A stretch of 64,000 nt of DNA. Source: Cellulophaga fucicola (GTDB taxonomy: Bacteria; Bacteroidota; Bacteroidia; Flavobacteriales; Flavobacteriaceae). The stretch lies in NCBI RefSeq assembly GCF_900119145.1, contig NZ_FPIY01000001.1, positions 1,116,001-1,180,000 on the forward strand, in the 5' to 3' direction. The position numbers and the translations under genes are program-made. A model generated the notes under the pieces. That model was not told the DNA's origin. It ran no database searches and saw nothing but the letters and a program-made list of their open reading frames with translations. Below, in pieces: positions 1-64,000 of this stretch; within the stretch, counting starts at the first letter, position 1; every line of letters begins with the position of its first letter.

Positions 1-1052
1 GGTGTATTTGCTTTATCACTTAAAAGCTGTAACCACTCATATTCGTTTTTAGCTGTAAATGCTTTAATTTTCTCTTTAGTATCTCCAGAGTTTATTCCTA
101 CTACAACCAAATTATCTTTATATTTTTCTTGAAATTCTTTTACTTGTGGCATTTCTGCTACGCAAGGCCCACACCATATTCCCCAAAAATCTATTAGCAC
201 ATACTTACCTTGTAAAGAACTTATATTAAACTCTTTACCAGATAATGTTGCTGTAGTTTTTATTGATGGTACAGGAGAACCATCTACAGTAGCTTTAATA
301 CCTTTTATACGCTCGGCAACATTTTTATAATCTGGGTATTCTGCTAAATCTGTAGATAAAGAATTAAATAACTCCTCTGCCTCCTCATTAGTTACTTGTG
401 TACGTAACATTAAATCGTTTAAATACCAAGCAGAAGCTATAGAATTAGGATTGCTTTTTATATGTTTTTTTAAGGCTTCTATAGATTTTTTAAAAATTGT
501 TTCTGCTTGTTTATCGTTTGCCTTTATTTTCACAGAATCTGTCTCATACGTATTTTTTACAGCTAAGTTTCCCATTTGGTTATACATTGGGTACATTAAC
601 TTGTTTACTGCTGCTAAACTGTTATTAAATTTATCTCCGCTTGGGTAAGCATCCATAAAATCTGTTGCTTCACCTGTTACAGTAACATTTGCTCCTGGAG
701 AAGCATAAAATGTTAAGTATGCACATTTTACAGGAAACATTCCACGGCCACCTTTTGGTTTCTTAAAAAGTTTATCATCTGGACCATTAAATCCTGGGTA
801 AACTCTAATTTGAGACAATTCTGAAATAGTGCTAGAAAAATTAAATTTACCATCTACAACAATTATTGAGTCTGATGGTGTAGTTCTAGTATACTCTTTA
901 TCTGGATGCCTGAAATATAAATTACCTACTAACCCTTTAATTTCTCCTTTTAAAGTAAATGTATTTTTAACGTCTTGCGCATTAATATCATTAGAAAATG
1001 ATACTAATACAATAGCAAGTAAGAATGTGATATTTTTGAATAGTTTAGACAT
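1..1052 (-). CDS. TlpA-family thioredoxin-like protein with DUF4369 domain (3' end beyond the left edge)
   Basis: Translating the minus strand from the ATG at 1050-1052 gives an open frame of about 350 residues that runs off the left edge, so the C-terminus is missing. It begins with a hydrophobic signal-like segment (MSKLFKNITFLLAIVLVSF). A beta-rich DUF4369-type region follows, then a helical middle, then a thioredoxin fold with the redox motif WCGPC near residues 293-297 (positions 162-176), preceded by the usual KYVLIDFWG strand. Family knowledge: such proteins are periplasmic thiol-disulfide oxidoreductases, often encoded beside SusC/SusD. The gene lies 139 bp downstream of susD on the same strand, but a terminator-like hairpin separates them, so it may have its own transcript. 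The substrate cannot be told. Confidence 0.85.
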   Translation of the reverse strand, partial: MSKLFKNITFLLAIVLVSFSNDINAQDVKNTFTLKGEIKGLVGNLYFRHPDKEYTRTTPSDSIIVVDGKFNFSSTISELSQIRVYPGFNGPDDKLFKKPKGGRGMFPVKCAYLTFYASPGANVTVTGEATDFMDAYPSGDKFNNSLAAVNKLMYPMYNQMGNLAVKNTYETDSVKIKANDKQAETIFKKSIEALKKHIKSNPNSIASAWYLNDLMLRTQVTNEEAEELFNSLSTDLAEYPDYKNVAERIKGIKATVDGSPVPSIKTTATLSGKEFNISSLQGKYVLIDFWGIWCGPCVAEMPQVKEFQEKYKDNLVVVGINSGDTKEKIKAFTAKNEYEWLQLLSDKANT

Positions 1053-1146
1053 AATGTTAGAATAAAAATGTTTTAAATGACGAAAAGTTATTGAATAAGA
1101 ACCCTATACCTATTATGTTTTGTACATACAAGTAGTCTTTAGCATA

Positions 1147-1182
1147 AAATAAAAAGGAAGCAACCAAAAAGGTTACTCCCTT
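1147..1182 (-). terminator. Intrinsic terminator after the first SusD gene
   Basis: On the minus strand a 12-bp stem (1171-1182 with 1154-1165, two G-U pairs, 5-base loop) is followed by a T-rich tract. It sits just past the susD stop at 1192 and so should end the fecR-susC-susD transcript. Confidence 0.6.
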
Positions 1183-1191
1183 TACCTATTT

Positions 1192-2718
1192 TTAATATTG
1201 ATTTTGTTTTAAAACACCGCCAGAGGCTATAATATCTGTCTCTGGAATTGGGCGAGCAAATTTTCTAGAATTTTTATCTAATGTAAAATTAATAGGTGTT
1301 TCTGATGATAAAACTGTACCACCGGTATATGGGTAAAAAGTTCTACTTAAAGTAACATCATCAGTAGCTACTTCGTTATTATTTAATCTTCTAATATCAT
1401 ACCACCTATGCACAAAAGGCATTTCTCTTCTGCGTTCTTCTAATACTTTAGTTAAAGCATCTTCTTGTGATGTTGCAAATAAATCTCTAACATTGGCAGG
1501 CGCACTTGCATCTATTCTATATCCTCTTAAAATATTTGCAGTTTGTATACCATCTGCCCAAGATCCTTGTCTTACTTGGCATTCTGCTTTTATTAATAAC
1601 ATTTCTGGTACAGACGGGCCACTTAAAATATCTGACTTAAAAAAGAAAATATAACCAGGATAACTAAATGCAGGGTTTACTGCTCCTCTATCATACGTAT
1701 AATCTTCTACAATATGATATTTGTAACGTAAGTCATAATCTTGATCATAAATACCTAAAAGATCTGTTGATGGGTAATAGTTCCATGAATAATTACTTAA
1801 AAATCTGTAGTAGTAAGATTCTCCCCACTCTAACTTATCTGTAGGAATAGTTTGCAAGTCATGCGTATAAGGATAATCTATATTTACTACCTCAGGATCT
1901 GGGTTAAAAATAGTTACAGGATTTGGTCTTGTAGAAAAGCTCATATCTGTATTATAATCTCTTAAAAAGTTATGCAAGTCTAATGCGTCTTCTGCATAAG
2001 ATTGTGCTTTAGTGTAATCATTTAATGCTAAATAATACCTAGCTGCAAAACCTAAAACGGCTACTGTACTTGCTCTCCAAGTTCTGTTTTGACCATTAAT
2101 AACCTCTAAATCCATATTTAACTCTAAAGCTATTTGTAAGTCTGTTTCTATTTGAGCATAAGTTTCTTCTAAAGTAGCCCTTTCTATATTTTCTTCAAAA
2201 CTAGTTGTTTGTTTTAAAGGTAAGCCTAACTCTGCTTTATTGCCATTAGTGTATGGCAAACAGTAAATATTTGCCATTTGAAAATAACTATACGCTCTTA
2301 TAAAATGAGCTTCGGCCTTTAATTGTTGTTTTTGAGTTTCAGATCCAGAAACATCTGATACATTTTGCAAAATTAAATTTGCTATAAATATTTTTTTCCA
2401 CTCTTGTGTCCAATATGGTCTAGTTGTAGTGGGTAAATATTCTGTATCCCAAGTGGCATAATGTACATTTGTTGTTGATATAGAAGCCGGTATACCATCA
2501 AACAAATCTGTGGTTAGTGCAAAATCATCTGTTCCAAAAATCAATTCAGATGCACCTTCTGCTGCAAAAGTGCTATAGTCATTTAACAAACTCTCTAAAT
2601 GGTCTATAGTTTCTGGCACTACAGATGTTGATTTTGAAGGGCTTTCCTCTAAAAAATCATTACAACTAACAGAAGCACCTACTAATACAATGCCTAATAT
2701 ATATTTATAAATTTTCAT
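1192..2718 (-). CDS. SusD/RagB-family nutrient-binding outer-membrane lipoprotein
   Basis: The 508-residue product starts with a lipoprotein signal (MKIYKYILGIVLVGASVSC), giving a lipidated Cys at residue 19. The FLEESPSKST stretch after it is typical of SusD N-termini. The body shows the TPR-like helical SusD_N features (AEAHFIRAYSYFQMANIY near residue 140) and a SusD C-terminal region with RRREMPFVHRWYDIRRL near residue 430. SusD proteins cap a SusC channel on the cell surface and present a ligand to it. The gene starts 12 bp after susC and is surely co-transcribed. The ligand is unknown. No polysaccharide lyase or glycoside hydrolase lies nearby, so a glycan is not specially indicated. Confidence 0.93.
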   Translation of the reverse strand: MKIYKYILGIVLVGASVSCNDFLEESPSKSTSVVPETIDHLESLLNDYSTFAAEGASELIFGTDDFALTTDLFDGIPASISTTNVHYATWDTEYLPTTTRPYWTQEWKKIFIANLILQNVSDVSGSETQKQQLKAEAHFIRAYSYFQMANIYCLPYTNGNKAELGLPLKQTTSFEENIERATLEETYAQIETDLQIALELNMDLEVINGQNRTWRASTVAVLGFAARYYLALNDYTKAQSYAEDALDLHNFLRDYNTDMSFSTRPNPVTIFNPDPEVVNIDYPYTHDLQTIPTDKLEWGESYYYRFLSNYSWNYYPSTDLLGIYDQDYDLRYKYHIVEDYTYDRGAVNPAFSYPGYIFFFKSDILSGPSVPEMLLIKAECQVRQGSWADGIQTANILRGYRIDASAPANVRDLFATSQEDALTKVLEERRREMPFVHRWYDIRRLNNNEVATDDVTLSRTFYPYTGGTVLSSETPINFTLDKNSRKFARPIPETDIIASGGVLKQNQY

Positions 2719-2730
2719 AGTTTCCTTAAT

Positions 2731-5700
2731 TTAAAAGTTAAAATTTAATCCAAAAGTTAATGAGCTCTGCAAGCGTAAACCTCCTTTAGGATATTCAGGA
2801 TCTTCTCCAAAATCATTAAACAAAATAGTACCTACGTTGTTTGCTTGTGCATAAAAACGCATACTATTAACACCCATTTTTTGAGTAACTTTTGAAGGTA
2901 AAGAGTATGATAAACTTATTTCTTGAAATCTTATATGTGATGCATCTTCCGTTAAATAATCCATATAAGGATAATAACGTTCATAAAAATAGTATCTACC
3001 TTCTTCCTCAGGAATAGGGATAATGCTGTTTGGGTCTCCATTAACAACCTCACTATATTTTTCATTTATTTGAGAATTACCTCTTATAACACTTGGGTAA
3101 TTAAAGCTTTGTCTTTTAAACACATGACCAAATTTACCTGTTACAATAAATGAAAAATCAAAATCATAAATTTTAAAAGAGTTTCTCATACCTACAGTTG
3201 TAGGAGCCACAAGTGTACCTTGTGCTTTCATAAACTCTCTAGAGTCTCCTTGAGCAAAATTAATTACTGTAACAGCTTCTCCGTTTTCTCCAATAACAGA
3301 TGGTTTTAGCACTGGGTTAGCTTCTGACCCCACATTGGTTAAACCTGCGTACTGAAAAGACCATAAAGTATTTGCATCATAACCTTCTACATAAGATGTT
3401 GTAGGACCACCATATAATTCATAAGATTGGTAATTGGTTTTAAAAAAACTATTTATTTCATTTTTATTGTGTGCAAAATTTACAGAACCAGACCAAACAA
3501 TATCATTATTTTTTATTGGTAATGTTGTACCTAAAGTAACCTCTATACCCTTATTAAGCATTTCTCCATTATTAAACTTTTGGTTAGTTGTACCATTAAC
3601 AGATGCTATAGATTGATTCACAATTAAATCAAAACTTTGCTTATTGTAAACATCAACAGATCCAAAAAGTTTACTTCTAAATAATGAAAAATCTACTCCA
3701 AAGTTTAATGTTTTTGTTTTTTCCCATCTAAGTGTTGGGTTTCCAAAACTAGAAATAGTTGCCGTATTTTCTTGTGTAAACACATTTAAAGATGGGTTTA
3801 CATTAATTAATGGTTTAAAAGAAGTAGACCTATCTACATTACCATTAAAACCGTATGTTGCTCTAAGGTTTAACCTGTTTAACCAAGTAGCACCAGTTAA
3901 AAAGTCTTCTTTATGCGCTTTCCAACTACCACCTACAGACCAAAAAGGGTTGTACCTAAATGAAGGGTCATCTGTTATTAGGTTTGATGCATCTGTTCTG
4001 TAACTACCTGTTACAGTGTACTTGTTATTAAAAGTATACCCTAAGTTACCAAACAAAGAAAAGAACCTGTTTGTATACTCTTGGTATGTAGTTGTTGGTG
4101 TTATATTAAACGGATAAAAGAAACTAGCATAACGTAATGGATAACCATTCCACATACTTGCAGTTTCTACAGGATTTAATAGTTCTGATGATGCTAAAGT
4201 TTCATCATTATAACCAAAAGAATCTGGGTGTATTGTACTAGTTGTTACTCTGTTAGACAGCTCTGTACCTGCTATAAAACTTATAGTATGCTTGTCTGCA
4301 AATGTTTTATTAAAGTTTAACTGATTTCTAAAGTTATATGAATTTACTGTTGTTTCAGATTTTTTTAAAACACCTCCTGTAGGCACATTCTGTGTTGGAA
4401 CGGTATTATAATCGTAATTCCAACCAGATGTTTCATTTACAAACTGACGAACATCAAACGTTTTTTCATTATAGTAATTATCTACGTTAGTCTTAAAAAT
4501 TTCATATTGTATTTTAGAAGATACAGAAAGGCCATCTATAATTTTAAAATTTAAACCTGCCTGTATACGGGTATTTAAACTTTTTGTAGAAAAATCTCTG
4601 TTTTCTACTTCTGTAATTGGGTTGTAAGACCAATCTGAATATGGAAAAGCTTCTGTAGGCACAAACATATCAAAATTTGGTTGGTAATATTTTAGGTATG
4701 ATAAATCATTATAACCACCATCTTCATTAACCAACATATCCCAAGGAGCTAAAGATCTTATTGTACTAAGCATATCTCCTTCTCCATATATATTTTGCGT
4801 ACCAGAGTTATTTCTTACATCTCTGTACTGAAACATACCCGCAAAATCAAAATCTAACCTATCATTTACTTTTATTTTACTAGTATAGTTTATAAGGTAT
4901 TTATTTTGCTCATCTCCTTGAAAAAAAGTGCTGCTATCCTCAAACAATAATGACAAGTTGTTTTTCATAGTCTCACTACCTCCTGCTACACTTATGTTAT
5001 ACTGCTTTGTTATTGGTGCATTAAGCAAATAATTTTCTATTTGGTCTCTATTATTTAAACCAGATAAAGCAGCTAATTGAGCATCTCTTTCTTCATTAGT
5101 AATTCTCCCTAAACGAGCTTCGTTCATTGCTGTTAAAGGCAATGAATATGCCTGTAAATTAAAAACTGTTCCTCCTTGAGGTCCGCCAATAATACTACCA
5201 AAGAAATCCGAATCAAAAGAACGTTTTTCATAAGCAATAATATCACTTGCCGGAGCAGATGCAATAATATAGTCTAAGTCTAACTTGCTAGATGTTTTAA
5301 TAAATGTATTAGCAGATATTGTTGTTTTACCCTGTTTCGCTTTTTTTGTTGTTACAACAATTACACCATTTGCAGATTTTGCTCCCCAAATAGATGCTGC
5401 TGCTGCATCTTTTAAAACAGTAATGCTTTCTACGTCGTTAGGGTTAATAGTTTCAAAACCATCTTCTATAGGAAAGCCATCTAAAACAATTAAAGGTTGT
5501 TGGTCTGCAAATAAACTAGACTGACCTCTTATTTGAAAATCTATACTACCATCTGAATTAATTGTACTTTGTAAACCCGCAACCATACCAACTAATCTTT
5601 CTGATATACTAGATGCCGGCTTCTCTAATTGACTTTTTTTAATTGTCTCAAAAGCACCAGTAGATCTCTCTTCTGAGATTTGCTGATAACCTGTAGAAAT

Positions 5701-6345
5701 TACTGTAACCTCATCTAAAACATTTACGTTTTCTTTTAAAACTACATTAATTACACTTTCATTTTCCTTAACCTTTATTTTTTGAGTAAGATAACCCACG
5801 TAAGAAAAACTTAATACATCACCTGCTTTGGCTTTAATTAAGTAATTACCATCAAAATCTGTAGTAACACCATTTGTTGTACCCTCTACTAGTATTGTTA
5901 CACCTAATAATGGTGACGTATTTTCATCTAACACCTTACCAGTTATTTGTAATTGCTGATTAATAGATGAATTGCCAGGTTTTTTTACTATTACAATTGT
6001 TTTGTTTGGTAAAAACTCATAAGACACATCACTATTTTCTAGTGTTTTATCTAATAATGCATTAGCCTTTATGATTCCTTTATGTAGCGCCACTTTTGGA
6101 TAAGCATCAAAAAAACCTTCACTATAAATAAACTTATAGTCGGTTTGTTCCATTATAATATCAAAAACCATATCTACACTAACAACAGCATCTGCTTTAA
6201 TATTAATTTTAGCATTCTGCGAAAGCACATCTGTAGTTGTGAAACTAAAAATAGTGGTACACCATAAAAGGATAAAAGCTTTCATAATTTTCAATAGTAG
6301 TTTCCTTCCGGAATGGAAGAAAACATTTTTTAATTTAATTTTCAT
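2731..6345 (-). CDS. SusC/RagA-family TonB-dependent transporter with N-terminal STN signalling domain
   Basis: The 1204-residue protein carries a signal segment (inner MKAFILLWCTTIFSFTTT; a start at the inner Met is possible). A secretin/TonB short N-terminal domain follows (about residues 50-120, with TDYKFIYSEGFF), then a carboxypeptidase-regulatory-like domain (about 133-215, TDFDGNYLIKAKAGDVLSFSYVGY). A plug domain with the SusC signature QPLIVLDGFPIEDGFETINP and ASIWGAKSANGVIVVTTKK comes next, then a long beta-barrel ending in aromatic FGLNFNF. In known systems the STN domain contacts FecR-like anti-sigma factors across the periplasm. The next gene upstream encodes exactly such a FecR, so transport and transcription are likely coupled here. 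It pairs with the SusD gene 12 bp downstream. Confidence 0.95.
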   Translation of the reverse strand: MKIKLKNVFFHSGRKLLLKIMKAFILLWCTTIFSFTTTDVLSQNAKINIKADAVVSVDMVFDIIMEQTDYKFIYSEGFFDAYPKVALHKGIIKANALLDKTLENSDVSYEFLPNKTIVIVKKPGNSSINQQLQITGKVLDENTSPLLGVTILVEGTTNGVTTDFDGNYLIKAKAGDVLSFSYVGYLTQKIKVKENESVINVVLKENVNVLDEVTVISTGYQQISEERSTGAFETIKKSQLEKPASSISERLVGMVAGLQSTINSDGSIDFQIRGQSSLFADQQPLIVLDGFPIEDGFETINPNDVESITVLKDAAAASIWGAKSANGVIVVTTKKAKQGKTTISANTFIKTSSKLDLDYIIASAPASDIIAYEKRSFDSDFFGSIIGGPQGGTVFNLQAYSLPLTAMNEARLGRITNEERDAQLAALSGLNNRDQIENYLLNAPITKQYNISVAGGSETMKNNLSLLFEDSSTFFQGDEQNKYLINYTSKIKVNDRLDFDFAGMFQYRDVRNNSGTQNIYGEGDMLSTIRSLAPWDMLVNEDGGYNDLSYLKYYQPNFDMFVPTEAFPYSDWSYNPITEVENRDFSTKSLNTRIQAGLNFKIIDGLSVSSKIQYEIFKTNVDNYYNEKTFDVRQFVNETSGWNYDYNTVPTQNVPTGGVLKKSETTVNSYNFRNQLNFNKTFADKHTISFIAGTELSNRVTTSTIHPDSFGYNDETLASSELLNPVETASMWNGYPLRYASFFYPFNITPTTTYQEYTNRFFSLFGNLGYTFNNKYTVTGSYRTDASNLITDDPSFRYNPFWSVGGSWKAHKEDFLTGATWLNRLNLRATYGFNGNVDRSTSFKPLINVNPSLNVFTQENTATISSFGNPTLRWEKTKTLNFGVDFSLFRSKLFGSVDVYNKQSFDLIVNQSIASVNGTTNQKFNNGEMLNKGIEVTLGTTLPIKNNDIVWSGSVNFAHNKNEINSFFKTNYQSYELYGGPTTSYVEGYDANTLWSFQYAGLTNVGSEANPVLKPSVIGENGEAVTVINFAQGDSREFMKAQGTLVAPTTVGMRNSFKIYDFDFSFIVTGKFGHVFKRQSFNYPSVIRGNSQINEKYSEVVNGDPNSIIPIPEEEGRYYFYERYYPYMDYLTEDASHIRFQEISLSYSLPSKVTQKMGVNSMRFYAQANNVGTILFNDFGEDPEYPKGGLRLQSSLTFGLNFNF

Positions 6346-6443
6346 AAATTTGAGTGTTTTTTGGTTAGTTATTAATTAATCGAGATTCAAATAAAAACGG
6401 GGGATAAAGTGTTATTCTTTGGACGGCATAAACTTTGTTCCCT

Positions 6444-7622
6444 TTATTTTATGTAAATAATTCTATTTTTTATTTCATAGGCATTTATATTACTTGTGTT
6501 TTTAATAATTTGTAAAATTGTTTCTATATCCTGTGTTTTTCCCAGTACTCCTTTAAAATTAATATTCTCTAGCTTTTTGTTTTCAAAAACTACATCTACA
6601 TCATACCATCTAGATAGTACTTTCATTATTTCTTTTAAAGACTTATTTTTAAAGTTAAAATGACCCTGTCTCCAAGCAATTTCATTTTCTACATTAACAT
6701 TATAAACTTCTACTTTTTGAGCAATACCATTGGCTATTACAGCTTGTTGTCCTGGCAGCATGTCTGCATTATAAGCTCCGTTTTCTAAAACAATATGTCC
6801 CTCTACCAGAGTAGAATAAATAAAAGATTCATCTTTATAAGCTTTAATGTTAAATTCAGTTCCTAAAACAGCAATGTTTTGTTGGTTTGTTATTACATTA
6901 AAACCATCTCCATTATGATTTTCACTAGAAGAAACATCAAAATAAGCTTCTCCATATACTAATTCTACAGATCTAGGTTCACCTTCTATAAAATGAACAG
7001 GATATTTTAACTTAGACTCAGAGTTTAACCAAACCTTTGTGCCATCTGCTAATTGCAAGGCAAACTCCCCGCCTCTTGGTATTGTTAATGAGTTATAAAT
7101 TAATTTATCTTTTTTACCTTCACTAGATACGTAAGTAAGTTCTTCTCCATTACTTGTTGCAGTACCTAAATTTACTTTTTTACCGTTTTCTAAAACTATT
7201 AAAGATCCGTCTTCTAAAGAAAGTGTTGCTTTAGTAGAACCAGCCTCTATTTTATTAGCTACAACAGTAGGTGCAACAGTTGTTTTGTTTAATAAAGAAG
7301 ATTTAAAAAACAATGCTGTAATTAATACTCCTGCAAACATAGCCGCCGCCGCATACTTTACTAGCTTAATAACTTTTGCTGTTCTTACCTCTCTTTTATG
7401 ATCTGCAATTGCTTTTAACAATACTTGTTTTGTTTTTGTAGAGTCAAATTTTTGTAATGCAATATCTGCTGCAACATTTACTTTTATAAAATCTTCTAGA
7501 ACCTTTTGGTTGTCTAAATCTTGGTTTAGTAACTTATCTAAACCTTCTAATTCTTTTTTAGACGACTCCCTTGTAAGATACTTAGCTATTAATTTATCTA
7601 GTTTTGAAACTTTTTTCTTCAT
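6444..7622 (-). CDS. FecR-family anti-sigma factor
   Basis: The 392-residue protein has a cytoplasmic N-terminal helix region that would bind the sigma factor (DKLIAKYLTRESSKKELEGL) and one transmembrane segment near residues 90-108 (AAAAMFAGVLITALFF). A periplasmic FecR domain follows, with the strong motif VPRGGEFALQLADGTKVWLN and then VELVYGEAYFDVSS. The C-terminal DUF4974-type domain contains the W-R-Q-G-H-F-N-F and LSRWYDVDVVFEN motifs. By analogy with FecIR, it holds the ECF sigma factor inactive until the STN domain of the cognate SusC signals. It lies 98 bp upstream of susC on the same strand and 110 bp from the divergent sigma gene. Confidence 0.93.
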   Translation of the reverse strand: MKKKVSKLDKLIAKYLTRESSKKELEGLDKLLNQDLDNQKVLEDFIKVNVAADIALQKFDSTKTKQVLLKAIADHKREVRTAKVIKLVKYAAAAMFAGVLITALFFKSSLLNKTTVAPTVVANKIEAGSTKATLSLEDGSLIVLENGKKVNLGTATSNGEELTYVSSEGKKDKLIYNSLTIPRGGEFALQLADGTKVWLNSESKLKYPVHFIEGEPRSVELVYGEAYFDVSSSENHNGDGFNVITNQQNIAVLGTEFNIKAYKDESFIYSTLVEGHIVLENGAYNADMLPGQQAVIANGIAQKVEVYNVNVENEIAWRQGHFNFKNKSLKEIMKVLSRWYDVDVVFENKKLENINFKGVLGKTQDIETILQIIKNTSNINAYEIKNRIIYIK

Positions 7623-7732
7623 TATATTTCTAACATATATATCTTAATACGTAAGCATTTTACATAACCCTAACATTTTATTAAACTTTTTTATATATTG
7701 GCAACATATTTAACCAATTATTGTCTTTTTAT

Positions 7733-8341
7733 ATGAGTCCCCCATTAAATAGCGACATTAATTTTATAAATGCATTAAAGTCTGGTGATGCTTCGGCATA
7801 CAATAAATTAGTTAACAACTATCATCAAAAACTTTGTGTTTATGCCTATAACCTTGCCCACGACCGGAGCGAGGCAGAAGATATTGTCCAAAATGTTTTT
7901 ATGAGAGTTTGGCGAAAGAGAGATAAGTTAAAAGCTGATTTTTCTTTACAAAGCTTTTTATACAAATCTGTTTATAACGAATTTATAGATCACTACCGTA
8001 AGCAAAAAAGTGTTTTTCCGTTAGAGAAAAAATATTTAGACGCATTTCATACCTTAGTTGAAGAAACAGATGTCTCTTCTTTTGATATTCTTATAAAAAA
8101 AGTAAAACAAGAAATACAAAATTTACCTCCAAAGTGTAAAAAAGTATTTTTATTAAGCAAACAAGAAGGTTTAACCAATATAGAGATTGCTGAATATTTA
8201 GAAATTTCTATTAAAACGGTTGAAGCACAAATTACAAAAGCCTTTTATATATTAAGAACTAAGATCAATAAAACAGATAGCAACGTCTTTTTGTATTTAT
8301 CTGTTCTAAAATTAAAAAAAGTACTTCTCTTTAAAAGCTAA
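7733..8341 (+). CDS. ECF sigma factor (FecI-like, sigma-70 family)
   Basis: I place the start at the ATG at 7733 (202 residues). The longer frame from TTG at 7721 adds only MSFY-like residues. Region 2 is clear (VNNYHQKLCVYAYNLAHDRSEAEDIVQNVFMRVWRKRDKL read in pieces, near residues 23-63), as is region 4 with its helix-turn-helix (LPPKCKKVFLLSKQEGLTN and IAEYLEISIKTVEAQI, near 130-170). Such factors drive expression of FecR/SusC/SusD loci in Bacteroidota. Unusually it is divergent from its fecR rather than directly upstream on the same strand. The C-terminal tail (LYLSVLKLKKVLLF) is hydrophobic, which is common in this subfamily. Confidence 0.92.
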   Translation: MSPPLNSDINFINALKSGDASAYNKLVNNYHQKLCVYAYNLAHDRSEAEDIVQNVFMRVWRKRDKLKADFSLQSFLYKSVYNEFIDHYRKQKSVFPLEKKYLDAFHTLVEETDVSSFDILIKKVKQEIQNLPPKCKKVFLLSKQEGLTNIEIAEYLEISIKTVEAQITKAFYILRTKINKTDSNVFLYLSVLKLKKVLLFKS

Positions 8342-8343
8342 AA

Positions 8344-8367
8344 GGGTGTAACAAAACTGCTACACCC
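8344..8367. terminator. Hairpin between convergent genes
   Basis: A 7-bp GC-containing stem (GGGTGTA at 8344-8350 with TACACCC at 8361-8367, 10-base loop) lies between the convergent sigma and phosphatase genes. No clean T-tract follows on the plus strand. The minus strand is T-rich beyond it, so it could end the phosphatase transcript. Confidence 0.45.
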
Positions 8368-8396
8368 AATTAACTAAAAAACGAATTACTAAAAAA

Positions 8397-10202
8397 CTAT
8401 TTTTCTATTTCTAAAACTTCTAAGATTTTAGAAAATACTTCTGTATTTTCATAGACACCAGAAAAATTAGCAGAATATGGTCCATATGCAAATATGGGCA
8501 CCATAGCTGCTGTATGGTCGTGTGTTACAAAACCTCCTTCTATTTTATGTGCTACCATATTACCTCCAGAAACACTTAAACCTCCTGTTTCGTGATCTGC
8601 TGTAATAATAACCAAGGTTTCTTTATTTTTATCTGCAAACTGTATTGCTTCTGCTATGGCTCTATCAAAATCTATTGTTTCTGCAACAACACCTTCTGTA
8701 TCGTTATAATGACCAAAAGAATCTATCTGTGCAGCCTCTACCATTAAAAAGAAAGGTTTGTTTTTATTTTCTAAAAAACTGATTGCTTCTTTTGTTGTTT
8801 GGGCTAGTAAATTACCTCTACCGCTTTTTATAGATTTTACACCTCCATCAGCTAAAAAAACACCTAATTTATCTGCTTTATTTTTATTGATTTCCGAAAT
8901 ATTATTCACCAACGTAAACTTTTTATTCAAGGGTAGTTCTTTATATAAGTCTGCCCCACCTGCAGCAAAAAAATCTAAATCTGTATTCAGTAAATCTCTT
9001 GCTATTTTTTCTGTTTCACCCCTGTCTTTTTGTTTGGCGTAAAAGGAAGACGGAGTAGCTCCTGTTATTTGATCTGTTGTTATAATTCCGGTTGAAAAAT
9101 TAGCCTTAGCTAGTATATCTACTAAAGTTGGTAGCGGTCTGCCATCTATAGCTGTACCAATTGCTCTATTATTTGTTTTTTGTCCTGTAGCAATAGCTGT
9201 ACCAGCTGCTGCAGAATCTGTAATTAAATCGTCTGCAGATTGCGTTTTTATTAGTCCAACAGATTTAAGTTGTGTAAGGGTTAAGCTGCCGTTATTGGCT
9301 AAAACGGCAGCCGAAATTTGAGATAACCCCATACCGTCTCCAATCATTAAAATTACATTTTTAATTGGCTTTTTACTACCATCTAAAGCATAAGTAGGTT
9401 TGTAAACATTAGATGTAATTAAAGCTGTTGTAGTACGGTTTTTTAATGTTTTTACATAACTAACACATTTGTATGGCATATCTGTATTAATAACATCTAC
9501 ACCAAGATCTATAAAGGTTTTCCACGCAGTTTTAGAATCTGGTGTTGCCCAAAAACGGAAAGGTTTATTAAGTTCTTTTGCTTTTTTAATAGCAGCTGTA
9601 ACCTTATCATAATCTGTATGTGTTAACCTGCCTTTACCATTCCATTCAGAATATTTTTTAAAACTAGTACTAACCATTGCTACCTTCTCCCAATCTTTAG
9701 AGTCTAGTGTATTACTAAGTTCTTGATGATCAAAAGAAATAAAATCAGGATAATTACTATATGTATTTTGCTTAGGTCTATTTCCAGATATTATAAATTG
9801 TATATTTTTATCTGTAGTAAGCTGTGGATATTTGGCTAAAACAGAAATCACTTTTTTTAAGGTTTTCTCTGCATCAGACTTAATATCTATCATTAAAATT
9901 AAAGGAGATGTACCCATCAACTTATTTTTAACTACCTGCTGTAAAGGATCTATATATAAATTTTGTAATGTATTATTCTCTATAATTTCATTCTCTGTAT
10001 GTGCAACGTATAAAGCACCCTTTTTTAACCAAACGTCTGCTTCTAAAATATTAGCTCCGCTAGAAAAAGCATTCCAAAAAGGTACATTCTGCAAATAATC
10101 ATTATGAGAATGAATAAGAATTTGATTCTCTTTTTGAGCAAAAGAAATCATTGAAAAAAAGCCAACGGCAAGTATGATACATTTTTTTTTAAATGCGAAC
10201 AT
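8397..10202 (-). CDS. Bifunctional exported phosphodiesterase (PLC/GDPD-like) - alkaline phosphatase
   Basis: The 601-residue protein has a signal peptide (CIILAVGFFSMISFAQ). The N-terminal domain (about 25-255) resembles the PLC-like/glycerophosphodiester phosphodiesterase barrel: HSHNDY near residue 32, LEADVW, VAHTE and a final GVDVINTDMPY strand. The C-terminal domain (about 275-600) is an alkaline phosphatase, with NVILMIGDGMGLS (metal site), TDSAAAGTAIATG (nucleophile Ser near residue 329), ITADHETGG and HDHTAAMVPIFAYGP. The expected chemistry is hydrolysis of a phosphodiester to a monoester and then release of phosphate in the periplasm or at the surface. It lies 79 bp after susD on the same strand with a terminator between. 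The real diester substrate is not evident from sequence. Confidence 0.88.
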   Translation of the reverse strand: MFAFKKKCIILAVGFFSMISFAQKENQILIHSHNDYLQNVPFWNAFSSGANILEADVWLKKGALYVAHTENEIIENNTLQNLYIDPLQQVVKNKLMGTSPLILMIDIKSDAEKTLKKVISVLAKYPQLTTDKNIQFIISGNRPKQNTYSNYPDFISFDHQELSNTLDSKDWEKVAMVSTSFKKYSEWNGKGRLTHTDYDKVTAAIKKAKELNKPFRFWATPDSKTAWKTFIDLGVDVINTDMPYKCVSYVKTLKNRTTTALITSNVYKPTYALDGSKKPIKNVILMIGDGMGLSQISAAVLANNGSLTLTQLKSVGLIKTQSADDLITDSAAAGTAIATGQKTNNRAIGTAIDGRPLPTLVDILAKANFSTGIITTDQITGATPSSFYAKQKDRGETEKIARDLLNTDLDFFAAGGADLYKELPLNKKFTLVNNISEINKNKADKLGVFLADGGVKSIKSGRGNLLAQTTKEAISFLENKNKPFFLMVEAAQIDSFGHYNDTEGVVAETIDFDRAIAEAIQFADKNKETLVIITADHETGGLSVSGGNMVAHKIEGGFVTHDHTAAMVPIFAYGPYSANFSGVYENTEVFSKILEVLEIEK

Positions 10203-10216
10203 ATAATTGTATTATA

Positions 10217-10249
10217 AAAAAGGTGCTGCTTTACCACAGCACCCTTTTT
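10217..10249 (-). terminator. Intrinsic terminator after the second SusD gene
   Basis: On the minus strand GGTGCTG (10237-10243 complement) pairs with CAGCACC (10222-10228 complement) around an 8-base loop and is followed by a run of T. It lies just past the susD stop. The phosphatase gene begins 14 bp further on, so read-through may feed it. Confidence 0.7.
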
Positions 10250-10281
10250 GTGTTAAAAAAAACTAATTTAAATTCTTATTT

Positions 10282-11868
10282 TTACCAACCTTTATTTTGT
10301 GGTATACCAGAAGATTCTATTACTGTATTTGGTATTGGCCATACGTTCATATAAGACGCATCAAAATTTCTTGCAGGCCATACTATTTCTGACGTATAAG
10401 GAGAATCTGGATTAGACCTGTCTGTATGTATACGACCATAAATAGGTTCTGCATAAGTTGTTGCTGCATCTCCCCAACGTACCAAATCAAAATGTCTGTT
10501 TGCAAATTCACCTGCTAATTCCACTCTACGCTCGTGCTTAAGATCATCCATAGTTGCATTAGTTATTGGTGCTAAACCAGCTCTATCTCTAACCATATTT
10601 AATGGTGCATCTCCGTTTTTACCATCGGCAATTAATGCTTCTGCTTTCATTAATAACACCTCTGCGTAACGCATTAATGGTACATTGTAAACTGTAGTTG
10701 GGTTATCTCCGTTTGTATTTAAATATTGTCCTATTGGGTCTTCAAACTGAAATTCGTACATATATTTATTAAACTGAAATCCAGATATAGAATTTTCAGA
10801 CTGATACCTTCTATCTTCTCCAAAATATTTAAAGTCGTCACCAAAATTTAAGATAGTAACACCTCTACGTACGTCTCCTGCTTCATACTCATTATATAAA
10901 CCTTCAGATGGTGTATAGTAACCCCAGCCGTTGTATTTACCCCAACCTTTGTTCTCTAACATTACACCTGTTAAAATACTACCACGGTCTACACCAGAGT
11001 TTACAGACCAAATGTACTCGCTTGTCCAGTTATTTAAATTACTGTGTAATTCTCTGTAATCTACCTCTGGATTATCTGTATCTATTAATGCTCTACCAGA
11101 ACCAGAAGTTGTTACTGCATCTGCATACTTAACTACCTCTGCATTTCTAGAAGCATCATAATTAGACCAGTACAAATTAGTTTTAGCTAAATAAGCTAAT
11201 GCTGCATCTTTATGAGGACGACCATAATCTGCACCGCTATAATCTGTAAATAATGGCAATAGGTCTGCCGCTTTTTTAAGATCTTCTTCAATTTGCTTGT
11301 AATTTTCTACTACAGATTCTGGTCTAGAGTACGTACCTCCTTCATTAAACATATTATCTACTGTAATAATTGGCACACCTCCATTTACATCATCACCATA
11401 AGTATGTGCAACCCAGAAATAGCTAAAGGCACGCATAAAATAAGCTTCCCCTAAGACACGGTTTTTTGTGCTTTCTGATATTTCCATTTCTGGAACATTT
11501 AATAAAATATCATTAGCACGTCTAATAATATTATAACATTTAGCATAACAAGTAGAGGTGTAACTACCCTCACTACCATCTATATTAAAATCTTTAATAA
11601 CGTCTGCCGTTGCTTTAATACGACCAGTTATCATATCATCGGATGCATTAATGTACCAGAAAAAACCTCTACCAAACATTTCTTGGTCTCCCATTAATTG
11701 GTATAAACCGTTTGCTGCTTGTACAGCATCCGAATCTGTTTTCCAGAAACTTTCATTAGATACTTTTCCTAGCGGTTCTAGGTTTGTAAAATCGTCTGAG
11801 CAAGAGGTTAGGTTTAAGCCTAAAACACCCAATGCAATTAATCCTAATTTTTTATATGTATTTTTCAT
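10282..11868 (-). CDS. SusD/RagB-family nutrient-binding outer-membrane lipoprotein
   Basis: The product has 528 residues with a lipoprotein signal (KLGLIALGVLGLNLTSC, Cys at residue 23) followed by the SusD-typical SDDFTNLEPLGKVSNESFWKT. The motif GEAYFMRAFSYFWVAHTYGD marks the SusD N-terminal helical domain. VYNVPLMRYAEVLLMKAEAL and HERRVELAGEFANRHFDLVRWG mark the C-terminal domain. The gene starts 21 bp after the upstream susC. It probably binds the ligand whose phosphate-bearing part is processed by the adjacent phosphodiesterase-phosphatase, though this is inferred from context only. Confidence 0.95.
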   Translation of the reverse strand: MKNTYKKLGLIALGVLGLNLTSCSDDFTNLEPLGKVSNESFWKTDSDAVQAANGLYQLMGDQEMFGRGFFWYINASDDMITGRIKATADVIKDFNIDGSEGSYTSTCYAKCYNIIRRANDILLNVPEMEISESTKNRVLGEAYFMRAFSYFWVAHTYGDDVNGGVPIITVDNMFNEGGTYSRPESVVENYKQIEEDLKKAADLLPLFTDYSGADYGRPHKDAALAYLAKTNLYWSNYDASRNAEVVKYADAVTTSGSGRALIDTDNPEVDYRELHSNLNNWTSEYIWSVNSGVDRGSILTGVMLENKGWGKYNGWGYYTPSEGLYNEYEAGDVRRGVTILNFGDDFKYFGEDRRYQSENSISGFQFNKYMYEFQFEDPIGQYLNTNGDNPTTVYNVPLMRYAEVLLMKAEALIADGKNGDAPLNMVRDRAGLAPITNATMDDLKHERRVELAGEFANRHFDLVRWGDAATTYAEPIYGRIHTDRSNPDSPYTSEIVWPARNFDASYMNVWPIPNTVIESSGIPQNKGW

Positions 11869-11889
11869 TGTATTCTTTGTTTTGTGTGA

Positions 11890-14800
11890 TTATAATGACA
11901 ACAATAACCCTAATGTAAATGTCTTAGCTACTGGATATTTAGCAATATCTAAACCTTTACCACCAACTTCTGGGTCTAAACCAGAGTAGTTTGTAAATGT
12001 TACCAAGTTTTCTCCTGACACATACATTCTTAATGATGATCCTTGCGACAACTTATCCATAACTTTATTGCTAAAAGTATAACCTAGAGATATATTTTTA
12101 ATACGTACATAAGAAGCATCTTCTAAATACCAGCTAGATGCTGTACCAAAGTTTTTATTATCATCTTTTGTAGAAATAATTGGTATAGATGCATTTGTGT
12201 TTGTTGGCGACCAAGCATCTAATACTCTGTTATCTAAGTTGTAACCAGACAAGGCTGCGTTATATGTTGTAAACTTATAACCGTTAAAGGCTTTTACACC
12301 ACCTACACCTTGTAAAATTATACCTAAATCGAACCCTTTATAATCTAAGTTTGCTCCTAAATTATAGGTTATTTTTGGTTGATAAGAATCGAAATACACA
12401 CGATCTTCTGATCCTATTTTACCGTCGTTATTGGTATCTTGAAATTTAAAATCTCCTGGTTGTGCATTAGGCTGAATTAAGTTGCCATCTTTACTATGTG
12501 CATCTATTTCTGCCTGTGTATTAAAAATTCCTAATTGCGGAATTAAATATGGGGTGTATAATGCGCCACCAACTTTTGTTTGGTAAGGTACTAATACACT
12601 TCTAACATTATCACTATGGTAAAATACATCTTGCCCTATAGATGCATAACCGTCTAAGTTCTCTAATTCGTTTTTAATAGACGTTGCATTGGCATTAATA
12701 CTATAATTTAATTCGCCATTTGTATTTGTATACGTTGCAGAAACTTCTAGACCTGTATTTTTAACCTGTCCGCCATTTACATCTGCAGGATCTATACCTT
12801 GATTTACATCTGCTAAACCAGGAATAATCATACCTTTTGTAGTTTTCTCAAAATAATCTACAGTTAAACTTAAACTGTTATTAAATAAGGCTGCATCTAA
12901 ACCAATATCTAAAGATTCTGATGTTTCCCATTTTAAGTTTCTGTTTGCATTTCTTTGTACATAACTACCAACAGTATCAAAATAAGCACCATTTTCTCCC
13001 ATAACTACGTTACCACTAGCTACTGGCACATCAAAAGGATAATAACCTCTAATAGACTGTATATTTCCTATTTCTCCCCAAGATGCTCTAAATTTTAAAT
13101 CGTTTATTGCATCTACATTAAAGAAAGATTCATTAGATATTCTCCATCCTGCAGAAACCGATGTAAAAGTATCCGTTTGGTTTTCTTCTGCTAACCTAGA
13201 AGACTCATCTGTACGTATACTACCAGAAATATAATATTTGCTTTTGTAATTATACATTACCCTACCAATTGCAGACGTTAAAGCTTCCTCAAAAGGATTG
13301 TTACTTGGTTTATTTAATAACTCTGCATTTTGTAAATACTGATTGAAAGATTCTTCTGATGAAAATCCTGTACCACGTAAAGAAATAAAATCTCCTTTTG
13401 TGTTTTGTGCTGAGTAAATTGCCGTAGCATTTAAACTATGATCGCCAAAGGTTTTGTTGTAGGTAAGTTGATTGTCCCATATCCATTTATTTTGTGTGCT
13501 ATTTTCTTGCAATAATGTATTCTGACTATTGCTACGTCCTAACTCTGGAACACGTGGATAAAACTCTTTTCTTTTACTATCTCTGTAAGAATAAGAGTAG
13601 CTAGATTTAAATGATAAACCATCTAACAAATCATACTTAAAATAAACGTTTGCATTTATAAATGTACTTGGAGATTCTTTAGTTGGTCTTAATAATAATG
13701 ATAATGGGTTGTAAACATCTCCATAAGCACCAGCAAACTGAGACAAACTCTCTGGAACTACACCCGCAAAACTACCATCCTCATAACGAGTTGGTGATGC
13801 AGAAGGCATATAAATAGCATTTATAATTGTACCAGAATATGGGTTATCTGTGTTTGTACCGTACGCCTCATCTCTAGAGAAATAAATATTCTCGCCTACT
13901 GTAATTTTATCGGTGATATTAAAGTCCGACTTTAACCTTAAACTATAGTTCTGAGAACTTGTGCCCTCTAAAACACCTTCTCTGTCTCTAAAAGCAAAAG
14001 ATGTATAATAGTTATACTTATCTCCTGCCCCACTTAAATCTACATTTAAGTTATTTACAACTGCATCTCTAAAAATAGCATCTATCCAATTGGTACGGTT
14101 TTCTTGTCCGTAAGGATTTTGTGCTGCATCGTGGGCAGACTGTCTTGGCGTACCTGCATTATCTGCTGCTAAATTATATACTTCTGACTGTTGTTGTGCC
14201 GTTAATGGTGTTGGTAAATTAGCAGCTGTTTTTATACCTGTATAATAGTTAACACTTAACCTTGGCTTACCAACTTTACCTTTTTTAGTTTCTATAACAA
14301 TTACACCAGATGCCGCTTGTGCACCATAAATTGCTGCAGATGCTGCATCTTTTAATACAGATATAGAGGCAATATCATTTGGGTTAATCTCTGGTCCGCT
14401 ATATGGTAAACCATCTACAACTACTAATGGTGCTTCTGAGTTTAATGTACCAATACCTCTAATTTTAATACTAGCAGTACTTGTTGGGTCGCCACCAGAA
14501 CTTAATACTGTAACACCCGCTATATTACCTTGTAAAAACTCTTTGTAGTTTGTAACAGGTCTACTTGTAATTGTCCCCACATTTGTTGCTGAACCAATTG
14601 CAGAGGTTAAATCTCCTTTTTTAGTAGAACCGTAACCAATTAATACTACTTCGTCTAAAGAATTAGTAGCCTCATCTAATCCTATAGATACTGTTTGGTT
14701 ACCAGAGTAAGCAATTTCTTTGCTTGCAAAACCTAATGAAGATATTACTAACACTCCATTTTCTTCTTTTAACTCTAATAAAAAGTTACCATCAAAATCT

Positions 14801-14961
14801 GTTGCAGTACCTGTTGTAGTTTTACCTTTAATAGTAATTGCAGCTCCAGAAATTGGCATTCCGTCTGCGTTAGACACTACTGTTCCTTTTACTGTAACCT
14901 GCGCTAACATGGTAGATAAACACCCTAAACTGAGTGTTAGGAAAAAGTATAATTTTTTCAT
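11890..14961 (-). CDS. SusC/RagA-family TonB-dependent transporter (no STN domain)
   Basis: The 1023-residue protein has a signal peptide (LYFFLTLSLGCLSTMLAQ), then a carboxypeptidase-regulatory-like domain (about 20-95, TATDFDGNFLLELKE). The TonB-box-like EVVLIGYGSTKKGDLT and a plug with APLVVVDGLPYSGPEINPNDI and AAIYGAQAASGVIVIETKKG follow, then a barrel ending KTFTLGLLLSL. Unlike the first SusC it has no STN domain, so FecR-type signalling is not expected. The one-component/HTCS-type regulator 180 bp upstream on the same strand is the natural controller. It pairs with the SusD gene immediately downstream. Confidence 0.95.
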   Translation of the reverse strand: MKKLYFFLTLSLGCLSTMLAQVTVKGTVVSNADGMPISGAAITIKGKTTTGTATDFDGNFLLELKEENGVLVISSLGFASKEIAYSGNQTVSIGLDEATNSLDEVVLIGYGSTKKGDLTSAIGSATNVGTITSRPVTNYKEFLQGNIAGVTVLSSGGDPTSTASIKIRGIGTLNSEAPLVVVDGLPYSGPEINPNDIASISVLKDAASAAIYGAQAASGVIVIETKKGKVGKPRLSVNYYTGIKTAANLPTPLTAQQQSEVYNLAADNAGTPRQSAHDAAQNPYGQENRTNWIDAIFRDAVVNNLNVDLSGAGDKYNYYTSFAFRDREGVLEGTSSQNYSLRLKSDFNITDKITVGENIYFSRDEAYGTNTDNPYSGTIINAIYMPSASPTRYEDGSFAGVVPESLSQFAGAYGDVYNPLSLLLRPTKESPSTFINANVYFKYDLLDGLSFKSSYSYSYRDSKRKEFYPRVPELGRSNSQNTLLQENSTQNKWIWDNQLTYNKTFGDHSLNATAIYSAQNTKGDFISLRGTGFSSEESFNQYLQNAELLNKPSNNPFEEALTSAIGRVMYNYKSKYYISGSIRTDESSRLAEENQTDTFTSVSAGWRISNESFFNVDAINDLKFRASWGEIGNIQSIRGYYPFDVPVASGNVVMGENGAYFDTVGSYVQRNANRNLKWETSESLDIGLDAALFNNSLSLTVDYFEKTTKGMIIPGLADVNQGIDPADVNGGQVKNTGLEVSATYTNTNGELNYSINANATSIKNELENLDGYASIGQDVFYHSDNVRSVLVPYQTKVGGALYTPYLIPQLGIFNTQAEIDAHSKDGNLIQPNAQPGDFKFQDTNNDGKIGSEDRVYFDSYQPKITYNLGANLDYKGFDLGIILQGVGGVKAFNGYKFTTYNAALSGYNLDNRVLDAWSPTNTNASIPIISTKDDNKNFGTASSWYLEDASYVRIKNISLGYTFSNKVMDKLSQGSSLRMYVSGENLVTFTNYSGLDPEVGGKGLDIAKYPVAKTFTLGLLLSL

Positions 14962-14986
14962 TTTAATATATAGTTTTTGTTTTTTT

Positions 14987-14994
14987 CAAATGTA
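14987..14994 (-). promoter_or_regulatory. Candidate -7 promoter element for susC
   Basis: The minus strand reads TACATTTG, a match to the Bacteroidota -7 consensus TAnnTTTG, 26 bp upstream of the susC ATG. No convincing -33 TTTG lies at the usual distance, so this is weak. Confidence 0.35.
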
Positions 14995-15140
14995 TAGTAA
15001 GACACTTTCTAGAGGGGGTAAAATTGTTTCAGTGAGGCGGACTTTTAGTACAAAAAAGCCTTTGTAAGCATCAAAAAAGAGGACTTTTATTACAGTAACA
15101 TTTAGCTAACACACAGGTAATCCTAAGCAAACAATGACTC

Positions 15141-18100
15141 TTATATTTTTTGCTCTTTATATGTTTTAGGACTTACTCCAAAATGCTTTTTAAATGTGCG
15201 TCCAAAGTATTTACTATCACTATAACCACACTCAAAACCAATTTCTGAAATATTAAACTTCTTATTCTTAAGTAGATATTCTGCTTTTTGTAAACGCAAA
15301 GATGTTATTACGTCAGACGGTGATTGCCCTAAATGTTCTTTAAACAATCTGTAGCATTTAATTCTAGATATTTCTAGAATAGAGATTAGCATTTCTATAT
15401 TAAACGATGGGTTTGATAGTTGTTCTTTAATTATCTCTAAACTGCGCTTTAATAATTTCTCGTTACCAGATTGCAAATCGTTTTCCTCTGTTAATATTTT
15501 AAATATCTCTTGCTGAAACTTATTATGCCCGCGCTCTAAGCTTCTGTTTATTAAAGAAGTTATTTTATTGGTAATAAAACTTTGACTAGCCGGCAATTGT
15601 ATAACTACATCTATTCCAAACTCTAATGAGGTCTCTTGTAATGCATAGTTTATTTCTTCTGATATATAAACTAAAGGAACTCTATCCTTTTTAGGAATCT
15701 CTTTATATTTTTGTAAAAAATAAGCAGTTTCTTTTGTAAACCCTATTTGATAAAAAACCAAAACATCTATACGTATTTGTTTTAAGGCTGATGATAAATT
15801 GGTTACCAAATCATCAAACAAAAGATAATTATCATCATTCTTTAATAATTGATTAGCAACTTCAAAATTTGAAGCATCTGTAAATACTAGAATATTATTT
15901 TTATTAGGCGGAAGCTTTTCTTTTAGATCTAAGTGTTTCCAAGAAATAGTCTCTACAGCCTTTACATTTTGCTGCATTACTGCTACTGGTAAACTAAACT
16001 TAAAATTAAAAAGTTGTGTGTTTTCTATATTACAAGCACCATTAACATCTTTAATTAAAACCAAAAATGCTTTGTAATACGGACTGTAGTTTAAAATGTT
16101 TTTTATATTACTTTGTAAAACAACACTAGTAGAGCTGACACTAAATTCTAGTTGATTATCTACTAAGCTTACAGCTACATCTAACGTACTTTTAGCTTCA
16201 GAATACTTAATAATATCATTAAAGATATATTTAAGTAATAGTTTAAAGCGCAATAAATCTACTTCTACCCAAGCAATATTAGAATCTAACTCAGCATTAA
16301 AATTTGCATTATTTTCTTTAAATTTTTCTTGTACGTTTGTGCAAATTCCTTTTAAAATAGGAAGTAAATTAACAGATGTTAGTTTTATTTCTCCTAACTC
16401 CTTAATATGGTCTAAATAGTTCCATTCTGATACTAAATCTATTATTTTACCTGACTGTTCTACCAACTCTTTTTTTATAGAATCGTTATTTTTTATATCG
16501 TGCGACGATTTTAAAATAATAGACAATGGCTGCTGAAACTGAGATAAAACAAAGGTTTTAAATTTATCTACTTCAAAATCTTGATTCTTTAAATTATTAT
16601 GCAAATTCAATAAGCTTTCTTTCTGAAGCAGAATTTCCTTGTTTTTATCGTCTAACTCCGTATTTATTTTTAGTAAATCTTCTTTTTGTTTCTCTATAAG
16701 TTTTGTTCTATTAACAATCTGTTCTTCAAGTTTTTTACGTTGTACTTTTGTTGCCTTATTACGCAGGTAAAAAAAAGCAACTGCCACACCGATAAATACG
16801 AGTAACACAAGTATAAAAAAAGTGATGGTTTGGTAAAAAGCTTTTTCAATCTGTAATGTAAAAATTTCTACGGCAGCAGCATCTTTATTCGTTTTAACTA
16901 AAAAAGTATAATTTCCAGACGCCAAATCTAAATACTGAATATTTTTTTTCCCTTTAGCTAAGACCCAATCTTTATTCTGTCCGTGTAATTTGTAATAATA
17001 ACTACTATTTTTAGCTACGGGAAAAACTACTGGCGTAATGCTCACATTTATATCGTTTTTACTGTATGGTCTAGATAATATTTTAGATTCGACTTTTTTT
17101 CCATTAAATTCAACTCTCAATTTAGGTGTCTGTCTTTCAAAACTTAGAGCATTAGGATTAAAATAATTTAGGCCATTAACGCCACCAAAAAATAATAAGC
17201 CTTTGTTGTCTTTATAATAAGCGCCTTCAGAGAATTCTGGTGCCTGCCAACCTTCTTTAGGGTTAAAAGCTGTTACAACATAGCTCTGTTTATCTATAGC
17301 AGCAATACCCTTAGTGGTACTTACCCATACCTTATCTTCATTATCTAACAAACCATAAACCATATGGCTTGGTAAACCGTCTATATCTGTAATATTTTTT
17401 AGTATACCTTGTTCTTTATTGTAAATACTAATGCCCCCTAAAGAAGCTATCCAATAATTATTAGTTGCCGCATCTATATATAAAGAATAGATACTATTAC
17501 CTAAGAGTCCTTCTTTTTTATTAAGCGTACTTAGTTTCCCCGTTATAAGATCTAAAAAAAAAACACCGTTTTCTTCTGTAGCAACTACAAGTTCGTTTTT
17601 ATACTTTTTTATGTTTCTTATATGATAATGTTTAAGTAAATCTTGCCCTTTAAAAACTTGAAATTCATTCATTTTTAAATTATACATTGCTACACCACCC
17701 CAACAGCCAATCCACAACTGATTACTTGTATCCTCAAAAAAAGAATAACTTCTATTGTTTGGTAACTCCGGTATTTTAGAAGCCTCGAATCTTGTATACT
17801 TATTATTTTTTATTCGCAATAAACCAGCATACGTGCCTGCCCAAATGCTACCATCATTAGCCGTATAAATGCTCCTTATACGTTCCCACTCATAATTATT
17901 TTTAGATTCTTTAATTTCAAACTTTACGTAACACTCAGTAGCTTCATTATAATGGTACAAACCTCCATTGTAGTAGCCAATCCAGATATTACCATTTTCG
18001 TCTTTAGTTATAGCTCTTGTGGTTTCTACCGGTAAGTGAGGAAATTTATTAGGATGAGGAACAACAGAAGAAATTTGCTCGGACCCAGAATATGCCATAC

Positions 18101-18854
18101 TTAAACCACCATCTTTTTGTCCCAACCATACATTACCATAAATATCCTGATTTAGAGTATTTATTTCGTTACTGTAAAGCGTATAAGGTGCGTAAGAATC
18201 GTAAGTGTAATGGTGAATTACACTGGTATTTAAGTTGTTTGTATGGTTTGGTATAATGTACAATCCGTTTTTAAAAGTAGCAAACCAAAGATTACCTTGT
18301 TTGTCTTTTAAAATATCATTAATAATAAGATCTGGATACTTATTTAATAGTATTTTTTTATAAACATTGTTCTTATTTTCTACACTTAAGGTTGATGTGT
18401 TTTTAACAAACTCACCGTTTACATATTTGTAAGCCACACCACCAACTATGACATTTAAGATACCATTACTAGACACTACAATTTTAGATGGTCTTTGTGT
18501 AAACTTAAATTGTTTAAACTCGTTATTACCTAAGTATTTACAAACAAAACCATCATTACTAAAGGTCCATATAAAACCATCCTTATCTTTTTCTATACTG
18601 GTAAGGTAATTACTTGGTAAAGATTTTGGATTATTAATATCATGTTTAAAAGTGGTAAATGTGTAACCATCAAAATAATTAAGTCCGTCCCAAGTGGCCA
18701 TCCACAATCCGCCATCATTATCGTTCTCTATGTCTAAAACAGAGTTATTAGATAAACCCTGATTTGTAGTATAGTTTATAAATTTTAACTGTTGCGTGTA
18801 GCCAGAAAAACTTAGTATTAAAAATAGAATTAGAAAGTAATGTAGTGTCTTCAT
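15141..18854 (-). CDS. HTCS-like regulator: beta-propeller sensor, Y_Y_Y domain, degenerate kinase and receiver, AraC-type DNA-binding domain
   Basis: The 1237-residue protein has a signal/anchor (HYFLILFLILSFSGYTQ) and periplasmic two-component-propeller repeats (about 30-600; LWMATWDGLNYFDGY, LWFATFKNGLY, IWIGYYNGGLY and others). A Y_Y_Y domain (SSYYYKLHGQNKDWVLA) and a transmembrane segment near 670-695 follow, then a coiled coil. The kinase region is degenerate: the H-box SHEFRTPL is LSQFQQPL near residue 771 (no His), and the DxGxG and GxGxGL nucleotide boxes are absent. The receiver region has Tyr (DVLVFYQIGF, near residue 1035) where the acceptor Asp should be. The C-terminal AraC helix-turn-helix (about 1145-1235, FNISEIGFECGYSDSKYFGR) is intact. 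It likely senses a ligand and activates the susC-susD locus downstream without phosphorelay. Confidence 0.85.
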   Translation of the reverse strand: MKTLHYFLILFLILSFSGYTQQLKFINYTTNQGLSNNSVLDIENDNDGGLWMATWDGLNYFDGYTFTTFKHDINNPKSLPSNYLTSIEKDKDGFIWTFSNDGFVCKYLGNNEFKQFKFTQRPSKIVVSSNGILNVIVGGVAYKYVNGEFVKNTSTLSVENKNNVYKKILLNKYPDLIINDILKDKQGNLWFATFKNGLYIIPNHTNNLNTSVIHHYTYDSYAPYTLYSNEINTLNQDIYGNVWLGQKDGGLSMAYSGSEQISSVVPHPNKFPHLPVETTRAITKDENGNIWIGYYNGGLYHYNEATECYVKFEIKESKNNYEWERIRSIYTANDGSIWAGTYAGLLRIKNNKYTRFEASKIPELPNNRSYSFFEDTSNQLWIGCWGGVAMYNLKMNEFQVFKGQDLLKHYHIRNIKKYKNELVVATEENGVFFLDLITGKLSTLNKKEGLLGNSIYSLYIDAATNNYWIASLGGISIYNKEQGILKNITDIDGLPSHMVYGLLDNEDKVWVSTTKGIAAIDKQSYVVTAFNPKEGWQAPEFSEGAYYKDNKGLLFFGGVNGLNYFNPNALSFERQTPKLRVEFNGKKVESKILSRPYSKNDINVSITPVVFPVAKNSSYYYKLHGQNKDWVLAKGKKNIQYLDLASGNYTFLVKTNKDAAAVEIFTLQIEKAFYQTITFFILVLLVFIGVAVAFFYLRNKATKVQRKKLEEQIVNRTKLIEKQKEDLLKINTELDDKNKEILLQKESLLNLHNNLKNQDFEVDKFKTFVLSQFQQPLSIILKSSHDIKNNDSIKKELVEQSGKIIDLVSEWNYLDHIKELGEIKLTSVNLLPILKGICTNVQEKFKENNANFNAELDSNIAWVEVDLLRFKLLLKYIFNDIIKYSEAKSTLDVAVSLVDNQLEFSVSSTSVVLQSNIKNILNYSPYYKAFLVLIKDVNGACNIENTQLFNFKFSLPVAVMQQNVKAVETISWKHLDLKEKLPPNKNNILVFTDASNFEVANQLLKNDDNYLLFDDLVTNLSSALKQIRIDVLVFYQIGFTKETAYFLQKYKEIPKKDRVPLVYISEEINYALQETSLEFGIDVVIQLPASQSFITNKITSLINRSLERGHNKFQQEIFKILTEENDLQSGNEKLLKRSLEIIKEQLSNPSFNIEMLISILEISRIKCYRLFKEHLGQSPSDVITSLRLQKAEYLLKNKKFNISEIGFECGYSDSKYFGRTFKKHFGVSPKTYKEQKI

Positions 18855-19000
18855 GCTGTTTTTACAAACAGCTAAAATACCCTGTTAAGGTCAAGTTAAT
18901 ATTAGGTTTAGATTAACAAAACCTTTATTTAATATTAGCATATGCACTTACAAAACAATGTTTCTAAGGAATTAAAATAGCGTGAAGTTTTTGATTATAT

Positions 19001-19037
19001 AAAAAGGAAACGCTGATAACAAATTGCTATCAACGTT
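19001..19037 (-). terminator. Intrinsic terminator after the class V aminotransferase-like gene
   Basis: On the minus strand a 12-bp stem with two G-U pairs (19026-19037 with 19009-19020, loop of 5) is followed by TCC and a T-run. It lies 40 bp past the stop at 19077. Confidence 0.65.
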
Positions 19038-19076
19038 CTCCAGAAATAAAAACTAAATTAAGTTCTTGTGTAAATT

Positions 19077-20564
19077 TTACAAACTAAACCATTTGCAAAC
19101 TTCTTGTTTTATATCTTGATCTCCTCTTTGTAAGCAGTCCCACTCATTAGTTGCTTGGTTGTACTGGTAATCTTTTTTCCAAAGGACAATCTTTTGTTGT
19201 ATCTCTTTTATTGCATCACAAATAAATAATAACTCTTTATTTGTCATTAAAGGATGTAAAGACAAACGTACCCAACCTGGTTTATTAGTCAGGTCTTTAC
19301 GTATAATATTACGTGTAATTTTTTTAGATTCTTTTTTATCTATATCAAATAAATAATGACCATAAGTACTAGCACAAGACCAGCCACCTCTTACTTGTAT
19401 TCCAAATCTATCGTTTAATAAACGTACCAATAAATTGTAGTGTATATTTTCTACTGTAAAAGATATACACCCAATTCTAGGTACAGATATATCTCCTAAA
19501 ATATGCAAGCCATTAACCTCTAAAAGATTTTTATAACTAATTTCTAAAAGTTCTTCTTCCCTTTTCTGAATTTTAGAGACATTCATTTTCTCTTTTAATC
19601 TAATAGCTAAAGCTGCTTTCATAGTTTGTAAAAAACCTGGTGTACCACCATCTTCTTTAACCTCTATATCTTCAAAATAACTATAACTACCCCAAGGATT
19701 GGTCCATTTTACATTACCACCGCCTGGAGTATCTGGACATTTAGCATTATACATTTTTTTATTAAATACTAAAACGCCGCAACTTCCTGGTCCTCCTAAA
19801 AATTTATGCGGAGAAAAAGCAATTGCATCTAAATAAGCTTCTGGATCTGCTGGGTGCATATCCATTTTTACATACGGTGCAGATGCAGCAAAATCTACCA
19901 CACAGTAACCATCATGTTTATGCATTATTTTAGCCAACTCGTAATACGGAGTAATAATACCTGTAACATTAGAACAAGCAGTAAAAGCTCCTATTTTTAT
20001 AGGTCTGTCTTTGTATTCTAATAACTTTTGCTCTAAGCTATTTACATCTACAAGCTTATCTTCATTACAATCTAAGATCACAACATCTGCCAAGGTTTCC
20101 ATCCAAGAAACGTGGTTAGAGTGGTGCTCCATATGTGTAATAAAAACTACAGGTCTCTCAGATCTATTTGGCTTATGTTTAAAGCTTTTACGAATACCTA
20201 TTATACGTTGCAATTTTACAATTGCCCCAGTCATACCAGTACCTGTTGTAACTAAAATATCATCTTCACTAGCATTAACGTGCTCCTTAATTATTTTACG
20301 TGCTAATTTATAAGCATACGTAGAGGCTTTACCTGTTTCACTAGAAAAAGAATGTGTATTGGCTACCATTGGCCCAATTTTATGTTGCATTGCATTTTCT
20401 ATAGGCGTATATAATCTTCCACTAGCTATCCAATCTGCATAAACTAATTTTTGCTCGCCATATAATGTTTTAAAATAATGGTTGCTTCCTATAACTCCGC
20501 TAGAAAATTGCTGAAAATAATTCTCTAAATTTTCTTGTACTAAAACTTCTTCTTTAACATTCAC
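19077..20564 (-). CDS. Class V aminotransferase-fold PLP enzyme, cysteine desulfurase-like
   Basis: The 495-residue protein has the fold-type I PLP layout of NifS/SufS-like enzymes. YADWIASGRLYTPIE is near residue 42, ILVTTGTGMTGAI is the cofactor phosphate loop, HMEHHSN and VDFAASAPYVKMD follow, and AFSPHKFLGGPGSCGVL carries the Schiff-base Lys near residue 254. IQVRGGWSCASTYGHY near residue 394 resembles the R-x-G-x-x-C-A active-site loop of group II cysteine desulfurases, so sulfur transfer from cysteine is plausible. Start: GTG at 20562-20564. The nearest upstream ATG is out of frame and the next internal Met is residue 59, which would cut the fold. No suf or isc genes are adjacent, so the sulfur acceptor is unknown. 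It appears monocistronic. Confidence 0.8.
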   Translation of the reverse strand: MNVKEEVLVQENLENYFQQFSSGVIGSNHYFKTLYGEQKLVYADWIASGRLYTPIENAMQHKIGPMVANTHSFSSETGKASTYAYKLARKIIKEHVNASEDDILVTTGTGMTGAIVKLQRIIGIRKSFKHKPNRSERPVVFITHMEHHSNHVSWMETLADVVILDCNEDKLVDVNSLEQKLLEYKDRPIKIGAFTACSNVTGIITPYYELAKIMHKHDGYCVVDFAASAPYVKMDMHPADPEAYLDAIAFSPHKFLGGPGSCGVLVFNKKMYNAKCPDTPGGGNVKWTNPWGSYSYFEDIEVKEDGGTPGFLQTMKAALAIRLKEKMNVSKIQKREEELLEISYKNLLEVNGLHILGDISVPRIGCISFTVENIHYNLLVRLLNDRFGIQVRGGWSCASTYGHYLFDIDKKESKKITRNIIRKDLTNKPGWVRLSLHPLMTNKELLFICDAIKEIQQKIVLWKKDYQYNQATNEWDCLQRGDQDIKQEVCKWFSL

Positions 20565-20924
20565 AACGTTTGCATTTTAACCGTTCTTTAGTCCAATTTT
20601 TTTTTTATCTTTTAAAAAGGGCTACCCACTAAAAAATAGCCCTTTAAACAACATTCTTCCATTTTTTATTGATTGACTAATTCAAAAATTTATACTGAAA
20701 ACAAAGCATAAAGAAAGGTGTTGTTATATTTTATATTATTTGTTGTTTTTACAAACAAACTATAGTTTTTTATTTTCTTAAAGGTTTATGTTCCTCTCTT
20801 TTAAGACGAAAAAAAAATAGTAAACCCTTACTTTAATAATGTTAATTTTAATTAATTGTTAATTTTAGTGACCTAAAACGTCATTATTACCAATACAATA
20901 GGTTCTTTATATTTAGATATAATT
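20565..20924. other. Non-coding AT-rich interval with one terminator
   Basis: This 360-bp gap lies between the M16 remnant and the PLP enzyme. It holds the hairpin at 20616-20645 and otherwise AT-rich sequence with no credible frame. It may include worn-down remains of the decayed locus to its right. Confidence 0.5.
20616..20645 (-). terminator. Intrinsic terminator downstream of the M16 remnant
   Basis: A perfect 9-bp stem AAAGGGCTA/TAGCCCTTT with a 12-base loop is followed on the minus strand by five T. It is about 280 bp past the M16 fragment, so it may be the original terminator of a longer transcript. Confidence 0.65.
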
Positions 20925-21377
20925 TTATTCTAATGGTAATCCTTTAGAGTCTAAAGAACCCGATTTAATAACTATTAAGTTATTTACATCTACATACTTT
21001 TTAATAGCAGCGTTTACTTGTTCTAATGTTACCGCTTCTATCTCTTTTGAATATTGATCTATATAACTAGGCTCTAATCCTCTTTGAACAAAATTTAATA
21101 CTGTAGCTGCTAAACCAGATGTTGTAGCTAAACCAACTTTAAAACTACCTGTTATGTTTGTTTTTTTAGCCGCTAACTCGTCTGCCGTAACACCATCTTT
21201 AGCCCATTTTTTTATCTGTACCATTGTAGCATCTAATTCTTTTTGAAAAAGAGAAGGGTTAAACGATGCATTTACAACCCAGTAACCACCAGTATTAGTG
21301 TGTCCTGAATGTATTGCGCTTATGCTATTAGGAGTTCCCTTAAAATTTAAATGCTCTAATAAATGCTTCATTTTCAT
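20925..21377 (-). pseudogene. M16 metallopeptidase remnant with internal deletion
   Basis: The 150-codon frame starts MKMKHLLEHLNFKGTPN, which matches the M16 zinc site H-x-x-E-H followed by the usual N/M-x-F-K-G-T. After only a few residues it continues with sequence typical of the extreme C-terminus of M16 proteins (GYWVVNASFNPSLF, KDGVTADELAAKK, GSFKVGLATTSGLAATVL, then IEAVTLEQVNAAIKKY). A single M16 domain needs over 200 residues and these proteins usually have 430 or more, so most of the protein, including the third zinc ligand region, has been removed in frame. There is no signal peptide. It is best read as an internally deleted relic rather than a working enzyme. Whether the short frame is expressed is unknown. 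Confidence 0.75.
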
Positions 21378-21410
21378 ATAATGTATAGTTAATTTTTTGA
21401 TGTGCTTTTT

Positions 21411-21434
21411 TAACCCTCTTGCACAAGAGGGTTA
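21411..21434. repeat. Perfect 11-bp inverted repeat, terminator-like
   Basis: TAACCCTCTTG (21411-21421) and CAAGAGGGTTA (21424-21434) form a perfect stem with a 2-base loop, between the M16 and TlpA remnants. No T-run follows on either strand: A follows on both. It may be a protein-binding palindrome or an RNA-processing or terminator element. Confidence 0.6.
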
Positions 21435-21460
21435 AAATTAGTTTGCTTTTCTAGTTTATT

Positions 21461-21903
21461 TTAGATTTCTAATTGATTAAATAAATCAATTAATTTAGCG
21501 TCCGAAGGTCTTGGAGCACTAGATTTAACTATGTTTTCGTTAGGGTCTAGTAAAATAAATTTAGGAATACCCATTACAAAATAGTCTTCAATAAATTCAG
21601 ATTTAAAGTCGTTTCCTGTAAACAATTGTATACCTCCTAATTCTTTGTCTTTAACCATAGCTTTCCATTTGTCATAGTCTTCTTTTCTATCAACAGAAAT
21701 ACTAACAAATTCTATGTTTTTACCGTGGTATTGTTCTTCTACCTTTTGTAAAAAAGGAATTTCGGCTTTACAAGGACCACACCAAGTTGCCCAAATATCT
21801 ATGTAAACATACTTCCCTTTTAAGTCGTTTAAAGATGTAGTACCACCAGCATAGTTCTCATAATCTACAAATTTTGGAGAAGGCTGACCTGGAGCTACTG
21901 TCT
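21461..21903 (-). pseudogene. TlpA-like thioredoxin remnant lacking its 5' half
   Basis: The minus-strand frame contains a complete thioredoxin-like domain: GQPSPKFVDYENYAGG, LKGKYVYIDIWATWCGPC with the redox CGPC near 21770-21783, and FVSISVDRKEDYDKWK. The cis-Pro loop is MGIPKFILLDP, and the frame stops at 21461. Upstream, the frame runs straight into the 3' end of the fecR gene in another phase and meets a stop there. No start codon precedes the redox motif; the first in-frame ATG (21658) comes after it. The signal peptide and N-terminal domain expected for this family are therefore gone. This looks like a deletion junction placed at the end of fecR. Confidence 0.8.
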
Positions 21904-23103
21904 TTAATTTATTAAAACTGTTTGTCCATCTATTTTATATTGATTTATAAAGTTTGTATTTTGTATTAGCGTTAAAACCTCTTCTATTGTTTGTTTTTTA
22001 TTAAAAACGCCTTTAAATTCTATATTTTCTAAGTCTTTATTTAAAAAGACAACATCTACATTATACCAGCGAGATAATGTTTTCATTATTTGTTTTAAAG
22101 ACTCTCTTTTAAATGTAAATAATCCTTTTTTCCAAGATATTTCTGCAGCAACATCTATGTATTGTACTGTAACTTCACCTATACCTTGTTTTGTAACAGC
22201 TTGTTGACCTGGAGCTAAAAATGATTTTACATTTTCCTTCTCTAAAGATACTTTACCCTCTACTAAAGTGGTATAAATTTTATCTTCGTCTGTATAGGCC
22301 TTAACATTAAATTCGGTTCCAAGAACCTCTATATCTTGGTATTTAGACAATACCTTAAATCTTGCTCCTTTATGATCTGTACTAGGTGAAACATCAAAAT
22401 AAGCTTCACCATATACTAACTCTACTTCTCTTACTTTACCTTCTGTAAAGTTTTCAGGATATTTTAGTTTAGAATCCGAGTTAAGCCAAACCTTAGTACC
22501 GTCTGCTAGTTGAACAAAAAACTGACCTCCTCGTGGCACTGTTAAATAATTAAAAGCAATTTCTTTAGAAGAAGACGGACTATAAACCAATTCTTCACCA
22601 TTACTATTAAGATTATCTTTTTTGTAATTTTCTCCCTTTTCTAATGCTACAGAAGTACCATTTGCCAAAGTTAAAATAGCTTTATCTGTGCCGGGCAAAA
22701 TTGGTTCTTGAACAACAATAGCCGGACTATCTTTAAGATCTTCTTTTACCTCTTTTGTTTTATTGATATACAAAAAGCCAGCAACAAAAATAATTGAAGC
22801 TGCAACTGCATATTTTATAAAACTATGCAAACGATTTTCTTTTGCTTTTTTAGAGTCTACAGTAAACTTTTCTGTATTGTTTAATTTAGTAACAATAGAG
22901 TTCCAAGCATATTCTGTGTTGGTTTGTTTTACAAAATTTGCTTCTTTAGCTCTTTTGTAGATAGTAACATATGAATTAAAAGTTGCTTTATTTTTATTGT
23001 CTTGGTTTATCCAATCCTCTAGCTCTTCTAATTCTTTTAAACTAATATCCTTAGCCGTATAATTAGCTATTAGTTTTAAAATATGTTTTTTTTTATTGTC
23101 CAT
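21904..23103 (-). CDS. FecR-family anti-sigma factor (locus lacking SusC/SusD)
   Basis: The protein has 399 residues, of the same build as the FecR at 6.4-7.6 kb. The N-terminal helical region (KLIANYTAKDISLKELEELEDW) would bind sigma. A transmembrane segment lies near residues 92-108 (FIKYAVAASIIFVAGFLYI). The FecR domain has VPRGGQFFVQLADGTKVWLN and VELVYGEAYFDVS, and the DUF4974-type end has LSRWYNVDVVFLNKDLEN. The gene itself looks intact and ends naturally (IDGQTVLIN, then stop). What follows is not a susC gene but a headless thioredoxin fragment starting one base past the stop. The outer-membrane partner that would signal to it is missing from the locus. Confidence 0.92.
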   Translation of the reverse strand: MDNKKKHILKLIANYTAKDISLKELEELEDWINQDNKNKATFNSYVTIYKRAKEANFVKQTNTEYAWNSIVTKLNNTEKFTVDSKKAKENRLHSFIKYAVAASIIFVAGFLYINKTKEVKEDLKDSPAIVVQEPILPGTDKAILTLANGTSVALEKGENYKKDNLNSNGEELVYSPSSSKEIAFNYLTVPRGGQFFVQLADGTKVWLNSDSKLKYPENFTEGKVREVELVYGEAYFDVSPSTDHKGARFKVLSKYQDIEVLGTEFNVKAYTDEDKIYTTLVEGKVSLEKENVKSFLAPGQQAVTKQGIGEVTVQYIDVAAEISWKKGLFTFKRESLKQIMKTLSRWYNVDVVFLNKDLENIEFKGVFNKKQTIEEVLTLIQNTNFINQYKIDGQTVLIN

Positions 23104-23169
23104 TAAATACCTATTATATTATAGAGATAGGTAAAAACGTAAAATGGGTGACAAGAATTTAATTATTTT

Positions 23170-23727
23170 TTAATATAAGAGCAACAATATAATAACATCT
23201 AAAGATTTTCTAAGTTTTTTTAATGCTCTAGAATAATGTGTTTTAACCGTATTTACAGTAACTCCAAGCTGTAATGCAACTTCTTTATATTTTAAATTTT
23301 CTAAAACAATTGCTTTAAAAACTTCTTTGCTTTTTTCTGGTAAGGCTTCTATTTCTTGCAATAATTTTTTTTGAGCCTTTTCTATAGCTTCAATATCGTT
23401 CTCTTTTTCTTCAAGAATAAAACTTTCTACTACAGCATCTAATTTTTCAAAATTATAACGGTCTTTCTTTTTTAACGCCTGCAATGTATTATTCTTTACA
23501 GCTTTAAAAAGATAACTACGTATAGAACCCTCAACTTGTAAATATATTTTTTTATTCCAAATAGTAACAAAAAGATCTTGCACTATATCCTCGGAAAAAT
23601 CATATGAATCAGAAAATTTTAAAGAGTAAACGCATAAAGGCATATAAAACATATCAAATAAATCTTTGAATGCTTTAGGATCTTCTTCCTTTAGGCGGTT
23701 TACTATTTCTTGTTCTCTAAGGTTCAT
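23170..23727 (-). CDS. ECF sigma factor (FecI-like)
   Basis: The 185-residue protein has sigma region 2 (FKDLFDMFYMPLCVYSLKF and DFSEDIVQDLFVTIWNKK, near residues 17-57). Region 4 is near residues 120-175 (LPEKSKEVFKAIVLENLKYK and VALQLGVTVNTVKTHYSRAL). The C-terminus ends in a hydrophobic LDVIILLLLY tail, as in many Bacteroidota ECF factors. It lies 66 bp upstream of its fecR on the same strand, the standard order. Its natural targets would have been the susC-susD genes that no longer follow. Confidence 0.93.
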   Translation of the reverse strand: MNLREQEIVNRLKEEDPKAFKDLFDMFYMPLCVYSLKFSDSYDFSEDIVQDLFVTIWNKKIYLQVEGSIRSYLFKAVKNNTLQALKKKDRYNFEKLDAVVESFILEEKENDIEAIEKAQKKLLQEIEALPEKSKEVFKAIVLENLKYKEVALQLGVTVNTVKTHYSRALKKLRKSLDVIILLLLY

Positions 23728-24241
23728 TATTATTGGGGTTGCCTCAGTACTTATTAACTGTCAATTTTAGTGGTAAAAAGAATTTTACATCATTAAAATT
23801 ATAGTCTATAAAAACCAAATATAGATGAATAGAAAATAAAAAATACTACAGATTTAAAATAATAATTAATAATATTTTTACATTTTAATAATTAAAAAAT
23901 AAAACAAAACAAGTAAACATTGCTTGGCTTAAATTGATTAACAATCTTTTTATTACAAGATAAAATTAAAATATTACCAAAACTTGCCGCACTATAAAAT
24001 GCATAAAAAATTAACCTCTGTATATTAGCAATAAACAGCCGTTAACCTTTGTAAAGCCTATAAAAATACTTAACAGTATTATCTTTTACAGTAAAAAAAC
24101 ACAACAAACCTCTATACATATACAAATCTCTGGTATTCACAACATTATTATATACTAAGGAGTGTTTTGCTAGTAAATTAGCGTTTTAATATTGAATAAC
24201 TTTTTAACTAACCATTTACTTATTCATAAAGTGCACTATTT
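23728..24241. other. Long non-coding divergent upstream region
   Basis: This 514-bp AT-rich gap separates the sigma gene (minus) from the giant adhesin gene (plus). No credible frame is seen. It must hold both promoters, but I find no exact TAnnTTTG box. The length suggests a long leader or control region for the surface protein. Confidence 0.5.
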
Positions 24242-27200
24242 ATGATGCTACATAATTCAACAATTATTTTATTAAATAAAAGAAAAGCAGTGAAAGCTAT
24301 ATTGCTTTTTGCTTTCTTATTCTTTGCGCAAGCATTTTATGCACAAACCTCTGGAGTATGGACAGATGCAGGTGGAGGAAAATGGACATCTATAAGTTCT
24401 GACGGTTTAGTACGTATTGAAGTTACTGTTACTGGCTATGTAGATATTCTTGGCGGCGATACTATGCTTTGTTCTCCTGATGCTTTTAGTGACCCAACTA
24501 TTACAGGGACACCTTCTCTGGCTTTAGATATTGATGGTAGTAATGGTACTATTTCTTTTGAGTTTTACGATACAAGAACAAATACATTAGCAGATATACA
24601 AAAACCTATTTTACACGTTGATAAAATTGGAGCAACAGGAGGAATATTGACTAATACAACTGGTATATTTTATTTACAAGACGGATACACTTGGAATGAA
24701 CTAAGTGGCACAGATAGATTTCTTTCTGACCCAACATTTTTTAGAGGCCAAAATTTATTTGAAATATTAGGTGGAAGTGGTGAATGCGGAAATACTGGAG
24801 GTGGTAGTTTACAAATAACAGATTTGACAAACACAATAAATATTAATACGGGTTTAGAAAAAAATCCAACATTAGTTGTACCTGCACCAGACCGAGACGA
24901 AGTAGAATTTGCCTTTTCTAACTTAGTAATAAATCCTTGTACTTCTGGAGCTATAATTGGTACACCTACAGATAACGATACAGATGGTGATGGTATAAAT
25001 AATAGTTGCGATTTAGATGATGATAATGACGGTATTTTAGATACTGATGAAGGTAGTTGTACTCCTGTACAATCTGGCGCTTGGACTATTGCTGGTAAAA
25101 CAGCTTCTTTTGATTATGGTAACGGAGTAATCGCTAATATTACCACAACAAACTCTACCAACTTTGTAAGTGGTAATTTTACAAGTCCAGCTCCAAATTT
25201 CTGGACAGAAGACTTAGCAGCTGATATTTCTCTTGCTGCTACTTATGATAGCGGAGTAACAGTTACGGTTGAGTTTGTAGATGCTGCCAACAACCCTGTT
25301 TTTGTAGATAAGCCTACGCTTCATATAGACCGTATTGGTGGTAACGATGGAAGTGATAATCAAACCTCAGCAGAAATAACCCTTTTAAATAGTTTAACGT
25401 GGTCAAAACTTGCCGGTACATTCGATTTTGTTTCTACAGGAACCACTGTAAGAGATGGCGGAACAGGTTTACCATCAGATGGTTATGACCCTGAAAGTTC
25501 TTTAAAAGATAGTGATGGTTCTGCCGCTGGAACATTACAAATTAACCAAAGGGTATCTACTTTTACTTTACAATTAGCTCAGACTTCTGCAACAGGAGTA
25601 GAAGATGAAATAGAACTTATACTTTTTGCTTGTAAGGACAGAGATTCTGATACAGATGGCGTTCCAGACTTATTAGATTTAGATTCTGATAACGATGGTA
25701 TTTTTGATGTTATTGAAGCCGGACATAAACAACCGCATACAAATGGAATACTTGGCACAACTGTTAGTGACGATGGTATTTTTGATGCCTTGCAAACAAC
25801 TAGTGGTGTTAATAGTGGCACTGTAGATTATACTTTAGCTGACTCAGAAACCACACCAAACGGAACACCCGATTATTTAGAATTAGATGCAGATGGCGAT
25901 GGTTGTAATGACGTTTTAGAAGCAGGATTTACAGATCAGAATAACGACGGATTACTTGGTAACCTACCAACAGTTGTTAACGCTACTACTGGTGTGGTTA
26001 TTAGCGATATGGTTATAGATGGTTATACTACTCCTAAGAATGCAGATAGTGGTTCTGGAAATACAGTGTTAGATTTTCAGCAACCTGGAGAAGCACCAAC
26101 AATAACAAACACAGCAAACCAACCACAAGATATTTTAACCAATGGTACAAACCCAGAAACTTTTGTGGTTACTGCAACCGGACAAGCTTTAACATATCAA
26201 TGGCAAATAGACCGTTTAGATGGTAATGGTTTTGTAGATATAAATGATGCTAACACTGTAGATATTTATACAGGGAGCACAACTAATACACTTACACTAA
26301 CTGGAATTACAGCTAGTTATGATGGGTTTTTATATCAGGTTATTATTAATGATGAAACTTTTTCTTGTGACACTCTTACTTCTAGTAGTGCTAAAATTAT
26401 TTTTGATGATACACCACCTAGCGCTCCTATTGTTGTTATTACTGAAGACATAAATAATGACGGGTTTTTAAATATAAGTGAATCTATTGGAGATGTTGAT
26501 GTTACTATTACTTTACCTGCTGATGCAGTTGAAGGTGATATTTTAACCATAAACGGAACAGACCAAACTTTAACAGCTACAAATATTAGCGACGGAGAAG
26601 TTCTTGTAACATTTACTCCTCCAGCAGAGGATGGTTCTTTAACAGTTACTGCAACTATAACAGATCCTGTAGGTAATATTAGTAACCCAGGCACAGATAC
26701 TGTTAACGTAAATACAGTTGCTACTTCTGCTCCTACAGTTGTTATTACTGAAGATATCAATGATGATGCTATCATAAACAATACAGAATTAGTTGGTGAT
26801 ATTGATGTAACTATTACGTTACCTGCTGAAGCTGTTGCTGGAGATATTTTAACCATAAACGGAAACAATCAAACTTTAACTGCGGCAGACATTACAGCAA
26901 CAGAAGTAACAACTACATTCCCAAACCCTGGCGAAGGAAACACATTAACGGTAACGGCGTCTGTTACTGATACTGCTGGTAACACAAGCACAAATGGAAG
27001 CGATTCTGCTACAATAGAAACAACATCTGCTGATGCCCCTACGGTTGTAATTACAGAAGATATTAATAATGATGCTATTATAAATAGTACCGAATTATCT
27101 GGAGATATTAATGTAACTATTACATTACCTACAAATGCGGTTGTAAATGATATTCTAACTATAAATGGTACAGATCAAACTTTAACAACTACAAATATTA

Positions 27201-30200
27201 GTGATGGTGAAGTACTAGTAACTTTTCCAAGTCCTGGTGAAGACAATACCATAACTGTTTCAGCTACAATTACAGATGCATCAGGAAATGTAAGTACTGA
27301 TGGAAGCGATTCTGCTACTGTAAATACTACGTCAACTTCTAATCCTTTAGTTCAAATAACTGAAGATATTAATAATGACGCTATTATAAACAGCACAGAA
27401 TTGGTTGGTGATATTGATGTAACTATTACATTACCTGCTGAAGCTGTAGAAAACGATATTTTAACCATAAACGGAGTAAATCAAACTTTAACTGCTGCCG
27501 ACATTACTGCAACAGAAGTAACAACTACATTCCCAAGCCCTGGCGAAGGAAACACATTAACAGTAACGGCTTATGTTACTGATGCTGCAGGAAATACAAG
27601 TACAAACGGAAGCGATTCTGCTACAATAGAAACTGTTGCTACCTCTGCTCCTACAGTTGTAATTACTGAAGATATTAATAATGATGGAATTATAAGTAAT
27701 TCTGAGCTTTCTAGTGATATTAATGTTACTATTGGTTTACCTGCTGAAGCTGTAGAAAATGACATTTTAACTATAAACGGAACAGATCAAACTTTGACTG
27801 CTGCAGAGATTACTGCTGGTGAAGTTCTAGTAACTTTCCCAAGTCCAGGTGAGGGGAATATAATAACCGTTACCGCTACTGTAACCGATTCATCTGGAAA
27901 CACAGGTCTAGAAGGAAGTGATGCTGCTTTATTAGATACTACTTCTACCCTAGCACCTACTGTATTAATTACTGAAGACACCAATAACAATGGTATTATT
28001 AATAGTACAGAGTTAGTGGATGAAATTAATGTAATTATAGACTTACCTGATGATGCTATTGTTGGTGACATTTTAACTGTAAATGGAATAAATCAAACCT
28101 TAACTAGTGCAAATATTACTGCAGATGAAGTTCTTATAAGTTTTGTTAGCCCTGGTGAAGGAAATACAATTACTGTTACTGCGTCCATAACAGATACTGC
28201 AGGAAACACCAGTGCAAACGGAAGCGATTCTGCCATAATAGAAACTGTGGCTCCTACAGCGCCTATGGTTCATATTACTGAAGATGCCAATAATGATGCA
28301 GTAATAAATAATACTGAGCTTGTCGGAGACATTAACGTAACTATTAACCTTCCTGGTGATGCTGTTGCTGGAGATATTTTAACTATAAACGGAACAGATC
28401 AAACTCTAACCGCATCAAATATTACAGCTGGTCAAATCCTTATAACTTTGCCTAATCCCGGTATGGGAAATACAATTACTGTTACTGCCTCTGTTACAGA
28501 CGCATCAGGAAATACAAGTACAGAAGGGACAGATTCTGCTTTAATTGATACTACAGCAACCACAAATCCTCTAGTAGAAATAACTGAGGATATTAATAAT
28601 GACGCTATTATAAATAATACTGAATTGGTGGGCGATATTGATGTAACCATTACATTACCTGCTGAAGCTGTTGTTGGAGATATTTTAACTATAAACGGAG
28701 TAAATCAAACTTTAACTGCGGCCGACATTACTGCAACAGAAGTAACAACTACATTCCCTAGCCCTGGCGAAGGAAACATATTAACAGTAACGGCTTCTGT
28801 TACTGATGCTGCGGGAAATACAAGTACTAACGGGAGCGATTCTGCTACAATAGAAACTATTGCTACTTCTGCTCCTGGAGTAGAAATAACTGAGGATACA
28901 AATAATGATGCCATAATAAATAGTACTGAGTTAATTGATAATATTAACGTAACCATTAGCATACCGCTAGATGCAGTTGTTGGTGATATTTTAACCATAA
29001 ACGGAACAGATCAAACTTTAACCGCTGCAGATATTTCTGCTAAAGAAGTTCTAGTAACTTTCCTAAGCCCAGGCAATGGAAATACAATTACAGTTACAGC
29101 GTCTATAACCGATGCTTCAGGTAATACTAGCTCGGAAGGCTCTGATGCTGCTTTAATTGACACTACAGCAACCACAAATCCTTTAGTTGAAATAACTGAA
29201 GATACCAACAATGATGCTATCATAAATAGTACAGAATTAGTAGGCGATATTGATGTAACTATTACGTTACCTGCTGAAGCTGTAGCAAATGATATTTTAA
29301 CCATAAACGGAGTAAATCAAACTTTAACTTCGGCAAACATTACAGCTGGTAATGTAACTACTACGTTTCCTAGTCCTGGAGAAGGTAATACTATTACAGT
29401 GACGGCTTCTGTAACGGATACTGCTGGTAATACAAGTACAAATGGCACAGATTCTGCTACAATAGATACTACTGCTCCTGTACCTACTTTAGTTATTAAT
29501 GATATAACAACAGATAATGTTGTGAATAGTACAGAAGCTACATCAACCATAAATATAACTGGTACTGTTGCTGGTGAATTTAATACAGGTGATACAGTAA
29601 CACTTGTTGTTAATGGTAATTTGTTTTCTAATACAATAGATGCTTCTGGTAATTTTAGTATTTCTGTTCCGGGTAGTGATCTTGCTGCTGATTCTGATAC
29701 AACGGTAGATGGTAGCGTTAGTTCTACTGATTCCGCTGGTAATATTGGTACAACAACTGCTACTAAGTTTTACAATGTAGATGTTACTGCACCTACTCCA
29801 ATACTAACTATAAATGATATAACAACAGATAATATTGTAAATAGTACTGAGGCTACATCAATCATAAATATAACTGGTACTGTTAGTGGTGAATTTAATA
29901 CAGGCGATACAGTAACACTTGTTGTTAATGGCAATTCGTTTTCTAATACAGTTGATGCTTTGGGTAATTACAATATTAATGTTCCAGGTAGTGATCTTGC
30001 TGCTGATTCTGATACAACTGTAGATGGTAGTGTTAGTTCTTCTGATTCGGCTAGTAATATTGGTACAACTGTAGCTACTAAAATTTATAATGTAGATGTT
30101 ACTGCTCCTACTCCAATACTAACAATTAATAATGTAACAACAGATAATGTTATAAATAGTACAGAGGCTACATCAACCATAAATATAACTGGTACTGTTA

Positions 30201-31954
30201 GTGGAGATTTTAATACAGGTGACACAGTAAGTCTTACTGTTAATGGCACTTTATATACAGACACTGTAGATGCTTCGGGTAATTACTCAATTTCTATTTC
30301 AGGTAGCGAACTTGTTACAGATACAGATTTAACTATAGATGGTAGTGTTAGTTCTACTGATACCGCTGGCAATACAAATACTATTACAACTACCAAAGTT
30401 TATAATGTAGATACTACTTTGCCAATACCTACAATAACCATAGATGACATTACAGCCGACAATACTATAAATGCTATTGAAGCCTCTGGAAATATTACAA
30501 TTACGGGTACTGTTAGTGGCGAATTTAATGTGGGTGATACCGTTTCTCTTTTAATTAATGGGGTCACCAACACTGGCATTATAAACAATGTAGGTGCTTT
30601 TAGTATTGTAGTTTCTGGTTACAATTTAGCTTTAGATAGCGATACAACTGTGGATGCAAGTCTTATAACTACAGACGTTGCTGGCAATACAAATACAGTT
30701 GTAACTACTAAGATTTATAACGTACAAACGGCTACCATTACAACCCCCGCAATTACAGCTATTAGTACAGACACAAATGTTCCTGATGACGGAATTACAT
30801 CTGATAATACCTTAGTAATTTTTGGAACATCTGAACCTAACAGAACTATTGATGTATTTATTGATGGTACTTTAGTTGGAACTACAACGGCAGACGCATC
30901 TGGTAACTGGACTTTAGATTATACTACTAGTATTTTAGCAGATGGTACTTACGATATTACAGCTATTGCTAGTGATGCTTTTGGTAATATTAGCTTTAGT
31001 TCTTTAGTTTTTAAAGCAGAAATAGATACGCTGGCGCCTATAGTAAATGATGCTATTACAGACAATCTTACACCAACAATAACTGGTGAAGGTTCACCTA
31101 ATGAAAAATTAATTATTACAATAGATACAGATGCAGATGGTACTCCAGAAGTTACATACACCGTTACTACAGATACATCTGGCAATTTTAGCCTAAATAC
31201 AAATACAGCTACACCAGATAGTGGCTCTTTACCTGTATTAGCTTTTCCTAGCACATTAGATGTTACTGCTACAGACATAGCTGGCAATACAAATACTGCT
31301 ATTATTTCTATTACAAATGATTTTGATAATGACGGATTAACTAATGATGATGAAGCTGCTCTTGGTACAGATCCTAACGATGCAGATACAGATGATGATG
31401 GCGTTACAGACGGACAAGAAGTAACTGACAATACAAACCCATTAGACGATTGTGATTCTCTAAACGGTACGCCTTTAGATACATCTGATTGTGATGCTGA
31501 CGGATTAACCAATGCAGAAGAAAATGCTATTGGTACAGATCCAGAAGATTCAGATACAGATAAAGATGGTATACTAGATGGTCAAGAAGTAACAGATAAT
31601 ACAGACCCATTAGATGCTTGTGATTCTGTTGGTGGCACACCTCCTTTAGGCGTTGCTTGCGACATTAAAATTCAGAATGAAAATATTACACCTGGGACAA
31701 CAGATGGCACATTTCTAATTGTAAATATTGAAGCTTTTCCAGAAAACACCGTAGAAATATTTAACAGATGGGGTGTAAAAGTATATAGTACCAAATCTTA
31801 TGATAATTCATCTAGAGCATTTACTGGTATATCTAACGGCAGAGCTGTAGTTAAATCTAGCAGCACGCTACCAACAGGTGTGTATTATTACATAATTAAC
31901 TACGTAAAAAAGGGAGAGCCTAAAACTAAAAACGGGTACTTATACCTTAACTAA
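24242..31954 (+). CDS. Giant repetitive surface protein with Ig-like repeats, TSP3 repeats and T9SS type B sorting domain
   Basis: The 2570-residue protein has a signal peptide (AILLFAFLFFAQAFYAQ). Two related N-terminal beta domains follow (from TSGVWTDAGGGKW and SGAWTIAGKTASF), joined by calcium-binding TSP3-like stretches (DTDGDGINNSCDLDDDNDGI near 245-265; again near 470-490). An Ig-like domain lies near 615-725, ten 102-residue repeats at 728-1747, four units of about 105 residues at 1748-2165, and further Ig-like domains. TSP3 repeats (DADGLTNAEENAIGTDPEDS) come near 2360-2470. The C-terminal type B domain begins near 2475, with VEIFNRWGVKVYSTKSYDN and TGVYYYIINY. Such proteins are exported by T9SS and attached to the cell surface. 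Adhesion or gliding is likely. The PorP/SprF gene directly downstream is the expected partner. Confidence 0.9.
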   Translation: MMLHNSTIILLNKRKAVKAILLFAFLFFAQAFYAQTSGVWTDAGGGKWTSISSDGLVRIEVTVTGYVDILGGDTMLCSPDAFSDPTITGTPSLALDIDGSNGTISFEFYDTRTNTLADIQKPILHVDKIGATGGILTNTTGIFYLQDGYTWNELSGTDRFLSDPTFFRGQNLFEILGGSGECGNTGGGSLQITDLTNTININTGLEKNPTLVVPAPDRDEVEFAFSNLVINPCTSGAIIGTPTDNDTDGDGINNSCDLDDDNDGILDTDEGSCTPVQSGAWTIAGKTASFDYGNGVIANITTTNSTNFVSGNFTSPAPNFWTEDLAADISLAATYDSGVTVTVEFVDAANNPVFVDKPTLHIDRIGGNDGSDNQTSAEITLLNSLTWSKLAGTFDFVSTGTTVRDGGTGLPSDGYDPESSLKDSDGSAAGTLQINQRVSTFTLQLAQTSATGVEDEIELILFACKDRDSDTDGVPDLLDLDSDNDGIFDVIEAGHKQPHTNGILGTTVSDDGIFDALQTTSGVNSGTVDYTLADSETTPNGTPDYLELDADGDGCNDVLEAGFTDQNNDGLLGNLPTVVNATTGVVISDMVIDGYTTPKNADSGSGNTVLDFQQPGEAPTITNTANQPQDILTNGTNPETFVVTATGQALTYQWQIDRLDGNGFVDINDANTVDIYTGSTTNTLTLTGITASYDGFLYQVIINDETFSCDTLTSSSAKIIFDDTPPSAPIVVITEDINNDGFLNISESIGDVDVTITLPADAVEGDILTINGTDQTLTATNISDGEVLVTFTPPAEDGSLTVTATITDPVGNISNPGTDTVNVNTVATSAPTVVITEDINDDAIINNTELVGDIDVTITLPAEAVAGDILTINGNNQTLTAADITATEVTTTFPNPGEGNTLTVTASVTDTAGNTSTNGSDSATIETTSADAPTVVITEDINNDAIINSTELSGDINVTITLPTNAVVNDILTINGTDQTLTTTNISDGEVLVTFPSPGEDNTITVSATITDASGNVSTDGSDSATVNTTSTSNPLVQITEDINNDAIINSTELVGDIDVTITLPAEAVENDILTINGVNQTLTAADITATEVTTTFPSPGEGNTLTVTAYVTDAAGNTSTNGSDSATIETVATSAPTVVITEDINNDGIISNSELSSDINVTIGLPAEAVENDILTINGTDQTLTAAEITAGEVLVTFPSPGEGNIITVTATVTDSSGNTGLEGSDAALLDTTSTLAPTVLITEDTNNNGIINSTELVDEINVIIDLPDDAIVGDILTVNGINQTLTSANITADEVLISFVSPGEGNTITVTASITDTAGNTSANGSDSAIIETVAPTAPMVHITEDANNDAVINNTELVGDINVTINLPGDAVAGDILTINGTDQTLTASNITAGQILITLPNPGMGNTITVTASVTDASGNTSTEGTDSALIDTTATTNPLVEITEDINNDAIINNTELVGDIDVTITLPAEAVVGDILTINGVNQTLTAADITATEVTTTFPSPGEGNILTVTASVTDAAGNTSTNGSDSATIETIATSAPGVEITEDTNNDAIINSTELIDNINVTISIPLDAVVGDILTINGTDQTLTAADISAKEVLVTFLSPGNGNTITVTASITDASGNTSSEGSDAALIDTTATTNPLVEITEDTNNDAIINSTELVGDIDVTITLPAEAVANDILTINGVNQTLTSANITAGNVTTTFPSPGEGNTITVTASVTDTAGNTSTNGTDSATIDTTAPVPTLVINDITTDNVVNSTEATSTINITGTVAGEFNTGDTVTLVVNGNLFSNTIDASGNFSISVPGSDLAADSDTTVDGSVSSTDSAGNIGTTTATKFYNVDVTAPTPILTINDITTDNIVNSTEATSIINITGTVSGEFNTGDTVTLVVNGNSFSNTVDALGNYNINVPGSDLAADSDTTVDGSVSSSDSASNIGTTVATKIYNVDVTAPTPILTINNVTTDNVINSTEATSTINITGTVSGDFNTGDTVSLTVNGTLYTDTVDASGNYSISISGSELVTDTDLTIDGSVSSTDTAGNTNTITTTKVYNVDTTLPIPTITIDDITADNTINAIEASGNITITGTVSGEFNVGDTVSLLINGVTNTGIINNVGAFSIVVSGYNLALDSDTTVDASLITTDVAGNTNTVVTTKIYNVQTATITTPAITAISTDTNVPDDGITSDNTLVIFGTSEPNRTIDVFIDGTLVGTTTADASGNWTLDYTTSILADGTYDITAIASDAFGNISFSSLVFKAEIDTLAPIVNDAITDNLTPTITGEGSPNEKLIITIDTDADGTPEVTYTVTTDTSGNFSLNTNTATPDSGSLPVLAFPSTLDVTATDIAGNTNTAIISITNDFDNDGLTNDDEAALGTDPNDADTDDDGVTDGQEVTDNTNPLDDCDSLNGTPLDTSDCDADGLTNAEENAIGTDPEDSDTDKDGILDGQEVTDNTDPLDACDSVGGTPPLGVACDIKIQNENITPGTTDGTFLIVNIEAFPENTVEIFNRWGVKVYSTKSYDNSSRAFTGISNGRAVVKSSSTLPTGVYYYIINYVKKGEPKTKNGYLYLN
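26423..29482 (+). repeat. Ten tandem 306-bp coding repeats arranged as 612-bp pairs
   Basis: Ten contiguous units of exactly 102 codons each begin APxVxITEDxNND or NPLVxITEDxNND. Odd units carry TDQTLT followed by EVLVTF-like strands. Even units carry (V/N/I)NQTLT and mostly EVTTTF. The alternation implies growth by duplication of a two-domain, 612-bp block. Unit 6 is a mixed type (INQTLT with EVLISF). Confidence 0.9.
29483..30736 (+). repeat. Four tandem ~315-bp coding repeats (second family)
   Basis: Four units of about 105 codons start PTLVINDITTDN, PILTINDITTDN, PILTINNVTTDN and PTITIDDITADN. Each contains GTVxGEFNTGDTV-like and SDTTVDGSV-like strands and ends near YNVDVTAPT. The first two units are the closest pair; the fourth is the most diverged and slightly shorter. 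Confidence 0.88.
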
Positions 31955-31963
31955 TTGTATAAA

Positions 31964-32917
31964 ATGACAGTAATTTTGAAACATAAAAAACACGTATTTA
32001 GCCTTATTGGTTTACTGCTCCTTACTTTTGGGTTACACGCTCAACAAGATGCGCAGTATACACAGTATATGTACAATACAATTTCTATTAACCCGGCTTA
32101 TGCTGGCTCTAGAGGAGCTTTAAGTATTGCTGCCTTACACCGATCACAGTGGGTAGGATTAGATGGTGCTCCTGTTACTCAAACTTTTAACATTCACGCT
32201 CCTATTTCTGCAAAATCTGGATTGGGTATTTCTGTTATTAATGATGAAATTGGTAATGGTACCAACCAAGACACGTACATAGATGTCTTATACTCTTATA
32301 CCATTAAAGCATCAGAGAAGGGGAAAATTTCATTTGGATTAAAGGCAGGCGGACATTTTTTAAATATAGATCACAATAAATTACGAGCTAACAACCCTAC
32401 TGTTGCTGCACCAGATAATGGTGTAGACAAACAATTTTCTCCTAATTTTGGCGCAGGAATTTATTATCACGAAGATAAATTTTACGCAGGTATTTCTATT
32501 CCTAATTTTTTACAGACTAAACATTTTGATGAATCTTCTACAAACACATCTTACATTGCCGAAGAACAAATAAATTGGTATTTAATTTCTGGGTATGTTT
32601 TTAATTTAAATAGTGATTTAAAAATGAAGCCTGCCACATTACTTAAAACAACTTATGGTGCGCCAATACAAGTAGATATATCTAATACGTTTTTATATAA
32701 AGACAAATTTTCTATGGGTGTTGCTTACAGATGGGATGCTGCTTTAAGTGCCCTTATTGGTATACAAGCTACAGAAAGGTTAATGATAGGTTTGGCCTAC
32801 GATAAAGAAACTACTACTTTAGGAGGCACCAACTTTAATGATGGTTCTTTTGAGGTTTTTCTTAGATATGATTTTAAATCTAAATTTAGAAATGCACTAA
32901 CACCAAGATTCTTTTAA
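31964..32917 (+). CDS. PorP/SprF-family outer-membrane protein
   Basis: I place the start at the ATG at 31964 (317 residues); a TTG 9 bp earlier abuts the previous stop and is less likely. The signal peptide is HVFSLIGLLLLTFGLHAQ. The family hallmark follows at once: QDAQYTQYMYNTISINPAYAGSRG, broken here after residue 20 as SINPAYAGS. The rest is a beta-barrel of about 290 residues (KISFGLKAGGHFLNI, FSPNFGAGIYY, SMGVAYRWDAALSALIG) ending FEVFLRYDF. SprF in gliding flavobacteria is needed for export of SprB, and PorP-like genes commonly follow adhesins with type B sorting domains. This gene therefore probably serves the giant protein 9 bp upstream. Confidence 0.93.
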   Translation: MTVILKHKKHVFSLIGLLLLTFGLHAQQDAQYTQYMYNTISINPAYAGSRGALSIAALHRSQWVGLDGAPVTQTFNIHAPISAKSGLGISVINDEIGNGTNQDTYIDVLYSYTIKASEKGKISFGLKAGGHFLNIDHNKLRANNPTVAAPDNGVDKQFSPNFGAGIYYHEDKFYAGISIPNFLQTKHFDESSTNTSYIAEEQINWYLISGYVFNLNSDLKMKPATLLKTTYGAPIQVDISNTFLYKDKFSMGVAYRWDAALSALIGIQATERLMIGLAYDKETTTLGGTNFNDGSFEVFLRYDFKSKFRNALTPRFF

Positions 32918-32918
32918 T

Positions 32919-34862
32919 ATGAAAATAAAAAAAATCATAACTAGTATTTTCTTGTTAGTCGTTACATACAACTCACTAGTTGCACAGACTAAACAATTAG
33001 ACCAAGCAGATTATTTGTTTAATACTAAAGCTTATGCACTAGCCATAGATGCTTATAAGAAAGTGATAGAAAAAGGAGAAACTTCTTTAGACATTTACAA
33101 AAAATTAGGTGACGCTTATTACCTAAATGCAAACTATAAAGAAGCAGCAAATTGTTATGCAAAGTTAATAACACCTGATATTAAAAACTCTGATTCTGAA
33201 TACTTATTTAAATATGCACAAACGCTAAGGTCTATTGGTAATTATGAGGAAGCAAATAAAATAATGCTTCAATTTAATAAAATAAAAAATCAAGACTTAA
33301 GAGCTTCTAAGTTTATTGAAAAATCTAATTACTTAGAAAACATTAAAAACATCAAACAAAAATATATTTTAACTAATTTAGAGTCTAACTCAGCTGAGTC
33401 TGACTTTGCTCCATCGTTTTATAAAGACACACTAGTTTTTTCTAGTGCAAGAGATACCGGTTTTCTTGTAAATAATGTACACGAATGGAACAACAGACCT
33501 TTTCTAAATTTACATACAGCAGTTAAAAAAGATAGTTCTAGTTTTGTTTATGAAGGTAACTTTGCAAAAGAATTAAATACTAAAACTCACGAGTCTTCTA
33601 CCACTTTTACTAAAGACGGTAAGACTGTTTACTTTACTAGAAACAACTCTGAAAAAGGTAAATTTTCTCCAGATAAAAACGGTTTAAGTAGACTAAAGGT
33701 CTATAAGGCTACTTTAGAAAATGGCAACTGGACAAATGTTACCGAATTGCCTTTTAATAGTGACGAGTATTCTGTTGCTAACCCAACATTAAACTACGCA
33801 GAAGATAAACTTTACTTTGCTTCTGATATGCCTGGTACTCTTGGTGCTTCAGATATTTTTGCAGTAGATATTAATACCGACGGTAGCTTTGGAAATCCTG
33901 AAAATTTAGGAGATAAAATTAATACAGAAGGTAGAGAAACTTTTCCTTTTATATCTGAATTTGAGACATTGTACTTTGCTTCAGACGGTCATCCAGGTTT
34001 GGGTGGTTTAGATATTTTTTATATCAATCTAACAAAAAAAGATGATGTATATAATATGGGAAAAGGTATCAATAGTAAACAAGACGATTTTTCTATAGTA
34101 ATAGATGAAACTAAAAATGAAGGCTTTTTAGCTTCTAACAGACCTAATGGTAAAGGAAGTGATGATATTTACAGTTTTATTGGCGACCCCAATTTAATGT
34201 TAAAAACAAGCACTATAAAAGGTACTGTAGTAGATAAAGAGTCTAACGATGTTATACCAAATGCAGCAATAACAGTTTATAATTATACTACTAATGCTGT
34301 GGTCGGTACAGCGACTAATAACAACGGAATTTTTATATCGGAAATAAAGCTTCCTGAAAAAAAATATAAAATCACCGCGAAAGTACCTGGATATGCTAAT
34401 ACAGTTATTTATGTAACTACACCTGGAGTTAAGGACCCAATTGAAGATTTAGTTTTAGAAATGGAAAAATCTAAGGCAGATACTTCTGTAGGATCTGATT
34501 TAACAAATTACTTAAAATTAAAATCTATTTATTTTGATACTAACAGCTCTTATTTAAGAGTAGCATCATATCCAGATTTAGACAAGGTTGCTAAATTTAT
34601 GAAAGAAAACCCTACTGTTGCTATTGAAGTTGGCGCGCATACAGATAGTACAGAGAGTGACACCTATAATCTATGGTTATCTAAAAGAAGAGCAAAGTCT
34701 ACCGTAAATTATTTAATTTCTAAAGGTGTAGATTCTAGTAAAATTACGGGAGTTGGTTTTGGAGAATCTCAATTACTAAATAAATGTAGTAATGGTGTTA
34801 AATGCTCTAGTACAGAACACGCTATAAACAGAAGATCGGAATTTATTATTATAAATAAATAA
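32919..34862 (+). CDS. PorE-like protein: TPR, beta-propeller, carboxypeptidase-regulatory-like and OmpA domains
   Basis: The 647-residue protein has a signal peptide (ITSIFLLVVTYNSLVAQ). TPR-like helices lie near 25-120 (YKKLGDAYYLNANYKEAANC). A PD40/WD40-like propeller spans about 155-425 (KLYFASDMPGTLGASDIF, TLYFASDGHPGLGGLDIF). A regulatory-like beta domain lies near 428-510 (TIKGTVVDKESNDVIPNAAI). The OmpA-like peptidoglycan-binding domain spans about 530-647 (SIYFDTNSS, EVGAHTDSTESDTYN, LSKRRAKSTVNYL, NRRSEFIII). This architecture matches PorE-type proteins that anchor T9SS parts to the cell wall. It starts 1 bp after the PorP/SprF-like gene and completes a three-gene adhesin/export module. 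Confidence 0.92.
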   Translation: MKIKKIITSIFLLVVTYNSLVAQTKQLDQADYLFNTKAYALAIDAYKKVIEKGETSLDIYKKLGDAYYLNANYKEAANCYAKLITPDIKNSDSEYLFKYAQTLRSIGNYEEANKIMLQFNKIKNQDLRASKFIEKSNYLENIKNIKQKYILTNLESNSAESDFAPSFYKDTLVFSSARDTGFLVNNVHEWNNRPFLNLHTAVKKDSSSFVYEGNFAKELNTKTHESSTTFTKDGKTVYFTRNNSEKGKFSPDKNGLSRLKVYKATLENGNWTNVTELPFNSDEYSVANPTLNYAEDKLYFASDMPGTLGASDIFAVDINTDGSFGNPENLGDKINTEGRETFPFISEFETLYFASDGHPGLGGLDIFYINLTKKDDVYNMGKGINSKQDDFSIVIDETKNEGFLASNRPNGKGSDDIYSFIGDPNLMLKTSTIKGTVVDKESNDVIPNAAITVYNYTTNAVVGTATNNNGIFISEIKLPEKKYKITAKVPGYANTVIYVTTPGVKDPIEDLVLEMEKSKADTSVGSDLTNYLKLKSIYFDTNSSYLRVASYPDLDKVAKFMKENPTVAIEVGAHTDSTESDTYNLWLSKRRAKSTVNYLISKGVDSSKITGVGFGESQLLNKCSNGVKCSSTEHAINRRSEFIIINK

Positions 34863-34885
34863 AACACTAAAAAATATTTTACTAA

Positions 34886-34921
34886 AAAAAGGGTCAAAAA
34901 TTTCTGTTTTTGACCCTTTTT
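34886..34921. terminator. Strong bidirectional terminator
   Basis: A 15-bp perfect stem (34886-34900 with 34907-34921, 6-base loop) is A-rich on one flank and T-rich on the other. It separates the convergent OmpA-domain gene and the RNA methyltransferase gene. Confidence 0.85.
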
Positions 34922-34939
34922 GCTCTATAATAAGTAATT

Positions 34940-36103
34940 TTATTGCATATCCTTGTTATACTTGGCTTTTTTACTGCCCTCGTACATTACGTATTTTACC
35001 AATCTAGATTCTAAGTGACTGTTAAATACTTTTATTTTTCTAGATGGTCTTAGACCAACATATTTTAATGCTTCTAAGTTAGATGTTATAAACCAAGAAT
35101 CTGTTCCTGGGTAGTTTTTCTTTAAGGTATCTCCTATACTAGCATAAAACTCTTCCATCTCTATATTAAGTCTTTCTCCGTATGGCGGATTAAAAACCAT
35201 ATGTAACTGGCCTTCTGTTTCCTTTTCTGTCTCAAAGAAATTTTTACGTTCTACAGATATGTAATCGCTTAAATTAGCATTTTCTACATTGTCTATTGCT
35301 TTTTTAACAGCAGACGGAGCTTTATCAAAACCTTTAATTTCAAATTTAAAATCTCTAGTTTTACTTAAACTACTATCTACAATTTTCTCAAATAAATCTT
35401 CATCAAAATCAGACCACTTTTCAAAAGCAAATTCTTTTCTATTTATGTTAGCCGGTATATTACAAGCAATCATTGCTGCTTCAGTTAAAAAAGTACCACT
35501 ACCACACATAGGATCTATAAAATTACATTGGCCATCCCATCCGCTTAATAACAAACAACCTGCTGCCAAAACTTCATTAATAGGCGCTATGTTTGTTGCT
35601 GTTCTATAACCACGCTGGTGTAAAGATCTACCAGAAGTATCTATAGCAACATTACACGTTTCGTTTTGTATATGTATGTTAAAACGCATATCTGGGAATT
35701 TAACATCAACACTAGGTCTCTCACCTTCTGTGTCTCTAAATTTATCTACAATAGCATCTTTTACCTTTTGCGACACATATAAAGAGTGCGTAAACATATC
35801 AGACTTTATTGTAGTATCTATAGCAAAAGTAGTATCCGTAGTTAAATACTCTCCCCAATCTATTGCATAAATTTTTCTATACAAATCTTGTTCGTTATAA
35901 ACCTGAAAAGATTTTACTGGTTTTATAATTTTTATTGCTGTACGCAAACACAGGTTAGCTTTGTACATAAACCCTTTATCGCCTTCAAAAAAGACACAAC
36001 GTACCCCTTCTTTTACATTTACTGCGCCTAAGTTGCGCAATTCTTTTGCCAAAATTTCTTCAAAACCAAACAAGGTTTTGGCTATCATTTTATAATTATC
36101 CAT
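34940..36103 (-). CDS. THUMP-domain class I SAM-dependent RNA methyltransferase (RlmL N-terminal-like)
   Basis: Start at the ATG at 36101-36103 (MDNYKMIAKTLFGFEEIL, 387 residues). The longer frame adds ten residues with no family character. The N-terminal ferredoxin-like/THUMP region (about 1-160; AIDTTIKSDMFTHSLYVSQK) is followed by HQRGYR and INEVLAAGCLLLSGW. The Rossmann methyltransferase core has FIDPMCGSGTFLTEAAM as the SAM-binding loop and MVFNPPYGERL as the catalytic NPPY motif near residue 300. The family methylates guanine N2 in rRNA. I infer a 23S rRNA target but the exact base cannot be read from sequence. The gene is monocistronic and divergent from the ZIP transporter. Confidence 0.9.
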   Translation of the reverse strand: MDNYKMIAKTLFGFEEILAKELRNLGAVNVKEGVRCVFFEGDKGFMYKANLCLRTAIKIIKPVKSFQVYNEQDLYRKIYAIDWGEYLTTDTTFAIDTTIKSDMFTHSLYVSQKVKDAIVDKFRDTEGERPSVDVKFPDMRFNIHIQNETCNVAIDTSGRSLHQRGYRTATNIAPINEVLAAGCLLLSGWDGQCNFIDPMCGSGTFLTEAAMIACNIPANINRKEFAFEKWSDFDEDLFEKIVDSSLSKTRDFKFEIKGFDKAPSAVKKAIDNVENANLSDYISVERKNFFETEKETEGQLHMVFNPPYGERLNIEMEEFYASIGDTLKKNYPGTDSWFITSNLEALKYVGLRPSRKIKVFNSHLESRLVKYVMYEGSKKAKYNKDMQ

Positions 36104-36133
36104 AGGTATATTAAAGAATAGGCAAAAATACAT

Positions 36134-36141
36134 TAATTTTG
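36134..36141 (+). promoter_or_regulatory. Candidate -7 promoter element for the ZIP gene
   Basis: TAATTTTG matches TAnnTTTG 48 bp upstream of the ATG at 36190. It lies directly upstream of the palindrome at 36151-36171. No clear -33 TTG is seen at the usual spacing. Confidence 0.4.
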
Positions 36142-36150
36142 CCCCTTATT

Positions 36151-36171
36151 ACATTTTGTCGACAAAATTGT
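36151..36171. promoter_or_regulatory. Palindromic operator candidate in the ZIP gene leader
   Basis: ATTTTGTC at 36153-36160 is followed directly by its reverse complement GACAAAAT at 36161-36168. Allowing one bulged T, the symmetry extends to ACA/TGT at 36151-36171. It would sit at about the transcription start if the box at 36134 is real, a fitting place for a metal-responsive repressor. Confidence 0.5.
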
Positions 36172-36189
36172 GTAACATCCATATTTAAT

Positions 36190-36867
36190 ATGATCTACAT
36201 TTTACCCATTCTTGGTGTATTACTTAGTTTTATTTTTGTTTATATAACTAAGCCTAAAAATAAAGAAATATTTAAATTGCTACTAGCTTTTAGTGGTGCT
36301 TTTTTATTAGCTATTACCGTTTTTGAACTTTTTCCGGAAGTTTATGAACACGGAGACTCTAAAGAAATTGGAGTCTTTATTATGCTGGGTATTTTGTTGC
36401 AAATATTTTTAGAATTTTTCTCTAAAGGAGCAGAACACGGTCACGTACATATAAACGCAGAGAGTGTTAATTTACCTTGGATGCTTTTTTTAAGCTTATC
36501 TATACATTCTTTACTAGAAGGTATGCCGTTGGGGCACCACCACGACCATAATTTTATTTATGGAATTTTGGTACATAAAATTCCTATTGCTATTATCTTA
36601 AGTATCTTTTTACTTAACTCTAAAATAAAATTAGCACAAGCAATATTGTTTATTAGTTTGTTTGCTATAATGACTCCTTTAGGAAGTTTATTAGCTAGTA
36701 GTTTACCTTTTTTACAAACTTACCATATACAAATAACAGCTTTAGTTATTGGTGTATTACTACACATATCTACTGTTATTTTATTTGAGAGTTCTGAAGG
36801 ACATAAATTTAACCTTAGAAAACTAGTTGTTATTATACTAGGCATAATTATAGCTTATTTTATTTAA
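36190..36867 (+). CDS. ZIP-family divalent metal transporter
   Basis: Start at the ATG at 36190 (225 residues, MIYILPILGVLLSFIFVYIT). A longer TTG-started frame would put polar residues before the first membrane helix. About seven to eight transmembrane segments are visible. The ZIP signature lies in the middle: SIHSLLEGMPLGHHHDH near residues 102-118 and GILVHKIPIAIILS near 123-137, giving the His/Glu/His metal-site residues. Another His-bearing stretch (GAEHGHVHINAES) is in the cytosolic loop before them. The family imports zinc, iron or manganese across the inner membrane; the specific metal cannot be told. It is followed 1 bp later by the DUF4268 gene. Confidence 0.9.
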   Translation: MIYILPILGVLLSFIFVYITKPKNKEIFKLLLAFSGAFLLAITVFELFPEVYEHGDSKEIGVFIMLGILLQIFLEFFSKGAEHGHVHINAESVNLPWMLFLSLSIHSLLEGMPLGHHHDHNFIYGILVHKIPIAIILSIFLLNSKIKLAQAILFISLFAIMTPLGSLLASSLPFLQTYHIQITALVIGVLLHISTVILFESSEGHKFNLRKLVVIILGIIIAYFI

Positions 36868-36868
36868 T

Positions 36869-37297
36869 ATGTTTAGTAGAGAAGAGTCTAAAAGGCTTAG
36901 AGAAGAGTTCTGGATTTCCTTTGGAAAATCTTTTCCTAGAAAGTGGATTTTGTACAACACAAAAATTAAAAATTTATCTTTTAAATTTTATTTTGATAAA
37001 AAAACCGCAATGGTATCTTTAGATTTAGAACATACAGATTTAGAAAAACAAATAGATACCTGGGAAAAACTAACTTCTTTAAAAACGGTACTTACATCAG
37101 ACTTTTTACCCAATGCAATTTTTGAAGATTCTTATATTTTAGAAAACAAAAAAGAGATTTCTAGGATTTATGTTATAAAAGAAAACGTAAGTATACACAA
37201 CAAAAATACGTGGCAAGAAACTATGGTTTTCTTAAAAGAAAATATGCTACAGTTTGAAGCTTTCTTTGAAGATTATAGCGATATAATTAGATATTAA
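36869..37297 (+). CDS. DUF4268-family protein
   Basis: This 142-residue soluble protein begins MFSREESKRLREEFWISFGK and has FYFDKKTAMVSLDLEH in a beta-rich middle and NKNTWQETMVFLKENM near the C-terminus. The layout fits the DUF4268 family, whose members in Bacteroidota are of this size; no reaction is established. There is no signal peptide or membrane segment. It begins 1 bp after the ZIP gene stop, so the two are co-transcribed. Confidence 0.75.
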   Translation: MFSREESKRLREEFWISFGKSFPRKWILYNTKIKNLSFKFYFDKKTAMVSLDLEHTDLEKQIDTWEKLTSLKTVLTSDFLPNAIFEDSYILENKKEISRIYVIKENVSIHNKNTWQETMVFLKENMLQFEAFFEDYSDIIRY

Positions 37298-37322
37298 TTC
37301 CCTGTTTTTTTTTTAATAAACG

Positions 37323-37931
37323 TTATATTAAACGAAGTATAAAGAAGAAATGAGAGATGCTACCTCCTAGCACAAATAAATGCCATATAAAATGATTATA
37401 AGGTATTTTTTTTACTGCATAAAAAATTATACCTACAGTATAAAACATACCACCTAGCATTAACAGATTTAATGAACTAGCACTAATACTTGCTACCAAA
37501 TTAGCATAGTCTAGCACAATTAGCCAACCCATTGCTAAATACAGTAATAAAGAAACAGCCTCATATTTACCTGTGAAAAAAAGTTTTAAAATAATACCTA
37601 CTAAGGCAATACCCCAAACAACCCAAAAAATAAGCCAGCCATTACCATTCTCTAGAGTAATTAGCGCAACTGGTGTATATGTACCTGCTATTAAAACATA
37701 AATACTACTGTGATCTAAAATTCTATATTTCTCTTTTACAACAAGATCTGTAGCTGCGTGGTATAAGGTAGATGCTGTGTAAAGCAAAATAATAGAAACA
37801 CCATAAACAATAAGACTAAATACAGCAAATGTTGTTTTATTGGTATTAAAAAACAATAGTAAAAACAAACCTATTATTCCTAAAATAACACCAATAGCAT
37901 GCGATATTGTATTTAACTTTTCTTCGTTCAT
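37323..37931 (-). CDS. Hemolysin III / PAQR-type integral membrane protein
   Basis: The 202-residue protein has seven predicted membrane helices. Family motifs include ISHAIGVILGIIGLFLLL at the N-terminus, ASTLYHAATD near residue 55, LDHSSIYVLIAGTYTPVAL near 73-91 and FIWHLFVLGGSISHFFFI at the C-terminus. Together these supply the conserved Ser/His/Asp/His residues of the TrhA/hemolysin III group. Members are linked to membrane-energetics or lipid homeostasis roles. Despite the name, hemolysis should not be assumed. It is monocistronic and convergent with the DUF4268 gene. Confidence 0.9.
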   Translation of the reverse strand: MNEEKLNTISHAIGVILGIIGLFLLLFFNTNKTTFAVFSLIVYGVSIILLYTASTLYHAATDLVVKEKYRILDHSSIYVLIAGTYTPVALITLENGNGWLIFWVVWGIALVGIILKLFFTGKYEAVSLLLYLAMGWLIVLDYANLVASISASSLNLLMLGGMFYTVGIIFYAVKKIPYNHFIWHLFVLGGSISHFFFILRLI

Positions 37932-37984
37932 AATTTCTTTAGAGTGAATTACAAAATTACCACATTGTTTAATGTTAGAAAATG

Positions 37985-38010
37985 AAAAAGGCGCTAAAAG
38001 CGCCTTTTTT
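37985..38010 (-). terminator. Intrinsic terminator after the giant SprB-like gene
   Basis: AAAAAGGCGC (37985-37994) pairs with GCGCCTTTTT (38000-38009) around a 5-base loop. On the minus strand it follows the stop of the gene ending at 38021 by about 11 bp and ends in a T-run. Confidence 0.85.
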
Positions 38011-38020
38011 ATTTTTAAGT

Positions 38021-41000
38021 TTATCTATACAGTGTAAAGTGACCAACATAACGTTGTTTCTCTTTATCATTTGCATTAATAACATACCAATAATCTCCTG
38101 TTGGCACTTCATTACCTTCATAAGTACCATCCCAAGAAGTAACATCGTCTAACCTAGCTACTACTCTACCATATCTATCGTAAATAATAATTTCTATATC
38201 AGGGAAAAATTCTCTGTTAGTTGGCGACCATTTATCATTTTCATTATCTCCGTTAGGAGTAAAGAAATTAGGAATTTCAATTCTTCCTGTAAATTTAAAC
38301 TCTAATACAACCTCAGCTACACAACCTTGTGCATCTTCTACACGTATAGTAACAGCATCATCTTCATTTAAAGTATATATATTATCGTTTCCTTGTGAGT
38401 TTCCTTGGAAGAAGAATGTATACCCTCCATAACCACCTTCTGCTAAAGCAGTAATCTCATTTGGACCTGTTTTAATTGCTGATAATGATAATGGATTATA
38501 CGCATCTAATGTAAAATCTACAGAAGTAGAACAACCATTACTATGGTATATATAAACCGTATGCGTAGTATCTGGCTCTAAATCTCCAAACACATTTTGT
38601 GTTGTTGCTAGGGTTAAATCGTCTACATCTAAAGAAAACATTAGGTTAGACATTAAACTCTTATCTGCCATATCTATAGTTACAGTGCTAAAAGGAAATA
38701 TACCTCTACAGCCGTATTCTATAATAGGAGTTGCACTTAAATCTACACCATAATCTATGTTAATTATAGCATTGGTATCACATAAATTAGCATCTCTAAT
38801 AAATACTACATACGTTTCTCCACCAACCAAATTATCAAAGAATAAACTATCATTTCTTACAAAGTCTGCATCGTCAGATGAATTTAAACTAGTTTCATAA
38901 TACTCATCTCCAGTTATTGGATCTACAAAAGGAGTACCTCCATTAATAGTTAAAGTTGCTGTACCATCTGCTGCATTTATACACAATTCTGGTGTTGTAT
39001 CTACATCTGCAACTATAAGCGTTTCTGGCTCTGTTACTGTAATCTCTCTTAGTATACTACAACCAACCTCATCTTGTACTAAAATTGAGTATGTACCTGG
39101 TGCTAAATCTTTAAATGTTATTGTATTAGGATCTACATCACCAATAAAAAACTCACTTAATGTATCTGATATAGAGAATTTTATTTCTCCTGTACCACCT
39201 CTAGCTTCAATTGTAATTGTACCGTCAAAATCTCCCGTACAACTAACAGGGTTAGACTCTAAACTTATTAGTTCTAAAGGAACTTTAGGTTCTATTTCTA
39301 TAATAGAAGATATTGCTGTACAACCACCACTTGTTGCATATACATAATATGTTCCTGGACCAAGGTTTCTAAAAACACCCGATGCTTGTTCTGATCTAAC
39401 TATATCTGCCGCTGTAGGAGCTGTTGGTACACCACCTAAGTCATTATTAACTAAGGTATATCTATAGTTACCAATACCGCCAAAGGCTTCTGATCTAATA
39501 ATAGCTGTTTCTTCACCTTGACATTTAATTTCTGCATCTACTAAATCTAGTGCAACAACTAATGGTAAAGCTTTATCTAAACCAATTTCGTTAGATTGTT
39601 GTTCTGGACAACCGTTTCCGTTTTGTACATCGTACTGAAATGGTCCCGGATCTGCATCAATATCTGGAACTGTAATAATTACTGATAAAACATCTGGACC
39701 ACCAAAGCTAACAAAAGCGTCTGTTGTTCCTGCTCTTCTGTAAAAGTATTCCATTCCTGCAACTGGGTTTGTAACACTAAGTCGCATTCTTCCTAAATCC
39801 CCACAGCCAGGAGGTGTAACCTCAACTAATTCTGCATCTACTGGTTCTGGATCTACAATATATATTTCTGAAGTAGTATAATCACAACTCCATCCATCAA
39901 AAATAGTTATCGTATAATAACCAGATGGTAAATTAGGGAAGCTAGCCGACTCTTGTAAACCACTTGTGTTTGTTATAGCGCCTCCTGGACCATCTAATCT
40001 ATTTAATTGAAATAAGTACTCTTCTCCATCACCGTCTAAATCTTCACCACCGCTAACATTAAATGCACGTATAACACCATCGTTTGCACCTGGACAAAGT
40101 AAAGGTTGTACAATTTCTATATCTGCATTAATTGCAACTGGTAAACTTAAACGAATATCTTCAAAAACAACGCAGCCACCGGAATCTCTAGTACTAACTC
40201 TATAATTACCTTCAGATAAATCACTAAAAATATTAGGTGAAGCAAAAGGAACCTCTATAGTAAATGTACCTGCTGTTGCTGTTTCTTTTTCTAATTGATA
40301 TTCATAAGTACCCCAACCACCATCTGCAGTTGCTGTAATTTCTCCTAGTCCTGGTATAGCACAAGTAACATAAGATGTTTGGTCTGGCACTAAAGTTAAA
40401 GCTCTATCTGGAGACCTAACTGGTGCCGTATTACTTGTTGTATCACAAAACGGAGAAGCTAAAGCTTCTACTCTTACAATTAAATTACCTGCAGGTAAAC
40501 CTGTGATAATTTCTGGTGTTGCTATTGGTGCAGTAGTATCAAAAGAACCAGTAACACCTGTTGTTACTTCTGTCCCTGTTGCATCTACTAAAAACACTTC
40601 GTAATTATAAGCTCCTGAATAGTTGTTTACTTCTATACTTATTTCTCCATCACTTGCTCCAAAACAAGATACTGGTTTTATCTCGCCTATTACGGCATCA
40701 ATAATATTAAAATCTGGAACATTAAATGTTGGTGTTACAAATAAACAAGCACCTTTATCTATGTCTCTTACAGCAAAAATATAATCTCCAGGAACATCAA
40801 CATCCCAAACTACACGGTCTGTACCGTTAGATAATCTTGCTGGTTGAGATCCTAAAGGCAATACTTCTACCTCATAATTTCCTGGGCCTTGATCTATAAT
40901 TATTTCTAATTGACCTGCAGAAGCTCCAGAACCCGTAGCATCACAAGTAATACCATTTAATAAATTAAAATTAAATGTTAAGTCTGTTGGCGGTAGTATT

Positions 41001-44000
41001 GTTATTGTCTCTGTAGTTTCACAACCCTCGCCATCTCTTACAATTACGTCTATAGTTTGGTCTACTCCACTATCTATAATTTCAAAAGTATTTGAAGATT
41101 GAAAATTAGTACCGTCATAAAAAGGAGTGCCATCATTTAAACTATAGCTATAAGAGCCGTTACCTGTTGGTGTTCCTGTACCATCTCCGTTATCATCTGT
41201 ATATACAGTAATAGTTGTTGTACTAAATGAACTGGCAGAAGGGTTACAAGTAAAATCTGGCGCTACAGGAGTTACTTCTAAAACTGTAGGTTCTTCTACT
41301 AAAATATCTCCAGATCTAACTGAACATCCTCTATCTGAAACCACTTCTACTTGATATGTTCCAGGTGCTAAATTTTCAAAAGTTGCATCTTCTATAGATT
41401 GTAATGGTGTTGTACTACTACCTACATAAATATTATATGTAAATGGTGCATCTGTAGCAGAAGCAGGGTCTAACTCTACAACTATACTACCATCTGCTGC
41501 TCCGTTACAAGATACATCTTCAACAAAAGTATTATCTATTATTGGTGTGTTTACTGTTATAATTTCTACTGTAGTTATATCTGAACACAACGGACTTGTA
41601 TTAGAATTTAAATCTGTTACTGTTATAGTATAAGTTCCAGGACCTAAACCAGTAAATGTATCTGGGTCTGTATCGGTTGGCTCATGTGTTGTTACAGTTG
41701 TGCCATCGTCTAAGGCATATCTAAAATTACCACTACCTCCAGTTGTTATTACTTCTACTATACCATCTGTATTATTACAAGATGGTTGTGAAGATGCACT
41801 TGCAGAGATTGAAAAGAAATCGAAAACCTCTACAACTGTACTACTTGTACACCCATTAGCGTTACGCACTGTTACTGTATAAGTACCTGCGTTTGGCACT
41901 ACAAAATTAGGACTATCTTGAAAACCATTACCAATATCGTACTGGTACGTTGTTTCTGGAGCACCAGCAACTGTTAATGGAGATGTTACATCTATGGTGT
42001 AATTTGCTACTGCATTACATTGATTAGTAACATCTACATCTGGCGTGGCTAGTGATGGGTCTGTATCTATCACAATTCCTGTTAATACAGAAGTACATCC
42101 TTTGCTATCTTCTATATATGCATCATACGTTCCAGGAGGTAAATCGTATACATTATTTGTTGTAAGTACAGGTACAGGATCTCCTGTTGGCACTACACCA
42201 AAAGTATATGCTGGCGAACCACCTACTCCACGTAATACTAATTGCCCATTTGGATTTAAACAGTTTGCATTTGTGTTACGTTCCACAACTACAGTCGGAC
42301 TATCATTTGTAATTGAAACTAAAGCACTAGCGTTACAATAATTTGCAGTACCGGTGTCTTCCGTTACAATTACTTGGTAATTACCTATTGGTAAGTTTGT
42401 AAAAATGCCTGTGTAAGGGAATGTTACATTATTTACTGTTGTTGGACCACTAATTATTGCTCCAGTATCTATATCTGTTAAGCTTATAATAATATCAGCA
42501 CCATTAGGTAAACCATCTATTTCATAAGTAATATCTGCATTATCTGGTACTGTACAAGATGCTGCAGAAGATGTTGCTGTTACTGTTAAAGGGTCTAATG
42601 TTGGTAAAGGATCTATTTGTTGTACATATCTACATCCTGCATCATCTAGAACTTCTACAAAATAAGTAATTCCATACTCAACTTGTCCTGTAAAATCGTG
42701 CGTATCTGCATCTACATTTGGAGACACTAATGTTTCACCAACCAAACCTATTAAATAAGGTGCTGTACCACCAGCAATGTCTACCATAAAAGTAAAAGCA
42801 GTAGAACAATCTGGTCCTGGTGTTGGTATTGGAGTTATTGTTAAGCTATTTTGTCTTAAATTAACTACATCTCTATCTTCACAACTACTTGCATCTGTTG
42901 TTTCTACCACATAATCTCCTTCTGCTAAACCAGGGAAATTAGCTGTTGTTGCTGTCGTAGGACCAACTGTTGCAAGAACATTACCTGCTGTATCTAATAA
43001 GGTATATGTAAATGGCGAACTTCCGTTAGCTACTGCTGTAACATTTATTTCGCCATCTGCTGGTACAATCCCACAAGTGGGAGATGTAAAATCTACTGTA
43101 GCATCTACACCAGGTGCCGCAGGACCTACTGTAAAATTAACTGGTATATTACAACCTCTACTATCTCTTACGTAGTAGGTATAATTTCCCGGAGATAAAT
43201 TACTAAATACAGCCTGATTTGTGTATGTAATATTATCTGCACTATATTCATAAGGAGCAATACCAATTGTTGTATCTGGTATTAACTCTACACTACCTGT
43301 ACTATCGTCTCCACAAGTAGGATCGGTAACATTGGCTGTTGCAGCAATAACTTCTGTAGGATTTAGTGTTATAACATTGGTCTCTACAGCACAAGTTTCA
43401 TTATCTACAATTCTAAATTGATACGTTCCTGGCAATCCGGTTGTATACACAAAAGAATTACCTGCAATATTTACAGGAGCCGAATAAATACCACCGTTAT
43501 AACTTACCTCGTATGTTTGGTATGGTGTAGTACCATTAGAAATATTTACTCTTATCTCTGCGTCTCCATCTGCTGGAACTATACTACATGTTAATTCTTT
43601 TTGTATTGCAACAGTTGTTGTTGTTTGCGGTCTAATGTTTTTACTTACGGTATCAATACATTCATTACCATCACGTACTTGAATTACATAACTACCTGGA
43701 CTTAAATTAGTGTAAGAATTGGTTGCTCCACCAGCTACCCATGCACCATAATTTACTCTATATTCGTAATTACCATCTCCTCCAGAAGCTGCTACATTTA
43801 TTGTTGCTGCATCAGTCCCATCAAAACAAAAATCTGATGTACTGTTATCCATAACTAAAGTTGGCGCACTTAATGGTGTTAATGTAAATGGAAAAGAAAA
43901 AGAACATCCTTCACTATCTTCAACTATTAAAGTATAATTACCAGGATAACTTAATCCTGTAAAATTAGGGTTACTTCTTGGACCTATATCAGTTATAGTA

Positions 44001-46450
44001 CCTGGTCTTTCTAATGTGTACGTATAACCACCCCAACCACCAGTTGCATTTCCTCTTACAGAACCTCTGTTGTTGTTACCACAACTCATATCTGTAACTA
44101 TAGGTGCCATTGTCAAAGGAGCTGAAGGCTCGTTTATTGTTAAAGTAGCAGTTTCTACACAGCTGGTATCATCATCTGTAACTGTTATTGTATAGCTACC
44201 TGCTGCTAAACCATTTACATTTATAAAATTATCTGTTTGTCCTGTTACCGCAGGATTTGCATCAATTTGGTAAGTGTACGTAGACGTAAAACCATCTACA
44301 ACAAAACGTCCACGACCATCTGTACCACCTACACAGGTAACATTGTCTTGTAATTGTGCTGTTGCTTTAATAGAACTAATATCGCTTATTGCAAAACTTT
44401 CTGTATAAGAACAACCACCGGCATCTGTAACTCTAAAAGTATAACTACCTATTCCTAATCCTGTAAAAACATTACTTGCTCCATTTGCAACTGCACTTGG
44501 TGCTAAAATTTCATAATTTGTTATTGCAACTCCTCCTGTAACAGCTAATGTTACAGAAGCAGTACCTGTAGCACAATCTATGCTAGATACCGTAAAATCT
44601 ATATCTGTTGGTTTATTTAAAGCTGCAAAAGTAATATCTGGTAATGTTTCTACACAACCATTAGCATCTCTAATTTGTGGTGTATATGTACTACCTTGAG
44701 AAAGCCCGGGGAAAACCGTAGTTGCTAATACAAAACCAGATCCTATACTATATTCGTAAGGTCCTGTACCTCCGCTTGCTGCTGCAAATGTTATTTCTCC
44801 TCCATTTTCATTCGCGCAATTTGGATCTGCTGTTACTGTTGCCGAAGATATTATTGAAGATGGTGTACCTATAGTTACTGCAACTGGAGTTGTTGCACAA
44901 ATAAAAGTATCTTGTTGGTACCTAACAACTACATTGTAAGCACCTGGAGCTAAATTAGAAAATACATTTCCGTTTTTAAAAGTTACTCCATTATCATTAC
45001 TATACTCTAACATATAACCATTACTATTGGTTACATTAATAGTCAATCTACCATTATCTGCTCCACCACAATTTGCATCTTCTGTAGTTACATTAAAAAC
45101 TGGTGGCGGAATATTCTGTACTTCTACAGCTGCATTTTTAGAACAGCCATTTACATCTTCTATTAAAATATTATATGTTCCTGCTGTACTAACAGCAAAA
45201 ACTACGGAACTAGCAAAAGTACTACTATACGTACCTCCACCATCTAGGCTATAACGATAAGGAGATGTACCACCTGCAACATCTAAAGTAACATCTACAC
45301 TTGTTGCACCACAACCAAAACTGTCTGTTGCAAAAGCCGTTGCATCTATTGGTGCTAAACCATTGCCTATTATTATTGGGTCGCCTGCTATTTCTGTAAC
45401 TGTAACATCACAATCGTTAGTTTCTACTTGTACGGTATATGTACCAGAACCTAGATTATTAAAAGTATGGCTCGTATTTGCACTTGGACCAAAAGTATCT
45501 AATGTAACCCCACCTTTTAAAAGTCTATAACTATAAAAACCAGTAGCTCCAGAAACTGTAACTCCTACATTTCCTTTTTCTCCACTACAAATAATATCTG
45601 TTTTGGTAACATCTACCGTCATAGATTCTTCAGATATTGTTATTATCTCAGAAGGGAAAATACAAGATGTAGCAGGTGCATTTTTTAATTGAGCAAACAC
45701 TTGGTAATCACCAGGTGCTGTAATATCAAAAGAAGGACTATCTTGAAAAGGTCCTGTTGAAGAATTTAAACTATACTCGTACCCAGCAGGTACATTTGTA
45801 ACTTCTATATTTCCTGAATTACCACAAATAATATTTTTTGATGTAATCTGAGGATCTAATGGATTTGAAGATACTTTAAAGTGATAATATGTACCAGAAT
45901 CTACACGAACTCTATATTCTCCAGATATACTAGCATTACTAGCATCTAACAAAAATGTGGAAGAATTACCAACAGTTACCCAGTTACTACTACATGTAGT
46001 GCTGTATGTTGGACAATCGTCTGTACCAACAAATGTACAACCAGATCCCAATTTTTGCCATACATATGTACTTCCCGATGTACTTAAAGACACCGTTCTA
46101 TCATCTCCCGTACCACACAAGAAAAACTTAGCTAATGTACTATTATCTATAGAACAAGTTGCTTCTTGGTCTGCCCCATTAATAATTGTTGCAAACATAG
46201 CTGCAGGTGCTGCTAATGTATTTTGCTTAGAAATCTTTTCTTTATGAATTGATGAAAAACTTGTTTTTACATCTTTAGGAATTTCTATTTTATCCTCAGT
46301 AGTTAACTCTTTAAACGTTTCATCGTTTAACGATATAACATCTGTAATAAAACCGTAAATCTTAGGGTTCGCTATTGCGGTACTGCACACTACTAATCCA
46401 AAAATTAATAGTATAGCATATAACGCAAGTCTTTGTTTACTTGGTTGCAT
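38021..46450 (-). CDS. Giant SprB-like repeat protein with T9SS type B sorting (gliding-associated) C-terminal domain
   Basis: The 2809-residue protein has a signal/anchor (LALYAILLIFGLVVCSTAIA), then an N-terminal region of about 200 residues. A very long array of 75-95 residue SprB-like modules follows. Each starts with a Cys-containing strand, has GG-x-x-P-Y-x-Y-S and GLxxGxYxVxVxD-like strands, and ends in D-x-x-G-C; at least 13 such D/N-x-x-G-C ends are visible. The C-terminus (about 2720-2809) is a type B sorting domain, with IPNFFTPNGDNENDKW, IIIYDRYGRVV, TSWDGTYEG and VPTGDYWYVINAND. This matches surface adhesins of gliding flavobacteria, moved by the gliding machinery and exported by T9SS. 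Unlike the first giant gene, no PorP/SprF gene adjoins it. Confidence 0.9.
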   Translation of the reverse strand: MQPSKQRLALYAILLIFGLVVCSTAIANPKIYGFITDVISLNDETFKELTTEDKIEIPKDVKTSFSSIHKEKISKQNTLAAPAAMFATIINGADQEATCSIDNSTLAKFFLCGTGDDRTVSLSTSGSTYVWQKLGSGCTFVGTDDCPTYSTTCSSNWVTVGNSSTFLLDASNASISGEYRVRVDSGTYYHFKVSSNPLDPQITSKNIICGNSGNIEVTNVPAGYEYSLNSSTGPFQDSPSFDITAPGDYQVFAQLKNAPATSCIFPSEIITISEESMTVDVTKTDIICSGEKGNVGVTVSGATGFYSYRLLKGGVTLDTFGPSANTSHTFNNLGSGTYTVQVETNDCDVTVTEIAGDPIIIGNGLAPIDATAFATDSFGCGATSVDVTLDVAGGTSPYRYSLDGGGTYSSTFASSVVFAVSTAGTYNILIEDVNGCSKNAAVEVQNIPPPVFNVTTEDANCGGADNGRLTINVTNSNGYMLEYSNDNGVTFKNGNVFSNLAPGAYNVVVRYQQDTFICATTPVAVTIGTPSSIISSATVTADPNCANENGGEITFAAASGGTGPYEYSIGSGFVLATTVFPGLSQGSTYTPQIRDANGCVETLPDITFAALNKPTDIDFTVSSIDCATGTASVTLAVTGGVAITNYEILAPSAVANGASNVFTGLGIGSYTFRVTDAGGCSYTESFAISDISSIKATAQLQDNVTCVGGTDGRGRFVVDGFTSTYTYQIDANPAVTGQTDNFINVNGLAAGSYTITVTDDDTSCVETATLTINEPSAPLTMAPIVTDMSCGNNNRGSVRGNATGGWGGYTYTLERPGTITDIGPRSNPNFTGLSYPGNYTLIVEDSEGCSFSFPFTLTPLSAPTLVMDNSTSDFCFDGTDAATINVAASGGDGNYEYRVNYGAWVAGGATNSYTNLSPGSYVIQVRDGNECIDTVSKNIRPQTTTTVAIQKELTCSIVPADGDAEIRVNISNGTTPYQTYEVSYNGGIYSAPVNIAGNSFVYTTGLPGTYQFRIVDNETCAVETNVITLNPTEVIAATANVTDPTCGDDSTGSVELIPDTTIGIAPYEYSADNITYTNQAVFSNLSPGNYTYYVRDSRGCNIPVNFTVGPAAPGVDATVDFTSPTCGIVPADGEINVTAVANGSSPFTYTLLDTAGNVLATVGPTTATTANFPGLAEGDYVVETTDASSCEDRDVVNLRQNSLTITPIPTPGPDCSTAFTFMVDIAGGTAPYLIGLVGETLVSPNVDADTHDFTGQVEYGITYFVEVLDDAGCRYVQQIDPLPTLDPLTVTATSSAASCTVPDNADITYEIDGLPNGADIIISLTDIDTGAIISGPTTVNNVTFPYTGIFTNLPIGNYQVIVTEDTGTANYCNASALVSITNDSPTVVVERNTNANCLNPNGQLVLRGVGGSPAYTFGVVPTGDPVPVLTTNNVYDLPPGTYDAYIEDSKGCTSVLTGIVIDTDPSLATPDVDVTNQCNAVANYTIDVTSPLTVAGAPETTYQYDIGNGFQDSPNFVVPNAGTYTVTVRNANGCTSSTVVEVFDFFSISASASSQPSCNNTDGIVEVITTGGSGNFRYALDDGTTVTTHEPTDTDPDTFTGLGPGTYTITVTDLNSNTSPLCSDITTVEIITVNTPIIDNTFVEDVSCNGAADGSIVVELDPASATDAPFTYNIYVGSSTTPLQSIEDATFENLAPGTYQVEVVSDRGCSVRSGDILVEEPTVLEVTPVAPDFTCNPSASSFSTTTITVYTDDNGDGTGTPTGNGSYSYSLNDGTPFYDGTNFQSSNTFEIIDSGVDQTIDVIVRDGEGCETTETITILPPTDLTFNFNLLNGITCDATGSGASAGQLEIIIDQGPGNYEVEVLPLGSQPARLSNGTDRVVWDVDVPGDYIFAVRDIDKGACLFVTPTFNVPDFNIIDAVIGEIKPVSCFGASDGEISIEVNNYSGAYNYEVFLVDATGTEVTTGVTGSFDTTAPIATPEIITGLPAGNLIVRVEALASPFCDTTSNTAPVRSPDRALTLVPDQTSYVTCAIPGLGEITATADGGWGTYEYQLEKETATAGTFTIEVPFASPNIFSDLSEGNYRVSTRDSGGCVVFEDIRLSLPVAINADIEIVQPLLCPGANDGVIRAFNVSGGEDLDGDGEEYLFQLNRLDGPGGAITNTSGLQESASFPNLPSGYYTITIFDGWSCDYTTSEIYIVDPEPVDAELVEVTPPGCGDLGRMRLSVTNPVAGMEYFYRRAGTTDAFVSFGGPDVLSVIITVPDIDADPGPFQYDVQNGNGCPEQQSNEIGLDKALPLVVALDLVDAEIKCQGEETAIIRSEAFGGIGNYRYTLVNNDLGGVPTAPTAADIVRSEQASGVFRNLGPGTYYVYATSGGCTAISSIIEIEPKVPLELISLESNPVSCTGDFDGTITIEARGGTGEIKFSISDTLSEFFIGDVDPNTITFKDLAPGTYSILVQDEVGCSILREITVTEPETLIVADVDTTPELCINAADGTATLTINGGTPFVDPITGDEYYETSLNSSDDADFVRNDSLFFDNLVGGETYVVFIRDANLCDTNAIINIDYGVDLSATPIIEYGCRGIFPFSTVTIDMADKSLMSNLMFSLDVDDLTLATTQNVFGDLEPDTTHTVYIYHSNGCSTSVDFTLDAYNPLSLSAIKTGPNEITALAEGGYGGYTFFFQGNSQGNDNIYTLNEDDAVTIRVEDAQGCVAEVVLEFKFTGRIEIPNFFTPNGDNENDKWSPTNREFFPDIEIIIYDRYGRVVARLDDVTSWDGTYEGNEVPTGDYWYVINANDKEKQRYVGHFTLYR

Positions 46451-46878
46451 AGGTTAAGTCAATTTGTTTTAAAAGGATAAAGCAACTTGGGGAATTGCAA
46501 TACACCTAAGGTATTTTATAAAATGGGTCTTTCTAAAATTAAATAATAACTCTTTAGTCTATTAAAACGTCAAAAAATACAAAATAGTGTCCTCTATATG
46601 CATTTAATCTATAAAGTCAATACACACAACTATTAGCACCGTAACAAACAACACGTTACAATTATAATAAGTGAGTAAATTACTACAAAAATAACAAATT
46701 AAAATATAAGAATTTTACTTTAAGTATTATAAATACAACTTACAGGGATAAAATAGCAGCTAATAGTAAGAAAAAAGATTCCTTATTGAGCTATTTAAAC
46801 ACATCTAAATAGAGGTGTTTAAATAGTAGTTTAGAAATTAAAAATTATAAAAACGAATGTTTTTTTTAGTATAATAAA
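46451..46878. other. Non-coding AT-rich region upstream of the SprB-like gene
   Basis: This 428-bp gap lies between the start of the giant gene and the stop of murQ (both minus strand). It contains the inverted repeat at 46791-46826 and a distant TATTTTTG box (minus strand, 46686-46693). No coding frame is credible. Confidence 0.5.
46791..46826. repeat. Long inverted repeat downstream of murQ
   Basis: CTATTTAAACAC (46791-46802) and GTGTTTAAATAG (46815-46826) are perfect inverted copies. Three more base pairs form inside around an A/G mismatch and a 4-base loop. It lies about 50 bp past the murQ stop. No T-run follows, so it may be a factor-independent terminator variant or a regulator site. 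Confidence 0.6.
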
Positions 46879-47694
46879 CTAGTTTATATAAGCATCTACA
46901 GCATCTTTTACAGAGCCGTGTTTTTTAAGTAATGTTTCTGCTTCATTATACGGTATATTTAATGCTTCTACTACGTAACGTGCGCCACGGTCTACAAGCT
47001 TATCGTTACTAAGTTGCATATTCACCATTTTATTACCTTTTACTCTGCCTATTTTTATCATTAGCGCTGTAGAAATCATATTTAGCACTAATTTTTGCGA
47101 GGTTCCACTTTTCATACGAGTACTGCCCGTTACAAACTCTGGTCCTACTAAAGCTGCAATTGCAACATCTACGGCTTTAGTTAATGGTGAGCCAGGATTA
47201 TTGGTAATACAAGCAGTTAATAATCCGTTCTCTTTCGCTTTTTTAACACCACCTATTACATAGGGTGTAGTTCCTGAAGCTGCTATACCAACTACTGTAT
47301 CATTTTGGTTTATATTGTATGCTTCTAAATCTTTCCAAGCCTGCTCTTTATTATCTTCTGCGTTTTCAACCGGTAGTCTAATTGCTGTATCGCCACCAGC
47401 TATTATTCCTATCACTTTGGTATGTGGTAATCCAAAGGTTGGTGGTATTTCAGAAGCATCTAAAATACCTAATCTACCACTTGTACCTGCTCCAATATAA
47501 AACAACCTTCCTCCTTTATTAAATCGTTCTGCTAAAGCATCTACTAGTATTGTAATTTCAGGAATACATAAAGCTACTGCATCTGCAATTTTTTTATCCT
47601 CATTATTCATACTAGTTAAAATAGTACTCGTATCCATTAATTCTAAATCTGAATAGTTTGATGAGGTTTCGGTAACTTTAGTGAAGTCTAACAT
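46879..47694 (-). CDS. murQ: N-acetylmuramic acid 6-phosphate etherase
   Basis: The 271-residue SIS-domain protein has MurQ hallmarks. These include GGRLFYIGAGTSGRLGILDA near residue 61, SEIPPTFG, VGIAASGTTPYVIGG near 137, ITNNPGSPL, and the signature GPEFVTGSTRMKSGTSQKL near 183-201. MurQ splits the lactyl ether of MurNAc-6-phosphate to give GlcNAc-6-phosphate and lactate in the cytoplasm. It is slightly shorter than the usual roughly 300 residues but no core motif is missing. It diverges from a NagZ-like gene and anmK, which supply its substrate, so the three form a peptidoglycan recycling group. Confidence 0.96.
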   Translation of the reverse strand: MLDFTKVTETSSNYSDLELMDTSTILTSMNNEDKKIADAVALCIPEITILVDALAERFNKGGRLFYIGAGTSGRLGILDASEIPPTFGLPHTKVIGIIAGGDTAIRLPVENAEDNKEQAWKDLEAYNINQNDTVVGIAASGTTPYVIGGVKKAKENGLLTACITNNPGSPLTKAVDVAIAALVGPEFVTGSTRMKSGTSQKLVLNMISTALMIKIGRVKGNKMVNMQLSNDKLVDRGARYVVEALNIPYNEAETLLKKHGSVKDAVDAYIN

Positions 47695-47725
47695 TTATAA
47701 ATGGTATGCGATTAATAATTTTCAT

Positions 47726-47733
47726 CAAATTTA
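47726..47733 (-). promoter_or_regulatory. Candidate -7 promoter element for murQ
   Basis: The minus strand reads TAAATTTG, matching TAnnTTTG, 32 bp upstream of the murQ ATG in the 133-bp divergent gap. No -33 element is obvious. Confidence 0.35.
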
Positions 47734-47827
47734 AGATTTTTTATCTTCTTAGTTTAATTTTTTCAGAAGTCCATTTAGTATCACGCTATAAAAAGTCTAT
47801 TTTAGCATAACAACTTATTTTATTACT

Positions 47828-49555
47828 ATGCGCAGTTACTCTAGATTTTTATCGCCCTTAAAACCTATTCATTTTTTCTTTGCTTTTATATTGATGTTAC
47901 TAACGAGTTGCAACAATAAACCAAAAGAAAAAATTGAAATTAAGGAAGAGGTAAAACCAACAAGCTTAAACGTAATTAAAACCTACAACGAGGCTACAAA
48001 AGAACTTACTAGTGCCGAAAAAATAGGACAATTATTTATGCCTGCTGCCTATATAAATGATACAGAAGAAGAAATACAAAAATTAGAACAACTAATAAAA
48101 GAACAACACGTAGGTGCTCTTTGCTTTTTTAAAAGTAGAAGTAGCGCTGCGGCTAATTATGATGGGCAGAACAAAAGCGACACACTTAGTTTAACTAATT
48201 TAAAAAGACTTATAAAAAGATACCAAAAAGCAGCTAAATACCCTCTTATAATTGCCATAGATGCAGAATGGGGTTTGGCTATGCGTGTAGACAATACACC
48301 ACAATACCCATATGCAATTACACTTGGCGCAATGCAAAACAAAGATTCTTTAATTTTTGAGGTTGGTAAAAATATAGCTAAAGACTGCAAAGATGCTGGT
48401 GTTCATTGGAACTTAGCTCCTGTTGTAGATATAAACAACAACCCTAAAAACCCAGTAATTGGTTACAGATCTTTTGGAGAACATAAAGAATTGGTTACTA
48501 AAAATGCTATTGCGTTTGTACAAGGTATGCAGAGTCAAGGTATTATTAGCTGCCTAAAACATTTTCCTGGTCACGGAGATACTGCTACAGACTCGCACAT
48601 AGGTTTACCAGTTATAAACAAAACAAAAGAAGCTTTATTAGCTAATGAATTGTATCCTTTTCAGCAAGTAATAAATAACGGAGTAGAAAGTGTAATGATT
48701 GGTCATTTAGCAGTACCCGCTTTAACCGAAGAAAAGAACACACCTACTACCCTTTCTAAAAAAACAATTAAAGGGCTTTTAAGAGGTGAAATGAATTTTA
48801 AAAATGTGGTTATTTCTGATGCTTTAAATATGAAAAGTGTTTCTAAATTATACCCTGTTAAAGGAGAATTAGAATGGGTTGCTTTTGATGCAGGAAATGA
48901 TGTTTTATGTTTTGCAGAACATACCAAAGAAGGTATCGAGACTATTTTAAAAAATGCAACACCAGAGCATATTGAAGAAAGTTTTAAACGTGTTTGGAAA
49001 CTAAAAGAAAAAGCTTTTAATACTGTTATTTCGCCTACAGAAAACTACTATACTTCTAAGAGTTTAAATACACTTTTAGCCAACCAAAGTTTAACGGTTG
49101 TTAAAGGAAACAACAATACAATAGCTAATTTTAAAACTGATGGATTTATTGGTCTAGAAATTACAAAAGGTGAAGAAAATGCTTTTTTAAATTCGATAAA
49201 AAGGAATCATAATTTCACCAGTTACAGTACTAAAAACTCTACTTTATCTAACATAAAAAATGCAATTAAAACTGAAGAAAATGTACTTATAGCTTTATAC
49301 CCACCAAGTATAAAACCTAAAAATAATTTTGGGTTAAGTTCTGATGAGTTACAACTGCTAAAAGAGATTATAAACTCTAAAAATGTTGTTTTATACGTAT
49401 TTGGAAATCCATATGTTTTAACCAATTTAGATATTACAAATGCTAAACATGTAATTGTAGCATATCAAGATTTTCTTGTCTTTCAGGAAAATGCAGCAGA
49501 CCACTTTTTAGATAAAACAGATGCTAAAGGAAAGCTTTCAGTTTCAATAAACTAA
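47828..49555 (+). CDS. Glycoside hydrolase family 3, NagZ-like beta-N-acetylglucosaminidase lipoprotein
   Basis: The 575-residue protein has a lipoprotein signal (FAFILMLLTSC, Cys near residue 28). The GH3 barrel spans about 60-400: SAEKIGQLFMPAA, PLIIAIDAEWGLAMRV and WNLAPVVDIN. The NagZ-type catalytic loop KHFPGHGDTATDSHIGLP is near residues 240-257 and includes the Asp/His acid-base pair. FKNVVISDALNMKSV holds the nucleophile Asp near 332. A C-terminal sandwich-like domain of about 170 residues follows. The expected reaction is removal of GlcNAc from muropeptides. The lipid signal places it in the periplasm or outer membrane, unlike cytosolic E. coli NagZ. It is followed 3 bp later by anmK. 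Confidence 0.9.
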   Translation: MRSYSRFLSPLKPIHFFFAFILMLLTSCNNKPKEKIEIKEEVKPTSLNVIKTYNEATKELTSAEKIGQLFMPAAYINDTEEEIQKLEQLIKEQHVGALCFFKSRSSAAANYDGQNKSDTLSLTNLKRLIKRYQKAAKYPLIIAIDAEWGLAMRVDNTPQYPYAITLGAMQNKDSLIFEVGKNIAKDCKDAGVHWNLAPVVDINNNPKNPVIGYRSFGEHKELVTKNAIAFVQGMQSQGIISCLKHFPGHGDTATDSHIGLPVINKTKEALLANELYPFQQVINNGVESVMIGHLAVPALTEEKNTPTTLSKKTIKGLLRGEMNFKNVVISDALNMKSVSKLYPVKGELEWVAFDAGNDVLCFAEHTKEGIETILKNATPEHIEESFKRVWKLKEKAFNTVISPTENYYTSKSLNTLLANQSLTVVKGNNNTIANFKTDGFIGLEITKGEENAFLNSIKRNHNFTSYSTKNSTLSNIKNAIKTEENVLIALYPPSIKPKNNFGLSSDELQLLKEIINSKNVVLYVFGNPYVLTNLDITNAKHVIVAYQDFLVFQENAADHFLDKTDAKGKLSVSIN

Positions 49556-49558
49556 TTT

Positions 49559-50635
49559 ATGCAAACATACAAAGTAATAGGGTTAATGTCTGGTACGTCT
49601 TTGGACGGTTTAGATCTAGCATATTGTCATTTTTACAAAAAGAATACGAATTGGCAATTTACTATTATAACTACCAAAAGTATAGACTACACACCAGATC
49701 TTAAAGAGCAACTTAAAAATGCAATTCTCTTACCTGTACCAGAATTTACAGAATTACACAATTGGTATGGTACTTGGCTTGGCAAACATGTAAAAGAATT
49801 TGTACGTGAACATAATTTAGATGTAGATTTTATAGCCAGCCACGGACATACAACGCACCATAAGCCTGAAAAAGGATTTACACTGCAAATTGGTTCTGGA
49901 CAACATTTAGCTAATAATAGCGGTATTAAAACAATTTGTGACTTTAGAACAAACGATGTTGCTCTTGGCGGACAAGGTGCACCACTTGTTCCTATTGGCG
50001 ATATGCATTTATTCTCTGAATATGATTTCTGCCTAAATCTTGGAGGTATTAGTAACGTATCTTTTCAGCAAAAAGAAAAAAGAATTGCTTATGATATTGG
50101 TATTGCTAATATGGCGTTAAACTATGTAACTCAAAAAATAGATTTAGGTTACGACAAAAATGGAGAGCTAGCAAAAAGTGGCACCGTTAACACAACATTA
50201 TTATCTAACTTAAACGACTTAGCATACTATAAATTATCTTATCCAAAATCTACAGGATTCGAGTGGTTTAAAAAAGAAATTATTCCGATTATAGAAAATA
50301 CAGAAGACACAATAGAAAACATATTGCACACCATAATACTACACATATGCAATACTATTTCTAACGATTTATTAGCTGAAGCTCAAAAACCTAAAAACAC
50401 ATTACTAGTAACTGGTGGTGGAGCATTAAATGCTTTTTTAATGAATATTTTAAAAGAAAAATTAGGGAATACTTTTGTTCTAGAAACACCTTCTAAAACT
50501 GTAATAGAGTTTAAAGAAGCTTTAATTTTTGCTTTTATGGGCACACTAAGACATTTAGAACAACCTAATGCTTTAGCAACTGTTACTGGCGCACAAAAAG
50601 ATTCTAGTTGCGGTGTTATTTATATTCCGCAATAG
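49559..50635 (+). CDS. anmK: Anhydro-N-acetylmuramic acid kinase
   Basis: The 358-residue protein begins with the AnmK signature VIGLMSGTSLDGLDLAYC. The ASHGHTTHHKPEKGFTLQIG stretch is near 98-117. DFRTNDVALGGQGAPLVPIGD is near 130-150, with NLGGISNVSF and YDIGIANMALNYV after it. The C-terminal ATPase-fold motif is LVTGGGALNAFLM. It converts 1,6-anhydro-MurNAc plus ATP to MurNAc-6-phosphate, the substrate of the divergent murQ product. The spacing of 3 bp to the GH3 gene indicates one transcript. Confidence 0.96.
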   Translation: MQTYKVIGLMSGTSLDGLDLAYCHFYKKNTNWQFTIITTKSIDYTPDLKEQLKNAILLPVPEFTELHNWYGTWLGKHVKEFVREHNLDVDFIASHGHTTHHKPEKGFTLQIGSGQHLANNSGIKTICDFRTNDVALGGQGAPLVPIGDMHLFSEYDFCLNLGGISNVSFQQKEKRIAYDIGIANMALNYVTQKIDLGYDKNGELAKSGTVNTTLLSNLNDLAYYKLSYPKSTGFEWFKKEIIPIIENTEDTIENILHTIILHICNTISNDLLAEAQKPKNTLLVTGGGALNAFLMNILKEKLGNTFVLETPSKTVIEFKEALIFAFMGTLRHLEQPNALATVTGAQKDSSCGVIYIPQ

Positions 50636-50644
50636 CATCCTTAA

Positions 50645-51853
50645 TTAAGCTAAGGCTGCTGTTCTTGTTTTTTTTATTGACATAAAAATAAAAAGAGACA
50701 AACTACCACATACCGCCAAACCTATAAACAATGGCAAAACAGTAGTATCTACATAGCTACCTATTAATGTTGCTATTGGTATAGAAACTACAGTTGCTAC
50801 AAAACCGTTAATGGCTGCTCCTACTCCAGCAATATGTCCAATTGGTTCCATAGCAACAGATCTAGAGTTACCCCAAATAAATCCTAAACAGAAAAATTGG
50901 GCAGCTAAAAATGCAATTAAAACTGGTAAAGATGGATTTGCATCTCCCCAAAATAAAATAACATATAACAATCCTATACTACAAAATGCGCATAGCGATA
51001 AAAAAATAAGTTTACGCATACCAAAACGTAACACTAACGTACCATTCAAAAAAGTTGCAGAACCTATTGAAATTGCTAAGCCAGCAAAAATGTATGGAAA
51101 TTCTTCAACCAAATTAAATTGATCTTCAAAAATATGTTGCGCTGAGCTTAGATATACTAAAAAAGCTCCTGTTATAAGTCCAGATATTAATGTAAAAGCA
51201 ACGGTTTCTTTATGTTTTACAAATTCTTTTAATCCATCTATAAAAACAGTTCTTGTAAAAGGTATTTTAAATTCGGGTTTAAGTGTTTCTTCTTGTCGTT
51301 TCCAAAACCAAATTGAAACTATTACAGCAAAAAGTAATTGCACATAAAAAATAGCTTGCCAATTATAGTTATCTAAAACAGCTTTACCAACTGCTGGTGC
51401 TATTACAGGTATTAAAATAAAAAATGCTGTAACAAAAGACATTATTTTAGCCATATAATCTCCTTTGTATAAATCTCTAATTATAGAAATTGTAATAGTT
51501 CTTGGGGCAGATAAACCTACTCCTTGAAAAATACGACCAACAATCATTACCTCTAAAGAGGTTGCGTTTACACAAACAACACTAGCTAAAGCAAAAATGG
51601 TAAAACCTGTATATACAATTGGTTTTCTACCATAACTATCAGATAAAGGACCAAAAAACAATTGTCCTACTCCCAATCCTAAAAAAATCATAGTAATTAA
51701 CATCTGATTTCTAGTTGGATCTACACTATTAATTGCTTCTCCAATATGAGAAATTGCAGGTAACAACGCATCTATTGTTAATGCTACAATAGACATTAAA
51801 GAAGCCATTAAGGCAACAAATTCAAATTGTTTTTTAGATGATTTTTTTTGCAT
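50645..51853 (-). CDS. MFS transporter, Bcr/CflA-like drug-efflux subfamily
   Basis: The 402-residue protein has twelve predicted membrane helices. MFS motif A-like sequence GPLSDSYGRKPIVYTGF is near residues 68-84, and the efflux-type motif C-like segment FILIPVIAPAVG is near 145-156. The N-terminus (FEFVALMASLMSIVALTIDALLPAI) matches Bcr/CflA exporters. Its substrate is unknown. It is convergent with anmK (9 bp between stops) and so is not in that operon, and the subfamily is distinct from AmpG. A link to muropeptide transport is therefore only a guess. Confidence 0.85.
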   Translation of the reverse strand: MQKKSSKKQFEFVALMASLMSIVALTIDALLPAISHIGEAINSVDPTRNQMLITMIFLGLGVGQLFFGPLSDSYGRKPIVYTGFTIFALASVVCVNATSLEVMIVGRIFQGVGLSAPRTITISIIRDLYKGDYMAKIMSFVTAFFILIPVIAPAVGKAVLDNYNWQAIFYVQLLFAVIVSIWFWKRQEETLKPEFKIPFTRTVFIDGLKEFVKHKETVAFTLISGLITGAFLVYLSSAQHIFEDQFNLVEEFPYIFAGLAISIGSATFLNGTLVLRFGMRKLIFLSLCAFCSIGLLYVILFWGDANPSLPVLIAFLAAQFFCLGFIWGNSRSVAMEPIGHIAGVGAAINGFVATVVSIPIATLIGSYVDTTVLPLFIGLAVCGSLSLFIFMSIKKTRTAALA

Positions 51854-51984
51854 TCGGCAAAAGTAATCTACTTACAGTAAAACAGTAGCCTAACTGCATT
51901 TAATTTTTAGTTAAAGTATCTGTATTTACAGCACTAAAAACAATACTAAATATAATATATCAATAATATATAATAGCAAAATCG

Positions 51985-51992
51985 TATTTTTG
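51985..51992 (+). promoter_or_regulatory. Candidate -7 promoter element for udk
   Basis: TATTTTTG matches TAnnTTTG 18 bp upstream of the ATG at 52011, implying a very short leader. It supports the ATG at 52011 over the TTG at 51990, which would lie inside the promoter. No -33 box is clear. Confidence 0.4.
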
Positions 51993-52010
51993 ACAAAAAA
52001 AACTAAATTT

Positions 52011-52619
52011 ATGTTAATAATTGGGATAGCTGGCGGAACAGGTTGTGGTAAAACAACTGTTGTAAACCAGATTATTAATGAGTTACCGGACAATGAAGTA
52101 TGCGTAATTTCTCAAGATTCTTATTACAATGACCTGTCTCACTTATCACTAGAAGAAAGAAGAAAAACAAACTTTGACCACCCGCTTTCTATAGATTTTA
52201 AGCTATTAAAAGAACATTTGGAAGAGTTAAGAAAAGGAAAAACCATACAACAGCCTGTTTATTCTTTTTTAGAATGTAATAGAACAGACAAAACAGTACC
52301 TACAGAACCTAGAAAAGTAGTTATTGTAGAAGGTATCTTAATTATGACCGATCCTGAAATTAGAAAAATGATGGACATTAAGATTTTTGTTCATGCAGAT
52401 TCTGATGAGCGTTTAATAAGACGAATTAAAAGGGATGTTAACGAAAGAGGTTGGGATTTAGATGAAACATTAGAAAAATACCAAACTACTATAAAACCAA
52501 TGCACGCAGAGTTTATAGAACCAAGTAAAGAATACGCAGATATTATTATACCAAACAATAAACACAATACCGTTGCAATAGATATTGTACGTACTATTAT
52601 AAACGAAAAATTAGTTTAA
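52011..52619 (+). CDS. udk: Uridine kinase
   Basis: From the ATG at 52011 the protein has 202 residues, normal for the family. The P-loop GIAGGTGCGKTTVVNQI is near residues 5-21. ISQDSYYNDLSHLSLEERRKT is the nucleoside-binding region, followed by NFDHPLSIDF, VVIVEGILIMTDPEIRKMMD and DERLIRRIKRDVNERGWDLD. The enzyme phosphorylates uridine and cytidine in pyrimidine salvage. The next gene (DivIC-like) starts 7 bp downstream, so co-transcription with it and the mutase genes is likely. Confidence 0.96.
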   Translation: MLIIGIAGGTGCGKTTVVNQIINELPDNEVCVISQDSYYNDLSHLSLEERRKTNFDHPLSIDFKLLKEHLEELRKGKTIQQPVYSFLECNRTDKTVPTEPRKVVIVEGILIMTDPEIRKMMDIKIFVHADSDERLIRRIKRDVNERGWDLDETLEKYQTTIKPMHAEFIEPSKEYADIIIPNNKHNTVAIDIVRTIINEKLV

Positions 52620-52626
52620 TTTTTAG

Positions 52627-52959
52627 ATGATTTTTAAAAAACTTAGGAGCAAAAAATGGTTTAGTATAGCAACAAATATGTATGTACTTGTACTTACTGT
52701 TTTTGTTATTTGGATGATTTTTTTTGATACAAACTCGCTTTTTATACATAATGAGCTACAAAACCAGATTGAAGGTTTAGAAAAGCAAAAAGAGTATTTA
52801 AAAGATGAAATTGCCAAAGACAAAAAAATTATAGAAAAACTAAAAGATCCTAAAGAGTTAGAAAAATTTGCTAGAGAGCACTACTATCTAAAAAAGAAGA
52901 ACGAAGAAATATACTTAATAGAATACCAGGACAGCCTTAAAACTAAAGAAGATGAGTAA
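52627..52959 (+). CDS. FtsB/DivIC-family septum formation initiator
   Basis: This 110-residue bitopic protein has a short cytoplasmic start, one transmembrane helix near residues 18-36 (MYVLVLTVFVIWMIFFDT), then a coiled coil (LQNQIEGLEKQKEYLKDEIA). The DivIC-type end is KDPKELEKFAREHYYLKKKNEEIYLIE. It is expected to act in the divisome with FtsL/FtsQ-like partners. Its last 8 bases overlap the start of mutA, an unusual link between a division gene and a metabolic operon. Confidence 0.9.
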   Translation: MIFKKLRSKKWFSIATNMYVLVLTVFVIWMIFFDTNSLFIHNELQNQIEGLEKQKEYLKDEIAKDKKIIEKLKDPKELEKFAREHYYLKKKNEEIYLIEYQDSLKTKEDE

Positions 52960-54316
52960 AAAGAATTTATTTAACGATTTTTCAGCAGTTTCAACAAAGG
53001 AGTGGAAACAAAAAATTCAGGTAGATTTAAAAGGAGCAGATTATAATGATACGCTTGTTTGGGAATCTCCAGAAGGTATTAAGGTTAAGCCTTTTTACAA
53101 CACAGAGGATATTGCTTCTTTTGTTACTAATGTTGCTACTCCAGAATGGAAAATTGGCCAGGCTATTTTTGTGCATAATGAAGCTGCAGCAAACAAAAAA
53201 GCCGTAAACGCTTTGGAAAGAGGTGCAGAAGATTTAATTTTTACTATTCCTAATGATGAAATTAAAATACATGTTCTTTTAAAAAATATAGACCTAAAAC
53301 ATAAAACAGTTTACTTTTGTCTACAGTTTTTATCATCAGAATATATTTCTAAGATTGAAGATTTTTGTAAAAAACAAACTACAAGCATACATTATAACGT
53401 AGATATTATAGGCAACTTAGCTAGTTCTGGTAATTGGTTTTACAACCTTACTAAAGACCATCAAGAATTAGATAAAATAGCTACAATTACCAACGCACAA
53501 AATACTATTGGCGTAAATGTTAGTACATACCAAAATGCTGGCGCCACAATGGTACAACAGTTAGCCTATGCAATGGCACACGCTAATGAGTACCTAAATC
53601 ATTTTAAAAACACTACCATTCCTAACTTTACATTTACGGTAAGTGTTTCTGGAAATTACTTTTTTGAAATAGCAAAACTTAGAGCTTTACGTTTACTTTG
53701 GAAATCACTACAAACAGAATATAATACAACTGCAAACTGTACTATTTTGGCTGTGCCAAGCAAACGAAACAAAACCTTGTACGATTATAATGTAAATATG
53801 CTACGTACAACTACAGAATGTATGGCTGCTAGTATTGGTGGCGCAGATACCATTTGTAATTTAGCGTATGATGCCATTTACCATAAAGACAATGAGTTTG
53901 GCGAGCGTATTGCTAGAAACCAATTACTTATTCTAAAAAAAGAAAGTTATTTAGATGTAGTTACAAACCCTGCAGATGGTGCTTATTATATAGAATCTAT
54001 AACGCATCAATTAGCAGAAAAAGCATTAGAACTTTTTAAATCGATAGAAGCAACTGGCGGATTTTTATCAAACTTAAAATCACATCAAATTCAGAAAAAA
54101 ATAAAAGAAAGTGCTGCTAAAGAACAAGAGCTTTTTAATTCTGAAAAAGAAGTTTTGGTTGGTACTAATAAATATATAAACAAAGAAGACAAAATAAAAG
54201 AAGATTTAGAGTTGTACCCGTTTGTAAAAACAAATGCACGCAAAACTCTAATAATACCAATTATAGAAAAAAGGTTAGCAGAAACAGTAGAACAAAATAG
54301 ATTAAAAGATGAGTAG
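52952..54316 (+). CDS. mutA: Methylmalonyl-CoA mutase small (beta) subunit
   Basis: The 454-residue protein has the mutase TIM-barrel pattern ([40 protein letters not shown] near residue 30, [54 protein letters not shown]). It lacks the C-terminal cobalamin domain that larger MutA proteins retain in degenerate form; short versions are usual in flavobacteria. The beta subunit is non-catalytic and stabilises the heterodimer that interconverts methylmalonyl-CoA and succinyl-CoA. It overlaps divIC by 8 bp upstream and mutB by 8 bp downstream. Confidence 0.93.
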
Positions 54317-56456
54317 AAAAGATTTACAACACTTAGAACTTAGTAAAGAAGACAGTGGTAAAAAATCTGACTCTTCTATTTTTAACACAGCAGAAGGTAT
54401 TGCTGTAAAAAAAACCTACACAAAACAAGATTTAGAAGGTTTAGAACACCTAGATTTTGCCGCTGGTTTAGCACCAAATTTACGTGGTCCCTACTCTACT
54501 ATGTATGTACGCAGACCTTGGACAATTAGGCAATATGCTGGGTTTTCTACAGCAGAAGAAAGCAATGCTTTTTACAGGCGTAATTTAGCTGCTGGCCAAA
54601 AAGGGTTATCTGTTGCTTTTGATTTACCCACACACAGAGGATATGATAGTGATCATGAGAGAGTGGTTGGCGACGTTGGTAAAGCTGGTGTTGCTATTGA
54701 TTCTGTAGAGGATATGAAAATTTTATTTGGCGGTATTCCGCTAGATAAAATGTCTGTATCTATGACTATGAATGGTGCCGTATTACCAATATTAGCATTT
54801 TATATTGTTGCTGCAGAAGAACAAGGAGTAGCATTAGACCAATTGGCTGGTACTATACAGAACGATATTTTAAAAGAATTTATGGTGCGTAATACATACA
54901 TTTACCCACCAACACCATCTATGCAAATTATTGCAGATATTTTTGAATACACTAGTAAATTTATGCCTAAGTTTAATAGTATAAGTATATCTGGTTACCA
55001 TATGCAAGAAGCTGGTGCTACTGCAGATATAGAGCTCGCATACACTTTAGCAGATGGTTTAGAGTATATAAAAACCGGACTTAAAACCGGGATGGACATT
55101 GATACTTTTGCTCCTCGCCTATCTTTCTTTTGGGCTATTGGAATGAATCATTTTATGGAAGTTACAAAACTAAGAGCAGGCCGTATGTTATGGTCTAAAT
55201 TGGTAAAGCAATTCAACCCTAAAAATCAAAAATCTTTAGCTTTACGTACGCATTGCCAAACTAGTGGTTGGAGCTTAACAGAGCAAGATCCTTTTAATAA
55301 TGTAGCCAGAACAACAATAGAAGCAGCCGCTGCAGCTTTTGGAGGCACGCAGAGTTTACACACCAATGCTTTGGATGAAGCTATTGCATTACCAACAGAT
55401 TTTTCGGCTAGAATTGCACGTAACACGCAAATATATTTACAAGAAGAAACCAAAATTACTAAAACCGTAGATCCCTGGGCTGGTAGTTATTATGTAGAAA
55501 AACTAACTGAGGAAATTGCGCAAAAGGCTTGGAAACTTATTGAAGAAGTAGACGAATTAGGAGGTATGACTAAAGCTATTGAAGCCGGTATACCAAAGAT
55601 GAGAATTGAAGAAGCTGCTGCTAAAAAACAAGCACGTATAGATAGTAATGAAGATGTAATTGTTGGCGTAAACAAATACCAATTAGAGAATGAAGACGAT
55701 TTACATATTTTAGAGGTAGATAATGAGCAAGTACGTAAACAACAAGTAGAAAGACTTGCACAAATTAGAGAAACCAGAGATACTAAATTAGTAACAAAAG
55801 CATTAAACAATTTAACTAAAGCCGCAGAAGCAAGTAAAAACAGTACAACTAGTAGCGGTCCTGATAAAAATTTACTAGCTTTAGCTGTAGAAGCTGCAAG
55901 ACATAGAGCAACATTAGGAGAAATAAGTGATGCACTAGAAACTGTTTTTGGCAGACATAAAGCAAAAATACAATCATTTACAGGCGTGTATTCTAAAGAA
56001 ATTAAAAACGACGAGAGTTTTAAAAAGGCATTGGCTATGGCAGATGCTTTTGCTGAGACAGAGGGTAGAAGACCTAGAATAATGGTAGCTAAAATGGGGC
56101 AAGATGGCCACGATCGTGGTGCTAAAGTTGTAGCTACTGGTTATGCAGATTTAGGTTTTGATGTGGATATAGGCCCACTTTTTCAGACACCAGAAGAAGC
56201 TGCAAAACAAGCTGTAGAAAATGATGTACATATTCTTGGTGTATCATCACTAGCAGCAGGACACAAAACATTAGTCCCAGCAGTAATTGAGGAACTAAAA
56301 AAACACGGCAGGGAAGATATTATGGTTATTGTTGGTGGTGTTGTACCTAAACAAGATTATCAATTTTTATTTGATGCTGGTGCAGTTGCAGTTTTTGGTC
56401 CTGGAACAAAAATAAGTGAAGCTGCTATTCAGATTTTAGAAATTTTATCAGAATAA
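54309..56456 (+). CDS. mutB: Methylmalonyl-CoA mutase large (alpha) subunit
   Basis: The 715-residue protein has the barrel ([20 protein letters not shown] near residue 60, [18 protein letters not shown] near 98, [39 protein letters not shown]). The C-terminal B12-binding domain spans about 580-715, with [20 protein letters not shown], where the His of D-x-H-x-x-G coordinates cobalt, then [14 protein letters not shown] and [11 protein letters not shown]. It is full length. It catalyses the B12-dependent rearrangement of methylmalonyl-CoA to succinyl-CoA in propionate metabolism or its reverse. It forms an operon with mutA (8-bp overlap) and is closed by a terminator. Confidence 0.97.
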
Positions 56457-56538
56457 ATACTTCTGTTTTTTTTATTAAAACATATTGAAAATGAGTAAAA
56501 AAATAAGATTTAGAATCTATTTTTAACACTTAAAAAAC

Positions 56539-56565
56539 AAAAGCAGCTATCTATAGCTGCTTTTT
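56539..56565 (+). terminator. Intrinsic terminator after mutB
   Basis: An 11-bp stem (56539-56549 with 56554-56564, 4-base loop, AGCAGCTA core) is followed by T-rich sequence, 82 bp past the mutB stop and before parA. Confidence 0.85.
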
Positions 56566-56638
56566 ATTTGCAAACTATTAACAGCTTCGGTTTTATATAG
56601 TCGTAAAAAAGTGTATTTTTAGCCTCACTAAACTTACT

Positions 56639-57418
56639 ATGACAATGGGCAAAATAATAGCCATCGCTAACCAAAAAGGCGGAGTTGGAAAAACTACCAC
56701 CTCTGTTAATCTAGCCGCTTCCCTAGGCGTACTAGAAAAAAAAGTCTTGCTTATAGATGCAGATCCACAAGCAAATGCAACATCTGGCTTAGGCATAGAT
56801 GTTGACAGCGTAGAGATTGGCACCTATGAATTGTTGGAGCATACCAAATCTGCTTCTGAGACAATTATGAAAACCACTTCTCCTAATGTAGACTTAATAC
56901 CGTCTCATATAGATCTGGTTGCCATAGAGATAGAACTAGTTGACAAAGAGGAACGCGAGTATATGATGCGTAAATCTATTAGTCACCTTAGAGATGAATA
57001 CGATTATATTTTAATAGATTGTGCACCTTCATTAGGACTTTTAACTCTTAATGCTTTAACGGCTGCCGATTCTGTTATTATACCAATACAGTGCGAGTAT
57101 TTTGCACTAGAAGGTCTTGGAAAGTTGTTAAATACTATAAAAAGTGTTCAAAAAATACACAATCCAGATCTAGATATAGAAGGATTGTTATTAACTATGT
57201 TCGACTCTAGGCTAAGGTTATCTAACCAAGTAGTTGAAGAAGTTAAAAAGCACTTTTCCGAGATGGTTTTTGAAACCATTATTCAAAGAAACGTTAGACT
57301 TAGTGAAGCTCCAAGTTATGGAGAAAGCATTATTAAGTATGACGCAAGTAGTAAAGGAGCTGCCAATTATTTAAATTTGGCAAATGAAGTAATGAAAAAA
57401 AATAAGGAAAAAGTATAA
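56639..57418 (+). CDS. parA: Chromosome-partitioning ATPase ParA (Soj-like)
   Basis: The 259-residue protein has the deviant Walker A motif KGGVGKTTTSVNLAASL at residues 13-29. LLIDADPQANATSGLG is the A' motif, and DYILIDCAPSLGLLTLNAL is Walker B. The C-terminal PSYGESIIKYDASSKGAANY is typical of chromosomal Soj/ParA. The start is ATG at 56639, with a second ATG two codons on as an alternative. It works with ParB to move origin regions apart. ParB follows 2 bp downstream, so they are one transcript. Confidence 0.95.
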   Translation: MTMGKIIAIANQKGGVGKTTTSVNLAASLGVLEKKVLLIDADPQANATSGLGIDVDSVEIGTYELLEHTKSASETIMKTTSPNVDLIPSHIDLVAIEIELVDKEEREYMMRKSISHLRDEYDYILIDCAPSLGLLTLNALTAADSVIIPIQCEYFALEGLGKLLNTIKSVQKIHNPDLDIEGLLLTMFDSRLRLSNQVVEEVKKHFSEMVFETIIQRNVRLSEAPSYGESIIKYDASSKGAANYLNLANEVMKKNKEKV

Positions 57419-57420
57419 TA

Positions 57421-58326
57421 ATGGCGAAAGCAATTAAGAAACAGGCTCTAGGCAGAGGTTTATCTGCTCTTTTAAAAGATCCTGAAAATGATATTAACTC
57501 TGCAGAAGATAAAAATGCCGACAAAGTTGTTGGTAATATCATTGAACTAGATTTAGAATTAATAGAGGTTAACCCTTTTCAGCCAAGATCTCATTTTAAC
57601 GAAGAAGCTTTAGTAGAACTATCTACTTCTATTAAAGAGTTGGGCGTTATACAGCCTATTACTGTTCGTAAATTAGAGTTTAACAAGTACCAACTTGTTT
57701 CTGGTGAACGTAGATTTAGAGCATCTAAATTACTAGGTTTAGAGACTATACCTGCATACATAAGAATTGCTAACGACCAAGAGTCTTTAGAAATGGCTTT
57801 GGTAGAAAACATACAAAGACAAGACTTAGACCCTATAGAGATTGCATTGTCTTACCAAAGACTTATAGATGAAATTCAGCTTACTCAAGAAAAGTTAAGT
57901 GAGCGTGTAGGTAAAAAAAGATCTACCATTACAAACTATATGCGTTTACTAAAACTAGACCCAATTATACAAACTGGTATTCGTGACGGCTTTGTAAGTA
58001 TGGGCCACGGTAGAGCTTTAGTTAATATTGATAAAAAATCTGATCAGATAGATTTATACGAAAAAATTGTAGAAAACAATTTATCTGTTAGAGACACAGA
58101 AAAAGCTGTAAAAGAACATCAAGAAGGCGGTAATACTCCTAAGGTTACAGCTAAAAAAGCTAGTAAATCTCCGGAATTTGTTAAAGAAGGTTCTCATAAG
58201 ATTGAAAAACATTTAGACGCTAAAGTAGCTGTTACAGCAAGTGAAAAAGGAAAAGGAAAAATTACTATTTCTTTTAACTCTCCTGAAGATTTTGACAGAC
58301 TAAAAAAACTAATTACTGGTGCTTAA
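57421..58326 (+). CDS. parB: Chromosome-partitioning protein ParB
   Basis: The 301-residue protein has the N-terminal tag KKQALGRGLSALLKD. The ParB/Srx CTP-binding nuclease-like domain includes VNPFQPRSHFNEEALVELS, IQPITVRKL and LVSGERRFRASKLLGLETIP. MALVENIQRQDLDPIEIALSY follows, then a helix-turn-helix (LSERVGKKRSTITNYMRLLK) and GHGRALVNI. A C-terminal dimerisation region ends in DFDRLKKLITGA. It binds parS centromere sites; I did not find a canonical parS by eye in the window. Its last 8 bases overlap the next gene. Confidence 0.96.
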   Translation: MAKAIKKQALGRGLSALLKDPENDINSAEDKNADKVVGNIIELDLELIEVNPFQPRSHFNEEALVELSTSIKELGVIQPITVRKLEFNKYQLVSGERRFRASKLLGLETIPAYIRIANDQESLEMALVENIQRQDLDPIEIALSYQRLIDEIQLTQEKLSERVGKKRSTITNYMRLLKLDPIIQTGIRDGFVSMGHGRALVNIDKKSDQIDLYEKIVENNLSVRDTEKAVKEHQEGGNTPKVTAKKASKSPEFVKEGSHKIEKHLDAKVAVTASEKGKGKITISFNSPEDFDRLKKLITGA

Positions 58327-58966
58327 AAACCTTATTTCTATACTAATTTTCAGCTTTTTTGTTACAATAGGCTGGTCTCAAGAGCCTGCAAAACCTAAAC
58401 AAGAAAAAGATTCTCTTACCCAAGATTTAAAAGAAAAAGGCATTCATGTAGATGAAGTTCTTTTAAGTAATAATAGAAGAATAGACCCGCTTGCGCCAAG
58501 TAAAGCTGCTTTTTACTCTGCTGTTTTACCGGGTTTAGGACAGATTTACAACGGAGATGTTTGGAAAGTTCCTATTGTATATGCTGCAATTGGCACAGGT
58601 GTTTACGCGTACAGCTTTAACAACAAACAATACAATAGAACTAGAGATGCTTTTAAAAGAAGAAAAGCTGGTTTTATGGATGATGAATTTTATGCTTTTA
58701 ACGGGCAAGAAATAGATCCAGGAAATCCTAGGTTAGATGATGATGATCTACAACGTGCACAAGAGCGTTACCAAGAAGACAGAGATTTATCTTTATTAAT
58801 TACCATTGGTCTTTATGCTTTAAATATTATAGAAGCAAACGTAAAAGCACACCTTAGGCAGTTTAATGTAGACGACAATCTTAGTTTTAACATTAAGCCC
58901 TATTTAGAATTCAACACTATTACAGCAGAACCTAATTATGGTTTTGCTTTACAATTAAAATTTTAA
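58319..58966 (+). CDS. DUF5683-family membrane protein
   Basis: The 215-residue protein uses a GTG start at 58319 overlapping parB by 8 bp. That start is favoured because it gives a full signal-like segment (LISILIFSFFVTIGWSQ). The middle has KAAFYSAVLPGLGQIYNGDVW, the family's hallmark, followed by a membrane segment (IVYAAIGTGVYAYSF). A charged loop, a second membrane segment (LSLLITIGLYALNIIEANV) and a beta-strand C-terminus ending LQLKF come after. The function is unknown. It stands conserved-looking between parB and dapB and is probably an envelope protein. Confidence 0.82.
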   Translation: MLKNLISILIFSFFVTIGWSQEPAKPKQEKDSLTQDLKEKGIHVDEVLLSNNRRIDPLAPSKAAFYSAVLPGLGQIYNGDVWKVPIVYAAIGTGVYAYSFNNKQYNRTRDAFKRRKAGFMDDEFYAFNGQEIDPGNPRLDDDDLQRAQERYQEDRDLSLLITIGLYALNIIEANVKAHLRQFNVDDNLSFNIKPYLEFNTITAEPNYGFALQLKF

Positions 58967-58968
58967 GT

Positions 58969-59670
58969 ATGAATATTGCATTGTTCGGTTACGGAAGAAT
59001 GGGTAAAATGATTGAAGAGGTAGCCATAAACCGAAATCATACCATAGTTGCAAAAATAGATGCAAATACAGAAAATATAGACTTTTCTAAAATAGATGTT
59101 GCCATAGACTTTAGCTTACCTAGTGCTGCGTTTGGCAATATAGAAAAATGTATAAACAATAATGTTCCTATAATTTCGGGAACAACAGGTTGGCTAGACA
59201 AGTACAATGATGCCGTTGCATTGTGTAACGAAAAAAAGGGTGCTTTTATCTACGCATCAAACTTTAGCTTAGGAGTTAATATATTTTTTGAGCTAAATAG
59301 CTATTTGGCAAAAATGATGAAAACCTTAGATCAGTACGCTGTTACGATGGAAGAAATACATCATACAAAAAAACTAGATGCACCAAGCGGAACTGCAATT
59401 ACATTAGCAGAAGGGGTTTTAGAACATTCTAAATACAAAGGTTGGCAACTAGACAAAGCAGATGAAAATCACATACCAATAGTAGCAAAAAGAATACCTG
59501 AAGTACCAGGCACACATACCATTAGCTATAACAGTAATGTAGACAGCATAGATATTACGCATACAGCACATAACCGAGAAGGTTTTGCGCTTGGAGCCGT
59601 AATCGCAGCCGAATGGATTGTTGGAAAAACAGGTGTTTTTACAATGAAAGACGTTCTTGAGCTTAATTAA
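58969..59670 (+). CDS. dapB: 4-hydroxy-tetrahydrodipicolinate reductase
   Basis: The 233-residue protein has the NAD(P)-binding start IALFGYGRMGKMIEEVA. DVAIDFSLPSAAFGNI and IISGTTGWLDKYN follow, then YASNFSLGVNIFFELN. The family signature MEEIHHTKKLDAPSGTAITL is near residues 126-145 and holds the catalytic His and Lys, with HTAHNREGFALGAV near the end. It reduces the dihydrodipicolinate precursor on the way to lysine and diaminopimelate for peptidoglycan. It begins 2 bp after the DUF5683 gene, in the parA-lepB run of same-strand genes. Confidence 0.96.
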   Translation: MNIALFGYGRMGKMIEEVAINRNHTIVAKIDANTENIDFSKIDVAIDFSLPSAAFGNIEKCINNNVPIISGTTGWLDKYNDAVALCNEKKGAFIYASNFSLGVNIFFELNSYLAKMMKTLDQYAVTMEEIHHTKKLDAPSGTAITLAEGVLEHSKYKGWQLDKADENHIPIVAKRIPEVPGTHTISYNSNVDSIDITHTAHNREGFALGAVIAAEWIVGKTGVFTMKDVLELN

Positions 59671-59772
59671 AAGTTAAAAAATAATATAAAGTAGACTGTT
59701 TCGTAAAAAATAATTTAGTTTTAAAAAATACGACAACCAAATACAGTTGACTTAAACCCATAAATTAAAAAA

Positions 59773-61467
59773 ATGAATATATCTCAGTGGATCATTTTTA
59801 TCCTAATAGTACAAGTTATACACTTTCTAGGAACTTGGAAATTATACGTAAAAGCTGGCAGAAAAGCTTGGGAAGCAGCAATACCTGTATATAATGCAAT
59901 TGTATTAATGCAAATTATTAGAAGACCTAAATGGTGGGTTATTTTACTGTTCATTCCTATTATAAATCTTTTAATGTTTCCTGTAATATGGGTAGAAACT
60001 ATTAGAAGTTTTGGTAAAAACACACTTTTAGATACTTGGCTAGTTATCCTTACTTTAGGTTTTTACACTTATTACGTTAATTATGCTTTAGATGTAAAAT
60101 ACATAGAAGATCGTAGCTTGCACCCAACAACAGGTTTAGGAGAATGGGTTAGCTCTATTGTTTTTGCTATTGTTGCCGCTACATTTGTACATACTTATTT
60201 TATACAACCATATGTAATACCTACTTCTTCATTAGAAAAAACACTTCTTGTGGGGGATTTTCTATTTGTTAGTAAATTTCATTATGGCGCACGTACTCCT
60301 ATGACTACAGTTGCTGCTCCAATGGTACACGATACGCTTCCGTTGCTAGGATTAAAATCATACTTAAACAAACCACAATTACCTTATTTTAGGTTACCTG
60401 GGTTTCAGAATATAAAAAGAAATGAAATTGTTGTTTTTAGTTGGCCAGCAGATACTGTTAGACAGTTTTTTGTAAGAGAAAAAGGAGTTCAAAAACCTAT
60501 AGATAAAAAATCTAATTATGTTAAACGTTGTGTAGGCATCCCTGGAGATACATTATCTGTTGTAGACGGCTATGTACATATTAACGGCAAAAAAACCGTA
60601 CTACCAGACAGAGCTAAACCAATGTTTTACCACGTTGTAACAACAAAAGCTCCTATAGACAATGCTATTCTTAATGTCCTTGGCCGTAAAAACTTTACTG
60701 GGTACACAGTTCGTATTCCTTTAGAAATTTTACAAAAAGACAAGGTTACCGAGTTAATGAACAAAGGCGCTAACTTAGATGAAATTAAAAGAGATTCGGC
60801 TTACGCATACTATGCTGGTAGCATTGGCGATAAACGAGTAAAAGACTATTTACAAGCTGAAGACGTAAGAACAATGAACTTGTTTAACCTTACTGAAGAA
60901 GAAGCTAAAAAAGCGACAAAACTATCTGCCATAGTTAGCGCTAAAAAGTTTAGTTATAAAAAACAGTCAACTAAAATATTCCCTCAGAATGCAAATTTAG
61001 CAGGTACAGAAGATAATTTTAGCCCTATATACATACCAAAAGCAAATGCTACAATTAGCTTAAATGCTAAAAACTTACCGCTTTATAAAAAGATTATAAC
61101 AGAATACGAAGGAAATACGCTAGCACAAGCAGGCAACCAAATAACCATTAATGGTAAGGTTACAAACAAGTACACCTTTAAACAAGATTATTATTGGATG
61201 ATGGGTGACAATAGACACCAATCTGAAGATAGTAGATATTGGGGATTTGTACCAGAAAATCACGTGGTTGGTAAACCTGTATTTATTTGGATGAGTATTG
61301 ATGGTATTAATGATGGTTTTGCTAACTGGAAACCTCGCTGGAACCGTTTCTTTACTACAGTTGGTGGATCTGGAGAACCTGTTTCTTATTTAAAATATTT
61401 TCTACTAGCATTAGTTGGATATTTTGTTTTTGATTACTTTAGAAAAAAGAAGAAAAAAACAAGCTAA
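59773..61467 (+). CDS. lepB: Signal peptidase I with extra N-terminal membrane domain and large insertion
   Basis: The 564-residue protein starts with a DUF5684-like membrane domain (about 1-115; WKLYVKAGRKAWEAAIPVYN, IPIINLLMFPVIWVETI) and then another helix (IVFAIVAATFVHTYFIQPY). The type I signal peptidase boxes come next: IPTSSLEKTLLVGDFLFVSK with the catalytic Ser near residue 154, and YVKRCVGIPGDTL with the catalytic Lys near 252. YYWMMGDNRHQSEDSRYWGFVP is box E, near 475. Between the Lys and box E lies an insertion of about 200 residues of unclear role. A C-terminal membrane helix ends in RKKKKKTS. It removes signal peptides from exported proteins. A strong hairpin follows the gene. 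Confidence 0.93.
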   Translation: MNISQWIIFILIVQVIHFLGTWKLYVKAGRKAWEAAIPVYNAIVLMQIIRRPKWWVILLFIPIINLLMFPVIWVETIRSFGKNTLLDTWLVILTLGFYTYYVNYALDVKYIEDRSLHPTTGLGEWVSSIVFAIVAATFVHTYFIQPYVIPTSSLEKTLLVGDFLFVSKFHYGARTPMTTVAAPMVHDTLPLLGLKSYLNKPQLPYFRLPGFQNIKRNEIVVFSWPADTVRQFFVREKGVQKPIDKKSNYVKRCVGIPGDTLSVVDGYVHINGKKTVLPDRAKPMFYHVVTTKAPIDNAILNVLGRKNFTGYTVRIPLEILQKDKVTELMNKGANLDEIKRDSAYAYYAGSIGDKRVKDYLQAEDVRTMNLFNLTEEEAKKATKLSAIVSAKKFSYKKQSTKIFPQNANLAGTEDNFSPIYIPKANATISLNAKNLPLYKKIITEYEGNTLAQAGNQITINGKVTNKYTFKQDYYWMMGDNRHQSEDSRYWGFVPENHVVGKPVFIWMSIDGINDGFANWKPRWNRFFTTVGGSGEPVSYLKYFLLALVGYFVFDYFRKKKKKTS

Positions 61468-61486
61468 AATGCTAATTGATAAATAA

Positions 61487-61530
61487 CAAAGGTGAAAATG
61501 TAAAACTAGTTTTTTATATTTTCACCTTTG
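61487..61530 (+). terminator. Long hairpin after lepB
   Basis: A stem of 19 bp with one G-U pair runs CAAAGGTGAAAAT... (61487-61505) against ...ATTTTCACCTTTG (61512-61530), with a 6-base loop. It lies 20 bp past the lepB stop. T residues after it are few, but the stem is strong enough to act as a terminator. Confidence 0.7.
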
Positions 61531-61572
61531 TTAGCTAATACATATAACTAAACTAAAAAAATTATTTCACAA

Positions 61573-62205
61573 ATGTCTATTCTACTACATCCTGGATATT
61601 TTTTAAATATTGCAAACTTTGTTACCATAGCTAATAATGATGTTTGTTGGGAAGTAAATGACAACTACCAAAAGCAAACCTTTAGAAACAGAACATATAT
61701 TGCTGCAGATATAGGCAAACATATGCTTAACATACCTATTAAGCACGTTAACAAAAGTAAAGGCAGACAGAAGTACAAAGACATTAAAGTAGAAAACGAT
61801 TATGCTTGGCAACGCCAACATTGGAGAACTCTAGAAACAGCTTATAGAACGTCTGCATTTTTTGAGTTCTATGAAGATGAAATTATTGCATTATATGAAA
61901 AGAAACACACCTTTTTATTAGATTTAAATCTGGAAACAACATCGCTTATCTGTGATTGCCTTCAAATAGATATGCCAACACAAAAAACCATAACTTTTGA
62001 AAAAGAACCTAGTGAACTTATAGATGGTAGATTTTTAATTTCTTCTAAAACCGACATCAAATTTAATCAAGAAAACTATTTTCAGGTATTTAATGATCGT
62101 AATGGTTTTATAGAAAATTGCAGCATTTTAGATTTGCTATTTAATGAGGGAACAAATGCTTTATCTTATTTAAAGAATCATTCTATAGATTTTAAAAATG
62201 CTTAG
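61573..62205 (+). CDS. WbqC-family protein
   Basis: The 210-residue protein begins SILLHPGYFLNIANFVTIAN. It has the family pattern of YQKQTFRNRTYIAADIGKHM, LNIPIKHVNK and WQRQHWRTLETAYRTSAFFE, then IALYEKKHTFLLDLN and EPSELIDGRFLI. The WbqC family is named from O-antigen loci but the reaction is not settled. There is no signal peptide or membrane segment, so it is cytosolic. Its last 8 bases overlap the DUF6122 gene. The two are transcribed together after the lepB hairpin. Confidence 0.85.
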   Translation: MSILLHPGYFLNIANFVTIANNDVCWEVNDNYQKQTFRNRTYIAADIGKHMLNIPIKHVNKSKGRQKYKDIKVENDYAWQRQHWRTLETAYRTSAFFEFYEDEIIALYEKKHTFLLDLNLETTSLICDCLQIDMPTQKTITFEKEPSELIDGRFLISSKTDIKFNQENYFQVFNDRNGFIENCSILDLLFNEGTNALSYLKNHSIDFKNA

Positions 62206-62512
62206 ATTTTGTTTGCACTATGGCATACATTTTATTGTGCCAATCATAATAGGATACTTCTTTTTTAAAGAGCAACGAATAAGAGCTATTATTATACTCT
62301 TAGCTGCTATTTTAATAGACATAGACCATATTATAGCAACACCAATATTTGACCCTAACAGGTGCAGTATAAATTACCATCCGCTACATACATATTGGGC
62401 TATGGGAGTTTATTTAGGTTTATTATTTTTTAGAAAAACTAGAATTTTTGGCATAGCTTTACTACTACATATGTTAGCCGATTTTGTTGACTGTCTATTT
62501 ATTAACTCCTAG
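62198..62512 (+). CDS. Small DUF6122-like membrane protein
   Basis: The 104-residue protein has about four hydrophobic helices. The start LRFCLHYGIHFIVPIIIGYF, the centre ILLAAILIDIDHIIATPIFD and the end ALLLHMLADFVDCL place conserved His and Asp residues in or near the membrane, including D-I-D-H and H-x-L-x-D. That His/Asp pattern is reminiscent of membrane metal-dependent hydrolases such as the YdjM/LexA-induced group, but I would not assign activity. It overlaps wbqC by 8 bp. Its 3' end overlaps the convergent EEP gene by 18 bp. Confidence 0.75.
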   Translation: MLRFCLHYGIHFIVPIIIGYFFFKEQRIRAIIILLAAILIDIDHIIATPIFDPNRCSINYHPLHTYWAMGVYLGLLFFRKTRIFGIALLLHMLADFVDCLFINS

Positions 62513-63529
62513 CTTAAAACTAGCCATTACAGGGAAATGATCTGATAATTTTACATCATAATTCTTATGACTAGTAACTGCAATATTATCACTTGCTAAA
62601 ATAAAATCTATACGAAGAGGATAATATTTAAAATTATATGTTCTACCATATGTTGTTCCTTTTTCATTAAAAGTATCTAACAAATCACCTCGTATAACTC
62701 TGTATACATTAGAATACTGATTGTTATTAAAGTCACCACAAACAATAGTTTTATAAGATGTATTTTTAATATGATTTTTAACTATTAAAGCTTGCTCCTG
62801 CTGTCTTTTAAAAGACTTTGTAATTCTACCATACAGTTTAGAAGATTCTTCATTAGAAATAGCCTCTATATCTGGCACAACCTTTAAAGACTCTAAATGC
62901 AAGTTATACACCCTAACAGTGTCGTTATTGCATAAAATATCTGCAAAACTTGCTATGTTATTGGTATGCTCAAAAGGTAATTCACCTGTTTTTAGTATTG
63001 GATATTTAGAATATATACCCTGTATAGCCTTACTTACATTATAATCTGGCGCAACAAAACTATAGTTATAATTTTGCTTTAATTGCTTGTAACGTATTCT
63101 ACTAAATTCCTGTATGCAAACAATATCTGGATCTTCCTTTAATACAAAGTCAATAATTTTATCTCCTATAGTGTTATCACTAGACCATTCGTTTATATTA
63201 AAACCTCTGGCGTTGTAAGTCATCACTTTTAAATCGTTCTCTTTTGGCTCTTCTTCAGAAAAATTAAATTTTATAAATAAGTCAACTAAAAAGTAACCCA
63301 AAACAAGGACAAATGCAGACAAAAAAACTCTCTTGTTTTTAGCTAATAACCAATAAAAACAGAAGATAATATTAACCAAAACCAACATTGGCAAAGACAA
63401 ACTAAAAACCGATAAAAACGGAAGTAGTTCTACAGAAACGTATGGTGCTAGGTAAGAGATACAAAGTAGTAGTGCAAACAAATAATTGAGAACAAATACA
63501 ATTCTACTAAAAAATGATTGCTTTTTCAC
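62495..63529 (-). CDS. Endonuclease/exonuclease/phosphatase (EEP) family protein, membrane-anchored
   Basis: The 344-residue protein starts with GTG at 63527-63529, overlapping the rhomboid stop codon by 1 base. Three hydrophobic helices occupy about residues 8-90 (FVLNYLFALLLCISYLAPYV, LVLVNIIFCFYWLLA, FVLVLGYFLVDLFI). The EEP catalytic domain follows: LKVMTYNARGFN, DPDIVCIQEFSR with the metal-binding Glu near 143, VYNLHLES, IVCGDFNNNQYSNVYR, RIDFILAS and LSDHFPVMASF with the catalytic Asp-His. Substrates in this superfamily range from DNA to phospholipids and cannot be told here. The membrane anchor suggests a periplasmic active site. Confidence 0.9.
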   Translation of the reverse strand: MKKQSFFSRIVFVLNYLFALLLCISYLAPYVSVELLPFLSVFSLSLPMLVLVNIIFCFYWLLAKNKRVFLSAFVLVLGYFLVDLFIKFNFSEEEPKENDLKVMTYNARGFNINEWSSDNTIGDKIIDFVLKEDPDIVCIQEFSRIRYKQLKQNYNYSFVAPDYNVSKAIQGIYSKYPILKTGELPFEHTNNIASFADILCNNDTVRVYNLHLESLKVVPDIEAISNEESSKLYGRITKSFKRQQEQALIVKNHIKNTSYKTIVCGDFNNNQYSNVYRVIRGDLLDTFNEKGTTYGRTYNFKYYPLRIDFILASDNIAVTSHKNYDVKLSDHFPVMASFKLGVNK

Positions 63530-64000
63530 TAGTCTTCTTTACCTGCTATAAATAAAAAGTCTTTTTCTTCTTTTGATAAGCTCTCATAACCAGACTTGCT
63601 TATTTTATCTAAAATAGCATCTATTTTACGTTGCTTATCAACCTTCTTTCTATCTATTGTAGTCGTTGTTGTAGCTGTAGTTTTTCTAGGAGCTGTATTT
63701 CTATATACCGTTTTCATAGGTGCTTTTTTCTCTCTGCTAAACATATTTGCTACAGAATCCATAAACTTACCAAAACCAGCACCAATATCGTTCCCTTTTA
63801 ACAACTGTTTGGCATATAAAAAACCTAATGCTGCCCCTCCTAAATGAGATAACATTCCGCCTACATTCTGCCCAGAAGATAATCTTAACAAATCCAAAGC
63901 AACTATTACAACACCTAAATGCCATAATTTTATATCTACTATTAATAGTCGTACTGTTTGGTTAGGCAAGTAAGCACAAACAAAGATTAGAATTGCTGTT
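63529..64000 (-). CDS. Rhomboid-family intramembrane serine protease (5' part beyond the right edge)
   Basis: The minus-strand frame is open to the right edge (reading TAILIFVCAYLPNQTVRLL), so the N-terminal part, including the Gly-x-Ser active site, is outside the window. What is visible are the last membrane helices, with LSHLGGAALGFLYAKQLL carrying the conserved His-x-x-Gly of the catalytic helix. A soluble C-terminal tail of about 100 residues follows, with a Thr-rich linker, then KIDAILDKISKSGYESLSKEEKDFL, read here in two parts. This tail is common in Bacteroidota rhomboids. The family cleaves membrane proteins within the bilayer. Its stop overlaps the EEP gene start, so the two are coupled. 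Confidence 0.85.
   Translation of the reverse strand, partial: TAILIFVCAYLPNQTVRLLIVDIKLWHLGVVIVALDLLRLSSGQNVGGMLSHLGGAALGFLYAKQLLKGNDIGAGFGKFMDSVANMFSREKKAPMKTVYRNTAPRKTTATTTTTIDRKKVDKQRKIDAILDKISKSGYESLSKEEKDFLFIAGKED

Follow-up and report, generated by a model that had tools for sequence, protein, structure and literature searches.

ShkA, DivL, RetS and FrzS are pseudo-kinases or pseudo-receivers; they serve other outputs, or phosphotransfer takes place elsewhere. The canonical hybrid two-component systems (HTCSs; BT4663, BT1754, BT4124 and their kin) share the domain chain of the protein described here and, like it, are encoded beside SusC/D genes. Most HTCSs carry an inhibitory REC–DBD motif, S/CHIP-DK, and in BT4124 substitution of S/CHIP leads to phosphorylation-independent DNA binding, according to passages of PMC11253607. 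The same passages mention a B. thetaiotaomicron HTCS, BT4236, that has Gln for His and a non-consensus REC–DBD motif, features that suggest a phosphorylation-independent mechanism to the authors (PMC11253607). For B. thetaiotaomicron, passages of PMC3878776 give predicted HTCS operators in the form of direct repeats whose mean distance is 21 bp. Among SusC/D loci that serve phosphate acquisition, PUSII of Flavobacterium johnsoniae contains PhoA1, which is reported in an excerpt of PMC8115612 to be induced by phosphate depletion.

Here we describe the pseudo-HTCSs, the predicted regulators of one class of loci for organic phosphorus in Flavobacteriaceae. It is likely that they are phosphotransfer-free, membrane-spanning one-component regulators that control an organophosphate operon and descend from an HTCS.

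Results

Gene Neighbourhood and Distribution

The window, a 64,000-nucleotide stretch of the Cellulophaga fucicola genome, contains an ATG-initiated reading frame for the regulator, with a SusC/SusD pair and a GDPD–alkaline phosphatase fusion on the same strand (Table 1). A SusC/D pair with a co-located phosphatase or phosphodiesterase constitutes a phosphate utilisation locus (PUS), and the locus is one by this definition. The first-pass annotation of this DNA was silent on the organic-phosphorus locus, on the operator and on the helix insertion that accompanies the residue losses. It had envisaged homologues with the same losses beside SusC/D genes, and a search found them: 41 pseudo-HTCS loci, the window counted, with 40 readable copies. 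The losses recur in 14 named genera. The carriers are marine and soil Flavobacteriaceae, including Zobellia and Cellulophaga.

Table 1. Features of the window; coordinates count from its first nucleotide.
Feature	Coordinates	Strand	Evidence
GDPD–alkaline phosphatase fusion	8397..10202	-	GDPD_2 3.7e-10, Alk_phosphatase 7.1e-62
SusD-type lipoprotein	10282..11868	-	SusD_RagB 2.7e-29
SusC-type TonB-dependent transporter	11890..14961	-	TIGR04056 6.7e-243
TACATTTG, resembles Bacteroidetes -7 promoter box	14987..14994	-	Motif count
Putative operator, TGTTA-like half-sites, 11-bp grid	15083..15134	-	Alignment, leave-one-out matrix, spacing test
Pseudo-HTCS regulator, 1237 aa	15141..18854	-	ORF, Pfam domains, 40 further loci
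AraC-type DNA-binding domain, residues 1133–1237	15144..15458	-	HTH_18 1.3e-20
Pseudo-receiver, residues 985–1105; phospho-Asp position is Tyr1035	15540..15902	-	Residue counts, model, PDB matches
Pseudo-ATPase (CA) domain, residues 836–960, ATP lid deleted	15975..16349	-	Lid length, N-box/G1 replaced
Pseudo-DHp, residues 761–835; phospho-His position is Ser771	16350..16574	-	S30/A8/N2 (n = 40), histidine-kinase fold
Coiled-coil rod, residues 696–760, with insertion	16575..16769	-	Length, period, modelled helix
Membrane helix, residues ~671–695 (limits by eye)	16770..16844	-	Hydrophobic stretch, alignment, between sensor and coil
Periplasmic propeller sensor and Y_Y_Y, residues 20–670 (limits by eye)	16845..18797	-	Reg_prop 1.6e-29, Y_Y_Y 3.6e-8

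SusC- and SusD-type genes come next after the pseudo-HTCS in all 41 loci, and the phosphatase fusion lies in the flanks of 40. The fusion occurs in 13/13 pseudo-HTCS genomes against 24/286 others (Fisher p 1.9e-13, uncorrected for relatedness); pseudo-HTCS genomes number at least 13 of 299, with two candidates scored per genome. In six loci the SusC is merely 32–34% identical to that of the window. Loci of the L043 type contain an extra 380-aa gene for which a second GDPD label was discarded, Pfam identifying the product tested, that of L043, as an alkaline phosphatase. A full-length profile (E ≤ 1e-100) found the protein in 1 of 395 genomes of the class, the window's own, and a kinase–receiver profile (E ≤ 1e-20) in 5 of 395 genomes of the phylum, all of the same family; with cut-offs this strict, sampled genomes, and two and four candidates scored per genome, respectively, these counts do not prove absence outside the family.

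Two of the 41 genes are damaged. The frame of L041 is broken, and this copy enters none of the residue, coil, lid, tree and dN/dS counts. L078 has lost residues ~55–670 in frame, so that not every lineage depends on the sensor; the copy is left out of column conservation and of the tree, and kept in the n = 40 residue, motif and domain counts. These two copies are the case for a decaying gene, which we consider extremely improbable. The other 39 are full length (1220–1271 aa). Of ten pairs compared, nine have a whole-gene dN/dS of 0.07–0.19 and one is saturated. The same losses recur across genera, and operator and neighbours are conserved. The pseudo-receiver gives 0.03–0.13 in eight of ten pairs and the propeller 0.09–0.22 in nine pairs; these ratios come from a custom Nei–Gojobori variant in which dS is saturated (nan) in places. 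In a tree built by a quick method, in which the stem and the outgroup branches are long, 39 pseudo-HTCS copies lie on one side of a branch and six intact HTCSs on the other (support 100). Decay as a general account is rejected by dN/dS and tree, in agreement with the earlier argument from the intact 1237-aa frame. Judged by these ratios, the folds are held by purifying selection.

Phosphotransfer Sites

The pseudo-HTCS retains the HTCS architecture in a single chain: propeller, Y_Y_Y, membrane helix (by eye), DHp/CA fold, receiver fold and AraC domain. The propeller matches the solved HTCS sensor 4a2l (E 9e-58). The first-pass annotation had described the sensor, Y_Y_Y domain, membrane helix and AraC output as well kept, and Pfam matches agree for all but the helix, which was recognised by eye. 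At E ≤ 1, Pfam finds Reg_prop, HTH_18, HTH_AraC and Y_Y_Y in the window protein, with two further matches below the cut-off; it finds none of HisKA, HATPase_c and Response_reg. All three of the latter are present at E ≤ 0.001 in each of six intact HTCSs of the same family, three from the window's genome and three from other genomes, that served for comparison. Across the pseudo-HTCSs, Response_reg matches at E ≤ 1 in 4/40 cytoplasmic parts and 10/40 receiver segments; HisKA and HATPase_c each match at most one of the 40 members, since neither is among the best 25 of 46 families.

An H box without His and a receiver with Tyr in place of Asp had been read from the window sequence, in LSQFQQPL (residues 770–777) and DVLVFYQIGF (residues 1030–1039), and the alignment bears out both in all 40 copies. 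The H-box His is replaced by the residues given in Table 1, the phospho-Asp is Tyr in 40/40, and the receiver Lys site is Leu in 37 and Met in 3. The ATP boxes are lost as well (the absence of DxGxG and GxGxGL had been noted): the N-box Asn has become Asp (34 copies), Glu (4), Ala (1) or Val (1), the G1 Asp has become Ser (35), Thr (2), Glu (2) or Ala (1), and G2 is likewise gone in the window protein. G1 by itself is weak evidence, since half of the intact HTCSs (three of six) carry Asn at that position. The ATP lid segment measures 14 aa in 40/40 copies versus 27–32 in the six intact HTCSs.

The claim that all phosphorelay residues are lost holds for the His, the ATP site, the Asp and the Lys, and needs qualifying for the rest of the receiver pocket, part of which survives. 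The first acid of the acidic pair is lost in 40/40 copies; the second is kept in the window as Asp993, a position that is Asp or Glu in 23/40. Ser1065 replaces the conserved Thr, and Ser or Thr is found there in 37/40. The protein thus combines a pseudo-histidine kinase, with its DHp/CA fold kept and its His and ATP site lost, and a pseudo-receiver, with the fold kept and the phosphotransfer residues lost; the set that HTCS phosphotransfer uses (H-box His, ATP site, receiver Asp and Lys) is not there. Found in 40/40 copies each, with full-length identity to the window protein falling as low as 41% within the first 13 homologues, the losses are more than chance.

A displaced phospho-acceptor was looked for and rejected. 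No His is universally conserved among the 40 copies in residues 696–1132 (best His974, 35/40; His752, 32/40; His816, 21/40), and no Asp in residues 960–1132 (best Asp1082, 32/40); the expectation that no substitute is conserved elsewhere in the chain thus survived this sequence-level attempt at refutation. An unusual phosphorylation might persist on the invariant Tyr1035 or on the widely conserved His974. The chain lacks a recognisable ATP site, with N box and G1 replaced and the lid deleted, and His974 is Tyr or Asn in five copies; we regard such a modification as very improbable.

Transmission and Output

The kinase and receiver folds persist in predicted models. The cytoplasmic model has a histidine-kinase fold, with full-length ShkA as its best PDB match and DivL as the fourth; it is a single chain with pTM 0.50, so it does not establish domain or dimer geometry. 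The pseudo-receiver model (pLDDT 92, pTM 0.88) finds receiver domains as its best PDB matches.

Pseudo-kinases such as DivL and RetS work via partners. The fold matches of the cytoplasmic model include both, and the folds are under selection, as would be expected of a dead-kinase subunit whose pseudo-DHp or pseudo-receiver pairs with a controlling kinase or response regulator, the phosphoryl-dependent step lying elsewhere. The pseudo-HTCS chain retains its own sensor and DNA-binding domain, and no upstream neighbour is conserved: when the three preceding ORFs were clustered in 34 loci, no cluster spanned more than five loci. A partner of this kind is quite unlikely.

Between membrane helix and H box the pseudo-HTCSs differ in length from intact relatives. 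Residues 696–771 make up a segment of 76 in 40/40 copies versus 38, 38, 38, 38, 38 and 34 in the six intact HTCSs, an extension of 38 residues relative to five of the six. The hydrophobic period of the rod peaks at 3.50, a heptad, and in the model the rod is a single unbroken helix. At the far end, HTH_18 is present in 40/40 copies (Pfam), and residues 1136–1230 of the AraC domain span a constant 95 aa in 40/40.

The [SC]HIP half of the inhibitory REC–DBD motif is found in 0/40 copies. The DNA-binding-domain columns paired to S/CHIP, matched by eye, are Asp or Glu in 40/40 and Lys in 40/40; the same Lys column is Ser in three of six intact HTCSs. Since substitution of S/CHIP frees DNA binding in BT4124, according to the passages cited above (PMC11253607), the DNA-binding domain might always be active, with sensing lost, output set by how strongly the regulator is expressed (under PhoB, for instance) and the propeller a relic or membrane anchor. 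The in-frame loss of the propeller in L078 is in keeping with this. Opposed to it are the constant rod length in 40 copies, the narrow length range of the 39 full-length copies, and the propeller itself, which is invariant in 82 of 651 columns (39 copies) and has the low dN/dS given above. Permanent activity is thus unlikely.

A Putative Operator

Between regulator and susC, upstream of the latter, lies a putative operator. Its half-sites are TGTTT at 15129–15133 and TGTTA at 15107–15111 and 15096–15100, with GATTA between them by eye. It is conserved in 40 of 41 loci, one of them weak. The alignment leaves out L041 and three loci with odd gap lengths under the start-codon rule (L048, L053 and L063); the matrix was built from 20 ungapped rows of the 37, and the remaining 21 of 41 loci were held out. 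The leave-one-out best match falls at the operator site in 19/20 training loci, and the match lies within the gap or on its border in 20/21 held-out loci; these are related to the training loci, and descent therefore adds to their scores. None of 26 control loci scores above 8.5 bits; L057 has no match in its gap, and L078, at 8.6, is no better than the top control. Among 39 gaps (L041 and L053 left out), three half-sites lie on the grid in 27, two in 12 and four in none, the fourth being seen by eye.

The operator accompanies regulator and promoter, even with another SusC/D type, to judge from its distribution. It is present in the six loci with divergent SusC and absent from 20 loci that have the phosphatase fusion and no pseudo-HTCS. 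L050 carries it twice, the additional copy preceding an additional SusC, and in L053 it lies 116 bp from the SusC frame despite a 585-bp gap. In a scan of the genome (3.9 Mb) allowing up to two mismatches, the pattern gave 5 matches versus 2 for the reversed control, and the susC site alone was exact; a one-mismatch site on contig 17 was rejected as a second operator, its matrix score being −2.0, and the remaining three carried two mismatches. The operator block could serve a different factor, for example PhoB.

The consensus of the Bacteroidetes −7 promoter box is TAnnTTTG. It occurs in the final 65 nt of the gap in 21/39 loci, and TAnnTTT in 29/39.

Discussion

With no universally conserved His or Asp in the stretches searched, homologues that share the same losses, and low dN/dS, it is well supported at the level of sequence that the pseudo-HTCS needs no phosphorylation. 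The first-pass annotation had proposed a phosphorylation-free HTCS that passes a ligand-driven conformational change directly to its DNA-binding domain. Its first half is supported by the sequences; its second is suggested by the fixed length of the helical rod and the conserved operator, which point to transfer of the signal as a conformational change. A chain that has both a sensor and a DNA-binding domain fits a one-component transmembrane regulator, and the family probably signals by shape change alone. Mechanical coupling, ligand and direction of control (activation) are all matters that we infer.

In such a phosphotransfer-free regulator, a periplasmic organophosphate or phosphodiester, or a product thereof, would alter the geometry of the sensor dimer. 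The movement would pass through the membrane helix and the rigid, fixed-length coiled-coil rod into the pseudo-DHp helices. Pseudo-receiver and paired AraC domains would then be repositioned so that the two DNA-binding domains fit half-sites that recur every 11 bp. The susC–susD–GDPD/phoA genes would be switched on, leading to phosphodiester uptake and hydrolysis.

It is possible, and we suggest it tentatively, that an HTCS lineage became a mechanically coupled one-component transcription factor. The fixed 38-residue coil extension would have replaced phosphotransfer in transmission, and the dead kinase and receiver, the latter with Tyr at its former phosphorylation site, would serve as lever and clamp spacing two AraC domains on the 11-bp-phased operator. 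Regulator and operator would have been transferred jointly to a SusC/D pair of another kind.

The pseudo-HTCS unites, within a single gene and its promoter, a sensor, a transmission, a dead kinase and receiver, a DNA-binding domain, a predicted operator and a predicted physiological role. If the mechanical one-component reading is true, the family would be a clean experiment of nature, informing both what HTCS signalling gains from phosphotransfer and how a pseudo-receiver is switched. Among the matches listed in a search of open-licence literature by title and start of abstract, a conserved HTCS family without both sites was not found.

Relative to the canonical HTCSs, the pseudo-HTCS is without phospho-His, ATP site, phospho-Asp, Lys and S/CHIP; its lid is deleted and its rod is longer. 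The putative operator resembles canonical HTCS operators, which the relevant part of PMC3878776 describes as direct repeats about two helical turns apart; their predicted distance, 21 bp on average, is close to two 11-bp steps. Loss of the phospho-His is common to BT4236 and the pseudo-HTCSs. BT4236 is a single protein noted in passing in the passages available, whereas in the pseudo-HTCSs a clade has fixed the losses, which extend over the kinase as well as the receiver.

SusR-like regulators also combine periplasmic sensing with a cytoplasmic DNA-binding part in one chain and control SusC/D operons, as summarised in passages of PMC3878776. Their DNA-binding domain is unlike other known ones, their predicted sites are 67 or 77 bp apart, and, unlike the pseudo-HTCS, they are credited in those passages with no kinase or receiver remnants (PMC3878776). 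At the level of the operon, F. johnsoniae PUSII (PusC2–PusD2–PhoA1) joins SusC/D to a phosphatase with pf00245 and pf13653, and the window's GDPD–phosphatase is likened to PhoA1 by domain content alone; the excerpt lists a FecR-like regulator, Fjoh_3252, for PUSII, where in the window a pseudo-HTCS precedes susC (PMC8115612). The ShkA pseudo-receiver, DivL, RetS and FrzS have, in the accounts consulted in part, retained their folds and lost catalytic residues, like the pseudo-HTCS. The pseudo-HTCS is unlike these four in that kinase and receiver are both dead, in one chain, together with its own sensor and DNA-binding domain.

Loss of the phosphorelay in a conserved gene

The regulator encoded in the window is probably controlled by a ligand without phosphotransfer. 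Its gene is an uninterrupted reading frame of 1237 codons, as the first-pass annotation had stated, and Pfam (E ≤ 1) matches the parts described there as kept: two-component propeller repeats, the Y_Y_Y domain and an AraC-type helix-turn-helix (HTH). HisKA, HATPase_c and Response_reg find no match in the same scan, and all three score in each of six intact HTCSs serving as controls, three from the window's genome and three from other genomes of its family. A solved HTCS sensor, 4a2l, matches the sensor part (E = 9e-58), and 12aw, a hybrid protein, matches the C-terminal part (E = 3.5e-20). Alignment with the six intact HTCSs bears out the losses that had been read by eye in the H-box, the ATP boxes and the receiver. 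Ser771 occupies the phospho-His position; Tyr876 and Asp880 stand at the first and second N-box Asn positions and Ser908 at the G1 Asp; the glycine-rich ATP lid is deleted; and the receiver Asp and Lys are replaced by Tyr1035 and Leu1087. Of the receiver's acidic pair the second member survives as Asp993, and Ser1065, which replaces Thr, is a further remnant.

Coordinates of features in the window and in two loci from other genomes
Feature	Position	Strand	Remarks
Pseudo-HTCS	15141–18854	−	regulator gene
Conserved block, putative operator	15083–15134		regulator–susC gap; TGTTA-like half-sites
Aminotransferase class V/cysteine desulfurase-like gene	19077–20564		upstream of regulator
Second SusC-like ORF (weak match)	within 1192–8341		behind phosphatase gene
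FecR-like and sigma-factor-like genes (by eye)	within 1192–8341		different regulator type next door
Adhesin-like protein, 2809 aa	38021–46450	−	SprB repeats, CHU_C type IX secretion signal
ORF of 2570 aa	24242–31954	+	rich in similar repeats (by eye); probably encodes a large surface protein
L050 (Wenyingzhuangia marina), other operator copy	16795–16846		before second SusC gene
L078 (G971), regulator lacking propeller	11066–12910

Full-length orthologues occur in at least 13 of 299 genomes of the family, the window's own included, a lower bound because two candidates per genome were scored. The 12 others are 42–53% identical; the next three matches, at 25–27%, are all intact HTCSs. Two peptide patterns from the kinase–receiver segment led to 33 confirmed loci among 84,980 species genomes, in Cellulophaga (the closest relatives of the window copy), Wenyingzhuangia, Polaribacter, Ochrovirga, Flavobacterium, Tamlana, Maribacter, Zobellia, Seonamhaeicola, Tenacibaculum, Sinomicrobium, Confluentibacter, Pustulibacterium, Mesonia and two uncultured Flavobacteriaceae. 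Eight of the 12 orthologue loci coincide with these; the window, the 33, four further loci from the family search and three from a phylum search make up a set of 41. One frame (L041) is broken and was left out of the residue counts. In L078 residues about 55–670, nearly the whole propeller, are missing in frame; this copy is possibly a natural sensor-less version.

Across the 40 readable copies the losses are fixed. The H site is Ser in 30, Ala in eight and Asn in two; the N-box Asn position is Asp in 34, Glu in four, Ala in one and Val in one; the receiver Asp position is Tyr in all 40, and the Lys position Leu in 37 and Met in three. Position T+1 is Glu (39) or Asp (1), versus Ala in the six intact HTCSs; K−3, Tyr in those six, is Tyr in none of the copies and Phe in seven. 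Tyr1035 is among three invariant residues of the 134-residue receiver segment, and the lid segment measures 14 residues in every copy, versus 27–32. A 2025 review, in the portion available (PMC12632262), gives His as missing from 0.9% of HisKA domains and Asp from 2.0% of receivers; since each loss is rare, their fixation in one chain across a clade appears unusual when set against those percentages.

Gene decay, against which the first-pass annotation had argued, is ruled out by whole-gene dN/dS of 0.07–0.19 in nine of ten pairs (the tenth is saturated) and by the tree, where a branch of support 100 separates the 39 full-length copies from the six intact HTCSs. The pseudo-CA (dN/dS 0.11–0.36, nine pairs) is less constrained than the pseudo-receiver (0.03–0.13, eight pairs). 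Between the window and L039, a close Cellulophaga locus, dS is 1.19 in the propeller and 0.07–0.60 from the pseudo-DHp onward, and L062, L067 and L070 are similarly uneven; so sharp a change suggests that relatives have recombined in the cytoplasmic half.

Predicted folds and the rod

Modeling indicates that the kinase and receiver folds survive despite the lost residues. In a model of residues 690–1237 built from 40 sequences (mean pLDDT 81, pTM 0.50), one unbroken helix reaches from the membrane side through DHp helix 1, and the other DHp helix, a CA-like sandwich, the receiver and the AraC domain are predicted as well. The full-length hybrid kinase ShkA is the top Foldseek match in the PDB (E = 8.3e-12). 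Fourth comes DivL, which is related to kinases but has Tyr in place of His, and RetS is also among the matches listed. The receiver alone is modeled at pLDDT 92 and pTM 0.88; its best 50 structural matches are receiver domains or proteins containing one, led by 6swl (E = 1e-6, TM 0.76). Pfam finds Response_reg (E ≤ 1) in four of 40 cytoplasmic parts and ten of 40 receiver segments. With such folds a pseudo-kinase controlled by a partner might be imagined, but we consider this improbable and rank it behind the alternative discussed below.

A rod-like stretch precedes the H site. From residue 696 it spans 76 residues in all 40 copies, versus 38 in five of the intact HTCSs and 34 in the sixth, and its hydrophobic period of 3.50 is coiled-coil-like. 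Length is also fixed in the lid, the DNA-binding domain (DBD) and the receiver's first half, but residues 937–985 span 46–51 and residues 1036–1088 span 48–55 among copies, so the constancy of the rod does not reflect a general lack of indels.

The available text of PMC11253607 describes an S/CHIP motif in most HTCSs, thought to prevent the DBD from binding DNA before phosphorylation occurs, and a substitution in BT4124 that frees DNA binding. The motif was sought in the 40 readable copies and found in none. DBD columns matched by eye as its partners are Asp (36) or Glu (4) and Lys (40), versus Glu in all six intact HTCSs and Lys or Ser in three each. The chief rival reading, that the DNA-binding protein is always active and its abundance sets the output, is unlikely, though somewhat less so than partner control; the propeller sensor is kept alongside the DBD. 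To judge from the alignments, rod lengthening and S/CHIP loss, both common to the family, point to a mechanism for the preferred, ligand-controlled regulator. A presumptive ligand would act on the kept sensor, the signal would pass mechanically to the DBD, and the protein would bind the putative operator before susC and presumably activate the genes behind it. Of the phosphorylation-free HTCS proposed at first pass, the loss of phosphotransfer elements stands in the sequence, and mechanical transmission stays a proposal.

A putative operator before susC

With up to one mismatch allowed, 39 gaps contain 45 half-site pairs at a spacing of 11 bp, 34 at 22 bp and 26 at 33 bp; the shuffles contain 6.2, 4.2 and 4.0. 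Spacings of 6, 17, 28 and 39 bp form another series, with 22, 31, 16 and 21 pairs versus 3–6, which is consistent with a TGTAA-like word placed 6 bp behind the final half-site, an arrangement that the window shows. Three half-sites fall on one 11-bp grid in 27 of 39 gaps versus eight of 780 shuffled gaps; four do so in none of the 39 at up to one mismatch, a GATTA-like fourth being seen by eye only. AraC domains contain two HTH motifs each, and with these each domain could read two half-sites. Operators of B. thetaiotaomicron HTCSs are predicted, in the accessible part of PMC3878776, to be direct repeats averaging 21 bp apart, with monomers on one DNA side; the 22 bp here, two 11-bp steps, is similar.

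In leave-one-out searches over 20 loci, with blocks 80% alike or more excluded from the matrix, the site is the top hit in 19 of the 20 stretches. The exception is L050, where the gap site comes second to another operator copy, which suggests one regulator for two SusC/D pairs. Among 21 held-out loci the best match lies within the gap or across its edge in 20 (scores 8.6–54.2), the exception being L057; the best control score is 8.5 (n = 26: six intact-HTCS loci and 20 loci that have the fusion described below and no regulator). The weakest operator, that of L078 at 8.6, is inseparable from the controls. Kinship between held-out and training loci means that descent alone would yield part of these scores. 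Stronger evidence is the second copy in L050, the placement in L053 and six loci with divergent SusC. In L053 the operator lies 116 bp from the SusC frame in a gap of 585 bp, and thus follows the promoter rather than the regulator gene end; for the other 19 held-out sites the distance is 116–130 bp (14 loci) or 22–99 bp (five). The six loci, one nested clade in the tree, have full-length regulators and keep the operator before SusC proteins 32–34% identical to the window's. The exact pattern occurs in the window's genome only at the regulator–susC gap.

The cassette and other candidate regulators

Homologues with the same losses, which the first-pass annotation proposed to look for, do adjoin SusC/D genes: the 40 readable copies share them, and all 41 loci have a SusC-type gene as the next same-strand ORF (≥90 aa) and a SusD-type gene after it. 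Pfam confirms seven SusD genes that are divergent. A GDPD–alkaline phosphatase fusion lies downstream in 40 of 41 fetched stretches and, in L050, ~11 kb beyond the regulator. It occurs in all 13 pseudo-HTCS genomes versus 24 of 286 others (Fisher p = 1.9e-13, kinship ignored), four of the 24 having the phosphatase half only. A metallophosphoesterase-like gene (by eye) is downstream in 11 of 34 loci. The aminotransferase-like gene upstream is probably unrelated, since, the window aside, it adjoins the regulator in just L039 and L040, the nearest two Cellulophaga loci.

A different SusC/D pair follows the same regulator in L043, L044, L047, L052, L079, L080 and the truncated L078; five of these seven carry an extra gene of 340–403 aa, and the copy tested, in L043, is an alkaline phosphatase by Pfam. 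Such loci suggest either a swap of the transporter pair or a relocation of the regulator. BLAST with the window's own FecR and sigma-like genes finds both in four of 20 fusion loci without pseudo-HTCS (L124, L131, L132, L133), directly preceding the fusion's upstream SusC in L131 and L132; at BLAST sensitivity neither is seen in the 18 kb fetched for each of the other 16. L122, another such locus, has a weak HTCS-like neighbor. The pseudo-HTCS is therefore apparently one regulator among several that serve fusion-type cassettes.

Relation to known systems

In the part of PMC8115612 at hand, PhoA1 of Flavobacterium johnsoniae (pf00245 + pf13653) belongs to PUSII and is induced with PusC2/D2 in phosphate depletion. 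Its likeness to the fusion is at the domain level, and the regulator listed for that cluster is FecR-like, whereas the window locus has a pseudo-HTCS. By architecture and descent the protein is an HTCS; by its sequence it fails the defining signaling chemistry and hence should not be classed as a functional, phosphotransferring one. Pseudo-kinases and pseudo-receivers are already known; among the literature matches listed, none describes a conserved HTCS family with both halves dead, a shared insertion and its own operator. An HTCS with a missing His, BT4236, has been noted (PMC11253607, available text); there the His is missing, whereas in the present family both the kinase and the receiver halves are dead.
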